A DNA stretch of 64,000 bases from Gordius sp. MW1. Lineage: Eukaryota > Nematomorpha > Gordioida > Gordea > Gordiidae. Shown here one piece after another: positions 1 to 64,000 of the stretch. Numbering within the stretch: the stretch's first letter is position 1; the number at the start of each line of letters is the position of its first letter. The notes beneath the pieces are model-generated. The model made no database searches, was not told the DNA's origin, and saw nothing but the letters and a program-made list of their open reading frames with translations. Position numbers and translations under genes: made by a program. The stretch spans positions 18,162,575-18,226,574 of the forward strand of contig OZ038533.1 of assembly GCA_964036665.1 (NCBI GenBank), in the 5' to 3' direction.

Positions 1-1366
1 ATGCAATTTATGGGCGAGAAAGGTGGGAATGGGCGAGAATGCCTATAGGGGGGTATTAAATGATAGGCAAAATGTAATATAGGCAAGGGTTATGGTTAGA
101 TTTAGTGTTTGCATCTAGTTGCGTATTACATTAGTTTTTATGACCTTTAGTGATTATGGGTCTAACAAACATTATATTATAAAACATCACAATGTTAAGA
201 ATTTGCAGAATTGTTGGGAGAAATTTTTTGTTGAATTTGAACAATTTTTAATTAAAAAAATCAAAAATCTAGCCAATGGTCATTTTTTCTCCATTGGTCA
301 GTACCAACAGATACTCAATAAGTCAATGATAGCCAAAAAAACGGAAAAAAAAATTTTGATGCACATTTTGGCCAATAGTCATTTTTTTCCATTGGTCAGC
401 AGCCAGGACACGGTAAAAGTGGATATAAATTCATAATAGTCATAAAAAACAAAAACAAAAATTTGAATCACATTTTGGCCAATGGTCATTTTATTCCATT
501 GGTCAGCAGCCAGCGGACGGCCAAAAAGTCATAATAGCAATGGTAGGAACAGGAACAATCATAATAGTCAAAAAAAAAACGAAAAAAAATTTTCGAATCA
601 CATTTTGGCCAATGGTCATTTTTCCATCGGTGAGGAGCCAGCGGACGGCCAAAAATTCTTATTATCAATGATAGTAACAAGAACAATCATAAGAGTCAAA
701 AAAAACTCCGGGATTCTAACCCAAAAACTAGTTAAATTGCATAGCAATTATAAGTAAACAACTTTTATTTATGTTTATTATATAACATTGGTCAGCAGCC
801 AGCGGACGGCCAAAAAGTCATAATAGCAATGGTAGGAACAGGAACAATCATGATAGTAAAAAAAACGAAAAAAAAATTTCGATTCACATTTTGGTCAATG
901 GTCATTTTTTCCATCGATCAGGAGCCAGCGGACGGCCAAGAATTCTTATTATCAATGATAGTAACAAGAACAATCATAAGAGTCAAAAAAAACTCCGGGA
1001 TTCTAACTAAAAAACTAGAATTGTATAGCAATTAAAAGTAAACAACTTTTATTTATGTTTATTATATAACTAGTTAAATTGCATAGCAATTAAAAGTAAA
1101 CAACTTTTATTTATTTTTATTATATAATAGATAATTTAACAAATCTTATATATAACACATCGAGAGATAGAGATGAGGGGTGGGGCACCTCTTATGCATT
1201 AATTTAAAAAATAACACAGCGAGGGAGATAGAGATGAGGGGTGGGGCACCTCTTTCTCATGCATTAATTTAAAAAAGCGATAATATACCCAATGCAAATA
1301 GATAGGGAGGATACAACGGACGGACGGACACCAAAAAACGAGCCCATAAATTGCATAGCAATTAAA
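1..1366 (+). repeat. Satellite-like repeat element E, copy 1 (cut by window start)
   Basis: The stretch opens inside the element at the motif ATGCAATTTATGGGCGAG and ends at CATAAATTGCATAGCAATTA. In between are repeated modules with the inverted pair CCAATGG...CCATTGG (for example near 280-300, 480-505, 608-635), each followed by a CAGCCAGCGGACGGCC-type motif, then a GAGGGGTGGGGCACCTC module (about 1160 and 1230) and a GGACGGAC run (about 1317). Open frames here are translations of the repeats and show no protein family. The same modules recur at 5.9-8.1, 12.6-14.0, 18.7-18.9, 49.9-52.1 and 58.75-62.7 kb. Confidence 0.85.
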
Positions 1367-1400
1367 AAGATACAAGAACGAAACATTTATAAAAAAATGA

Positions 1401-3495
1401 TTAAAACACATTATCCGTTTTTTCATCTTCTTTAAGAATGGGCATTGAATCCATCAAAGAATAAAGAATGGATTTAGCAATCGCAATGGCAATTGATTGT
1501 CTTAGTAAAAAACTATTCGATATTTTAGAAGGGGGCGAGCGTTTGTTGAGTTCTTTAAAAAATTTAATGCGTTCTCCAAACGTCCCTGAGCACGACGAGA
1601 CGATAGGAATAAAAATGGAGGTTTCCAATAAAGCTGAGTATTTTAAGGATTTACGATGCTCTGCCGATCCTAGGGGGTCGTGAGTATCGTTGGAGGGGGC
1701 AAACAGGTCAATACAGGTGTAGTCCCATTTTAAGAAAGGCCTTTGTCCCATGGGATAAGTGACAAACCGTCAGGACGCATCCGCCCTTCGAGAGAGGGAT
1801 CTGACGGTTCAAGGATGGAAGGAACTTTTCCCCGTTTGAGGGCAGCTGTAAGCAGTGTATTTATTTTCGGTGCCTACTATACCGGCTTTTGTTAAATTTA
1901 CAATGCAGAGGGTGACGCTCTTTCTCATCTACTAGTGAATTACAAAGCCGGCAGGGGTATGATGACGTGTATTTGCAGGCCCAAGCGGAGGGCTATGTTG
2001 AAGGATGGGGTAGGGTTCTCTTAAAACATTCCCGAAAATTTACTAGGGTAAGCTTCAAGCCATTCATAACCGGATTGGTCGAAAGCCAATGACCTAAGAT
2101 TGCAATGCTGTTTGGCGTCGCATGTCGAGAGAAGGTAAGCAACGGACCAGCGACACCAAACTTGCATCCAAATTTTTTTGGGCATATGATTGTGGAATGT
2201 TAACTCCTAAATTGACATTCTCATTTTATATTAGAGATAAGGCTTGATTGATAGAGGGGTTGAGTTAGAAAGGGACTAGGTCGTTAATAGATTGTTTAAA
2301 AGAAAGGGAGGAGGAAATAAAGGCGGCTAAGGAAATCGCAGTTGGGGAGCGAATACCTAGACCGCCAGATTTTGTGGGAAGAGTGGCTTGAAGCCAAGTA
2401 TTTGTGTTAAAAGAAATATTTAAAATTAATTCAAGTGTGGATTTAAAAAAGTGTTCATAATTGTGTAAAACATCTTTAAATAAAAAAGCTTGCGTGAACC
2501 AATTTTCAAAAAAAATATTCATTTAAATAGATATGATTTTGGGAGCGGAAGCAGATTAAAATTTTGCTAATGTTGTAAAAAAATTTTATAATGTAAAAGG
2601 AATGATGAGAGGGCATAGATTTAAAAATTTTAATATAGTTTTTAAAGAAGAAAGGTTTTTGTCTAAAACATTGTTGAGGCACTTAGAGCCCCCGATAGGT
2701 GTGCCTAAAACATACGTATTGTCTTTTTTAATTTTGGCAAAGTCAAAAAAACTTTAGGGTGAATATTATCCAAGTCAGAATATATTTCACTTTTAGAGGC
2801 GTTTAAACATAAGTTTAAAGTGGGGAAAAAAGCATGTATTACATCTAGTGCTTGGACTAGGTTGTCAGGGGTGCCAACAAGAGTGGCGTCATCTAGATAC
2901 CAGACATTAAGGGTGAGTTTACAATGTTTGTTAATTTCGTTAATTAAATGATTTAGAGCCAATCAGAATAAAGGATGGGGGCCTAGGGGGTCAGCTTGTT
3001 GGATCCTTACTGCGGATTCAAGGAAGAATTCTCCAAATTTTAAAATCGAAGGACATCCCATACCCGTAGCTTAAAATGATATAGTTGGTGTATTGGGGAA
3101 ATAGCTTGATAAAATCGTTAATGAAGGCTGTGCGGCGAATGCTATTGAAAGCATGTTTAAAATCCAGTTTTATCAAGGAGTCACCCAGAGGGAGGTGTTC
3201 CAGGGCTAAGTGTGCGGCATGGGTAGCTATCTCGCACCCTCCTTTGACCCCAAAGCCTAGTTGATGCGGAATTAAAGTAGGGGTCAATATAAGTTTGATC
3301 GCCGAACATATTAATTTAGAAATATTCTTCGAAAGACACCGCCGTTAGCGATAGGCCTGGCTGAATTGTCGGCCTCCCTTAAAGCTAAAAGCTTAGCTCC
3401 AAAGACTATGGGCGTTATCTCTTTAGGTATACTCCCATTGACTAAAAGGTTACAAAATTTGGTGAGTAAGTTTAGTAAGATTGAGGAGTTATTAT
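1401..3495 (-). mobile_element. Decayed LINE (non-LTR retrotransposon) reverse transcriptase
   Basis: Read on the minus strand, fragments follow the usual order of a LINE polymerase. About 3495-3330 gives an RPIA-like motif preceding the core. 3287-3018 has QLGFGVKGG and then KLDFKHAFNSI, the motif A region with its first catalytic Asp. 2962-2705 has YLDDATL, the catalytic YxDD box. 2522-2265 has LPTKSGGLGIRS, typical of the region after the thumb, and 1751-1401 is a C-terminal region with WDYTCIDLFAPS. Stops and frameshifts separate the fragments, so the copy is dead. I do not see the 5' endonuclease; the element appears 5'-truncated. Clade is not assigned. Confidence 0.85.
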
Positions 3496-3616
3496 TATAT
3501 TAGCCTAACTCGCCTTGCCACACCTGACCCATATAATTTGTATAAACAAATTAACATCCTTCATTAAATCTAACATGCCTTTTTAATCAACTTGCAAATA
3601 ATTTTAATTATCATAG

Positions 3617-6600
3617 AGATTTACAAAGATACGTGATTTGGTCTTTTCTGGATAAATTAATTCGCCATTTACCGGAACTATTTGATGACATCCTTATTGC
3701 TTACCATGCCGAAAGATTGAATCGAAGTCTAAAAAAACCCAATAAAAAAACGAAAGCTTACGAGTGTTTAAACGCAGTAGCTGAAACTCACGAATCAGCC
3801 CTTGCTCATATGTTCTTCACATTAAAGAATGACGAAGAATTAAATAACCAAGTATCTTTCATATATACTCTATATTAAATTCAACATTATTACCTCTTAA
3901 GTGTCCTTAAAATAATTAATGAGGATAAGGATTTAATTTAGTAAGTTCAAACTTTTTAATAAGCGTTATTAATTTCAGATAAACAAATATTTATTAATTG
4001 CAAACTTGATAAATTAAAGTTAGTAGTAAACAAATGAATCAAAATAGTAATTATTATAACATTTATTAATTAAGGTAATGGACCTGGTCACTAATATTCA
4101 TCGGAAAATCCTATCTAACGTGGAATCTTTTGATTGGGGTCAAAGCGAATTGAAAACTACTCTAGTCAATATCGTAAAAGCTATAGATTAAATTTTTTAA
4201 ATTACAAATATATTAATTTATTTATAAATTTATTTTACATTTTCACCTTATGTGAAACAAAGATATGCATGGGCGTTGCCTGCATTGGGATTAGAGGGGG
4301 GGGGCAATAATAATTTTGTGAGGGGCAATAATAGTTTGTGAGGGGCAAAATGGTCATTCTTTAAAATTTTAGCCATGATTTTAATAAATTTTAACATATT
4401 CTTGAATTTAGAGGAGGGCAACCGCACCTCCCTGCCCCCCCCCCCCCCCTTGGCTGCGCCCATAAAGGTGATTAAAATAATGGTGCTCTTATTTTTACCA
4501 TCTCACTACTTTATTTATGATCCATTCAGATACAAAATGTATCATTTGCGTTTGAAACTTACTCTGTAAGAGAAGACAACGATATCCCAACTACCCACAC
4601 TCCTCAAGTTCCCATATTTTTAACATACTTTATAATGGCAAAAATATTGACAAAATATTACTTTGCATTTGCACGCTTGCTATAAATGTATATTTCGTAG
4701 AATGAAGCTGAAAATTCGGATTTGATAGCAACAATTCTAAGAAATTTAAAAGCTTTCAGACAAAAATATCTTCGAGGAGGCCTAAATAATCATCAATGGT
4801 TGGTTTAATTACACATCATCAATGATTTTTGACCAATTTGGTCATATTTAAAAAATTGACAATTATAAGCTTTTACAAGATTAAAATTTTTTAAAACCAA
4901 TCACCTTATATCTAATGTTACATACTTTTAAATTAAATCATAAATATGATGGGTTTTATATGTTACTTATATTTTATATAATTTATAAACCCCTTCTATA
5001 TCCCTAGTTATATGCTAAAATTTATTTTAGGTATCTAGACAGTTTATTGGCTACCGAAACAATGGACGATCCCAACACTCATCGTATAAGTACAAGCAAT
5101 AGCATAAATAAACTTCATATTAAGATTTTAATTAATTGTTAAAATGCAATTATTAAATAAAATAATTTTATAAGTTTTAACAATATTTATGCAATGATCA
5201 TTGACGATTAATTTAATATAATAGCGATTAATAAGCTCACAATAGAAGGTATTCCTTTTAAAACGTAATAATTGTTATTGAGAAATGAGCGATATAATTA
5301 AAGATATTTATAAGTTTATTTGTTCAAAAATTTGGTTTGCTATTTTGAAATAGAGAAAGTAAAATATTTTAGAATCTAAACTTTAATAAACATCTTAATT
5401 TTACGAACTTTCTTTCATACCTCATTAGAGCCTATATAATCCAAAGAATTTTACAATAAAAGAATAATAAATGTTTAGCTAAATTAATGAGTAAGTCATT
5501 AATAATTATTAAGTTTCAAAATAAATTTAATAGTAATCTAAACATCTTTTTATTTTTAAAGCTTAAAAAGAAGATGTGTTGATATATATCTAGTAACGCT
5601 CTTACAAAATTTAATCTGTGCAGATGTAAATGGGGGGTGGGGGAGGGTATTATAAACAATGAGAGGAAAAAATACTCCCCCTATAGACATTGTGCTTAAG
5701 CTGATCTTTGAAAATAAATACACTAATAGCTTTTCCGCTTACAAATAAAAGTAGTAAAAGTGTTTAACGTAATGCTTATTAGTCACTAGTGTTGTAAAAA
5801 CGGCTGGGTTTTGTTTGATCCCAGTCATTTTTACAACATTATTAGTCACTATTCCTTTATTTATCATTTCTTCTCAAACTTAATTACAAACAGAATACAA
5901 AATTTCTATATTTATATAAATAACTCGGGCCTTCGGCCCTCGTGGGAAGGGGGAGAAGGGAAGGGGAGTAGGGGAAGGGAAGAGGGGAAGGGGGAACTCT
6001 TCTATACTCCGTATAAACGTAGCATATTTGCTATGCAATTTATGGGCGAGAAAGGTGGGAAGGGGCGAGAATGCCTATAGGGGGTATTAGATGCAAAATA
6101 ATTAGTTAATTAGTTATAGGCCCTTGTAGGGGAGGACATAGGGTAATTATCAATGTTAGCCAATTCAAAAACGAAAAAAAATTTCGATTTATTTGGCCAA
6201 TGGTCATTTTTTTATTGGTCAGTAGCCAGCGGACGGTCAAAAATTCATATTATCATTGGTATTAACATGAACAAATATTAATTTAATTTAAAAAAATTAA
6301 AAAAAAAATTTGTCCCCTCCCTGACTTGAACCCCACACCTCCAGTTCACAGGCCGGCGCTATAACCACTATACCATGGTGGCTTTAAAATAGTAGAAGTT
6401 ATTATGTTATTTATATAGATAATGAAATAATAAAGTTGTGTTTTATGTTTAGAAAATTAATATATTTCGTCGGTCAGTAGCCAGCGGACGGTCAAAAAGT
6501 CATATTATCAATGGTATTAACAAAAACAAAATATTAATTTAATGTAAAAAAAAAATTAAAAAAAAAAGTTTTTTTTTAGTTTTAAAAAAGGGCTAAATTC

Positions 6601-9600
6601 TTAAACTACCAGCCCGATTCGCTCGAAACTTTACCCGTAGGTGCCCAGGGCGGCCGGGGGTAAAATAACCTTTTCAGATTCCTAAAATACCTTTTCATTT
6701 TAAAAATATCGGACATTTCCCTGCCACACGTGCGGTGTAATATCTATGACACGTAGAAAAATTTTACTAATTATATAAACTTACGCGCGCCATCTAATAA
6801 AGTACAATTCGTGTTTGAGTTTAATAGTAGATTCAATTTAATTAGAAATAACGGGCTATGATTATACCTTTGAAGGAGGTTTCGAATTTTGTGTTAGTTT
6901 CTATCGATATATTTTATCGTAAATTAGAATCTAATACCTATATTATTTTTTTAAATATTACTTTTTAGGTTTTCTATGAAATCACAATCTAATTAAATGA
7001 AATATATTAACCCAATAAAAAAATATATAAGCATTTATAAGGTTAAAAATATATATTACATAGTTGGCTGTCTGTTAGACCATCTATAATAAATTTTTAG
7101 GTTATATATAAAATTTGGCCAATGGTCATTTTTTTTCATTGGTAAGCAGCCAGGACACGGTAAAAGTGGATATAAATTCATAAGTCAAAAAAAAACGAAA
7201 AAAAAAATTTTCGAATCACATTTTGGCCAATGGTCATTTTTTCCATTGGTCAGCAGCCAGGACACGGTAAAAGTGGATATAAACTTATAATAGTCAAAAA
7301 AAAACTAAAAAAAATTTTCGAATCACATTTTGGCCAATGGTCATTTTTTTCCATTGGTCAGCAGCCAGGACACGGTAAAAATGGATATAAATTCATAATA
7401 GTCAAAAAAAACTAAAAAAAAATTTTCGAATTACATTTTGGCCAATGGTCATTTTTTTCCATTGGTCAGCAGCCAGGACACGGTAAAAGTGGATATAAAT
7501 TCATAATAGTCAAAAAAAACGAAAAAAAAAATTTCGAATCACATTTTGGCCAATGGTAATTTTTTTCCATTGGTCAGCAGCCAACGGACGGCCAAAAAGT
7601 CATAATAGCAATGGTAGTAACAGGAACAATCATAATAGTAAAAAAAAAACGAAAAAATAAACTCGGATTCACATTTTGGCCAATGGTCATTTTTTCATTG
7701 GTCAGCAGCCAGCGGACGGCCAAAAAGTCTTATTATCAATGATAGTAACAAGAACAATCATAAGAGTCAAAAAAAACTCCGGGATTCTAACCCCAAAACT
7801 AGTTAAATTGCATAGCAATAACCAAAATTTAAATATAGATATACTTATGCATTAATTTAACGTAGCAATTAAAACCCGACCCCGCCCGAAAGCGAGGGAG
7901 ATAGAGATGAGGGGTGGGGCACCTCTTGATAGAGATGAGGGGTGGGGCACCTCTTTCTCATGCATTAATTTAAAAAAGCGATAACCTAATATACCCAATG
8001 CAAATAGATAGGGAGGTAACGGACAACGGACAACGGACGGACGGACGGACGGACACCAAAAAACGAGCCCATAAATTGCATAGCAATTAATAATTATATT
8101 ACTTAATCATTTATAGCGTTACCTATCGCATTGATTCGCTCACTCAACACAGACCCTGCTAAAAGGTATTAAAGTTAATGTTAATATAAAAATTTCCCTC
8201 CATATAAATAAAATTTAAAATTCCTTCTTTTGTCTTTCTTTTATACATATAGATTGGGCCAACTTGCATCTATAATTACTAGCGCAATTCGAAGTTTAAT
8301 AAGATTTGAAGGTATAGATGTTTTATATTCAAAAACAATAATTATACATAACAAAGTTGTGCATGGTTATGCTTCCAAAAAATGATAACATGATTTTAAA
8401 TTGCAGACTAAGAACTATATTTTTGATATGCTATTATTCATTTAGCCCATTACAAATGTACCTGTATGAAGTTTAATAAAATGTTAACGAAGATTTTGTA
8501 TCATATAAAGGTAATGAATTGACATCGACAGTTTATATCAACTTTACACGGGCTCTTGGCGAAAGAATATACAATGGTCATTTGGATGAAAAGGTAAACA
8601 AATGCTTATATTAGATTTTCAAAATCAAAGCTGTGAGTAAACTTAATTTGGAAAAAGTTCTCTATAGTCTACACTCACTATGCAAAATATTATACCAGTA
8701 ATTCGCATTATAATCGCGTGGTGGTCCCTAAAGGGAAAAGAGATGGGCACTGCTGTTTTAATCATTTTTCACTCATTAATAAATATTGCCGTACACCTCA
8801 TGGCACCTTTGGGGTCATCAAAGACCGATAATGAAAATCATTATAAATAAATAGTCATTTATTGGAATTTTATATAGGAAATACACAGTCCATTAAAATG
8901 AAGTGTGTGGTTTAGGTAAAATCATCAAGTGTAGGATCTCAAATACAAAATTTTTTGACGTAAAATAGAATAAGTGTTACAAATAAAAGTGTAAAAACAC
9001 TATTTTTATAAAGCGTCAGTTTTAGTCAAACGTTTGTTTCGCAACTTGCAATCATTTAATGTGACCCATCAAGTGAAAGGATAAATGTCTGTTCAACCCT
9101 TAAGCCTCCCTTAATTTTTTTACCTACGCTATGAATAATATAATCAAACCTTATTTAAACATACTATTTTTGAAGGTTGAATTTTAAGTATTGTTAAGCG
9201 TCTATTAATTGTTTTAGACAAACGAGCCAATCCAGAAAAATCTTATGCCTGTCTAGGTTCTTAATATGTAAAGCAAAATCACGCGATAGCTGTATCGCAT
9301 ATTTATTGATTAGTGTTAAATCTACAATATTAGTTAAAAATGTGCTGCCGCTAGACTTTGAAATTGATTTGGGCATATTCAAATTGAGCTGGACAACCAT
9401 TAGATTCAATAATTTATGTTAATTGATACTTTTCTAAAACAAAGTTCATATTTTATTAGTATAGATTGCTAAAAAAAATTTAAAATTAAATAATTACAGT
9501 ACTTTCTTGAAAACAACATTTATTTATATCTTAGGTTCTTGACAAACTGGTTTACTCGTTAATAAAAATGAACGGGTCACAGCAAGTCTTCAAATCTTTT

Positions 9601-9630
9601 ACAGAAGTGAATACTACTTTTACAATTTAA
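3617..9630 (+). CDS. Eight-exon host gene of unrecognised function (5' end not found)
   Basis: I joined eight exons by AG/GT sites and phase: 3617-3851, 4075-4173, 4701-4798, 5031-5083, 8117-8165, 8253-8311, 8532-8593, 9535-9630. All seven junctions agree in phase (0, 0, 2, 1, 2, 1, 0) and the last exon ends in TAA. The product, about 240 residues so far, is helix-rich and soluble-looking: it includes YVIWSFLDKLIRHLPELFDD in exon 1, GQSELKTTLVNI in exon 2, KAFRQKYLRGGLNNHQ in exon 3, YLDSLLATETMDDPNTH in exon 4, LGQLASIITSAIRSLIRF in exon 6 and YINFTRALGERIYNGHLDEK in exon 7. No signal peptide or membrane segment is seen. I do not recognise the family. Upstream exons and promoter are not visible; a dead LINE ends about 120 bases before exon 1. 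The 3-kb fourth intron holds element E copy 2 and a 55-bp MITE. Exon joining is inference; the individual exons look coding. Confidence 0.6.
4265..4473. mobile_element. hAT-like MITE with poly-G/C arms
   Basis: The left end reads CATGGGCGTTGCCTGCA and the right end TTGGCTGCGCCCAT, with GGGGGG and CCCCCC arms internally. It is a diverged member of the family seen intact at 18167, 28517 and 54210. The target duplication is not clean here. It lies in intron 2 of the 3617-9630 gene. Confidence 0.6.
5787..5841. mobile_element. 55-bp MITE, almost only terminal repeats
   Basis: Ends TAGTGTTGTAAAAA and TTTTTACAACATTA are inverted repeats with one mismatch, flanked on both sides by TTAGTCAC (5779-5786 and 5842-5849), an exact 8-bp target duplication of hAT type. 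A related longer end is at 54516 and a remnant at 41130-41290. Confidence 0.75.
5934..8090 (+). repeat. Repeat element E, copy 2 (full length)
   Basis: Begins CTCGGGCCTTCGGCCCTCG, a short GC hairpin, and ends AAATTGCATAGCAATTAA, an AT hairpin. Near its left end (about 6032-6052) TTGCTATGCAATTTATGGGCG is the inverted match of the right end. The interior holds tandem copies of a unit about 110 bases long around 7110-7740, each with CCAATGG and CCATTGG arms, a tRNA-like stretch (6312-6383) and a GGACGGAC run at 8033-8053. It is nearly identical to 49919-52092 in the opposite orientation. It sits in intron 4 of the 3617-9630 gene, directly upstream of exon 5. No protein is encoded. Confidence 0.85.
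6312..6383 (-). repeat. tRNA-derived sequence inside element E
   Basis: On the minus strand an A-box-like GGTATAGTGGTTATAGCGC is followed by a B-box-like GGGTTCAAGTC at normal tRNA spacing. Stems are imperfect, so it is a tRNA-derived (SINE-type) remnant, not a functional tRNA. The partner copy is at 51640-51710. Confidence 0.6.
9197..9321 (-). CDS. Candidate terminal exon, minus strand, unknown gene
   Basis: After an acceptor-like TATTGTAG the minus strand is open to TAA at 9197-9199 and reads as an ordinary soluble protein end, including QLSRDFALHIKNLDRHKIF and DWLVCLKQLIDA. It needs one base from the previous exon. I do not recognise the family. It lies in the last intron of the plus-strand gene, so the two genes would overlap tail to tail. 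Confidence 0.4.
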
Positions 9631-10294
9631 TCTATTTAAAGATTAGTTTTAATTTCAAATGAATCTCATTTTCATCGTATTTTTATTCTAATTATTACAT
9701 AAAACAAAAGGGTACTTGCATGATTTCGGAAAAACATCTTGATGACTATTTGATTGGAAATTTTACTTACAAACAAACCCAATGGTGGGATTATCCTATA
9801 GGGTTAATTTATTTTAGTATAAACAAGAATTTAAAAATTTGTAGGATATCGAATGTCTTGAGTTTGGTAACCAGCCAAGATCCTAATCGCGTTTGCAATT
9901 ATTACTTAAATCATTAAAAATTTATTTATGCCTCAAAATCTAATTGTTATACTTTACAATTTTGCATCAAACGTGTTTACCCTTATTTTCCTTTAAATCG
10001 AAATTATATAAAAATTATATTTTTATAATTATACTATGCTTTCAATAAATCATTTAATAAACTCGTCGTTTATTAACACAATGCCATTTTGATAAACCAT
10101 AGATTGGTGCCTTCATTTATATACATTCATATTTGCACCAAAGCTAAATTCTACAAAATTTCGCTGTTAGATACATTACCTATTTTTAACTGTAACCTGA
10201 CAACTAAAATATTACAACCTATAAATTGGTCAAAATAGCGCTAAATGAAAAGTTGCTTATTTTTGAAAAATGCAGTTTTTCGCTCAATTAATAC

Positions 10295-10392
10295 ATCTCG
10301 TTAATTATCTTCTTATTGTCATGTATTGTTAAATCCCACAGTCGTGGGGTCAGTTTTAAAAAAATTTCCTCCAGATCAGTAAGCGCCATATC
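10295..10392 (-). CDS. Candidate internal exon, minus strand, unknown gene
   Basis: Between an acceptor TTTTACAG and a donor GTATTAAT the minus strand encodes DMALTDLEEIFLKLTPRL followed by WDLTIHDNKKIINE, a charged helical segment. It ends in phase 2, which does not match the 9321 exon directly, so at least one exon is missing between them; a possible 24-nt piece at 10180-10203 does not repair the phase. It may belong to the same gene as the 9197-9321 exon. Function unknown. Confidence 0.4.
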
Positions 10393-10739
10393 CTGTAAAA
10401 CATTCATAAGTTTATAGTAAAATAAAAAGTTTATTTAGGGACTCGACCTTTATTATAATACAATGAGAACCAATTTATTATTATAAATTAATCACATTTC
10501 TAAAGGTTTTTAAAAGTTATATGATTTTGTAATTAATGCGTCAAACTATTAAATAAATTTTTAAACCTAAAATATGTTTTATTAGTGTATTTTCAAGTTT
10601 CAAATTATTATGTGTCCGCCCCGGGCTGGGCCTCTATTTAAATTTGTAATAATTCGGCTCAAAGCGGGTCTCTAATTTTTTAATTTAAAACTTCGGTCGT
10701 TCCAACGCATTAATTTGAGTCCTCACAAATATATTACTT

Positions 10740-12070
10740 AAGCCGCACATATGCCTTAGGTATATTTGTTTTCTCAAGCACAACCATTAAATCGCGAGGG
10801 ATCGTGTCATAAGCTTTCTCCTATTCTATAAAGACTTAATGAAGGCTTCTTGTTACATAGTTATCCATCATGTCTTAGTGCGAAGAACGGGTCGATTGTG
10901 AATTTGTCGAAACAAATCTAAATTGGTTAGCTGATATTTCCACCCAGCTATTCAGCCTTGTTACTAAGATCCTTTCCATTCAAGGAGTGGCATAGCTTGA
11001 AACCTCTTTAGTTGCCAGTGTCCTGAGGGTCTCCTTTATCTTTTAATAAGGGCATAATCGTGCTTGCTTTCTATTATTAAGGAATTCGCTCCTTTACCAA
11101 AATTTTATTACCGAGGTCGGTCATGGTCATGACTCCTTCTTCAGGGCATCCGAGCAATGCTTCTATATGTATTATCTGGCCTATTAGTTTTTCCTTTTTA
11201 CATTTTGTTCATTAGTGTCCTAACTTCATCCTCCTGAAAGAGATCGACATACTTATGTTCGGCTCATTTTCGGAATTGAAATCTTTGTCATTTGCGATAT
11301 TAATAAATTTTTTAAAATATCCTTCTCATCACTTCCTTCATCTTGAATAAAGTTTGACTGACCCTTCTCGTTTTTGACTATTTTAAGTACTCCGACATCG
11401 CGACTTTTCTTCGCCTTTATCTTAACCAATTTGTACATAACCTATCGCCCCCTTTGTGATATAGTTTGTTTGCCATCTCGGTGTACGCGGCATTCTTCGC
11501 GATTGCAACGGACTTTTTTACGGCCCTCTTTGCGTCCCTATACTCTTGATAATTCTTCAACTTTTTTGATTTATGCCCCCGTCTATATAGATTTTTCTTT
11601 CTTTCGATGAAATCTTTAACCGATTGATCCCACCACCATAGTTCCCTATTCATAACTTTGCATCCTTTAGTCTTTCCTAAAACACGAATCGCTGTTTCCA
11701 TAATATTCTTAGATAGCGTCTCCCAATCGTCGTCTACGTCCCTTAGCAACTTCCTTGCACCCATGAGTGAGGAGGCTCTTTTAGATGGTATTCTTCGTTC
11801 GTCGCCGTATCCTTTAGCCTTTCATATCGAATTCGAGATTCATAGACCTTTCTTCTTTCGGGAAATACCCTTCTGTCAAGATCCAAAACAAGGGGACGAT
11901 GTTGCTTGGCGATTTCTTCTCCTTTGCAATCTCTGCATAAGTCCTTTCGCCCTATAAGCAAATAGTCAATTTGACTAAAATGCTTCCCACTTCTATAGGT
12001 CGCAATAAGAACTTCGCGTTTTTGAAACTAGGTGTTAGCGATTGGGAGATGCGGTGCGCATCATATGTTG
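10740..12070 (-). mobile_element. RTE-like LINE, 5'- and 3'-decayed, copy 1
   Basis: Read on the minus strand from about 12070: the end of an endonuclease domain (KREVLIATYRSG by frame change, then YLLIGRKDLCRDC and KQHRPLVLDLDRRVFP), the linker with WWWDQSVKDFIERKKNLYR and AKNAAYTEMANKL at 11764-11417, then KSRDVGVLKIVKNEKGQ, then reverse-transcriptase remnants down to about 10740 (GCPEEGVMTMTDL, DKGDPQDTGN). This domain order and these motifs are those of RTE-type non-LTR elements. Many stops and shifts mean it is inactive. The second copy is at 19850-22870. Confidence 0.8.
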
Positions 12071-12613
12071 AGGACCCCCAAGCTTTCTGTTGTAAAGTAT
12101 TGTTTGAAACTATCATGATTTTGAAGTTTATTTTTACAGCAGGTTTCAGATTTGTCTTTAACCCTAACTTTTTGCACACAGACTTTGGACTGTCGTAGAT
12201 AGTGTTGATTATAAACTTTAATAAAGACTACATTTATTATAAGAGCGCATCTGCAAACATATTTCAATCATGTCAAGAATCTTAAAGTGTATAATTATTT
12301 TGTGGTTTCCATAGATTTGATTGACTGCTCATGCCATATGGTGCATATCGTTAACTGTGTATCAAATTTTCCTCCAGTTTGAAGAGAAAACTGGTGTATT
12401 TTAACCATTTAATTTTGCCCTATAACAGTCAATTTACCTTCCTCACTAGTTTATAAATAAAAAGAACGTCAATAAATAGATATTATACAAAATTTTGATG
12501 GCGCTAAATTATTAAACAAACTTTACTCGCAGTTTTTACATTTTTAATTTTTATGTATTGTGTAAATGATATTTATTTTAAAATGCTGGTTTTGATATCT
12601 ACCTAATTCAATG

Positions 12614-14009
12614 TTAATTGCTATGCAATTTATGGGCTCGCTTTTTGTTGTCCGTTGTCCGTCCGTCCGTCCGTTCAACGTTCTTAATTGCTGGTTCGAT
12701 ACCCGGAGAAGGCAAATTTTTTTTTAAATTAAATCAATATATTCTTCTTGTTAATACCATTGATAATATGACTTTTTGACCGTGTCCTGGCTACTGACCA
12801 ATGAAAAGAATGACCATTGGTCAAATTGTGAATCTAATTTTTTTTTTCGTTTTGTTGGTATATTAGGTTAACATTGATAATTACCCTATGCCCTTCCCGA
12901 GAAGGGCCTATGTCTCTACTGATATGGGTCCCTGTGCCCCCCCCCTACAAAAGCCTATGCCTCTACTGATGTGGGTTCAAATCCCGGCGAGGGCAAATTC
13001 TTCATTGCTGGTTCAAAACCCGAAGAGAACAAATTTTTATTTTTTTTTAAATTAATATATTGTTCATGTTAAAACCATTGATAATATGACTTTTTGACCG
13101 TGTCCTGGCTACTGACTAATGAAAAAAATGATCATTGGCCAAATTGTGATTCAAACTTTTTTTTTCTTTGTCTCTTATGTATTTGTATCCTTTTTGACCG
13201 TGTCCTGGCTGCTGATGAAAAAAATGACCATTGACAAAAGTGTAGCAATTTTTTTTTTCTATATATTAAATATAGGCTATTTGGCCGTTTGCTGGCTACT
13301 GACCAATAAAAAAATGATTACTGGCCAAAGTGAGATTAAATTTTTTTTCTAGCTTATAATTATTGGCCAGTATTTGGCGGTCTGCTGATTACTGACCAAT
13401 GGAAAAAATGACCACTAGCTAAAATGAGATTAAAATCGGTTTTTTTTTTAGTTTATAATTATAGCCTAGTTAATTGGCTGTCTGCTAACCATTAGAAAAA
13501 ATGACCACTGGTCAAAGTGATGGAAATAATGACCAATGGCCAAGGTCTGATCGAAAATGTTTTTCGTTTTTCTAATATCTTGTTTATATTATACATTTGC
13601 GCATCATTTGAATAGAATCTATACATAGTCATAATTTAGATTGTGGGTCGCCTACACCAAATTGATTAAATTGATAGAGTATCAAAAAAACTCGAAATTG
13701 AGAGTTGTACGTTTAGGAAGGATGACTATTAGCTTTTCCAAAGTTATACCCTTTATTTGCGTTTCTTTCGTCATTTTGATTAATTTAGAAGTTAATAAAT
13801 AAAAATAAATGAAAGAAAACCTATTCCTCAAATAAAGTATTAATAAGTGTTTTATAACGGTTTTACAAAAATGTAACTTTTTAAATATTAGTTAAAATAA
13901 TTAACTAATTATTTTGCATTTTATACCCCCCTATAGGCATTCTCGCCCCTTCCCACCTTTCTCGCCCATAAATTGCATAGCAAATATGCTACGTTTACAC
14001 GGAGTATAG
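12614..14009 (-). repeat. Repeat element E, copy 3 (reversed)
   Basis: Starts TTAATTGCTATGCAATTTATGGGC, the reversed right end, runs through CCGTCCGTCCG, tRNA-like B-box pieces (GGTTCGATACCCGG about 12696, GGGTTCAAATCCCGG about 12972) and modules with ACCAATGG arms, and ends near CGTTTACACGGAGTATAG. It lacks the GC hairpin and purine-rich run found at the far end of copies 2 and 5. Confidence 0.8.
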
Positions 14010-14171
14010 CTTAACCCTAGTTTAAAGGAAGATTTGGCAAGGTTACCCTTTCCCGTTACACAAAAACCTGACAATCCCTATAAAACATTTTTTTAAAATA
14101 TTTATATTTATCTGATAATGTCCTTTTAAGGGCAAAATATTATAAATAGTAATTTATTTTAACACCTTTTA

Positions 14172-14181
14172 ATATTCCCCT

Positions 14182-14209
<28 letters not shown>
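14172..14209. repeat. Poly-C / poly-A tract
   Basis: A run of about 20 C (one T near its start) is followed at once by a run of A. It probably comes from the arm of a decayed MITE. Its length is the kind that is error-prone in assemblies. Confidence 0.5.
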
Positions 14210-14213
<4 letters not shown>

Positions 14214-14351
14214 CATATAAAATATAACAGTAGTATCAAAAGGGACAGTGGGTGATTTTTTAAAAAAGGGAGCAATGAGGCAATAACTGAAAAGGTTTGG
14301 GAACCACTGAATTTGATGTATTTATTAAATATACAGGGATATATTTATAAT

Positions 14352-16620
14352 TAGAGCTGTTAAAAGTTCCTTTTAAAAAGGAACTTGCCAAGTTCCAGTT
14401 CCTTTGCCTAAAATGGAACTAGTTCCAGTTCCTAGTTCCTCATTTTAAAAAGGAACTAGTTCCAGTTCAGTTCCTTTGAAGTTCCTTTTTAAATTTTTTT
14501 TAAAATGTACAAACATCTTTTATTAATTCATAAAACAATATATTATATATTACAATTTATAAAAATCATCAGGTAATAAATGTTTATTTGATTTTAACAA
14601 AATATTATTTTCGAAATTGTCATCTAAAAGACATGTTCGCTTGTCTCCTAATAAAATATTTCCCAAGCTAAATAATCTTTCCACCGGGGCACTTGATGGT
14701 AGTGGCGTTATATTTAATAAATAATTTTTTTAAATGGGGAAAACTGTCTAAAATACTTAAATTTCGGTTATTAGAAAGCAAAAAACGTTCAATTGATTCA
14801 TTCTTTTCATCATTTTTTGATTCAAAAAAATCCATTTCTGATGAACTAGGTCCGTTGAGATTTAGGAACAAACAAATTGATATCCTCTAAAATATTTGCT
14901 TTCATGTTCGCAGCGCATTCTTTGCGAATCCAATTCCAATTTGTTTTAAAAGCAGGATGGAGAATAGCCGCCGACAGATTTTCTTTGCTAAAAAGATCCA
15001 AAAATCTATTAATTAGCTAGACTAGACGTTATAAATAATATTAAACCTGTTATTAATGCCTTGAGTAATAGCATCTTTTAATGGGGTACACCATTTCAAT
15101 GAGCCCATAGATTCAATTTTTATCAATATTTGAGTGATTGTTGGGGTATAATATGCAAGATACATGTTTTTGCCCTTCCAAAACTCAATTGCCTTTGCAA
15201 CTGGTTCCATGACCTTTAAAAACCATTTTAAAATAATGCTAATGTTTAAATTAAAATAAAATTTTACATCGCAATATTCTGCAATAAAATCACATTCATC
15301 TGATGTGAACTTTTGAAGATTCAGCTTGTCACATACACTTTGTAACCCATCAAATTGTCCCTTTATAATAGAAGTTATGTGCCTCATCGAATTATATAAG
15401 GAATTCCATCTTGTAATTACAGGACATATAAAATAACAACCAAGTTGTTTTTTAATCAACTCAGCAGCATGAGTTGATCTACCTTGCAAGTTCCACAACT
15501 GCTGGCATTTGTGCACTACCAATGAGCATATTTTTTTATACTTTTCATGGGTATTTATGTATTTCGTCACATCAGTTGTAGCAATAAAATTCAACGTGTG
15601 GCAAGAACACCTTCTATGTGTAGGAAGAAAGTCATAATCCAAGTGATTATAATCAACCGACCTTCATCATTTAAAATGTGATCTATTTATATATATGCTC
15701 CACATCACTATTTTCTGATGAATTCTCAATAAAGGCAAATAACCTAAAGATGTTTGAGTTAGAATTGTAACTTATAATACCTAAATGCTTTAACAAAGTT
15801 GGTTGCATTATCGGTTATCGTGCATACATTTTTATTCTGTATTTCATATTCTTTGAATATTGAAATCAAAATCTTGCATAAAACATCAAAAGTATGTCTG
15901 CCCTCTAATCTTCTACAGGCCAAAATGGCAGTAACCCTTCTAAGAGTTTTGTCATCTATCCAATGAACTGTGACTCCTATAAATGAGCTAATAATTATAA
16001 AGAGACTCTTTAAATATAATTACCGGTTATATGCAGTCCAACAATCAGCAGTTATACAAACATGAGAAACTACAAGGAGTTTTTCTTTAATTAACTCTTT
16101 CATTTTCATTACATGGATGTTAATGTTTATCTGCATAGGATTTTAATATTGGATTTAAAAGTTGCTAGAAGTTTTAGAAAGTCCTCATTATCTACCAATG
16201 AAAATGGATGATTTCCATTTATTATGAATTTAATGATAGCATCATTAATCTTCTCTTTAGTAAGTGATGCTGATGAAGATTTGATAGTTAGCTGTTGTAA
16301 TTTATCTTTCTCACTACCATTAACTTGTTGTTGCTTTAGCTTCACATATTCTTGATTATGCAATCTCTAAAATCTAATTTATAATAAATATATAAAATAT
16401 TGACCTTGAGGTGACGCCAAATATTTGCGGTAGAAGATATCGACGTAGATATACTTCTGGGTTTTGGAAAGCATAATTTGCATTTGAGAGTTACTGATTT
16501 TGCATCCTTTTGAATAAGCATAAAAATATTCTCAAATAAAGGCCCGAGGATATTTTCAGGTTTAATTATGGTAATGTCACTCTCACTCATAATATCTAAA
16601 CTCAAAAGATTATATATTTA
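14352..16620 (-). mobile_element. hAT transposon with BED zinc-finger transposase, decayed
   Basis: The left end TAGAGCTGTTAAAAGTTCC is followed by many AAGGAACTxG subterminal repeats. On the minus strand the transposase starts near 16605 and includes a BED zinc finger: CKLCFPKP, then WRHLK, a 38-base intron (16404-16367, GT...AG), then RLHNQEYVKL, restoring the H-x4-H pair. The catalytic-core part is 15642-15022, with RRCSCHTLNF, VITRWNSLYNSM and WKGKNMYLA, typical hAT spacing around the conserved RW. The C-terminal end is at 14871-14668. Stops separate the segments and the right terminal repeat was not found. Confidence 0.75.
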
Positions 16621-17742
16621 ATATTTATAATATAAACTTACTATTACTAGGAATATGATAAAAATTAAAAACTAAATGAACTTTATATAAATTACCATAT
16701 GTCGAAAAATTTATTTAACAAACACTACCGTGACTCAAATCTAATAACATCACACTTGTCCTAGACCCGCATGTTTCTAGGGCATAAAATAAATAAAATT
16801 TATTCATAAATAAAACAAAGTAATGGAGTTGAAACAATATAGAAAATTTCACTTGGTATCAATTGTAAGGGCACAAAGTGGAACGGGTATATGGACAGAA
16901 ATCGTTGACATTTTAAAAAATAATATGAATAGTAAAAAAACTATACAACAACGTTTTTATGAAAATATGTTATTGCCACAACCCCAAAAAATCTTGGCCA
17001 TATATATAATAATTTTACATAGGCAATATTAGCAGCATTTTCAAACAGCATTTATATCAGGAAAACAATGAGAACATTTAAAAGCCTTTTATATGGTTAG
17101 ATCCTCAAAAGGCATAATTATAACATAAAATATAAAAATAATTAATTATAAAATTAAAATTCGTTCGAGAAGGAGTATTTAAAAGTTATTTCTCCTGATG
17201 ATATTATAAATATATTTGCACAACCCCCCCCCCCCCTTACACCACCTAAAAAAACTAATAAATTTAACGGCTAAATGAACCTTAAAAATATTCTGTCAAA
17301 ATTAAATGAATCACAATTTTATTTAGTAATTTTAGATGAATTTATAAGTGAGATTAGAACAACTTATCGTTTGTGTACATCATGTTGAATCCAATGATGA
17401 CACACCAAAAGGTTTTTTTGGATATAGTTTTGATGCGTTAACAATTCTCTATAATTCAGGCTTTTGTTATTAATATAAATTTATCAAACTTATGATGGGA
17501 TATCACTAATAAAGGTTAAAAAATGGTGTTTTTGGAAAATCATTGGCTTTATATGTGCATGTGGTACATAAAAGTATGCAAGATATGTTAAACAATGAGC
17601 ATGTGAGATGGACGATTAAATTGAATCCAGGATGGAATTTTCGTAAATTTAATAATATTTTAATATATTTTGAAAATGTTAAAAAGTTTAAAACAAGTTT
17701 AAAAACCCAGATAATTTTTCATTAAATATTATAATTAGTCTT

Positions 17743-18000
17743 TTAACAGTAGTTCATTACGCTTTTACTCGATGTTGCAAACGAATTTATAATATCATCC
17801 GGGGGAATAACATTTATAAAGTCATGTTCTAAGCTCAATAAAGTTAAGGAAGATAACCTATCTTGTCCAATTGTGGAGCGAAGATAAGTTTTAATCCGTT
17901 TTAGCAATGAGAACGATCTTTGGCATGAACATGAAGTTATTGGGATAGTTAAAATTATTTTAATCAAAATAATAAAATATGGAAACACTGTTGAGGGCAA
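17743..18000 (-). pseudogene. hAT transposase C-terminal dimerisation fragment
   Basis: The minus-strand frame contains IPITSCSCQRSFSLLKRIK, then YLRSTIGQDRLSSLTLLSLE and DIINSFA, the C-terminal dimerisation signature of ZMYM1-like hAT transposases. Traces continue to about 18160 (minus) before the MITE at 18167. Plus-strand frames at 16823-17725 look like remnants of the same or another hAT but show no clear motif. Confidence 0.65.
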
Positions 18001-18166
18001 AATTTTAAAAGTGAAAAAATATCATTGCATTTTATTTTATTCGAAGTAAATACATAATTTTTTTCCATTATTATTTCGGCATCCTGCAGTTTTAATTCAT
18101 AATGATTAATTACTTCTGATAAAAGAGATTTATCGCAAAAAAAGGGGATGAAGGGTTTAAACCTTC

Positions 18167-18330
18167 AATGGACGTAGCCAAGGGGGGCAGGGAGGGGCGG
18201 CCGACCCCTTCTAAATACAAAAATTTGCTGAAATTTATTAAAACTATGGCTGAAATTTGAAAAATAATCATTTTGCCCCTCCCTAAATCCTTATTGCCCC
18301 CCTCTAATTCAAATGTTGGCTAAGCCCATG
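18167..18330. mobile_element. hAT-like MITE with exact 8-bp target duplication
   Basis: Ends AATGGACGTAGCCAA and TTGGCTAAGCCCATG are inverted; AAACCTTC flanks both sides (18159-18166, 18331-18338). Internal poly-G and CCCCTC arms match the family at 28517 and 54210. It is inserted in the decayed hAT transposase region. Confidence 0.85.
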
Positions 18331-18679
18331 AAACCTTCTAAGGGCCTATATAAAATACAATTCAAAAATCTTATGTTTAATTCTGCTGTTATTCTATCAA
18401 TGATAGGATAATATAAATCAATTTTGAAATCAATTAATGAATTGGTAGATTCAAAAGAGTAAAAAGTGTCATACTTTTTTGGGTTTTTAATACGTAGAAG
18501 ATACTAAATCAAAAATTGAAGCTAAATCTTTCGCTTTATTATAAAGAATTTAATAGTGATCCTTATTTCTAATATCATTTAAAGTTAATATTAAAATATT
18601 TGGGCTTTAAATTATAATTAAAAGTTATATTCAAATAAAAATATCGGACATTTCCCGGCCAGTTTCATACAAAATTTCG

Positions 18680-18917
18680 TTTTATTTGGCCAATGGTCAT
18701 TTTTTTCATTAGTCAGTAGCCTGCGCATGGTCGAAAAGTCATATTATCAATGGTATTAACAAGAACAAAATATTAATTTAATTTAAAAAAAAAATTTGTC
18801 CTCTCCTGGGATTAAACTCGAACCTCCAGATCAGAAGTCTGGGGCAAATAATTTGGTGGACGGACGGACGAACAACGGACAACAAAAAACGAGCCCATAA
18901 ATTGCATAGCAATTAAA
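18680..18917 (+). repeat. Repeat element E, copy 4 (right part only)
   Basis: One module with CCAATGGTCA...CATTAGTCAG, a tRNA-like B-box region (minus, about 18797-18830), a GGACGGACGAACAACGG run and the terminal ATAAATTGCATAGCAATTAA. Confidence 0.8.
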
Positions 18918-19344
18918 ACAAATAAGATAATCTTCATATTTTTCTTAATTATAAAATAAATGGCTTCAAGGCCTAGGGGCCCAAGATTTTGCTTGGTATT
19001 TATTAATTTTGACATATGGTAAGCTACCATTATCCCTTAAGAAGTTAACAATTTATCGCCAAAAGTATTATTGGAGCTAGCTATAAAATGTTTTCCCTAC
19101 GATATAAATGCAATGTAAGGACCTTTCTAATCCGATTTCCAGCGCAGAAAAAAATGCCGTGCGGGTTATTACCACAGACAAATGATACAAAATATTGGTT
19201 AACAACTCGAAGGAAAAAAATGGTTTATCATTATCCAAAGCCATTTTGTAATAAATAGTTGCCATAGGTAGCCTTTTTATCAATAATGCATTGTTAGTAA
19301 TTTTGATACGATGTGTTTTTAACACATAAATCTTAACAATATTA

Positions 19345-19535
19345 AATTTAGTGTCAAAATTAAAAAAACAAAACTACTGGACCGATATATCACTTAGGGG
19401 TTTAAAAAATAGTTTACGACTAATCTCAGGCCTAATAAATATGCACAAAAAACTTCATAAAAATCGGTCAAGTCGTTTTGGAGGAGTTTGATTGCAAACA
19501 TAGTGACACGATAATTTTATTTATTAAATAAAAGC
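19345..19535. repeat. Degenerate dispersed repeat
   Basis: Contains AAAAATCGGTCAAGTCGTTT and GAGGAGTTTGATTGCAAACA, wording I know as common in invertebrate transposon remnants. No ends are visible. The 19030-19330 stretch before it has short frames on both strands that I cannot support as genes. Confidence 0.35.
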
Positions 19536-19849
19536 GGGTAAGAAATTATATAAATTAATCATAATTCAAAAGCGTTGCATGTGTCATCCGTTGAAAGCGG
19601 CCAGGGATTTAAATTTATAGTTTCTGATTATAATACCTATTTTTTGTTTATTTAAAAAGTTAGTAGAATATTTAGAGACCGGGCAGCACCAGCTGTCTTT
19701 GAAAAGTTTTGATGGCGACTGGTCCAAAAACAGATTTTAATGTTTCCATAAAAGTATAATAGATGAAAATATACCTAGCCAAGATCCAAATATAGAGGCT
19801 GCATAGCGTTTTGTTAAATTACCATTAACTTTAAGTATTAATTTGTAAT

Positions 19850-22800
19850 CTAATATTAGGCTCATTAATTTTATGGCGTTCTCCGCAAACGACGCGCAGT
19901 GCATAACCCAGCAGTGCAATGTGAAAAGTACAAAGGAAATTAGTTTTAGAAAGAATGCAAATAACGGACTGGAATGTGGTCATGTTAACGAGAAAGAGTA
20001 TCGAGGTCGCGCAAATGCTAAAAAGAAGGAAGGTGCACATCGCCTAAGGTAGGAAGTGGAATTGAACCAAAGGTCGGTAGTTAAGTGAAGGACATATACA
20101 GTGAGTCACTAGATCATAGAAACAAGGTCTCTATCGTACTAAGCGACTCGTTCAAGGACAAGTGTTTCAAGCGTTGTTCAGACAGATCAATGTGGGTGAA
20201 AATTGCAGATCAAGGGGGCCTCCTAACCATTATGTGCGCGTATGCGTCAAATTGGGTGTATGGAATCCGAGAAAGACATATTCTTCAATTAATTGGAAAA
20301 GGAAATACAAGGAATAGGACAGGGTGAAAAGCGACTTTTCTGGGACGAATTTTAATGCCCATGTGGGGAAAAATCGCATCGGGTATGAACGAAATCATGG
20401 AGACTATAGGCATGTTCTGAAGAACAATGAAGGGGAAAAACCTCTTCAAGTATCCCAAGCGTACGACATAGCGATTGTTAACACCTATTCAAAAACGCGA
20501 AGGTTATATTGTGACTTATAGAAGTGGGATGCATTTTCGTCAAATTGCCTATCTGCTCATCCGGCGATAGAGCTTATGAAGTATCAAGAATAGCAAAGTT
20601 GTACTAGGAGAAGAAATCGTAATGGACCTTGAAAGAAGTCGACAAACAAAATACCATCAAAAAGCCTCCTTACTATTGGGTGCAAGGAAGTCGCAAAAGG
20701 ACGTTGATCATGATTGGAAGACGCTAACTAAGGGCATAAAAGAAACAGCGATTTGGATTCTAGAACAGACCAAATTAGGCAATCTATGAATAAGGAACAT
20801 TGATGGTGGGATTAATCGGTTGGGGATTACATCGAAAGAAAGAAAAACTTCTAAAGACGGTTGCTTAAAGAAAGTCGAAGAATATAAGGAGGCAAAAGCC
20901 GCAAAAAAGGCCGTTGCAATATCGAAGAATGGCGCGTACACCGAGATGGCAAACAAACTGGACCATAAAGGGAGTGATAGGTTTATGTTCTAATTCGCCA
21001 AGGTTAGGGAGAAGAAATGTCGCTATATCGGGATCCTTTAAATAGTCAAAAACAAGAAGGGTCAAACCCTATTCAATCCGACAGAAGTAATGGAAAGGTG
21101 GAAGAAATATTTCAAGGAATTTATGAACATTGTAAATTAAAGATTCTCTTCCCGATATTGAGCCAAACATGAGTATGGTTGAACTTTTCAGAAGAATGAA
21201 GTTAAGACACAAATGGAAGATACAAAAAGGAAGGCGAATGGCCCCGATGGAATTCCTATTGTAGCATGGGTCGGATGCCGAGATGAAGGAGTCACGACTA
21301 TGACGAAACTCTTTAAAAAGATATTGGTAGAAGAGCGACTTCCTTATCAATGGAAAGAAAGCATGATTTATTCAAAGACAAAGGAGGCCTTCGGGAGTGT
21401 GGGAACTACAAAGATATCAAGCTAACATGCCACTCTTTGAAGCTCATGGAAAGGATCTTAGTAACAAGGATGTAGACTAACCAATTCGGGTAGCCGGCAT
21501 CTTAATAGATCCGATCTTCGCACTAAGACAAATGAAGGATAAATATGGGGAAAAGAGAAGAGACATGCATATATTCTTTATCGATTTAAAGAGGATACGG
21601 TCTCTAGCGATTTAAAATGATGGTGCTCGAAAAAACAATATCCCTGACGTAGTATATAAAAAATATTTAGAAAACCTCAAATCGTGCGGTAAGACGACAT
21701 TTGGAAACTCTAGACCTTTTTGGTTATGATTGGATTACACCAGGGATCTGCACCAAGTACTTTTTTGTTCTACATAATTATGGACACAGTAGAGATATAC
21801 TAAAGCCACCTCTTTGGTGTATGCTATATGTCAATGACATAGTATTAGGAGAAGCAAAGGAGAAAGTATTCGAAGAAGCTAAAAAGGGGTCAAAACGCTT
21901 AGCTCGATATAATTTAAAGGTTAACGATCGAAAAACGGTATACATGGCTATGAACGTTACAATAAACATCGCTAGATGATTATCGTAAATACCCAAAAGT
22001 ACATAGGTTTACATACCTCGGCTCGATGTTACATTAAGAGGGAGGTTGCGCAATAGAAGTCAATGCCTGGATTCAAAATGGATGGCTTATCGGCTGTCAT
22101 AATATTAGATTCAAATTCAAATCGCGCGCATTTATCCTTGTCAAATATCCTATTTAGTTTCATGTGTCAAACTATATTTTAATTATTAACCTTTGGTTTT
22201 TTGATTGCTAAACACACTTGTTTTTATTTATTTCAACTCTTGAGATTAAATCTAAACTTTGCTTTTACCTAAAAATTTAAAAACATACAACATTTAATCT
22301 TAGGAAAATATTTGCATCTTACAAAATCGCTGTTATTTTATGCGTTTAAAATGCAAATCTGCTGTGGAAGTTAAGACACGACGATGTTATAACCCGTACG
22401 ACGATTTTTGCTGAGCAACGATATTAAGACAAGCTCTTAAATGGCCAAGTATGTCCGGTGTAATGTGCGACAAGAATGCCAAAAATGGTTGAAGAGTAAA
22501 GCTTACAAATCCATCCTGAAACCAGTGCTACTCTCTGGAAGTGAAACATGGGCATACACCACGGAAGAAAATCTATTACAAGCCGCGGAGATGAGAATTA
22601 TACGTTTGAGCTTGGGGTAAACTAAGTTCGACCATAAGACGAATTTCTAATGACAAAAATGGGCATTCAACCTATGCCGGCCTTGATTAACAAAAATCGG
22701 TTAATGTGGTATGGGCCTCTAATCTAAAAGTACTGGACATGGAGGTACAGTGGAGGAAGAGGACGACCTCGTGTCATGTGGAATGGCCACGTGGACAAGT

Positions 22801-22870
22801 TTTAAATGTTAAGGAGATTAATCAAGACATGGCACTTACCCGATCAAGAGGAAAAAACTAATCAAAACAA
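19850..22870 (+). mobile_element. RTE-like LINE, nearly full length but decayed, copy 2
   Basis: In order on the plus strand: apurinic endonuclease start (ITDWNVVMLTRKSIEVAQML about 19950), VKIADQGGLLTIMCAYAS (20190-20260), NFNAHVGKNRIGYERNHG and QAYDIAIVNTYSKTRR (20340-20510), linker (SKNGAYTEMANKLDHKG about 20925), reverse transcriptase entry (KANGPDGIPIVAW about 21235), a remnant of the catalytic box as MLYVNDIVLGEA (normally ADD; here VND) at 21820, KVNDRKTVYMAMN, then the C-terminal region with SGVMCDKNAKNG (22460) and AEMRIIRLSLG (about 22590). Frameshifts and stops are frequent. Confidence 0.85.
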
Positions 22871-23833
22871 ACCCCACGACTGTAGGACCGGATACTTGAT
22901 AAAGAAAACGATGTTATTTTTAAAAACAAATAATCTAAAATAAGTTTAAATATACATTTAAAGCTTAGTAAAATTACATTATAAATTATTCTTATTACAA
23001 ATTTTGGCTTGTATTTGCATCTTCTCTATTTTAATAAAATTCTAATTTGTCAAAATAATTTATCAACCTTTATTAGAAACGTTTGATTTGATAAATTTAT
23101 TATAAACTAATTGCCTAACTTTAATATAAAAAAGACATATTACTTATTTTAATAATATAAATATGCACGTATTCATACTTTTATTTAAGTTATTTTAATA
23201 GAAATTAAACAACTGCATGGCCCGAAAAAGTACATACACGGCCGATACCGGCTCAAGTATATTTTTCGGCCCGCACCCAGCCTTGAAGATAAAACCTAAA
23301 AATTGTGCCGCATAGGCCCACACAAGTAAAAACAGTCGACGCTGTTTAAAAACATTGTGTATTGTTCATAAAGTTTCTAAACTAGAGCTTATTAAATCAG
23401 TCTTAAACAAAAAAATTTAATATTGTCGTATAAAAATTAAAAGGCTTTTTATTAAATCAAGTAGTACTCTGGTACTTCTCTCTTTTATAAGACGACGTCT
23501 TGCCTTATTGAAGGTGCGTTATCTCGTCGCGCTGGTGGCAATAAATGAGAAAAATTTAATAGCTAATTTTGTTAAATTAAGTAACACAGATGGATGCACT
23601 TTTCACCATGAGCATCTTGAAGTTTTAATTTTAATCCGGATAGGTGTCAACTACGCCTCTGTAAAATATTTGAGATTCGATTTGAATTCGAATCCTTAAG
23701 TGTAAATTTAGAAACGAATATTTACTTGCTGAGATTTAAGAATCCGAATCGAATCCTTTAAAAGGGATTCGAAAAGATATTAACTTCAAATATATTTTAA
23801 ATAAAGAAGACGAATTTAATTATTTTAACTTGT

Positions 23834-24224
23834 CGCGTATTAGTTACTTCTCTAATCTTTAATTTTAAATTTTATAGGCATACACAAGATTAATTTAAAA
23901 AAATTACGTTTAATATGCTATGGCGTAGCTAGCATTTTTCCCTTAGGGGGGCCGAACATAAATTTTACATCAGTGCTAAGGGTCAATACAATAGCGATTT
24001 AATTTAATTTTCCATAGCCATTTTATCTTTCCGCGTATTAGTTACGTCTCTAATCTTTAATTTTAAATTTTATAGGCATACACAAGATTAATTTAAAAAA
24101 ATTACGTTTAATATGCTATGGCGTAGCTAGCATTTTTCCCTTAGGGGGGCCGAACATAAATTTTACATCAGTGCTAAGGGTCAATACAATAGCAATTTAA
24201 TTTAATTTTCCATAGCCATTTGTC
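23834..24224 (+). repeat. Direct duplication, period 198 bases
   Basis: The block starting GCGTATTAGTTAC at 23835 recurs at 24033 with very few differences, including the stretch around GCTATGGCGTAGCTAGC and AGTGCTAAGGGTCAATACAA. It lies inside the hAT at 23652-25402. Confidence 0.85.
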
Positions 24225-24644
24225 AAAAATAATCAGCTATAGCTTTAATAATTTCTTTTTGAAAATTCATTTGAACTCCTCCCCGTAAGTCCGTATCAAT
24301 ATTTGTTCCTCAATCTTAAATCTTTCCACTTTCGTTTATTTTCGACTTACACATGAGCTTGGGAAATTAGAGACCTGCAAGAGGCCTCTTTAGGTCAATT
24401 AGCCCACCCGTTACACGTATTTAAACCCTGGGCCGGGTCCAGGCCCATCAATTTGATTTAAGCTGTTGTTTGGAGCTTTTGTTAATAAGTTAAGTTTTAA
24501 TTGAGCGCCTTTTTCATTTCTTGTTAAAAAACAATGCGGGCCTTTAATATAAATAAGACACGTTGCCCAATTATAATATTTACTTATTCATAAACTAATA
24601 AAAATAGTTATTACTATTAAATTACGAAATATTAAATAATTGCT

Positions 24645-24760
24645 TGGGGGGCCAATGGAGCCAGGATTTTCCTTTGGGGGGGGGGGAGCTAAAGGGGCCA
24701 GAATTTTGCTCTTGGTGGGGGTCTTGGCCCCCTTGGCCCCTCCCTATCTACGCCTGATAA
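24645..24760. repeat. MITE fragment with poly-G arms
   Basis: GGGGGGCCAATGGAGCCAGG on the left, then TTGGCCCCTCCCTATCTACG on the right, form a rough inverted repeat. It is nested inside the larger hAT. Confidence 0.5.
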
Positions 24761-25410
24761 TATGGGTTATGACTTCCAAATAAATCCACTATTTTTGCTC
24801 AAATTTTAGGGTAATCGTTATTTAACGTTTAACATTATTTTTGTAGTTATCCATTATAATTTAATCTACGTTATTAAATAATAAATAATATATTTTGATA
24901 TGCATTAACCTTATAAGCCGAGTTCTTATTTATATAATACATAATAGATTTGTAATTAAACATGATAATAACTCGCTGTAGGAATACCTCAGACTCAAAC
25001 TAAATAATAAGTTAACTCCAATTACTGCCATCAAGGCAAAATTTTGATTGGAGACTAAGTTAATTTTAGACAATTTTGATATTGAAGAAGAAGTAAATTG
25101 AATAGTTTGGGGCTATCTGTAATCAATGTTAAAGTTTTTCTTATATAACAAACAAAAACTAACCAAAAGCAATTCTTAATTGTTTCAGAGATATCAATAT
25201 TTTATCCTTTTGTTCTCCACTAATATTTTTGAAACAATTCTTTGTGTTTATATGAATAATTAGAAATTATGAATAAATTAATGCAAATTTTAGTAAAGAA
25301 ACTTGAAAAATATTTGAATTGAATCCGAACCTTATCTTAATATTTGACGAATTTCAAATTGAATGCCAAAAACATTGAATTCGATTTGGAATCCAGAGGC
25401 GTAGTGTCAA

Positions 25411-28400
25411 CTACGTTAGAGTCTTTAATCTTATCGGTGACATCATCCTCCCAAAATATAATATCCATATCTGTGTTCCTCACTTATATATGATTTTTTT
25501 GGGAGTTGCATACGTCAACTGGATTGCTTATAAGTAAAAGACTAATGCAAGAGACAGAATTACCTTGCACAAAATTATTAGGAAATCTTTAACCTAAGTT
25601 TTTGCATAGCTGTTCATCTTGATTTATGGGATAGCATCTATAGTATGCCAAATTTCGGAACAAAAAAGGTTGATACTTAATTATATTTTTCCTTAAAATA
25701 AAATTCCAGAATTTTGTTCAAGTAAATATTAATTTTAACCTTCAAGCTATGTGCATTCCTTTGTTCCTATTTTATAATTTGAGTATATAGCCAAATAAAT
25801 CTAAATTTTGTGAATATCTAATTTCAACCCGGCCCCCACTTTTTATATTGCTCCATTTTAGGTCCGACCAATGCAGATCTCTAATAAATATATTGAATAG
25901 CGATAATCAATTAACTTTATTATCTTGTCAATTATTTATTTACTTGCTATGCAATTTTGTAAAAGATGATCAATAACTTTAAGGATAGACGGTATTGCCT
26001 CACATTTGAATTCACTCACACGAATATACTTTATATTAACAAAACTTAATTTAAATTGAATTAGTAATGCATGCAATTATCACATAAGAGTAAAATGCAC
26101 TTAAAAGGTTACCAGTCTAATTTTTGTCCATAGGCAAAATGACCGTTAGCAAAGATCACTTAAGAAATGGACGTGAAGTGTCTCATCTCATGTAAGTGGA
26201 CGTCAATTGAATGCACACATGATAAAAGATTTTAAATGTACAGTTATTTAAAATTAAGTAAATCGAAACATGCTTTCGATAAAACATTTCCGCATCATGT
26301 TTTTTGTGCTTGAATTTCCATTGTCATCCAATTGCACTTTAGGGAGCAAATTTTATGAAAGGAGATGTTTAAAATTTTTTGTGTAATTTTCCGGACAATT
26401 TTAATAACCACAAAGCTTGTGCATATATAATATGAATAATCATTGATACTGTTAATTAATCCACTTTCTAATTCTAATGCCTAAGTTGATTAAATGGAAT
26501 TTTCATGCGTTTGGCCAGAGTTTTTAAAGGGAAGGAAAATTTTAAAATTATATTTAACGCTTCTATTTATATAAAAATAAAAATATAAGTTGTTTAAAGT
26601 ACAAAACGTCAGAAATCGTCAAATTTAAAAAAAGTTAAGGTCTCTTATGCCCAAGATAATATATAAAAATAATTTTTAAGCTGAAGAATAACATATGACA
26701 ACTGTCAATATTGCCAGTCCATTTATTAATATTTTAACATAACATACTGTTTCTTTAATACATTTTTAATCTCTTACACGCCGGAAAACTGCGATTCGTG
26801 CATGTGGTTATAGGTAGACAAGATAAAAAAGGGGTCATTGTGTAAAAGTTGATAAGGATAGGTATGAAATCTCTCCTATTTGAGACAATGCCGTATAACA
26901 AAAAATCAATTTCAAGTTTATGTTTGTGTCCTTTACATTAATAAATTAAGATATAAACCCAGCTAAAAAATATATTATTTTCCATAATTTCTGGCAAAAT
27001 AATTGATCTTGAGGAAACCAAATTTTAAAAAAAAATTTTATTTAGTTGTAATATAAAAAAGACAACGTGATGAGTATGAATAGTTTATATTTTACCAACC
27101 AATTCAGTCAGAATGTATTAAGAAGGCTTTGCCTATGAGTAAGTATAGGAGTTTTAAAAATCAAAATTAGGCTTTTTAAATCAGCCTCCATTAATAAGAA
27201 AATTTGATGAAATCAGTATAAACATCCTTTCTCATAACTCTCATCTGGCTGAAATGTTATAGACTAATCCGAGAATTTGTTGAAGGTCATGATCTTTTTC
27301 AACTAATTATACCTGTTTAGTAAATTTGAGATACATGGACTAGCCAGGGGGATGCAGAGGGACAGCTTAAATTTTTTAAAATTAAAAAATGATCATTCAG
27401 CTCCTACCTTAATTATTTTTAAACTTTCAGTCTACTAAGCAAACAAGCCGCATCTGTCGATAAGCTTATGCATTTATTACAAACTTATTTAAAAATATTA
27501 TTGATTCCTGAATTTGTAAAAACATTCAACACATCTGTTGTGACTAATGAAAATAATATCCTATAAATTAAAGCAGATTTTTAAAACATAATTCCTTGGC
27601 ACATAGTTTTGCTAAAGGAGGGGATAACTTATGAGATTAGTGCATCGATTTAAGATTTAAAAATTGTTTCAAGCTTCGGTCATCTATTATTATTAATTTA
27701 TGTGATCGATTAGGTTGACCTCGTGCTACCAATCTGACAAAATTGCAATTGGCTTAATCTTTAGATTGCTAAAAACCTTAGATCTTTCAAAAATTACTTG
27801 TCTAATTTATTATATAAATGACAATTAAAGTAAAAAATACAAATTAGTTTAATAACTCTTCAAAAATACTATATAGGAAATGTTAAAGATGAAATATTTC
27901 TATGGAATATTAAAGGAGATAGAATGATTAGAAAAGCTATTTAATTTTCAGAATTATTCTGAAGAGATGACTTATTGTTTGTTGCTTCATGCATTTTATG
28001 TACACCGCTTAATTTTTTTTTTATGTTAAAAAGTTTATTTTCACGATACAAATTTACATAAATAAGCGAAATACAAAAGAAAGAAATAATGGTTAAATAC
28101 AAAGTATATAATTATCTTCTAAAATGGGCCATGAGTCGGCAAAGTTACCTGAGTAAAAAGGACGCAGAAATTTTAGATTACACACACAATGCAATGCTTA
28201 TATTATAAATACCAAGAACAAGTGTATTAATTAGATTTAAGTATGTACTATGTAGATATGATAATTATTTCGATAAATAACTTCAATAAATAATCCGTTT
28301 TTAAATGTTTTTATCAACCTATAATAATTTGATTATTAATTATTGTTCAAATTATCAATTTTTGCAAATTAAAGTTTGTTACAAATTATTGGGTTTATTA

Positions 28401-28508
28401 ATTTAAAATACAGTTACATAATGAAAAATTTGAAACCTAATATATTATTAACATTCATATCGGGCATAATTACATTGGTTGAACTTCTAATAGTGGACAT
28501 TTGTAACT
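25411..28508. other. AT-rich unique stretch, no gene seen
   Basis: Apart from the end of the interrupted open frame (to about 25530) I found no frame, splice pattern or structural RNA that I can support. Small transposon scraps appear near 25825-25890 (CCCGGCCCCC) and 27340-27370 (TAGCCAGGGGGATGC). Confidence 0.5.
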
Positions 28509-28516
28509 TAAACAGT

Positions 28517-28680
28517 TATGGGCGTAGCCAGGGGGCCCCCCCCCTAAATGGCGAAAAAATAAAAATTTCTATGCAAAAACTCTTAAAAATTAAAAAAAAA
28601 TTACGTTTTGCCCCCCCCCCTAATTGAACTTTTAAACGTTTTGCCCCCCCCCCCTAATTCAAAATCTGGCTACGCCCATG
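28517..28680. mobile_element. hAT-like MITE, 164 bp
   Basis: Ends TATGGGCGTAGCCAGG and CTGGCTACGCCCATG are inverted. Flanks TAAACAGT and TGAACAGT match at 7 of 8 bases. Two internal CCCCCCCCCCTAATT arms are visible. Confidence 0.85.
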
Positions 28681-28689
28681 TGAACAGTA

Positions 28690-31430
28690 TTCAATATAAA
28701 ATTGTATTTACATTAATGATTGTTGTACAAGAACCAATATAATTTTCGGATATTTTTAGCTATTTTATTGATCAATTAAAATAAAAACGTCCGGCCTAAA
28801 ACTAATCGTTAGCCTGGTTGCCATTCTCTAATTAAATATTTTGATAAGACTCCTAAATTAGTTGATTAAATTTCCCGTATCTAAGTCTTGACAATGGCGA
28901 TGTTTGAATGCTATTTTTACAACCTGTGCGCATTAATATTTATAAAATTATTGTTCCACGTGGAAACAAATGACCTTGGATAGCACTTAAGTTAGATTTA
29001 ATCTAAAATTATAACTACATTACCTCATTTATATAATTATAACAATTTTAATTTTTGAATTAGATTTATAATTCAATTAGAAGCTTTTAAGAGAGCGATT
29101 CATCGCCTCAGATTGAATGACAGTAATGTCGTACAAAATTTGAACTGAATGCCCATTAATATATGTAATTTAATTAGTTTCCAACCATTTCTGCCTTTTT
29201 TAGGTTGATAATTGTAAGATGGGATTAAATTGCATTAATAATTTATACAGGATAAAAAAAACTAAATCGGTATTATTTAATTAAAAGGACTTAGGGTTAA
29301 TCAACAAAAAGCCAAAACATTCGGCCCTTTCAATAGCCTAGTTGCCTAAACTCAAACAATGTTAAATAACCAAGAGCCTTGTATTAAGATTGAATTCAAA
29401 TAGGATTATCGCTTAATTTTGGACTAAAATTGACTTGGGAATTTAATACTTTTAATCGATCTTATATTTATTTTAATAACTATAATTCATTATTATTTAG
29501 ACATTTTTGAAACTATTAGAGAATCTCTTTTGTTATTTATTATATCTTTTAGCCTTCTACAAATTAGAAAAATGTTAAATTTGCTTGTTTCAATGGTTTT
29601 TAATAATAAGTTTATTATAAATTTTTAGGTAGATCAAAACTGCGAGAATTAAAACATATAAAAGTAAAATAAAGATGGCCATTGGGTGAATTTTGTTTTG
29701 TAACGAGATCTTTCTTTAATGTTTGCACTATTAATAATTGATATCGAAATGCATGAATACATTTTTATTCTAAGTCAAAATTTAGCAAGAATTCGACACG
29801 GGAAAGGCATGATTTGGAAATGATTTAAAAACAACCAATAATTTTTGAAAATCTACAAATTTATTATTGTAAGAAACGGAGGAGCTACATCTCTGCCTCC
29901 ATTTTATTAAGGCCATATATTGCAACTCTATTTTCATGTGGTTTATAAAAATATACAGAACATCTGGTAGATATTGTATTTTAGGGAGTCAGTGCACTTA
30001 TACAAATTTTAGGAACGAACCGCTATTTAAAATGAAGTTTTTACAAATGCCTCAATTATAGCAAGGTCTTTTATGCACTCATAAGATTATAAAATTATTT
30101 ACACACTACTCTGCCCCCTTAAATTGTATTTTTGCTAGCCTGATGACTATGGAAGTTATATTAATTTTTTTAAATTACCAAAATTTGTTTTACTACTATA
30201 ACATCTTTTTGACTCTTATTATGGACAATTTTTAAAATCTCTACAAAAGCAGGGATTGTTAAATAACTCAAAATATCAAAATTTTGTATTTCATATACTC
30301 GAATAGCTTTGTAGATTATTTTAGCCAAATATAATTGTGTATTTAAGTGCAAATGTCGGGCTTTAAAACGTTAGTCGATCAAGTAATAAGATAATTTCTT
30401 TAAAACGGCTCTCGATAATTGGTATTTAACTATAAAATGTTTAATTTCCTTAGAAAAATAAAATTGATGCTCATTGACTATTATTCGTTCATATCATAGT
30501 GTGCTAAAATATTGTAATATTACTTATAAGACTTAATTGTCAAGTGCTCAAAGAATTGTACAATATCTTAAAAATATTCATAATACATAAGATTTTTGTG
30601 AATGGTTATATTTACTTTCTCGACTATAAATGGTAAAAATGAAAAAATTGATAAGATTTTATATGATCAAGAAATTCCAAGTCTAGAATATTAAATAATC
30701 TGAGCGCTAAATGCAATAATTAGATTAAAAGGAAATGTATATTTATTAATCCCCATGGATTTAGGAGAGCGCAAGGGTTAGAGATGATGATGTTTTTTTA
30801 GCAATAATTTCAGAGCTTTGTAGTTATTTTGCAATGTTATAAATCACTGACCCTTAGATACGCATTAATTTATCAAAATTTAATCGAATAAATTAGGCTA
30901 GTACCAAAATATGACCTTAAAAAACTTAAGATCCATTTGTTTACTCAAATTTATAGATAAATAAATAAAGGATTTGAAAAAATTTAGCTACTCTAGCATG
31001 AAGGTTTTTACTTTACAATTTATAGTATGTTATTAATTTTTTAGCACTCAACCATTTATACATTATGATGAACTTTATTTTCAATTTTTTAAACAAATGA
31101 ATAGACAATGCATGGAATGGTATAAATAATAGCGATATGTTGCGATATTAATTTTTTAGAGGCTTTACAAACGACCAAGTGTGGTGACGGACAATATATG
31201 AGTGCGCAATATATAACCAGACAAACATAGTATTTTAAATAAATAAAATGACGTTTGTTCAATAGCTAGTGTTTAAAAGGTATTTACAGCTGCACAGGGA
31301 ATGTTATATTTTGATGTATGTCTTATAGTATACCTTGATGAAACAGTCTGAAAGGATAAGTGTGAATTTGCGTAGTTAGGTCGAAGCATACGTGAAACTT
31401 TGTAATAGATTAAGGATTGGATAACTGACT
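28690..31430. other. AT-rich unique stretch, no gene seen
   Basis: No supported coding or RNA feature. This is the 3' flank of the neuropeptide gene, which is transcribed toward it. Confidence 0.5.
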
Positions 31431-31437
31431 CGGTCTC

Positions 31438-32115
31438 CTATTTCCCAAGACCGAAAAAAGTTCGATAGCGATCAACGGGTCTTTTAAAACGGCCCAGACC
31501 TTCGCCTTGAAACCTCTCTTGTGAGCCTAAATTCCGACGCTGTTCTCTCAGCGGACCCAAGTAGTAATGAAAAGGAAGAAGCTGACGGTTCTGGTTATTG
31601 GTTTCGGTGCCGAAAGCGTATCTCATGTCTTGCCTCTTTCCCAGGCCAAAAGCCATTCTATAACGATCGCGTAACCTCTTACCAACGTATCGGTAACGCT
31701 TGTCCATACGATGCCCTTCGCCCATATTATTAGACGGGCCACCGTAGTATTGGGAATAATCACCGTCAAAATTCATACTATCATCTTCCGGAGTTTCGTT
31801 CCTCTTTTTCGCTTCTTCCCCTTGTTCGGGGGAAATCACGACGTAAGGCATACCCGACCTGATGAGCTCTTTAATGGAACCAGGCTTACTGCTGGAATCT
31901 GGGGGATTAGCCATGCCTTTTTTGTCCCCTTGACTCTGGACCAACGGCGTTACAGATAAAATTAGGAAGAGCGCAATAAGTAAAGCATGAGAGCTGGTTA
32001 TAATTTGACCAACATGGAAGAAGTAAACATAAGATTTTCCAACTTGCAATCTCAAAGTAAGGTCATTTTGGTTGAGATTCGCAATAATCATACGAGAATC
32101 TTTTGCGTGCTTCAT
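31438..32115 (-). CDS. FGL-amide-type neuropeptide precursor
   Basis: A 225-codon frame, clearly richer in GC than its surroundings. A hydrophobic run ALLIALFLILSVTPLV (residues about 44-59) followed by QSQG looks like a signal-peptide core. The second half has dibasic cleavage sites: KR-YRYVG-KR, then LRDRYRMAFGLG-KR, a spacer, KR-PVDRYRTFFGLG-K-stop. After cleavage and Gly-to-amide conversion these would give YRYV-amide, LRDRYRMAFGL-amide and PVDRYRTFFGL-amide. The shared RYRxxFGL-amide end recalls allatostatin-A or buccalin peptides, though the usual Tyr four residues before the end is Met or Thr here. The long stretch before the hydrophobic core (MKHAKDSRM...) is unusual; a spliced upstream exon supplying the true start is possible, with an acceptor-like AACCAG just before the SSHALL codons. 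It would be secreted by neurons or endocrine cells. Confidence 0.75.
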   Translation of the reverse strand: MKHAKDSRMIIANLNQNDLTLRLQVGKSYVYFFHVGQIITSSHALLIALFLILSVTPLVQSQGDKKGMANPPDSSSKPGSIKELIRSGMPYVVISPEQGEEAKKRNETPEDDSMNFDGDYSQYYGGPSNNMGEGHRMDKRYRYVGKRLRDRYRMAFGLGKRQDMRYAFGTETNNQNRQLLPFHYYLGPLREQRRNLGSQERFQGEGLGRFKRPVDRYRTFFGLGK

Positions 32116-32119
32116 AAAA

Positions 32120-35100
32120 TGCCGTGTTAATTAATCCACCTAAGGAAATATAATTTATAAAAAATACAAAGTGCCATTAAAAATTATTTATTGCAATAGT
32201 CATTCTCAGTTATTTGTGCTTCATAAAAGTGTTTCTGGTTATGAATCGTGGCAATAAAAATAAATTGGCGAGTTAATTGGTTTGGCTATTAATCCTTGTA
32301 AAGTTTGCACAGTCAATCTCTTATTGGATAGACAATATAATCAAACGAGTTTAGTATTGTATTATACCATTTATAGAAAAACGTTTCAACTTTTTTAATT
32401 AAAATGAATATCAAAATTTAACGTGCATTATTATAACTTTTAACTAATTTTAATGTATATACATTTATTTGCTTATTGAAGCAATTGCACGGTCTTTAAA
32501 TGATTTACATGTATTAGTTACGATTTACTTAGTTTGAATCGTATAAAAAGTAAAGTATATATAAACAATAGCAACAAATTTAACTTTCAAATAATTAAAG
32601 ATTTAAAAAATTTTATAAGCTTATTAGTACGCATCTTCATATAATACTAAAGAATTAACGCATGAAGAAATCATGGATTTTCTAACTAGATAAGCGAGAG
32701 TATGTTAAATTATGCATTTGTAACCTTATTTATAATCCAATTAACATGGTAATATCCCCTTATAGATACAAAAATAGTACAACGTTAACTTTTTGTATAA
32801 ATCAGGCAGGCTGAACGCATTTCTTGCAAATATAAATATTAATATAATATGACGTTATTTACCCAATTAAATACAAACCTTACTTATTTCCTCGCATCAC
32901 CTCGACTGATTTAATATATCTAATATTTTATTTAACACATATTTAACAACATAATATATTAATATGGAACTTTTTATAATAAATTATTTTGCACATAGAT
33001 TGACCTTATACCGTTACATTTTTAAACAATCTAAAATTTTAAATTTATGATATATAATAAGAACAAGCGCAAAATGTTGTGTTACTCTTTAAGATTCAAG
33101 TATGGGTTAAATAAATTATAATAATTGTGCTGAGGCCACAATAAGCCTCTTTCAATATTAGAATTTTTTATTTATTGTAGTTTTTAAGTTCAAACAAAAC
33201 ATAGTATTACAAAGTTTAAAAGCGAACATGTTATACATTCGGCTTACAGCTATTAAAACATCATAAAATACTTTTAAAATCGGTCAAATTAAATTTTTTA
33301 TCTTTGATTAAATTTATCTCATTATTTATTTAGTCTGGAATATAAGAGTTTAAACAATTAAGATGCCAATTTCCATGCAACAGGTATAGGGATTTTTAAA
33401 ACATTTTTATAAGTTTTAATAATACCTACAAACTTTTATGTGAATAAATCTTGATTAAATATATATTAGAGCCTTTTTAATTGTAATATAATAATTAATG
33501 GCAAAAAATAATATGTATGTATTAAGATAGCCGATTTTAAATTTATAAATTAAAACTCTAATCGAAAAATTGTATCATCATTTATTAATTTTAATAGAAA
33601 ATACTATTATCTAAATATTTTTTTGATAGTTAGATTGTAACCTATAGGTCAATTATTTAATAGCTAAATTATAAAATATAGGTTAATTTTAAAAATATTT
33701 TTCCCAATTAATATTAAATGCGTAAAATTTCTAAAACTATGTCATTTTATCGAGTGTAAAACCTACTTGTTAGCAAGAATTTGATGGGGGGGGGCGCGTT
33801 AAATGTACCAAAAGACTTTATAGAAAAGAACGAGAAAATATAATTGGTTGATGAATTAATAAAATATTTCTCCTCCTTTTTATATATATATATAAATAAA
33901 TAATGTAAGTCGATTATTTTTTAAAGGCGATCAATAATGTACCACAGCAAATCAATAATCCATACGAGCAATGACAGCTATAAACGTTGTGGTAATAATT
34001 ATTAAAATTAAATTTTAAAGTTATTTTTCACTCTAATCTTAATGTAGGAGTCCTAAAAAAGCTGCATGTTAAATGAAAGTTCTAAAATATCATATTTAAA
34101 TAAAATAAAATTTTAAATGCAAAAATAAGAAAACAGGCTTATTTTACCAATTTTAAGGGCATATTAGTGGTTTTCATGATTTAAATTCTTCCCATTATTT
34201 GTTCATTAAGTGTGCCCAATTTTAGTTTAAGGACAGAATACTTAATGCCACCCAAAAATTTCCCTAATTTTCTAATTCGTCACCTCGCATTTTTTGATAA
34301 CACAGATATGCCGAAAAGGTAAAAATATTTTCTAATTTAATTTAGTTTTGTACTATAAGCAATTGTTTGTTTATTAATAGAAAAAATAGGATTTTTACGT
34401 ATTATTTTAAGATGTCCAATATTGGTTGGAATTATTATCGCACAAATTACCAATCAAACAGGAAAAAGTCACAGAATGTATTTAGGTTTTGTAGAAAATA
34501 GATCGGATATAAAAATTTCTAAAAGATTGTATTTTTAGTTAATTAAGTTTTGCCTAAAATATGCAAAAATCATTGACTTTTAAGTCGCATATTTTATATA
34601 AGGGAGGGTTGATGATAACTCCTTATTAATATTTATAAAGTGTAAATGTGCAGCGGTTTCCTGTAGATTTCAAACAACTATGTCAAAATCAGCGTAAACA
34701 GGTCCTGGCATATGGTAATTTTTAAAAATTAGCCTTCTTTAACATGGCGAATGTAGAAATTACACATACATAGGATAGGTGCTAGTTCTAGTTAGATAAC
34801 TTAATTCTCAATATATATGCGAATTAAATTTAATATATATTAATGAGCGCGATTTGAATAAAATATAAATAAATTTGTTTAAATTTTAATCTGGAATTTG
34901 AGTTTACTTAATAGATCCTTATTTTATATTTATTACATCAATGGTCTAATTAATTTTTTAAAATTAATAATTTACAAAATATCAATAAAAAATGACAAGT
35001 TTTCTTTGCCAATATCATATAATTTTTCCACCTACTTTTTTACAAATGTTATGTTAATCACTTTATCCAGATTTATAACATTGTTTATACATTATATCGT

Positions 35101-35320
35101 AAAGCTTTCAAAATGTTAAAAATAATATTGATATTTATTTAGTAGGCATTGATAGAAAGCATAGTTAATAAAATAAATTCAATATTATTTTAAATAATTC
35201 AAAAACTAAAATAGGAACAAGACCAGCAGACAATTAAATTCTTGATGTCGTTTTTTCTAGCAGAAAGATTAGTTTAAAATTTCTACCCGAACCTTGATAT
35301 GATTTTAAAGCTAAATTGCC
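32120..35320. other. AT-rich unique stretch, no gene seen
   Basis: Upstream side of the neuropeptide gene. It would hold its promoter and any 5' exon, but I could not pick these out. A poly-G run near 33786 (GGGGGGGGGCGCG) is probably a MITE scrap. No supported gene. Confidence 0.45.
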
Positions 35321-35589
35321 CGCCTGAGTTTCCCCCCCCCCCCAAAAAAAAAAGCCTGGCGTGACGGGCGGGACAGCGGATAGGGTCGTGCTTTTTTGAT
35401 CTCAATTAGTTATGATACATATTTATTACCATTTTTGCACCCAAATTTGAAGGCTATTTTGGCAAAAGCGCCAGTCAATTAAGGAACATTTTAAGCTTAT
35501 AACAATATTGTTAAAAAAATTGTTATTTAAATTGTGGAAAACGGGCTTATTTTACTTAGTTCGCATTTGACCTAAAATCATTTCCATGG

Positions 35590-35776
35590 GTTTAGGCGGG
35601 GGTATGGGGGGGGGGGGGGGGTGGGGGGAAAGGCGGCTGCCCCCCTCTAAATCCAAAAATTTGTTAAATTTTATTACAATTATGGCTAAAATTTTAAAAT
35701 GTGATCATTTTGCCCCCCCCCCCCCTCCCTAAATCATTATTGCCCCCCTCTAATTCCAATGCTGACTACGCCCATG
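35590..35776. mobile_element. hAT-like MITE with long poly-G and poly-C arms
   Basis: Starts near CCATGGGTTTAGGCGG, has a run of about 18 G (35609-35640 region) and 13 C (about 35714), the words CCCCCTCTAAATCCAAAAAT and CCCCCTCTAATTCCAATGCT, and ends GACTACGCCCATGAC. Same family as 18167 and 43495. A separate poly-C/poly-A tract lies at 35331-35353. Confidence 0.65.
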
Positions 35777-35779
35777 ACA

Positions 35780-38680
35780 TCCTTATGGATAAACGCTCAG
35801 TTCCTTTTACTATTTTAGGCTACAATTTTATAATTGGGTTCCACTTTGAGGCTAATTGTGCTATTTCGTTTTGTCAAAAAGACCGATAATTGCTAAGGTA
35901 TTTCCCTACCCAAAACGGCAAATACAACGAATTAGGGAATATCGTTTGACACGTTACAATCAATAAACGGTAATAATAATCAATGTTTTGTAGGTGCAGG
36001 CGAGGCTCTCAACCTACAAAATTCCTCTCATTTATTTTAATTGCACAACGGCAACCAAATTCAGATTGACACGTTATAGAAGATTTAAAATCTTTACTAG
36101 GGTTTATCATAGCAATTAACAAGGAGTCATTAAAAGCCTAAGTAGTTTGCTCAATAAAATTTGACATTCTTTATTATAAATACTACAGTAATTTCATAAT
36201 TTGTATTCTGCAACATTGTCTTTACGCTGGTATTTTAGTTTTCGCTTACAAAATAATAAAAACTATTTTTAAACAGTTTAATTAATTTACTTCATGCTAA
36301 TGTCTAATTTTTTAGTATCATATACCAAATTGATATATTAAGAATGCCTCATGCTATTCAAAAATATTAGTTGCATTTAGGAATTTCACACAAATTATTA
36401 TAATAAAAATATTGTCACTAGTCCAATTTAATCGATACGCTTTTATTAATTAAGAACACACCTTTATGCCGTATAACATATACTAATGTAATATGCTTAT
36501 CGATCAAAAACGTAATCAAATATATAAAAAATGCTTCGCGAAGTCTGAGCTTTTTTCCGTTGCCAATTTCTATATTGAAATAACATTAGCCAACTAAATC
36601 TTAAACTATAATTATTGCAGCTTTAAATAAATTTTATTTCAAAAAAGACAGGACAGCCACAAGTTTTTTTGATATACTAGGGATAAGTAAAACACCTAAA
36701 GATTAGATAACTTCAATAAAATTAGGAAAAGATTACGGTTTAAACTTACTGATAAGCTTTATTTCATTTTTAAAAAGTTTTATAAAAAAGTTTACATTTT
36801 TAAACGAACAAATTAAAAAAAATATTGTTATCACTGGGCCATCGCCCTAATCAATAAATGGCTCACCCCGACAAATTGGCAGGTGTCCGATTAAAACAAC
36901 CATTCTACTCGAAATAAAAATTAGCATAAAAATTTTGGTGTTGGAAACGTAATAAAAAATCAATTAAATAAATTATTAATTTGCCCTTTTAAAAGTCAAC
37001 AGGCCTTAATTTAAATTTGATTAGAATCTAATCTTCAAACAAGACCACTAATTAACTTACGACGTTGTTATCAGCATTGTTATAAATCGTAGGTAAAACC
37101 TACTTCAATCACAAATGACAAGTATTAAATAAGTTTTCATAAAAAGAAACCTATTTTCTAAGTTGCAATATGTTTTCTATCTAGTTCAGTATTGTTAAAA
37201 ATCTTATAAATAGTTAACTTTCCTTGCTAAAGTACAAGAAACACAAACTTTTCCAATTAAATCTAACTTAGCAATGTAGGCATAAAAAGTGAAAAATAAC
37301 TTTTTACCAATATATATTGTTTTGGTTTTTTTACTTATTTGAAACAGCCTCAAACTTCCACAGTATTTATTTATTTAAGCTATTGTTAAAGTTTGAGGAA
37401 ATAATACAATCATTTAATTACTAAATCACATTGGCGGCTTATATTAAAGTCTGTCCTTAACTTAGTCGGCAGTTTATGTAAATTTTTTACTTAAGATAGT
37501 GAGTTAGTAAATAGCTATTAAGGAAACTATGTCACAAAATCTCACTCCAAATTAAGCTCATTAATGTCTTGTAATAATCGATATTTAGAGTGATCTTAAT
37601 TAAGAGGACGTGATTTTTATCAAAAAATTGACGATCACTCTTAATTTATACAATTAAACTGTTTTTATATTAATAATTTTTGTATCATTGTAACAATTAA
37701 AGCTTTTTAAACGTATTTAGTTCTGTCCTTGTCTAATTACAGACACTAACATTACATAGCTCTTGCATAATTAATGAGTCATATCTCATATATGTTGAAT
37801 TCCTACGACTATAACATTATTACAAATTCAATAGTAAAATTGAGGTGCAGCGAAAATTATATAAATAATTTTTATTAAATGTATCATTTAATTATATTTA
37901 AGTGAAAAAGTAATAATGTGATGCAGTAAATTCACAACCAGAGTATAATAGTGTTGATACATATTAAATTAATTAAGATAATGTATTAATATATATAAAA
38001 CAGACAATGGAAGCAGAAGCAATAGCGTAATTGTCTAGATATATATCTAACTTAGAATTTCGTTCAGTCCGTACCTATTATAATAATTACTTTAAAAAGT
38101 ATTGATAGCCACACATTTTAGTGAAATTAATATATTTTTAGAGTCAAGAAGATTAAATGTAATTTCGTGATTCTGGCCATCTACGGCTTTGCCAGGAAAT
38201 GAATTTTGGACGGGATGTTATATGTAGGGGCAAGGAAATTATTTTTTAAGACTTTAATCACAAGTTTGCTTAATTTATATAAAAAATCTTTGTGGGTAGG
38301 ATAGTGCCCCTCCTTGCTTTAAAAGATATTAAAAAATTTAAAAGGTACAAGTGGGGATAAAAGGGTTATAGTATCCAGAGACAGGTTGAAATATTATTGC
38401 AGTAATTATTTTATGATCTGCCATGGGGAGACATACAAGCTCTCATATCAGTATTCCTTTAATATTCTCGTAGTCTTAATTGTAGAGTATCCAAAATAGG
38501 CAATTTTAAAAATTAATGAAATATTTAGATAAAAATAAACCTGCGACTTTTACAAGCTTTTATAATTAATGAAAAGAGTATGTTATATATCTTTTGGGTA
38601 TTAGTAAAATTTTAAGGCGAACCTTAATTTTTCCATTCAACTTATCAAGAGTGCTTATAACTTATTTTCCTACGAATTAC
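35780..38680. other. AT-rich unique stretch, no gene seen
   Basis: I found no frame, splice pattern or repeat that I can support in this stretch. Confidence 0.5.
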
Positions 38681-38687
38681 TAATATA

Positions 38688-38785
38688 CGCCCTTCGGGCG
38701 TAGATGAAGGCTTCGCCCTCAGAACCCCGTTCAGGGCTCCGCCCCCAAACGCCTATCTCCTGGGGGCTCCGCCCACCTCTGAATA
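38688..38785. repeat. GC-rich hairpin cluster
   Basis: In a very AT-rich setting, a 95-base patch holds several small palindromes in a row: ACGCCCTTCGGGCGT, GGCTTCGCC, GGGCTCCGCCC (twice) and GGGGGCTCC. The style resembles the GC hairpin at the left end of element E. It lies just left of the hAT at 38825. Confidence 0.6.
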
Positions 38786-38824
38786 TTTTGTTTGCTTTAT
38801 CATATCCCAGGCAATTTTCTAGGC

Positions 38825-41002
38825 CAGGGGTCGGCAACCTGTTTGTCCTTAAGGGCGCAATACTAATTTGAAAATCACCGAGGGCGCATATTTTACAGAT
38901 AATCAACAGGTATAAATAGGCATTAAAAAACAGATTTTTTATCACTTTATTTTGTTGGTGTCATATATAATGAATGATACGTATAATTCAGTGTGAAACT
39001 TGGGTGTCCATATTTTCAGCTAATTTCTTATAATTGGGGATATATTTAGAGTTCCCGGTCCTTAAACAATTATCTAAATGTGAGTCAGTAAGCTTTGTTC
39101 GGTATTTTGATTTCAAATAATTCATATTTGAGAACAAAGACTCGCAATTGTATGTTGTAGCACAATATGAATAAATTTTTAGCTCACATTTCCTTAAAAT
39201 AGGATAATGTTCATCGACTAAGTTCTAAAACGTTTTATCATTACTAAGCGCTTTTATAATAATATCACTTTGCAAGTTTATTATTTCTAATTTTAAGTCT
39301 TCGATATTATGAAGCTCAAAATACACTGAAACTATTTCAAGGACATCATCTTCAGTAACATTGAATGGATTTATGAAAGATCTTAGAACGGGTTCTAATG
39401 CTGCAAAATCTTCTATGAAGAAAACTCTTCTATTAGCTTATCTATAATTTTTAAATATGATGTAGCAGTAAAATTTTCATTATTCAAATTTAAACTATCA
39501 ACAGTATATTTTATATTTGGGAAATGTGATAATGATTTTTCAATAGATGGGATTTCAACAACACTAACTTGCATTTGAATGCATTTACTGCATTAATCAT
39601 GTCAGCGATATGCTGATTTTTCCCTTGTATTTTAAATTTAATACATTCAACTTTGCCGTTATATCTGTCAGAAATCCGAGGGCGATTAGCCAATCCTTAT
39701 TTCTAATTGCTCGTAAAATGCCATTTGATGCAATAAATTCCTTTATTTGTGGCAAAAGCATGATAAACCGCTCAAGTATTTTACCTCTGTTCAGCCACCT
39801 CACTTCAATATGTAAAAGAAGATCTGTGAATTGAACGTCCTCATCTTCTACAAGTAATTTAAACAATCTGTGTTGCATAGCTCCCGATCTTATGGAATTA
39901 ATAATTTTTGTTACTATCGTAAATACGTGTTGAAAACCGATTGTTTTTGCGCATAACATTTCCTGATGTATGAGGCAATGATAAGAAATAAATTTCGCGA
40001 ATAAGGTCCCTTTTTCTTACAGTCATCGCTGGTGCCCCGTCTGTTGTAATTGACGATAACTTTTGTACAGGTAATTTTACATCTGTTATTTACTTTTTAA
40101 AAGTAGAAAAGATATCTTCTCCTCTGGTGCTTCCCTTTAATGGCAGAATTTTAAGGAATTCTTCTTTTGTCGTAAAATCAGAAAATACCTTCACGCAAAT
40201 TGCTAATTGTGATATTTTTGTCACGTCTGTCGATTCATCTATCTGTAGCGAAAATAAAATACATTTTTCCATATCATTTGCTAATTCTGCCTCCAAATTC
40301 TCCGCAATTACTTCAATTCTTCTAGTAACAGTTTGCTGATAACTGCAACGTGTTTATAGCTTAAACTATTTCCTTTTTATTTTTAAATTCTTCAAAAAGT
40401 GAATCAGCAGCTTCTAACATGGCTTCTTTCACTAATTATCCATCTGTAAATGGTTTTTTATTCTTAGCTAGCAAATGCGATATTTTATATGACGCGATCG
40501 TTGCTGCTTTATGTGTTGCAGTGGTTTAGTAAAAATACTTTGCTGGTTAGTTCTTGAAGATTTCAAAGAAATAATTTTTTTTCTTCTAATTTCAGAGTTC
40601 ATTGGATGTCACTATCAAAATTTGTATGAACGGTCTTAAAATGTCGTTCAATATTACTTTTCTTGGGAAGCAACACTATTATTACACAGCAAACAAATAC
40701 ACTTCCCTTTGTAATCAACGAAACAATATAGATGTTCCCATTCATCGGTATAATAATATGTTCTTTTTCTTTTACATTTATCCATGAAGGGTTTTGAAAG
40801 AAAAGAATTATTTCGGATTACTTGGTAGTTTTAAATGCACGGTCTACGCGTGGTCTATTCGAAATACGATCACATACTAACAAAAAATACGTGCGTGTTA
40901 TTAGATACGGTTATCATACATTTACATTAGTCCAGCGAGGGCGCATTAAAAATCGATCGGGTGGCGCCATGGCGCCCGCGGGCGCCGCGTTGCCTACCCC
41001 TG
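38825..41002 (-). mobile_element. hAT element with ZBED/Charlie-like transposase, decayed
   Basis: Ends CAGGGGTCGGCAAC and GTTGCCTACCCCTG are inverted with one mismatch; target duplication TTCTAGGC / CTCTAGGC (38817-38824, 41003-41010) matches at 7 of 8. Minus-strand transposase pieces: 40296-40090 with FSLQIDESTDVTKISQLAI and TTKEEFLKILPLKG, and 39959-39511 with LLLHIEVRWLNRGKILERF, then NKDWLIALGFLTDITAKLN, the standard order around the hAT core. Stops between pieces and no C-terminal dimer segment make it inactive. Confidence 0.9.
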
Positions 41003-41129
41003 CTCTAGGCTATATGTAAGAATGGCTGTTGCGAAATTTTTGTCGTCATAAATAGAAAATATTAATTTGTTTAAAAGGTTGCAAAAAAGTTATTAAAAAG
41101 AGATTAGACACTAGGGCCTTTCCTGCCTA

Positions 41130-41292
41130 TTAATATCTAATTCTAGTTTTGTTTGGTCGACCTTTGGTTTAACTAAAATTAACGGTCGACTCTGGCCTGT
41201 TTTTTAAATTTTGACTAACCCTATTGGTCGACTAAGAAAAATACCAAAGGTCAATCAGACAAAACCCAGACTTTTTACAGCACTAGTTCTAA
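41130..41292. mobile_element. Remnant MITE (TTTTTACAGCACTA end)
   Basis: Right end GACTTTTTACAGCACTAGTT resembles the TTTTTACAACATTA end of the 55-bp MITE at 5787, and the interior word TTGGTCGACCTTTGGTTTA matches the copy at 54530. The left end is eroded. It was present before the duplication. Confidence 0.55.
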
Positions 41293-42029
41293 TCATCACT
41301 TCCGTATAATTTGTTTCTTTGGCAACTAATTACGTTCATGCCTGGATTCTTCCATATGTAGGGGGGAAGCCTGGAGAACCCTTTCCTTAATTGTCTAAAA
41401 AAATTTATCGTTTTTAAAATAAATTAGTTGATATACGCGTAAAATTTCTAATATTAATAATTAAATTTCATGAATTCTTAAGTTTATAACTATTATATTG
41501 CCCCTGTTTCAGGGAACCCTTTTTATTCTTTTATTCTTGAGTCAGTAATTACGGCCGTATGCTTATCCCAATCACTATTAAAACAAAGCTTTGTTTCTAA
41601 ACCATTGACACCGTTTAGTTCTAATACATCTTTAAATACATGGACCAACAAACATATTGATGTTATGAAAATTTAAAACCTAACTTTTTATCATAATTGA
41701 TAGGTATCAATAACATTCCAAATACAAAAGGATACCAAAATTTGAAATATTCTTTCAACAGGTCGAGTAGGTTGTTAATCTATAAATATATCATCTCCAA
41801 TTAGTTATATATAATTAACTCATGTTCAAATAAAATTTGCAATCAATAAGTAAATACATTGCATTACATAAATTATTATGCATTTTAAGGGTAGATTTGG
41901 TGTGATTTTATTTAAATTGTGCAAGAAATAAAAATGAAAATTTGTTAATTGGTAATAATTAAGGAACGTTAGATAAAATATTCAAACATATTTGTTTCTT
42001 ATTATTATTATCAAGGATATTTTAAAGAG

Positions 42030-42215
42030 AACAAATTATTTTGCATAGTTTTTTATTCAAAGTGCAAAGTTTTTATTGCCATTTTCCAAGTTTTTTATTC
42101 AATTTGCCAAGTTTTGAATTAAATGTTAAGTTTTTTATTAAATGTTCAGATTTTTATTTATTTGCTCAGAGATTAATTATACTTGCCAAGTTTTTTTATG
42201 CAAAGTGGTTTTAAT
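42030..42215. repeat. Degenerate AAGTTTTTTATT tandem array
   Basis: About six imperfect copies of a unit near 28 bases with AAGTTTTTTATTCAA and TTGCCAAG. Absent from duplication copy 2. Confidence 0.6.
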
Positions 42216-42235
42216 TTTTAATTAAAACGAGATAG

Positions 42236-42313
42236 GTGCGGGTATCGAACCTGCGAGGTACGAGCTATTGAAGCTGCTAGTCAGACGTTCAATCCACTGA
42301 GCTATTACACCTC
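42236..42313 (-). repeat. tRNA-like sequence, probably a pseudo-tRNA
   Basis: The minus strand has a perfect A box (TAGCTCAGTGG) and B box (GGTTCGATACC) with a long insert between, and starts GAGGTGTAATAGCTCAG. The acceptor stem does not pair well to the 3' end and the anticodon arm is unclear, so it is more likely a tRNA-derived repeat head than a working tRNA. It sits between two simple-repeat arrays. Confidence 0.5.
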
Positions 42314-42669
42314 AAAATATTTTTGGTTATATCACTTATATATAGCAGCTATAACATTTTATTAGGTTTTTATATATATTATTTTAATAAATGATTATTA
42401 AAGGCATCATTTTGTTTGTTTTTAATATACTTTGATTTATGTACTTAATATAGACAATTTTTATTATACAAATAGAGTAATAACTTACAACGATTATAAA
42501 AGCTCTCTAAGGTTTCCACAGATAAAAATAATTTTTATAAATACGCGATTTAAATGAATAATTTATAACTATTATTAAAGCTCTCTAGCGTTTCCACAGC
42601 TGAATAACACTTCTGTGCAAAATGTAATATAGGCAAAATGTAATATAGGCAAGGGTTAGGGTTAGATTT

Positions 42670-42975
42670 AGTGATTTTAATAACAACTGAGCATATTTTG
42701 AAAAAAAAACGAAATATTTTTTTGAAAAAAAACTGAACATTTTTTTGAAAAAAACTGAATATTTTTTGAAAAAAAAACTTAACATTTTTTGAAAAAAAAA
42801 CTTAACATTTTTTGAAAAAAAACTGAATATTTTTTGAAAAATTACTGAACATTTGTTTACAAAAAAACTGAGCACTTTTTAATTAAAATCTGAGCATAAA
42901 AAAAACTGAACATTTTTAATTAAAAATCTGAGCAAGTTGAATTAAAAACTGAGCACAAACAACTGAGCATTATGG
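42670..42975. repeat. Tandem array of about 20-base units
   Basis: Repeats of CTGAACATTTTTTTGAAAAA and variants (CTTAACATTTTTTGAAAAAA, CTGAGCA...) fill the stretch. The minus-strand 96-codon frame across it is a low-complexity translation, mostly Phe, Lys and Ser, and I do not call it a gene. Confidence 0.8.
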
Positions 42976-43267
42976 AATTTTTCACTATGCATTTAAATAA
43001 CACCCTATTTTAAAGTTCAAAATAATATTTTTCAGTCTTGCACACCTAATTTGGCAAGCGAACAAACTGTTATTTTACCTTTAAACCTAACAATAATTTT
43101 AATATTTTTGAACTCCGAAAGCTCATATATTTATTTTAATTAACTTTTGAAAATAAAATAACTCACATTGGCCAAAAGTCAAAGGAAATGTACTTTAAGA
43201 CGAAAGGCGATGAACTTTTAAATATTTGGGAAATCTTATAAACATATTATTCGTGATCTGGTCACAC

Positions 43268-43275
43268 TATAAAAG
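43268..43275 (+). promoter_or_regulatory. TATA box of micro-exon gene 1
   Basis: TATAAAAG lies 91 bases before the ATG, in a block otherwise conserved with copy 2. In copy 2 the aligned site reads AGAATAGC, so the TATA match is lost there. Confidence 0.5.
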
Positions 43276-43358
43276 ACATATGATCTAATCCATTCCATTC
43301 TAACATTTATTACAGTTATAGTATATTGCTTAAATATTAAAAAAAAATTATATTAAAA

Positions 43359-44316
43359 ATGAGCCTTTTCATCTTCATTGGAAGCACCTTGATCCTCTCA
43401 CCTGTCTTATCAGGTATAGTTTAAGTTTATAATGTATACGTATATAAATTTAAAAACCTTTTAGCTCCCTCTACTGGTAACATTTCATACAAAGAGGGTG
43501 GCGGCTGCCCCCCTCTAAATCTAAAAATTTGTTGAAATATATTAAAATTATGGCTAAAATTTTTGCCTCTTTCTAAATCAGTATTGCCCCCCTCTAACTC
43601 CAATGCTGGCTACGCCCATAAACAAACATCTCCCATAGTGTTTTTAAATGTTTTTTTTTAAATTTTGATAGATCGTATAGCTGCAGCAGTTAACCAAGCT
43701 GGTAAGCTTATTTTCTAGACAATTTAATATTATTAAACTTTGTGACTTAAAAAATGCATCTAATGTTGTGACTAGTAGAAAATAATTATTTAGCTTTTAT
43801 AATACTAGGATGAGCAAATATATAATTTATCTTTTTGACCTCTAAAGGTGTATTAATTATTTTAAGATAACTTTTGATCATATATGACATTTTTGTACTT
43901 TAATAAACAGTTGCATCTAAAGGTAGTGATTTTAATTTTTAAATAATAATGAAAACATTTAAATTTAATTTTTGAACATCTATAGTAGAAGTTAAACACG
44001 ATGAACCAGCCAAGAAAACACATCCTTTTGGTATTGTATTGAAAAGAATATTAACTTTGATTAAAATATTAAATTTGTAGTCTATTCAATTACGGGTAAT
44101 TTATATATTATGTTTTAAAAAATCCCCCAAAACAAATAGATAGCTTAATATGTCTATTTCTATATATATTTAAGCATCTGCTGCAACCACTTTAGGAAGT
44201 AAATCACCTTATTTAATTACCATAAGAAAATCATAAAGCAAAAATCAAATTTTATTATAGAACTTCAAATTGATCATGACAAAGCCACAACATCTTGGGG
44301 TGATTTTTTTGTGTAA
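43359..44316 (+). CDS. Micro-exon gene 1: small secreted protein
   Basis: Exons: 43359-43413, 43465-43476, 43672-43701, 43911-43922, 43986-44030, 44175-44198, 44261-44316. Internal sizes are 12, 30, 12, 45 and 24 nt, all multiples of three, all phase 1 to phase 1, with GT and AG at every intron. The joined frame gives 77 residues: a signal peptide MSLFIFIGSTLILSPVLS coded almost exactly by exon 1, then APST, DRIAAAVNQA, VASK, VEVKHDEPAKKTHPF, ASAATTLG and a tail KLQIDHDKATTSWGDFFV. There are no cysteines, so it lacks the CYC motif of aphid bicycle proteins. I know of no homolog by sequence; the architecture is that of schistosome micro-exon genes and of bicycle-type effectors, all secreted and rapidly evolving. 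AATAAA follows at 44583. Function is not inferred. The same exon plan is preserved in the copy at 55770. Confidence 0.78.
43490..43622. mobile_element. MITE in intron 2 of micro-exon gene 1
   Basis: GGCGGCTGCCCCCCTCTAAA at the left and CTGGCTACGCCCATAAAC at the right; same family as 35590. The aligned intron of copy 2 lacks it, so it inserted after the duplication. The left terminal repeat is eroded. Confidence 0.75.
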
Positions 44317-44582
44317 TCGTGTGCCAGTTAAAATATATAAGTATTAATTTAATTATAATTTACTAATCCCACATTTGAGACGAAGTTCTCATAATATTAT
44401 AATTACCTTTTCCCTCAACTTTCAATATTGTTGACACTTTATATTATATAAATTAAGTCATTTTATAGCTAATTCATTAATTAATAATCTCTTACAATTT
44501 CATACACTTTCATACACACGCCTTTATTATATAAACCATTTCATAATATGCTTATATACATTGTTCTCGCTCATAACTGATC

Positions 44583-44588
44583 AATAAA
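44583..44588 (+). terminator. Polyadenylation signal, micro-exon gene 1
   Basis: AATAAA in TGATCAATAAATCAATT, followed by a T-rich stretch GTTCAGTTTTATTATTCCCT. The same sequence is kept in copy 2 (57974-57979), which supports a real 3' end. Confidence 0.6.
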
Positions 44589-44676
44589 TCAATTAAAAAC
44601 GTTCAGTTTTATTATTCCCTGAATAGTTTAAAGATTTAAAAACAATTTTTGATAGGTAAAATATGTGTATGCGCAT

Positions 44677-45741
44677 TAGAGGTGTGCACGGATCAATCCG
44701 ATCCGACATCCGATCCGTCCGAACTCGGATTCGGACGGATCGGATCAACATTTTAATTTTGGAAGTCGGATCGGATCGGATCGGATCAACATTTTATTTT
44801 AGTCGGATCGGATAGGATTTTCAAATTTAAAATAAACAATAATAATTAAATTAATAATTTTTAGTATACCTTTTTATAATTATTTTTGCATTCTTTTTTT
44901 ACTTTAACATTTTTGATGCCCAATACCACCTCCTCACCCCTTACTTACCCTAATATATTTATCAGTACTTCCCTAGCGTTTTTCCCTAGCTAGACGTAGT
45001 TGACACGCATCTCTTTCTATTTCATTTCAACTCAACTCCGAAAATCATCAATCACTCTCCCCTTTCCTTAAAGCACACGCGTAGCTCCTTTCCCTCTTGA
45101 TTTCGGGTAATCATGAATGATGTAAGGGGTATTGTCTGGTGTGAGTCACGCCGACTTGAGAGGAAAAAATAATAGGGGGGGGGGGTGTTGGAAATCGGAT
45201 AAAGCCCCCGATGAAATCACAATTTACCTTTCGTTAAAAAATTAAGATTGCAAATATGATTCAAAAAAAGATTTGCTGAAATGGTGGGGTTCATATGAAA
45301 CAGTCCTGCCAAGGCTTTATAAGCTGGCAAATAAAGTTTTAGCTATACCTGCTACCTCTACCACTTCGGAAAAAAATTTCTCGGTGGCTGGAAGAACATT
45401 AGAAGAAAGAAGAACGCGAATTAAACCAGAAAATTTAGATTCTTTATTATTTTTTTATGATAATATAGAATTAGTCAAATAAAATTTTATATTTATTTCA
45501 GGTCTATTAAAATTGCTATACCTTATTTTTATGTATTTTGAATTTAATCATCAATAAAAAGTTCTGTTCGTAAAATTTTAATTTGAAAATTTCGGATCGG
45601 ATCGGATCGTATTTAGATTTTAAAAAACTCGGATCGGATCGGATTTAGATTTTAAAAAACTCGGATCGGATCGGATGGATATAAAATTTTTCAAAAACCC
45701 CTCGGATCGGATCAAAAAAATTTAATCCGTGTATACCTCTA
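44677..45741 (+). mobile_element. hAT element, 1065 bp, with GGATC-rich ends
   Basis: Ends TAGAGGTGTGCACGGAT and ATCCGTGTATACCTCTA are inverted (two mismatches), flanked by exact ATGCGCAT at 44669-44676 and 45742-45749. Subterminal arrays of CGGATCGGATCGGATC lie at both ends. The frame 45273-45482 encodes the hAT C-terminal dimer signature (VLAIPATSTTSEKNFSVAGR, LEERRTRIKPENLDSLLFFY). The rest of the transposase is missing, so this is an internally deleted copy. Absent from duplication copy 2. Confidence 0.92.
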
Positions 45742-46299
45742 ATGCGCATACATAATAATTATTCCCTTTAAAGTCAACAAAAAGCTTGGAAAAAATTGGG
45801 ATTGAAAGCATAAACTAAGTTAATCATATGTGTTTAATAAACTTATGTCATATTTAACTCTAGGTTCATTTATACTTTTTATACAATAATTTGATTAATT
45901 TAACATATAGGATGGTCATCAAATATACCGTGCGTTTAAAAGAGACCGCTGGTCCGCACCCTTTCTTAGATTACTATGCCAGCTCGAGTCTTCTTATTTT
46001 TTAATAAACTAGTGATTAACACGATCGTTCTCATTTCAAAAACTTTTAAGCCCTTCCGAGCCCCTTCGTATTTTTATGGTCTAAGGCAGTCAGTACCCGC
46101 TAGAAGAACAATTGAGTCTAGTAGTTAATTAGAAATAAAACAGTGTTTATTGCAATTTTAACATGTTGCATGAACATTAAAAATATTGTTGGAAAATATC
46201 ATCCAGAATTTCAATGCCAGCTCGCGACTTTTTTTTTTTTTTATATACTATTGGCTAACACTATCGTTCTCATTTCAAAAACACCTAAGCCCGTCCAAG

Positions 46300-46440
46300 T
46301 AGAGCCCTGCACGGGTGACCCGAAACCCGACCCGAACTTAACCCGACCCGAGGTCGGGTCGGGTTCGGGGTAAAAATTTTAAAAACTTTTGGGTCGGGTT
46401 CGGGTTGAAAAATTTTAATCGGGTCCGGGTCGGGTTGAAC
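46300..46440 (+). mobile_element. hAT terminal fragment with CCCGACCCGA repeats
   Basis: TAGAGCCCTGCACGGGT is a hAT-like terminus, followed by ACCCGACCCG and GGGTCGGGTT subterminal repeats. No matching right end was found. It is at the right border of duplication copy 1. Confidence 0.6.
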
Positions 46441-47100
46441 GTTAAATTTTATATTGAATAATAGACATATCTTTTGAATTAATGCTATTTAATATAATAT
46501 TTTATAATTAATATCGAAATGTATGATTAATTTATCTCATACATACATTTAAATTAATTTCTTTTAAGTTGTATCTGAATTTTGGAATTGCGCATTTTTA
46601 AACTCAGAAAAGTAAAATATCTAATGAACATGTATTTGATATCACAAGACTTATGATTTTCTTAATTCCCATTTTTCTTTTTTAAATATTAATGTCTCAA
46701 CTTGTTTTATCGCCTAACTTATACACTAGAATAAAATTAATTTATCATATTTTACAAACATGATTTAAAAAAAAGAGTTTTTGAAGTAATAATCTCCTTT
46801 CATTTTCGCACAATACTGCCACAACCGTTATTGGCCTTTTATTGCCCTGATTTATTCTATTTAGTATAAAAATAATTAATCGAGAAAATAAAAATGGCAG
46901 ATTTAACCCACTGTGTAGAAAGTTACCAATTATAAATATAACAATTTTTATAAAAAGGGCAAATTAAAAAAACAATATTATAATTGTATTAAAACGCAGC
47001 TACGACATGTTATTTATAAATTTGTCTATATTAACTAGGATAGGAATAGCTAGTTGGGAACCTTGATTAAATCTGGTTACCAAAGAAATGCCTTTGAATA
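46440..47100. other. AT-rich stretch, no gene seen
   Basis: I found no frame, splice pattern or repeat that I can support in this stretch. Confidence 0.4.
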
Positions 47101-47109
47101 CATAATCAG

Positions 47110-47260
47110 AGAAGACTGCCCCTCGTCTCGTCTCGGTCTCAAAAACAAAATGTCAAGTCAAGCGCTTTTTATAAAAATCTTGATCTCGTATTTTCTCGGC
47201 TCAAAAATTCTCCATCTCGTTTCGACGATAATTCTCGACTTGTCCCGACTTTGAAAAAAC
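47110..47260. repeat. CTCGTCTCG repeat cluster
   Basis: CCTCGTCTCGTCTCGGTCTC and later TCTCGTATTTTCTCGG resemble the subterminal repeats of the hAT at 47989-49412; probably the end of a second, older copy. Confidence 0.5.
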
Positions 47261-47769
47261 AATACACCATATAAATTCTGTCTAATGGCAAAAAATTAAT
47301 TTAAAAAACTTCAAGACATAAATTAAATAGTTAGTGCAACAGGCCATTAATCACGCTTATTCATTCAATCTAACATCCGCAAAATGATAGGAAAGAATAT
47401 AGTTTAACTGATTAATTATAATACCTTTGTGTTAAAACCCATGCGTTTGCCAAATATAAATTAACATCCTGCACTTAATTAAATTATAACTTTAGGCAAG
47501 CTAATGCCTATAAAGAACACTATCTTAAGCTCAAGGTACTGATCGTTAGTTAAATAATTTTAGATAAGAGTTCTATGCCTTCAATATAACAATCTTCAAT
47601 TACAGTCTTGCGTATTGCATGTTATAAAGTCACAAAGGTGCTAATATATACTGGTGATAATATTATCATTATATATGCACATATTAGAACGGTCAAAAAC
47701 AGTTCGAAGAAAATCAGTATCTACTTTATACGCGAGAAACTACTAATGTTTGCTTGCTAGCGCATTTTA

Positions 47770-47988
47770 CAGAGAGAGAGGGGCTTATAGTGGTAATCCA
47801 ATCACAACATCATCCTCTTCAAAAAAGCTTCCTCCGACCCTAGTGTTTACCTTTCTCAGCTCTGTCTTTGGACCTGAATTTCTGACAGATGCAGACGTTT
47901 TACTATGGTAGCTTGTTCGGGCACATGTCTTGAACGATTTTCGGAAGACGTAATTCGCATGTATCTTGGGTTAACGGGATATGTCTTC
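47770..47988 (-). pseudogene. Coding-like GC-richer relic, distal part
   Basis: This piece, 49413-49496 and 52198-52860 become continuous when the hAT elements at 47989 and 49497 and one target duplication each are removed. On the minus strand the joined sequence has long open stretches (for example NPPPFVARLKGDLRRH across 49480-49413 into PLTQDTCELRLPKIVQD at 47980-47930), but at least one shift is needed and all three frames are fairly open here. No family recognised. Confidence 0.35.
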
Positions 47989-49412
47989 TAATGATGCGGA
48001 AAACCCGAGAAAAATCTCGGTCTCGTCTCGGATTTTGATGTCGAGACTAGACGATACGAAATTTTTTCGGCGAGATCTCGTCTTTTTATTGATCGTTAGA
48101 TTTTAGTAAATTATTGTGTCTTTTGATTTGCATGATTTACATTTAAGGTATAAGTGTAAATCAATATATAATGGAATATATTTGATATTAAAAAAATTCC
48201 GAAGTGTTGTAAAGATTATATATTTTTGCAAACAATTAAAAATTTGGCAATCTTTACTTTAGTATGGTTGACTTTTAGGGTATGTAAATAATTGTATAAT
48301 ATATTTATCACATATTTTAATCAATAGCATTATTAAAAATTACAAAAGTTTAGGCTTAGAATGAGTTCTGCTATAATAGTAAATATTACTAAATCATATT
48401 TGAATTTCGCAGTTACTCATCCTTCATGATGCGGTAATTATAAATTAAGACTTTATGTGAATACATAGTTTTTTCATATGCATTACTTTTCACGTTACAA
48501 GCTGGGTTGGCAGGTGCATTCAAATTTACGATAATTTCTATAATTGTGCAATATGAAATATATACAAGAACCTATATCGTATTCGATACATAACTATTTA
48601 ATGGCAAAGTTAATAAGGATTGGAAGGTTAATTATTTGGAATATAAATTTGATTATAATAATTTTTCACAAATTTAAATACGTGCACATTAATTTAAATC
48701 CTTATGTTCTTAATCCTATATAATGCTGATTTTATTGTTGTTTTTATAACTATTAATATGTACAACTAGTTGATCACTGGCACTTTGTGGTTCGTAACGC
48801 TATAGTGAACATGCAATAAACACCATGGGCTATTGATGATGGTAATATCAATGAACTTAAACGTTGCCTTAAATATGTTAAGGTCTACTTTGAAGCTTTA
48901 GCCAGGGTAAAAAACGGGTCTCAATTTTCTCAATTGGCAACTAAGTCAACTATAAGCGAACTTATAATTTTCTCAGTCTATTTAAAGTTGACAAACACAG
49001 TGAAATTGATACAAATGTTATAGTTTGCTAGAACAATAAAATTTAATTTTATATACTTCAAATTTATTTTTAGTTTGCACTTTCCTATAAATATTTTCTT
49101 TATGAATTAATTAATATCTTTATATTGTCAATGAGATGTCGTGTCCCGCTAAATCATTAAAAAGTTTGTGTATTAAAGTTTACTAAAAAAATATAAAAGT
49201 TTTTGGATTTTTTAACACTTACTTAATATTTTTAATAAAACAAGAGAGAGATTTTTTCCGTATATATTTTTTTTAAAAGTCGAGACGAGACGAGCTTGTC
49301 GAGACGAGACGAGATCGAAATTTTTCTAGACCAAGACGAGACGAGATTGAGATTACCGAGACGAGACGAGATTTTGTTTTCGAGATCGAGACGAGACGAG
49401 ATCGAAACACTA
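47989..49412. mobile_element. hAT element with GAGACGAGACGAG ends, 1424 bp
   Basis: Flanked by exact ATGTCTTC at 47981-47988 and 49413-49420. Ends start TAATGATGCGG and finish GATCGAAACACTA; both subterminal regions are full of CTCGTCTCG / GAGACGAGACGAG. No transposase seen, so non-autonomous. Confidence 0.85.
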
Positions 49413-49496
49413 ATGTCTTCTAAGATCCCCTTTCAAGCGAGCTACGAAGGGTGGGGGGTTGTTGTAACTTAACAGGACATCGATGGTAGAGTCCTG
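49413..49496 (-). pseudogene. Coding-like relic, middle part
   Basis: Short segment between two hAT elements; minus-strand frame includes LLSYNNPPPFVARLKGDL. See 52198-52860 and 47770-47988. Confidence 0.35.
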
Positions 49497-49918
49497 CAAA
49501 ATAAAATTTTTTCTGCCCGAGCCCGACGTCCCAGTTTTTATTTTGTCCACGCCCGGCCCAAGCCCCAACGACTTTTTTATTTTTGGCTTGATCCAATTTT
49601 TCAGATAGAAAATTTTCAAAAATTCAAGTGTTATTACTCGTAATTTACAACTAGAATAAGTTTAAAATAATTTTCATTTTCACTCGCTACAATTTATTTA
49701 GCTAATAATTGAAAACTGGAAATCTAACTTTATAAAATATTTTTTATCTAACAGTTCCAAAGGAAAAACTTTTTAAAATAATTGCTTACTTTATTCCTAA
49801 AGTGATAGCAACTATGAAAATATTTAAATACTAGAATAAGATTTGCATTAATATTAAAGGCAAGGGGAAAAAGCTCAAGCTTGGAAGCTATATTATGTAT
49901 GGTGTACGAAGATAATTA

Positions 49919-52092
49919 TTAATTGCTATGCAATTTATGGGCTCGTTTTTGGTTGTCCGTTGTCCGTTGTCTGTCCGTTGTCCGTTGTCTGTCCGTTGTC
50001 CGTCCGTTACCCTCCCTATCTATTTGCATTGGGTATATTAGGTTATCGATTTTTTAAATTAATGCATGAGAAAGCGGTGCCCCACCCCTCATCTCTATCA
50101 AGAGGTGCCCCACCCCTCATCTCTATCTCCCTCGCTTTCGGGCGGGGTCGGGTTTGAATTGCTACGTTAAATTAATGCATAAGTATATCTATATTTAAAT
50201 TTTGGTAATTGCTATGCAATTTAACTAGTTTTGGGGTTAGAATCCCGGAGTTTTTTTTGACTCTTATGATTGTTCTTGTTACTATCATTGATAATAAGAC
50301 TTTTTGGCCGTCCGCTGGCTGCTGACCAATGAAAAAAATGACCATTGGCCAAAATGTGAATCCGAGTTTATTTTTTCGTTTTTTTTGACTATTATGATTG
50401 TTCCTATTACTACCATTGCTATTATGCCTTTTTGACCGTCCGTTGGCTGCTGACCAATGGAAAAAAATCACCATTGACCAAAATGTGATTCGAATTTTTT
50501 GTTTTTGTTTTTTTTGACTATTATGAATTTATATCCACTTTTACCGTGTCCTGGCTGCTGACCAATGGAAAAAAATGACCATTGGCCAAAATGTAATTCG
50601 AAAATTTTTTTTTAATTTTTTTTGACTATTATGAATTTATATCTACTTTTACCGTGTCCTGGCTGCTGACCAATGGAAAAAAATGACCATTGGCCAAAAT
50701 GTGATTCGAATATTTTTTTTAGTTTTTTTATTATAAGTTTATATTTACTTTTACCGTGTCCTGGCTGCTGACCAATGGAAAAAAATGACCATTGGCCAAA
50801 ATGTGATTCGAAAATTTTTTTTTTCGTTTTTTTTTGACTTATGAATTTATATCCACTTTTACCGTGTCCTGGCTGCTTACCAATGAAAAAAAATGACCAT
50901 TGGCCAAATTTTATATATAACCTAAAAATTTATTATAGATGGTCTAACAGACAGCCAACTATGTAATATATATTTTTAACCTTATAAATGCATATATATT
51001 TTTTTATTGGGTTAATATATTTCATTTAATTAGATTGTGATTTCATAGAAAACCTAAAAATTAATATTTAAAAAAATAATATAGGTATTAGATTCTAATT
51101 TACGATAAAATATATCGATAGAAACTAACACAAAATTCGAAACCTCCTTCAAAGGTATAATCATAGCCCGTTATTTCTAATTAAATTGAATCTACTATTA
51201 AACTCAAACACGAATTGTACTTTATTAGATGGCGCGCGTAAGTTTATATAATTAGTAAAATTTTTGTACGTGTCATAGATATTACACCGCACGTGTGTCA
51301 GGTAAAAGTCCGATATTTTTAAAATGAAAAGGTATTTTAGGAATCTGAAAAGGTTATTTTACCCCCGGCCGCCCTGGGCACCTACGGGTAAAGTTTCGAG
51401 CGAATCGGGCTGGTAGTTTAAGAATTTAGCCCTTTTTTAAAACTAAAAAAAAACTTTTTTTTTTAATTTTTTTTTTACATTAAATTAATATTTTGTTTTT
51501 GTTAATACCATTGATAATATGACTTTTTGACCGTCCGCTGGCTACTGACCGACGAAATATATTGATTTTCTAAACATAAAACACAACTTTATTATTTCAT
51601 TATCTATATAAATAACATAATAACTTCTACTATTTTAAAGCCAGCATGGTATAGTGGTTATAGCGCCGGCTTTTGAACTGGAGGTGTGGGGTTCAAGTCA
51701 GGGAGGCGACAAATTTTTTTTTTAAATTTTTTTAAATTTAATTAATATTTGTTCATGTTAATACCAATGATAATATGAATTTTTGACCGTCCGCTGGCTA
51801 CTGACCAATAAAAAAATGACCATTGGCCAAATAAATCGAAATTGTTTTTCGTTTTTGAATTGGTTAACATTGATAATTACCCTATGTCCTCCCCTACAAG
51901 GGCCTATAACTAATTAACTAATTATTTTGCATCTAATACCCCCTATAGGCATTCTCGCCCCTTCCCACCTTTCTCGCCCATAAATTGCATAGCAAATATG
52001 CTACGTTTATACGGAGTATAGAAGAGTTCCCCCTTCCCCTTCCCCTACTCCCCTTTCCTTCTCCCCCTTCCCACGAGGGCCGAAGGCCCGAG
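49919..52092 (-). repeat. Repeat element E, copy 5 (full length, reversed)
   Basis: Starts TTAATTGCTATGCAATTTATGGGC and ends GAGGGCCGAAGGCCCGAG, with the same order of modules as 5934-8090 reversed: CCGTTGTCCG runs, GGTGCCCCACCCCTCATCTC pair, CCAATGG/CCATTGG units, the conserved block around CACGAATTGTACTTTATTAG, and the tRNA-like stretch. Its clean junctions inside the hAT define both ends of the family. Confidence 0.9.
51640..51710 (+). repeat. tRNA-derived sequence inside element E
   Basis: GGTATAGTGGTTATAGCGCC (A-box region) and GGGTTCAAGTC (B box) at tRNA spacing, with TTTTGAA in the anticodon loop position, suggesting tRNA-Gln(TTG) ancestry. Stems are imperfect. Confidence 0.55.
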
Positions 52093-52197
52093 TTTTTAAT
52101 ATCGAGTTGAGTTTGTTTAAATCATATTTTATAAAAGATTAGTTTACTTTAGTCATATCGGGCCGGGCTCGGGTCGGGCGGCCCGTGCAGGGTTCTA

Positions 52198-52860
52198 ATT
52201 GATGGCTAACGATTGACCACGTAGATCTAGGCGTCATTAGATTCGGTCTGCTCTACCAAAAGTTTTCGTTTTGCGCAACCCCGCCGTATCTTTCTTGAAC
52301 AATTCCGTTAAATTATCGGTAACGTCGCTATACACATCAGCCATCGGCACCCGGGCACCAGTGTTATCACTTAAAATAAAATAATTGTAACAAGGTTTCT
52401 TGCATAAAATGTAACTCCGCCTATCATATTTACGACAGATAACCTTGGACCTGACTACAATGGTATAACCTTTCATCGAACAACGTGCGAAGTTTCGGTA
52501 ACTAATCAATTATATAAATCACACCATGCGCAACAGCAAAAATATTGCCCACCCAGGAAATCCAACCTCGTTAAACCTATGTAGAGGTGATACGGAGTAT
52601 AGCCAAAAACAGGTCATTACGGGCATTTTGCCTCTGAATATCAATTCGCATCTGGGTTTAACGTACGCGCATGCAATACCAAATTTCATCGTCAGATCAT
52701 CGTCTTACACGTACTGCTCTGTATCGGCAGAATTCCTTCGGGCTTGGCCCTACCGTATCTATGCATCGACATTACCCTTCAGCGCATATGTACCACACTG
52801 TCTTGTAGACAACCTTCATGCATAATGTTAAGTACCATCACGTCGTTTTGTCCATACGCC
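52198..52860 (-). pseudogene. Coding-like GC-richer relic, proximal part
   Basis: Base composition is plainly less AT-rich than its surroundings. Minus strand: MAYGQNDVMVLNIMHEGC near 52860, then, after shifts and stops, MKFGIACAYVKPRCELIF (about 52690-52635), and an intact 90-codon frame 52509-52237 with VVRSKVICRKYDRRSYILC, KKPCYNYFILSDNTGARVP and TDNLTELFKKD. Cys, Arg and Tyr are frequent. The plus strand is also open at 52526-52825, but the minus reading makes more sense across the whole block. Not recognised; possibly an old captured gene or a dead transposon protein. Confidence 0.4.
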
Positions 52861-52869
52861 ATCAAAAAA

Positions 52870-53640
52870 AAAACGAAAAACGTTTCTTAAGACATTATAA
52901 TATGTGAAAATTTACACTAATAACTCTTTTAATTAAAAAATATTAACTCGTAATTCAATTTAGGCTTAATATTTTAAAATCTTTGAAAATAATAATTTAT
53001 TTACTAGTTGTTAAAGTTTCAAAAAAGTAACTGCTACCAGTTCATCGTTTTCCTTCCTTTAAATTAATATAATTCTTTAGTATATAAATTAGCTGATGCA
53101 ATTGAGTTAATAATAGGTTAATTATTAAAATGATGTTTTAAATATGTAAAATCTTAATAGATTAAAGCTGTTGTCAAAATTTGAAATTTCTCAAATGTTT
53201 CCTACTATTTTTGAATAAATTCTGGTCACGTAGTTCTATAAGTCTTAAGAGAAATTTGGCTACGACGTTTATTGCCACTGGGCTGCAAAAAAACAACACT
53301 GATCAAAAATAATGGCCTTATAAAATCACTCTGCAAACAGTTTGCAGATTCTGGTAGAGTTTTTTACGGTGAGTACAAATGTATTTTTGTTTTTCTCTAT
53401 ACGTCAATTTTTTAAAAATATTTGATGTGTTGGCTAAAACAGCATTTTGGAATTATTAAAATATCAATAACTTGCAAAATAATCGGTAAAATTTTAGTCT
53501 AATAAATTTGATTTCTAAACAAAGGGGAGAGGAAATATTTTTTACCCTAGCTCTTTTAATTTTTGATATATATTCAATTGACAAATGGCCTTAGACTTAA
53601 GGTCGCTCTGTCTTCCCTTTAAAGAAATTAAACGTGTTGT
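52870..53640. other. AT-rich stretch, no gene seen
   Basis: I found no frame, splice pattern or repeat that I can support in this stretch. Confidence 0.45.
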
Positions 53641-53654
53641 TGTTTATCTAGTAC

Positions 53655-53785
53655 TACTAAGGGCCTGCACGGCCCGGCCCGATGGTTTAATCGGGCTTCT
53701 GGTTTAAAATAAAAAACGGGCCGGGTCTAATAAAACCTAATGGACTCGGGCTAAGCTTAGATAAACTTAAGGCCGCTAAAAGCCC
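53655..53785. mobile_element. hAT terminal fragment
   Basis: GGGCCTGCACGGCCCGGCCC followed by CGGGCTTCTGG, CGGGCCGGGTC and GGACTCGGGC; same style as the ends at 46300 and 49497. No partner end found. Confidence 0.5.
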
Positions 53786-53789
53786 GTTG

Positions 53790-54165
53790 CAAAATTAATT
53801 AGGTGTTTATTTGTGAATAAGTATAAAAAAAGGTTTGTTCTTATATTGCTCCAATTTACAATTATATTTGATGGTTATTAAAGTAACAAGGATTTAATGG
53901 ATTCCTCTCCCTTTTATTTACCATTTAATTTATCAAATTTAAATTTTACCTATAAATTTGCACTTATTAACGTTTAAAAAACACCAAAATCGCTGTGTTT
54001 GGTAAATTTGTCAACAAATTGACGTATAGGGAAAAAATTAAAAATTTATTCAAGTTCACGGCGAAAAACTCTACCAAAATCAGCCAACAGTTTGCCGGTC
54101 GATTTTTCTTGTTGAATTTGTTATTTACTTAAAAATCTCACCTTTGATATTTTGTTAACATTATC
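53790..54165. other. AT-rich stretch before duplication copy 2
   Basis: No supported feature. Confidence 0.4.
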
Positions 54166-54209
54166 ATCCAATTGCAGGATATTTTAAAGGCTATATGAAG
54201 GATGGCTGT

Positions 54210-54389
54210 CATAGGCGTAGCCAGGTTTTGGTTTAGGGGGGGGGGCGAAACGTTTAAAAGTTTAATTAGAGGGTGGCAAAACATAAAATTTTTAATTTTT
54301 AAGAATTTTTGCATTGAAAATTTTTTTCCCGTCATTTAGGAGGGAGGGGCATGCGGCCCCCCTCCCTGCCCACCTTGGCTACGCCCATG
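54210..54389. mobile_element. hAT-like MITE, 180 bp
   Basis: Ends CATAGGCGTAGCCAGG and CTTGGCTACGCCCATG are inverted; exact ATGGCTGT on both sides (54202-54209, 54390-54397). It interrupts the word GATGGCTGTTG that is intact at 41034 in copy 1, so it inserted after the duplication. Confidence 0.92.
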
Positions 54390-54515
54390 ATGGCTGTTGT
54401 TTTCCGTCATAAACAAATTTTTTTTATTAATTTGTCTAAAGGTTGAATGAAGGTTTTTAAAAAGAAAATAGGCACTGTGGCCTTCCTTCTGCCTAATAAA
54501 TATCCAGTTCTATTT

Positions 54516-54620
54516 AGTGTTGTAAAAACGGCTGGGTTTTGTTTGATCGATCTTTGGTTTAGCTAAGATGTCTGTTTTTCAAATTTCGACTAAGCCTATT
54601 GGTCGAGTAGTAGGGAGGTA
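54516..54620. mobile_element. MITE remnant, TAGTGTTGTAAAAA end
   Basis: TAGTGTTGTAAAAACGGCTG is the same end as the MITE at 5787, followed by GATCTTTGGTTTAGCTAA shared with 41150. The right end is eroded. Present in both duplication copies. Confidence 0.6.
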
Positions 54621-55769
54621 GACTGGAATACACCTTTTTAAATTTTTAAGAGTTTTTCTCGTTTTTAAAATAAATTAGTTGATCTACGCGTAAATTTTCC
54701 AATTAATAATTAAATTTTATAAATTATAAAGTTTATAACCATTATATTCGCTCTTGTCTTAAGAAATCCTTTTTATCCATATATTCTTGAGACAATTTAT
54801 TAAATAATCACGACAATTTGCTTATCCCTATAAATTAAGATAAAGCTTTGTTTCTAAGCCTTTGAACCGTTTATTTCTAACACCTTTATAAATACATGGA
54901 CAATAAACATACTAAAGTTTATGAAAAAAATTTCTAAAATTTTTATCATAATAGATATATAAGGGATCAATAACATTTTAAGCCTTTTTTCCAAAAAGCG
55001 TTTAATCAGTTAAGAAGGATACCAAAATTTGCAACATTCTTTAAACGAGGTGGAGTAGGCTGATCTATCTACATATATATTCTTTAATTAGTAATATATT
55101 ACATCAATCTCATGTTCAAATGAAATATGCAATCAGTAGATGTGACAGGTAGTTTTGGTGGGATTTTATCAAAAGATCACTATGGAAATCGTCAAATCTC
55201 ACACGATTTCCATACACGGATCAATGCCATCCAATTAGATTTTAACGCGTTTTCTTTTTTATTTTATTAACCAATGTATTTTATCCCATGTGATACCAAT
55301 AACTTAATAAATGAATATATTTAAAAAAAAATATAATAAAAAAAAATTAAATTAAATTTATTTATTTGTAGAAATTATGGGTTATATAATATATTTAAAA
55401 CATTTTGTTCCTTATTATTGGGATATATTGAAGTTAAAAATAATATTTTTCAATCTTCCACAGCCAATTTGGCAAACGAACATACTGTTATTTTACCTTT
55501 AAACCTGCCAAAATTTTCAAAATATTTTTGATTTGCGAAAGCTATTTTATTTATTTTAATGGATTTCAACAAATAACACATTAGCCAAAAGTCAGGGGAA
55601 ATGTACTTTAATAAGAATGACTATGAACTATCAAATATTTGGGTAATTTTGTAAACATATTATCCGTAATCTGATCACACTAGAATAGCTAAATATCCAT
55701 TCCATTCTTACATTTAATTCATTTACAGTTGTAGCATATTGCTTGAATCCTAAAACACCTTTATTGACA

Positions 55770-57650
55770 ATGAACCTTTTCATCATCATTTTAAGCACAT
55801 GTTCCTCTCAACTGTCGTATCAGGTATTTTTTAAGTTTATTGTACTTATAGAAATTTAAAAATCTTTTAGCTCCCTCGACTGGTAAAATTTAAGAATAAT
55901 ATTTAGCATAATGTTTTTCGAGGTATTTATTGATCTATGTATTTTTAATTTTGATAGATCGTGTAGCTGAAGCAGTTCCGAAAGCTGGTAAACTTATTTT
56001 CTGACAATTTATATAATTACACTTTGTGACTTAGAAATGCATTCAGTTGTGACAAGTAAAAATTAATTATTTAAAGTTTAATAATACTTAAATGGGCAAA
56101 TATATAATTTATATTATTTATAAGCGCCCAAATCTGCCATAGATGGTGAGGGATACTGAATAAAATTTTTGGTTCTTTAGCCTGTACTTTTTTACAATTT
56201 ACTTAAACATACAACGTTTAAGTTGTTAAAATGTTCACTGAAGTTGTCACCATATCTAATTCTTATTTATCAAAATTATAACGGTCAAATATTTTAACAT
56301 CTATTTGGGGTTTTTAGTGCAAAATGATGACCCTGTGACAACTGTTGCCCCTCTTGCTGGTAAACCAAATCCCTGGCAAAATACATTTTAAAAGCTTTTA
56401 TTAATTGTTTTGTTATTTGAATTTTTATTACATAGTCATGAAAGATATATTTTGTGAAGATTAAACAAATAATTTATAATTATTAGCGAATTTATCAAGT
56501 AATGTTAACCAGTCTCAAAACATTAATATTCTTTCCAACATCTTTCTTTTTAACGAATTCATGTTATAATTTCAAATTAGCCAGTATAAACACTAAACAA
56601 ATCGAACAAATGTTTGTATTATTAAAGAAGTTAATTTTTTCAAAGAAAATTGTTTGTTCAAATTAATTAGAAGTTCAACAAGACGAGTTTGTCAAGGAGA
56701 CTTCAGCCTCGAGTAATTTTATTTTATTTAATGTTTAATGTCTTGTATATGGATTAATAACTACATATTCCTGTTGAATTTTTAATAGCCAATGTCATAA
56801 GTATTTGGAAAATTAATAATCCTATCTTAATAAATATCGTTTTAACCCGCTCTAGCTCAAAATCCACATCATGGTCATCAATTCCGCAGGTTAACTAATC
56901 AAAAAATATTTTATATACAAATTTTTTTTAAATATCATTATTTATTCTGCTCCATATTAAATTTAATTTTATTAATATTTTTCTCAACTTCTAATTAAAA
57001 TTATGATCTTTTTGATTTTATTAAACGGTTGCATCTCAAGATAGTGTTATTAAATTATAATAAAAACATTGAATTTAACTTTTTGAACATTTCGGGAAAA
57101 ATAATACCACAAGGATAAAGTAATAAGTACTTTATTAAATATCCAATTAAAGTAAATTGTATGCGAGAACAAAAAGTTAACTGGTGTATATAAAATTCTT
57201 TTATATATACATATATTAATTGGAATCAATTAAGTTTAGTGTTGCCTCCGCGAGGTATAAACAAATCAATTATATATAGTGGTGATACCTCGAGGTATGC
57301 TTGGTGGTCAATTAACGTTGCGAAATCGTAAGGGACAATTAAATCAATTAAGCCAATGGACACAACAAACATCTAGTTGAAGTGCAACACGATGAACCAG
57401 CCAAGGAAACTCATACTTCAGGTATTGTATGGCAGAGATTATTAAATTTAATTAAAATATTAAATTTGTAGTCAATTCAACTACAAATAATATTATATTT
57501 TGATAAATTCCAAGAACAAATAGTCTATTATGTCTATTTTTATAATTTATTTCAGCATCTGCTCCAAACACTTTAGAAGGTAAGCTTCCTTATTTAACTA
57601 CCATGATAAAATCATAATCCAAAAAATGAATTTTATTATAGAACTTTAAA
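55770..57650 (+). CDS. Micro-exon gene 2: diverged copy, signal peptide damaged
   Basis: Exons matching copy 1: 55770-55823, 55871-55882, 55958-55987, 57377-57421, 57556-57579 and a last exon from 57642. Extra exons here: 56318-56359 and 56671-56712, both 42 nt, phase 1. A one-base loss in exon 1 puts the old ATG (55770) out of frame; the only in-frame start is ATG 55799, giving MFLSTVVS before APST, too short for a normal signal peptide. From there the frame is open through DRVAEAVPKA, VQNDDPVTTVAPLA, EVQQDEFVKETSAS, IEVQHDEPAKETHTS, ASAPNTLE and stops at once in the last exon (TAA 57647). The partner of the 12-nt exon 4 (57029-57040) has lost its AG and its GT. A possible 34-nt exon at 56856-56889 would break the frame. 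Either a decaying gene or one with a different first exon. Confidence 0.6.
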
Positions 57651-57973
57651 ATACTCAGTCATCTGTCATTGAAATGGAATATATTGAATGGTCATGGTCA
57701 TGGTGGCCATGGTAGTACGCCACCTAGAATGAGATATAATAAGAAGTAGTTGATTTTAATTTACTAAAACCACATTTGAGACAAAGTTCTCAAAATATTA
57801 AATTACCATTTTCCTCAACTTTTAATGACACTTTTACATTATATAAACTAAGTCCTTTAGCTAATTCATCCATTAATAATCTTACAATATCGTTTTCATG
57901 CACACGCCCTTATTATATAAACCAATATCTTTCTTAATATGCTTATATACATTGTTCTCGCATATATTTGATC

Positions 57974-57979
57974 AATAAA
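57974..57979 (+). terminator. Polyadenylation signal, micro-exon gene 2
   Basis: AATAAA conserved with 44583 in copy 1, again followed by a GTTCTGTTTTATTATTCCCT stretch. Confidence 0.5.
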
Positions 57980-58752
57980 TCAATTATAAACGTTCTGTTT
58001 TATTATTCCCTCAATCTTATTCAGATTTATAAACATAAGAATTTTCAGTTAGTAATAATATGTGTATGCATATATAATAATTAGTATTTTTATATAAACA
58101 AAAATCCAGGGAAAAAATTAGATTAAAAACATAAAAAAAAGTCAAATTTACTTTTTTTTATTTTTACCTATAATACATTAATACTATTAATTTAACATTT
58201 ATGATAGCATCATGTATATGCAACCGTCCGTTTTAAACAGTCCGCTGGTCCTTACCCGTTTTAAAAATTTTATTTTTATATACTACTGCCACGGTCGTTC
58301 CGTTACAAAAACTCCTAGGCCCTTCCGAGCCCCTTCGTATTTTTATGACTTTAAGGCACAGTTAGTACCCGTTAGAAAATAATTGGGACCAGCAGTTAAT
58401 TAGAAATTAAAAAAATATTTTATTGCAATTTTTAATATGTTGCATGCACTTTAAATATATTGTTGGAAAACATCATCAAGAAGTTTTTCCGAAATAGATG
58501 TCAATTAATCGACCAATTGTATCTTGTCATAAAGTTTGATATAATATTAGCTGTTCTATTCACTTTTTTAACGTGTGAACTTGCGGCCTTCACACCTCTA
58601 GAGACTTGCTTTGCTGGATTTAAAAGCGCATCCTTAATCGCATTTACATTCGCTAATAATATAATTTCATTTTTATTTTCAAAATTTAATTGTATACAAT
58701 TTACTTATTATCTTTTTTTGTATATAAAATGTAAATGTACTTATAAACAAAA

Positions 58753-61700
58753 CTCGGGCCTTCGGCCCTCGTGGGAAGGGGGAGGGGAGGAGGGGAAGGG
58801 GGGACGACTCATTTATACTCCGTATAGAAGTAGCATATTTGCTATGCAATTTATGGGCGAGAAAGGTGGGAAGGGGCGAGAATGCCTATAGGGGGGATTA
58901 ATTCAAAATAATTGGACTGACGGGCATAGAGTAAATATCAATGTTTACTAATTTCAAAGCGAAAAAAAGAATAAAAATTGGTTAGTAGTCAGGACACGGT
59001 TAAAAAGTCATATTATCAAGGGTATTAACAAGAACAATATATTAATTTAATTTAAAAAATAAATAAAAATTTTGCCCTCTCCGGGATTCGAACCCACATA
59101 AGTAGTGGTATAGGCTTTTGTAGGGGCACAGGGACCCATATCAGTAGAGGCATAGGCCCTTGTAGGAAAGGGCATAGGGTAATTATCAATGTTAACCAAT
59201 TCAAAATCGAAAAAAAAATTTCGATTTATTTGGCCAATGGTCAATTTTTTCATTGGTCAGTAGCCTGCGGACGGTCAAAAAGTCATATTATCCATGGTAT
59301 TTACAAGAACAATATATTAATTTAATTTAAAAAATTAGAAAAAATTTGTCCTCTCCTTGGCTTGAACTCAAGACCTCCAGGTCACAAAGCTAGCGTAAAT
59401 ACTTGAGGGTAACGGACAACGGACAACCAAAAACGAACCCATAAATTGCACAGCAATTAATATTAATTTAAAGAAGATACGCATAAAAATATCAAGTATG
59501 GTGGGTGAGATTACGTTTGTTTTAATAAATAAATATTTGCGTATATACACACAGTAAGACTGGTAAAAAATAAACAACCTATTAAAATTTTTTTAAGCTA
59601 ATTTTATAGTAAATGGTCAAAATACTTTCCTAAAACTAGATTTCATTTCATATTATAGGCAAATTGAGGTCTATTAACACCTAATTCAAACTATCATTAT
59701 TGGCTGACATTGTATTCGTGATGATGTAATCAATATTTAAAGAGGCATTATGCTAATAGGGTTGATAGTAATTACACTTTGATAGCAAGTCATGCCTTGC
59801 CTTGTGTGGTGCTATGTTTTGTCGTATTAATTCAAAACTTATGCAAAATATTAAAAGCCGACCACGCCCGAAAAATCGATAACGAGAGAGAGATGATGTG
59901 GGTAGGAGACACGCGTATGTATTACTATTCTAACACAGCGAGGGAGATAGAGATGAGGGGTGGGGCACCTCTTATGCATTAATTTAAAAAATCGAAATAC
60001 TAACACATCTCTCTCTCCCATTTCCTCCACTCCCGCCCCCTAAACCCCCCCCCCAAGATTATAATACTAGGGTAATTAACTTTAGTTTAACCTTGGCATA
60101 TAAAAATACTTATAAAGAGTATAGTGAAATGCAGTAAATTTAATTCAAATCATATATTTTTAAACATAGCAAATACAAAACGACGGAATTTTGTAGGCAT
60201 TTAGTTAGTAACCATTTAAAAATATGATTTACCCATATCAGTAGCTAGCATGAAGAAAATGCTGCATTTTTCAATTTATGATATATTAATCTCTTATCAA
60301 TTTGTGATCTCAAGATATAAATGAAATTTTATGTTATTTAATTAGATAATGAAATAAAAAATAGAAAATCAATATATTATAGATAATTTAACAAATATAA
60401 ATTATCATAAAAAAATAGAGGGGGGGGGGCTACTTCAGCAATTGACGTTTTTTGATCATCAAATAAATAACTAATTAGTAAAATATTCAAGAATTTGTTT
60501 CAGTATTTTATAATGATTTTGGAAGGAGCATTTTGAAATTTTATCCTTTACTTAAAAACAATTTGGACAATGGTCATTTTTTTTATTGGTCAGTAGCCTG
60601 CGGACGGTCAAAAGTCATATTATCAATGTTACAGTATACGGTCAAAATTATTGGGGTTTAACAAACTATATAAATAAAATTTAAAGTAATAGCTCTTACA
60701 GAATCCTAAAATTCCTTTTAGTTTAAAAAAAAACTAAATTCTGAAACTACCGGCCCGATTCGCTCGAAACTCTACCCGTAGGTTCCCAGGGCGGCCAGGG
60801 GTAAAATAGCTTTTTCAGATTCCTAAAATACCTTTTGTTTTAAAAATATCGGACGTTTCCAGGGCAGTTTCAGAAAAAAAATTGATTTATTTGGCCAATG
60901 GTCATTTTTTTCATTGGTCAGTAGCCAGCGAAGGGTCAAAAAGTCATATCAATAGCATTAACAAGAACAAAATATTAATTTAATTTATTTTAAAAAAAAA
61001 TAAAAAAAAATTCGTCCTCTCCTGGGTTTGAACACGAGCCTACAGGATACAAGTCATGGGCTATACCCACTCACACCCTTGGTATTAAAATGGTAGAAGT
61101 TTTTATGTTATTTTTATAGATAATGTAGACGAACGACGGACGGACAACAAAAAACGAGCCCATAAATTGTATAAACAAAATTTTTTTTACTTTTGCCTTA
61201 TGTGGTTTAAATTTTGATTTAATATCATTATTATTTTAAAAAATAATTAGAAAGATACTTAAAACAATTTGGCGAATAATCATTTTTTTCATTGATCAGT
61301 AGCCAGGACACTGTCAAAAAGGATATAAATACATAAAAGACGATTAAAAAACGAAAAAAAAACTTCAAATCACAATTTGGCCAATGGTCACTTTTTTCCA
61401 TTGGTCAGTAACAATAGACGATCTATAAATACATACAAGTCAAAAAAAAACGAAAAATTAAAATTTCGATTCACACTTTGGCCATTTTTCCCATTGGTCA
61501 GCAGCCAATAATCGGCCAAAAAGTCACATTATCAATGGTATTAACAAGAACAATATATTAATTTGAAAAAAAAACGAAAAAATTTTTGATTCACACTTTG
61601 GCCAATGGTGATTTTTTCCATTGTTTAGTAGCCAGCGGACGGTCAGAAAGTCATATAATCAATGGTATTAACAAGAACAATATATTAATTTAATTTAAAA

Positions 61701-62682
61701 AAAAAATAAAAATTTTGCCCTCTCCGGGATTCGAACCCACATTAGTAGAGGCATAGGCTTTTGTAAGGGCACAGGGACCCATATCAGTAGGGGCATAGGC
61801 ATTTGTAGGGGAGGGCACAGGGTAATTAGCAATGTTAACCAATTCAACAACGAAAAAAAAATTTCGATTTATACTTTGGCCAATGGTCATTTTTTGATTG
61901 GTCAGCAGCCAGAACACTGTTAAAAAGTCATATTATCAATGGTATTAACAAGAACAATATATTAATTTAATTTAAAAAAAAATAGAAATTTAGCCCTCTC
62001 CGGGATTCGAACCCACATTAGTAAAGGCATAGGCCTTTGTAGGGGCACAGGGACCCACATTAGTAAAGGCATAAGCTTTTGTAGGGGATAGGGACCCATA
62101 TTAGTAGAGAACCTAATATACCCAATTCAAAGACAAAAATTATAAATGTTAACCCATTCAAAAACGAAAAACTAAAATTTCGATTTATACTTTGGCCAAT
62201 GGTCATTTTTTTCATTGGTCAGTAGCCAGCAGACGACCAAAAAGCCATATTATCAATGGTATTAACAAGAAAATATATTAATTTAATTTAAAAAATAAAT
62301 AAAAATTTTGCCCTCTCCGTGATTCGAACCCACATCAGTAGAGGCATAGACCTTAGTAGGGGCACAGAAACCCATATCAGTAGAGGCATAGGCCTTTGTA
62401 GTAAAGGGTAATTATTAATGTTAACTTAATATACCCGTCAAAAACGAAAAAAATTTTTTTGATTTATTTGGCCAATGGTCATTTTTTTATTGGTCAGTAG
62501 CCAGCGGACGGTCAAAAAGTCATATTATCAATGGTATTAACAAGAACAAAATATTAATTTAATTTAACCAGGTCACAAAGCTGGCGCCAATAACTTGGGG
62601 TAACGGACGGACGGACGGACGGACGGACGGACAACGGACGGACGGACAACAAAAAACGAGCCCATAAATTGCACAGCAATTT
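58753..62682 (+). repeat. Repeat element E, copy 6 (composite array)
   Basis: Starts CTCGGGCCTTCGGCCCTCG and ends CATAAATTGCACAGCAATTT. Internal right-end motifs at 59441-59460 and about 61160-61175 show that several E copies are joined or nested. Many repeats of CCAATGGTCA...CATTGGTCAG, GGTATTAACAAGAACAATAT and a tRNA B-box tail (CCGGGATTCGAACCCACAT on this strand, about 59082, 61727, 61998, 62317) occur. A run of GGACGGAC lies at 62604-62650. The open frames here are repeat translations. Between 59461 and 59930 there is ordinary AT-rich sequence without a gene. Confidence 0.85.
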
Positions 62683-62689
62683 AAAAAAA

Positions 62690-63650
62690 TAAAGGCTATC
62701 ATTTTTCATCCTCAAATATGTAAAACCATAAAACTTTTAATAACATAATTGTTTCAACGTAATAAGTATAATCGGTCAAGGGGTGGGAAATAACGAAAAG
62801 AAACATAAAAGATCATACGATTTACATACTGGCTTTCGTTTATTAATTAATGTAAATTATTTCTCTTTATATATGCCATCTACCAAAAGTGGCAAAATTA
62901 TAAACAAATTTTAACTTATTTCTTTATAAAACCCCTGTTTATAAAGCACATACTTTAATTAAATTGATTAGCATTTTTAATATAAATTTTGAATCAATCA
63001 GCAAACATCATATTATTTTTTAAGGAAGCTGAACTTAATTACAAAAGAGGCTGTGTTACAATGTAATGTGAAATTCAATTAAAATATCAAAGAATAGAAT
63101 TGTGTTTTACGAAATGCTTCAAAATTAAAAAGATCGCCCTACATATAATGTGAGGGATAGTGTAATGGTACACATGATATAATGTATATATTTTAAAAAT
63201 TAGGAGATATAAAAGCATTAATACAAATAAAAATAATAGTCTAATTATCTATTTTTTTGAAATAAATCGCGTTTGTGGCTGATTTTGGTCATAATTCCAA
63301 ACGATTGTCAAAATTTTAATCATTGAACCCAATAAAATTTTTTACAAGAATTCAATAATTCAAACTAAATCATACAAGATAAAAACGCAATGAAAAATCA
63401 TAAAAATCTAATATAATATAAAACCTTCGAAATGGTCTCTAAAAAGTGGCCATGCGCGAATGATATCCATTTAACAATGGTGACAATTTTTTGGTTTAAT
63501 AACATAGAAATAGAATGTTTAAGAATAACTAATTAAACTCTTTAAAAGATGTTAAAGCCCAAAAGGTATTTTGTCGTTTTTCCGCCCCTCGGCAACAAAT
63601 TTAAGATCATTATTGTTAACAGAAACAGCGATACATTTAAAATAAGGTGC
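62690..63650. other. AT-rich stretch, no gene seen
   Basis: I found no frame, splice pattern or repeat that I can support in this stretch. Confidence 0.5.
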
Positions 63651-63654
63651 AACC

Positions 63655-63802
63655 CAGGCGCGTAGCCAGGATTTTCTCCGGGGGGGGGGAAATCCAAAAA
63701 ATTTTGTAACATTATTATTTCAACATCAAAAAAAAATAAACATTAAATATTTTTTTTCGGGGGGGAGAATTTCCCGTCCCCCCCCCGCTGGCTATGCCAC
63801 TG
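63655..63802. mobile_element. hAT-like MITE, 148 bp
   Basis: Ends CAGGCGCGTAGCCAGGATTT and GCTGGCTATGCCACTG are inverted; exact GTGCAACC on both sides (63647-63654, 63803-63810). Poly-G and poly-C arms inside. Confidence 0.92.
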
Positions 63803-64000
63803 GTGCAACCGATTGCTTCAGATAAATAAATAGTACTTGTAAAGTCGCATTAAATGTAATTTTTACCCCTCTAACAGCGATTTGATTAAATCTTAGGTCT
63901 TATTGTGTCACATAAATAAATTTGCTTCCAAAAAATTTAGAATATATCATAGAGGCTTAAAGCCGGCTAAGACTATTAAATTTAATCTAAAAGATTTTAA

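What the first reader, a model, noticed from the sequence alone, without database searches (positions are those of the whole stretch)
43359..57650. Duplicated pair of micro-exon genes for small secreted proteins
Seen: in two separated copies the same exon plan is kept (12, 30, 45, 24 nt internal exons with GT/AG sites), every internal exon symmetric in phase 1, exon 1 coding almost exactly a signal peptide, and a shared AATAAA. Known: this design is characteristic of schistosome micro-exon genes and resembles aphid bicycle effectors, where exon skipping creates protein variants. Inference: a small family of rapidly diverging secreted proteins. The product has no cysteine and matches no family I know, so it may be undescribed.
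Basis: partly seen in the sequence, partly recalled or inferred. Interest (0 to 1): 0.92.

Follow-up and report, generated by a model that had tools for sequence, protein, structure and literature searches.

The report
Horsehair-worm micro-exon genes for secreted proteins
A parasitic horsehair worm carries a small family of genes that seem to build secreted proteins from long strings of tiny interchangeable exons, a design known from blood flukes and gall aphids, here in an unrelated phylum and with unrelated proteins.

Summary
The exon plan is real, and the finding is larger than reported. The genome is a horsehair worm (Nematomorpha, near Gordius). The two window copies belong to a family of at least 11 loci on three contigs. 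Copy A (43359-44316) is an open model: an 18-codon signal-peptide exon, six symmetric micro-exons (12, 30, 12, 45, 15, 24 nt) and a terminal exon, 82 aa. Copy B (55770-57649) keeps the 12/30/45/24 exons, but its signal exon is out of frame and its TATA box altered; it is probably decayed. Three longer relatives further along the contig (I, J, K) hold at least 18-21 intact internal micro-exons, all multiples of 3 and read from codon position 2. Among them, significant purifying constraint appears only in the predicted frame. Their predicted products are acidic, Thr/Ala-rich, nearly cysteine-free and rich in N-glycosylation sequons; no relatives were found. Best reading: a secreted, modular, glycosylated, disordered protein varied by exon turnover and probably exon skipping. 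It works like schistosome MEGs and aphid bicycle genes but failed homology tests for both. No transcript evidence was available.

The parts
43268..43274 (+). copy A: TATA box (TATAAAA) 91 bases before the ATG
   Evidence: TATAAAA lies at -91 to -101 in A, C, D, E, H, I and at -74 in K; altered in B; the aligned site is deleted in J, where only another TATAAAA at -31 remains
43359..43413 (+). copy A exon 1, 55 nt, codes the signal peptide MSLFIFIGSTLILSPVLS plus one base
   Evidence: frame kept in 8 of 9 copies with a 5' end; signal peptide judged by eye
43465..43476 (+). copy A micro-exon, 12 nt (APST)
   Evidence: AG/GT intact in all nine copies A-E, H-K
43490..43623 (+). copy A: dispersed repeat inside intron 2 (approximate ends)
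   Evidence: query part 191-332 matches many places genome-wide; the same repeat is in the same intron of C and D, not of the other copies
43672..43701 (+). copy A micro-exon, 30 nt (DRIAAAVNQA)
   Evidence: AG/GT intact in nine copies; 27 nt in H
43911..43922 (+). copy A micro-exon, 12 nt (VASK)
   Evidence: homologous to the 12-nt AASE/AASK exon of I, J, K; splice sites not intact in B, C, D, E, H
43986..44030 (+). copy A micro-exon, 45 nt (VEVKHDEPAKKTHPF)
   Evidence: 45 nt and intact in A, B, C, D, H; 36 nt with a moved acceptor in E; 42 nt (EVQHDEPAKETRPA) in K, degenerate in I
44081..44095 (+). copy A micro-exon, 15 nt (VYSIT)
   Evidence: homologous to VNSTT of C, D, J and VNSAT of I; donor lost in B
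44175..44198 (+). copy A micro-exon, 24 nt (ASAATTLG)
   Evidence: AG/GT intact in nine copies
44261..44316 (+). copy A terminal exon, coding part to the stop
   Evidence: open with the chain, 82 aa in all; variable C-terminus among copies
44583..44588 (+). copy A poly(A) signal AATAAA
   Evidence: the 3' region to about 44620 is conserved in other copies
55770..55823 (+). copy B exon 1, 54 nt: signal-peptide exon out of frame with the following exons
   Evidence: its TATA box is also altered
55871..55882 (+). copy B micro-exon, 12 nt (APST)
55958..55987 (+). copy B micro-exon, 30 nt (DRVAEAVPKA)
56125..56145 (+). copy B micro-exon, 21 nt (APKSAID)
   Evidence: same exon in E and, as APKSAAA, in I and J
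56318..56359 (+). copy B candidate micro-exon, 42 nt (VQNDDPVTTVAPLA)
   Evidence: AG/GT, in-frame similarity to four QNDxP-type exons of J
56487..56498 (+). copy B candidate micro-exon, 12 nt (ANLS)
   Evidence: AG/GT and open; not shown to be shared
56671..56712 (+). copy B candidate micro-exon, 42 nt (EVQQDEFVKETSAS)
   Evidence: AG/GT, in-frame similarity to A's 45-nt exon
56789..56800 (+). copy B candidate micro-exon, 12 nt (ANVI)
   Evidence: resembles ANVI/ANVT/ANGT of I, J, K (22 of 30 bases)
57377..57421 (+). copy B micro-exon, 45 nt (VEVQHDEPAKETHTS)
57556..57579 (+). copy B micro-exon, 24 nt (ASAPNTLE)
57642..57649 (+). copy B terminal exon: stops after two codons in the chain's frame
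57974..57979 (+). copy B poly(A) signal AATAAA

Best explanation
This is a micro-exon gene family of a gordiid horsehair worm. Each intact gene starts with a TATA promoter and an exon that codes only the signal peptide. Then follows a string of symmetric 12-51 nt exons, all entering and leaving after the first base of a codon, and a variable terminal exon. Any internal exon can therefore be skipped, lost or duplicated without changing the frame. The product is a secreted, acidic, disordered protein, assembled from two kinds of module: longer exons with a (V/I/L)Q(N/T/H)DxP core and Thr runs, and short exons that often carry an N-glycosylation sequon. Most likely it is glycosylated and released at the worm's surface or from a gland, where changing exon content changes its length, charge and glycan number. 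Shown: anatomy, family, frame-specific constraint in I/J/K, exon turnover among paralogs. Inferred: splicing, secretion, glycosylation, exon skipping. Least certain: that it acts at the host interface (about 0.4).
For: Family of at least 11 loci. Signal exon in frame in 8 of 9 copies with a 5' end. Of a reference list of 23 internal exons, I, J and K keep 18, 20 and 20 with AG and GT, all multiples of 3; K has one more, 42 nt. Silent excess in the predicted frame: one-sided Fisher p 0.035, 0.016, 0.018; the six other-frame tests give 0.33-0.84, although silent rates are slightly higher there too in 4 of 6. Invariant positions: exons 91.9%, deep intron 85.0%, donor +3 to +6 36 of 36, acceptor -3 to -12 96.0% of 99. 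Exon length differences that I noticed among open copies are multiples of 3 in six of six (H exon 1 +3, H 30-nt -3, H 21-nt -6, E 45-nt -6, K versus J -3, K versus I +3; not an exhaustive scan, terminal exons and B's signal exon left out), while 18 of 96 short indels in the I/J/K alignment are. Of 36 pairs of QNDxP-type exons, 14 scored, all 14 in frame. Sequons 7, 8, 7 in I, J, K against shuffle means 2.5, 3.4, 2.9, p 0.003, 0.006, 0.011. Subfamily profiles match, E 3.9e-18.
Against: No transcript, EST or proteomic evidence. In the A/B/C/D/E/H set dN is at or above dS in 8 of 15 pairs (A-C dS 0.025, dN 0.171), so constraint is not shown for A itself. The three p values share sequences and are not independent. 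The core exons were picked because they share AG/GT in all three copies, so 100% AG/GT is by construction and donor +3/+4 partly so. The QNDxP exons were grouped by me on their peptides, which favours in-frame similarity. The exon list was partly chosen by eye, which could favour sequon-bearing candidates, although one sequon-bearing candidate shared by all three (VTNCSL) was dropped. Two-way controls are less clean (J-K forward 22/8/13 by length mod 0/1/2, reverse 11/7/13). B and J lack the conserved TATA box, B is out of frame, and F and G are 3' pieces only, so part of the family is decaying.
Confidence: 0.78

Rival explanations
1. The genes are real and secreted but serve reproduction or egg deposition (seminal, spermatophore or egg-string glycoprotein). 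Rapid change then comes from sexual conflict, not from the host.
For: Fast change, glycosylation-rich disordered products and small clustered families fit seminal and mucin-like proteins equally well (general knowledge); nothing or 60 separates the two.
Against: None direct. The closest architectural parallels (schistosome MEGs, bicycle genes) act at the host interface, but that is analogy only.
Confidence: 0.3
2. The genes make structural surface mucins or cuticle-matrix proteins of the worm, with a fixed splice form and no use of exon skipping.
For: Symmetric exons also arise simply from repeated exon duplication. Exon gain and loss among paralogs explains the diversity without alternative splicing.
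Against: Exons of only 12-18 nt between introns mostly of 50-420 nt are an unusual way to encode a fixed protein.
Confidence: 0.2
3. The family is a set of decaying relics: once coding, now mostly pseudogenes whose splice sites survive by recent duplication.
For: B is out of frame and its TATA box is altered; J lost the conserved TATA box and carries a roughly 4.5 kb insertion in its 3' part; F and G are 3' pieces; A-C shows dN above dS.
Against: Purifying selection in the predicted frame among I, J, K; open models in A, C, D, E, H, I, K with in-frame signal exons and TATA boxes.
Confidence: 0.1
4. Non-coding locus or mobile element whose AG..GT spacing mimics exons.
For: AT-rich DNA holds many AG and GT pairs. 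Another duplicated stretch (F/G upstream, only 66% identical over 1706 columns, so a weak control) also has shared candidates: 3 mod 0 (2 open in the predicted phase) and 3 mod 2 forward, 3 and 3 reverse.
Against: Length, frame and dN/dS controls in I/J/K, in-frame exon-to-exon similarity in 14 of 14 scoring pairs, and only 11 loci found genome-wide.
Confidence: 0.04

Closest known systems
Schistosome micro-exon genes (MEGs)
   Same: A signal-peptide start, then 10-20 very short exons that are mostly multiples of three (6-81 bp), separated by longer introns; small secreted proteins described as disordered (longest 189 residues), some predicted O-glycosylated; some clustered; among the fastest-evolving schistosome families (PMC10526429 abstract and passages; PMC5825161 section 4 and passages).
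   Different: Different phylum (Nematomorpha, not Platyhelminthes); no sequence relative found in protein searches whose sources include UniRef and nr; acidic and almost cysteine-free; N-glycosylation sequons in many short exons; shorter introns (mostly 50-420 nt).
Aphid bicycle genes
   Same: Many small internal exons, nearly all starting at codon position 2; on average about 17 exons, minimum 5; many with N-terminal signals; little sequence similarity to known proteins (PMC9168663 passages).
   Different: No CYC motif and almost no cysteine; not an aphid; no sequence relative found.
Hypervariable modular effectors of cyst nematodes (HYP family; recalled, no call)
   Same: Modular, repeat-based variable secreted proteins in an ecdysozoan parasite.
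   Different: Recalled as tandem-repeat variation, not symmetric micro-exon arrays; not compared here.

Membership tests
Schistosome MEG family | most coding exons very short and multiples of three | tested here: met
   I, J, K: 18, 20, 20 intact internal exons of 12-51 nt, all multiples of 3, one more in K; A: six
Schistosome MEG family | N-terminal signal peptide | tested here: met
   hydrophobic exon-1 peptide in frame in 8 of 9 copies; judged by eye, no signal-peptide program run
Schistosome MEG family | sequence homology to a named MEG | tested here: not met
   no protein with E <= 10 for either subfamily profile; the word-based search misses distant relatives and one search scored only the 8000 best candidates
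Schistosome MEG family | introns of about 0.1-5 kb | tested here: inconclusive
   here mostly 50-420 nt, one of 1662 nt in I
Schistosome MEG family | isoforms by exon skipping | not testable with these tools
   no RNA data held
Aphid bicycle genes | internal exons start at codon position 2 | tested here: met
   the modelled internal exons of A, C, D, E, H, I, J, K; the models were built in this frame, the frame test is
Aphid bicycle genes | cysteine-tyrosine-cysteine (CYC) motifs | tested here: not met
   cysteines: I 0, J 0 (partial), K 1 in the mature models; A, C, D, E 0, H 2 without the motif
Aphid bicycle genes | sequence homology | tested here: not met
   with the limits named above

The most novel reading that the evidence does not exclude
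A horsehair worm uses a splice-coded glycan repertoire: each symmetric micro-exon is a cassette that adds or removes one N-glycan or a Thr-rich mucin patch, so that one locus makes many glycoforms of a host-facing secreted protein. This would be a third, independent origin of the micro-exon solution in a parasite lineage, possibly tied to survival in the insect body cavity or to host manipulation.
Probability: 0.2. Interest if true: 0.9.

Novelty: new variant of a known kind. Interest (0 to 1): 0.74.

Why it matters
Micro-exon arrays for secreted proteins are known from blood flukes and from gall-forming aphids and their kin. An unrelated family with the same frame logic in a third phylum would argue that symmetric micro-exons are a repeatable route to variable secreted proteins in parasites. 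It also gives concrete candidate genes in horsehair worms, whose secreted factors are, as far as I recall, little known at the gene level. The smallest exons are often missed in annotation (PMC8831610, abstract as listed, on plants), so such families may be overlooked in other parasite genomes. The sequon-per-exon pattern is a testable idea that I did not meet in the MEG and bicycle passages read here.

Tried and rejected
The 18S search (family RF01960) did not complete twice and was replaced by mitochondrial COX1. Pfam gave four weak hits with unrelated names, E 0.03-0.23, the two with a printed cut-off below it, taken as chance. No solved structure matched subfamily 2 (subfamily 1 not searched). 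The first DNA search was crowded by a dispersed repeat in A's intron, so the query was cut to avoid it. A search for ordinary genes (PF00118) was meant as a splice-site control, but their exact exon borders were not worked out and it is not used. Phase-1 AG..GT candidates dropped from the models include some shared by I, J and K (alignment columns 964-991, 1676-1739, 1792-1810, 2469-2505, 2583-2601, 4490-4508) and some shared by two (for example 489-520, 623-669, 4567-4621, 4710-4779), because of weak sites or no likeness to other exons; that choice was by eye. Structure prediction was not run: the spliced proteins are not contiguous in the DNA and disorder is expected. Schistosome and aphid origins were rejected by COX1.

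Papers: PMC10526429 abstract and passages; PMC5825161 section 4 and passages; PMC9168663 passages; PMC10380579 passages; PMC6649704, PMC8831610 and PMC10721905 only in search listings. Whether such genes are in print for Nematomorpha rests on two searches of this open library only; one paper holds both 'nematomorph' and 'microexon', and by its title it is on histone-demethylase genes; 12 of 121 papers listed, none of those 12 with 'nematomorph'. Subscription papers are not covered.

CORRECTED ON REVIEW: the intron-2 repeat is shared by A, C and D, not private to A; K has one more exon (42 nt, homologous to A's 45-nt exon) than the model, so the 192-aa K model and its counts lack it. Neither changes the odds given.
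Full report
ORGANISM. The window is part of contig C7 of a 211.8 Mb, 12-contig genome. Contig C12 (14,798 bp) is the mitochondrial genome. Its COX1, read with code 5, is 95% identical to Gordius sp. VVA-2019 and 87% to Gordionus alpestris; of the other 118 hits listed, two nematomorphs are at 80-81% and the rest at 67% or below. This is a gordiid horsehair worm (phylum Nematomorpha). The mitogenome also has repeated in-gene stretches, reminiscent of the inverted repeats reported for this phylum (PMC6649704 and PMC10380579, seen as listing and passages). I did not test them.

OBSERVATION. In copy A the chain is 55 (signal), 12, 30, 12, 45, 15, 24 and a terminal exon. It is open throughout and codes 82 aa. 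Both have homologues in other copies, but both have lost sites in some paralogs, so they may be optional. Without those two the chain is open as well, 73 aa. Copy B keeps 12, 30, 45 and 24 and has further candidates, including two 42-nt exons. Its signal exon, however, does not fit the frame, its TATA box is altered and its last exon stops after two codons. B is probably decayed; I made no attempt to read through it.

FAMILY. DNA searches of the whole genome found 11 loci. A, B, I, J and K lie on C7 between 18.2 and 18.37 Mb; C and D on C7 at 1.71 Mb; E, F and G on C5 at 17.2 Mb; H on C1 at 2.09 Mb. F and G hold only the 3' part, and the BLAST of A and B against 60 kb there found a signal exon only in E. 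The other nine have a 5' end. The signal exon is in frame in eight of them, broadly M-x-LFSIILSTLFLxxVLS, and is 55 nt long in seven and 58 nt in H. TATAAAA stands 74-101 bases before the ATG in seven of nine. A, C and D share a dispersed repeat in intron 2.

THE LONG RELATIVES. I, J and K align in pieces at 82-92% identity. Against a list of 24 exons shared by at least two of them (the signal exon and 23 internal ones), they keep 18, 20 and 20 internal exons with AG and GT, all multiples of 3 between 12 and 51 nt, mostly with introns of 50-420 nt. K has a further 42-nt exon, EVQHDEPAKETRPA, which matches A's 45-nt exon and is degenerate in I. I and K share a terminal exon ending in APTNQTEDALTTV. 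J's 3' part lies about 4.5 kb further on, past an insertion. Some exons are intact in two copies and have lost a splice site or are deleted in the third. Because the exons are symmetric, such a loss does not disturb the frame. The subfamilies match each other as profiles (E 3.9e-18), and the signal, 12-, 30-, 21-, 15- and 24-nt exons correspond between subfamilies in most or some copies; most of the other exons of I/J/K found no clear partner in A-E and H by that scan.

CONTROLS. Counting AG..GT candidates of 9-60 nt shared by I, J and K with equal length gives 13 of length mod 0, 1 of mod 1 and 2 of mod 2; on the other strand 3, 1 and 2. One search does not require equal lengths (13/1/3 and 6/1/2). 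Binomial p is 3e-4 for 13 of 17 and 8e-4 for 12 of 16; nested candidates make this approximate. Pairwise counts are less clean (mod 0/1/2: I-J 20/1/7, I-K 18/5/6, J-K 22/8/13 forward; 7/5/9, 12/7/12, 11/7/13 reverse). The stronger test is the frame. Over the signal exon and ten core exons, silent change exceeds replacement change in the predicted frame for all three pairs (one-sided Fisher p 0.035, 0.016, 0.018) and not significantly in any of the six other-frame comparisons (p 0.33-0.84; in four of the six the silent rate is slightly the higher). The pairs share sequences. The core exons were chosen for shared AG/GT, so AG/GT invariance is by construction; that all 36 donor +3 to +6 positions examined are invariant, against 85.0% of 1401 deep-intron positions, is only partly so. 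Six exon length differences that I noticed among open copies are all multiples of 3, against 18 of 96 short indels in the I/J/K alignment as a whole (the six are read and are not an exhaustive scan). Nine QNDxP-type exons, grouped by me on their peptides, give 36 pairs; 14 align with positive score over at least 24 bases and all 14 in frame, with shuffle p from 0.002 to 0.096; 22 pairs do not score. Internal exon duplication in frame is the simplest reading.

AGAINST. For A, B, C, D, E and H the substitutions do not show purifying selection: dN is at or above dS in 8 of 15 pairs (A-C 0.171 against 0.025), with Fisher p 0.019 for excess replacement in A-C but 0.18 in A-D. This fits either diversifying or relaxed selection, and the data do not separate them. 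Exons are nevertheless more alike than aligned introns in 12 of the 15 pairs and about equal in C-D; in A-C and A-D the introns are slightly the more alike. There is no transcript evidence.

PRODUCT. The predicted mature proteins of I, J (partial) and K have 22-24 acidic against 3 basic residues, about 20% Thr, 0, 0 and 1 cysteines, and 7, 8 and 7 N-glycosylation sequons against 2.5, 3.4 and 2.9 in shuffles. Many short exons carry one sequon each (NAS, NVT, NDT, NST, NNT, NET). Copy A itself has none; C, D, E and H have 2, 3, 1 and 2. No relative was found among the 8000 (capped) and 5823 candidates scored, none over a Pfam cut-off, and none in the PDB for subfamily 2. The two protein searches depend on shared five-residue words, so distant relatives could be missed, and how many nematomorph nuclear proteins the database holds is unknown.

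MECHANISM. Shown: a multigene family of symmetric micro-exons with frame-specific constraint in one subfamily and exon turnover among paralogs. Inferred from sequence: TATA-driven transcription, splicing, secretion through an exon-1 signal, N-glycosylation. Inferred by analogy: isoforms by exon skipping, and action at the host interface (about 0.4; reproduction about 0.3).

COMPARISON. The architecture matches the published description of schistosome MEGs (10-20 short exons, mostly multiples of three, 6-81 bp, signal peptide; PMC10526429) and the frame of aphid bicycle genes (internal exons start at codon position 2; PMC9168663). Homology to either was tested by search and not found, and the CYC motif is absent. 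It works like them; it is not filed as a member.

VERDICT. A real, larger-than-reported micro-exon gene family in a horsehair worm, for which I found no description in the searches named. It is a new variant of a known kind, with transcription still to be shown.

Noticed in passing
window 31438-32130 (-): Open frame of 230 aa with two FGLGK(R) units near its end: looks like an allatostatin-A type neuropeptide precursor (label recalled). No Pfam hit at E 0.001.
   Followed up: no
window 15022-15663 (-) and 39597-40016 (-): Open frames that look by eye like hAT-type transposase fragments; no Pfam hit at 0.001.
   Followed up: no
window 43490-43623: Dispersed repeat of about 120-150 bp inside A's intron 2, shared with C and D, with another copy in a different intron of H and many places in the genome.
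   Followed up: partly
C12 (L030, L031): Mitochondrial genes contain repeated short stretches, and one COX1 codon at a usually conserved lysine is AGG, read as Ser by code 5. The repeats may be the inverted repeats reported for hairworm mitochondria.
   Followed up: no
C1, C3, C4, C5, C8: Several stretches on the large contigs resemble mitochondrial COX1, one nearly full length (C8:2829490-2830827): nuclear copies of mitochondrial DNA or an assembly effect.
   Followed up: no
C7:18290143-18294664 (copy J): Roughly 4.5 kb insertion, gag-like by eye, splits the 3' part of copy J.
   Followed up: partly
window 44684-44800: Short tandem-like repeat (cggatcggat...) just downstream of copy A.
   Followed up: no
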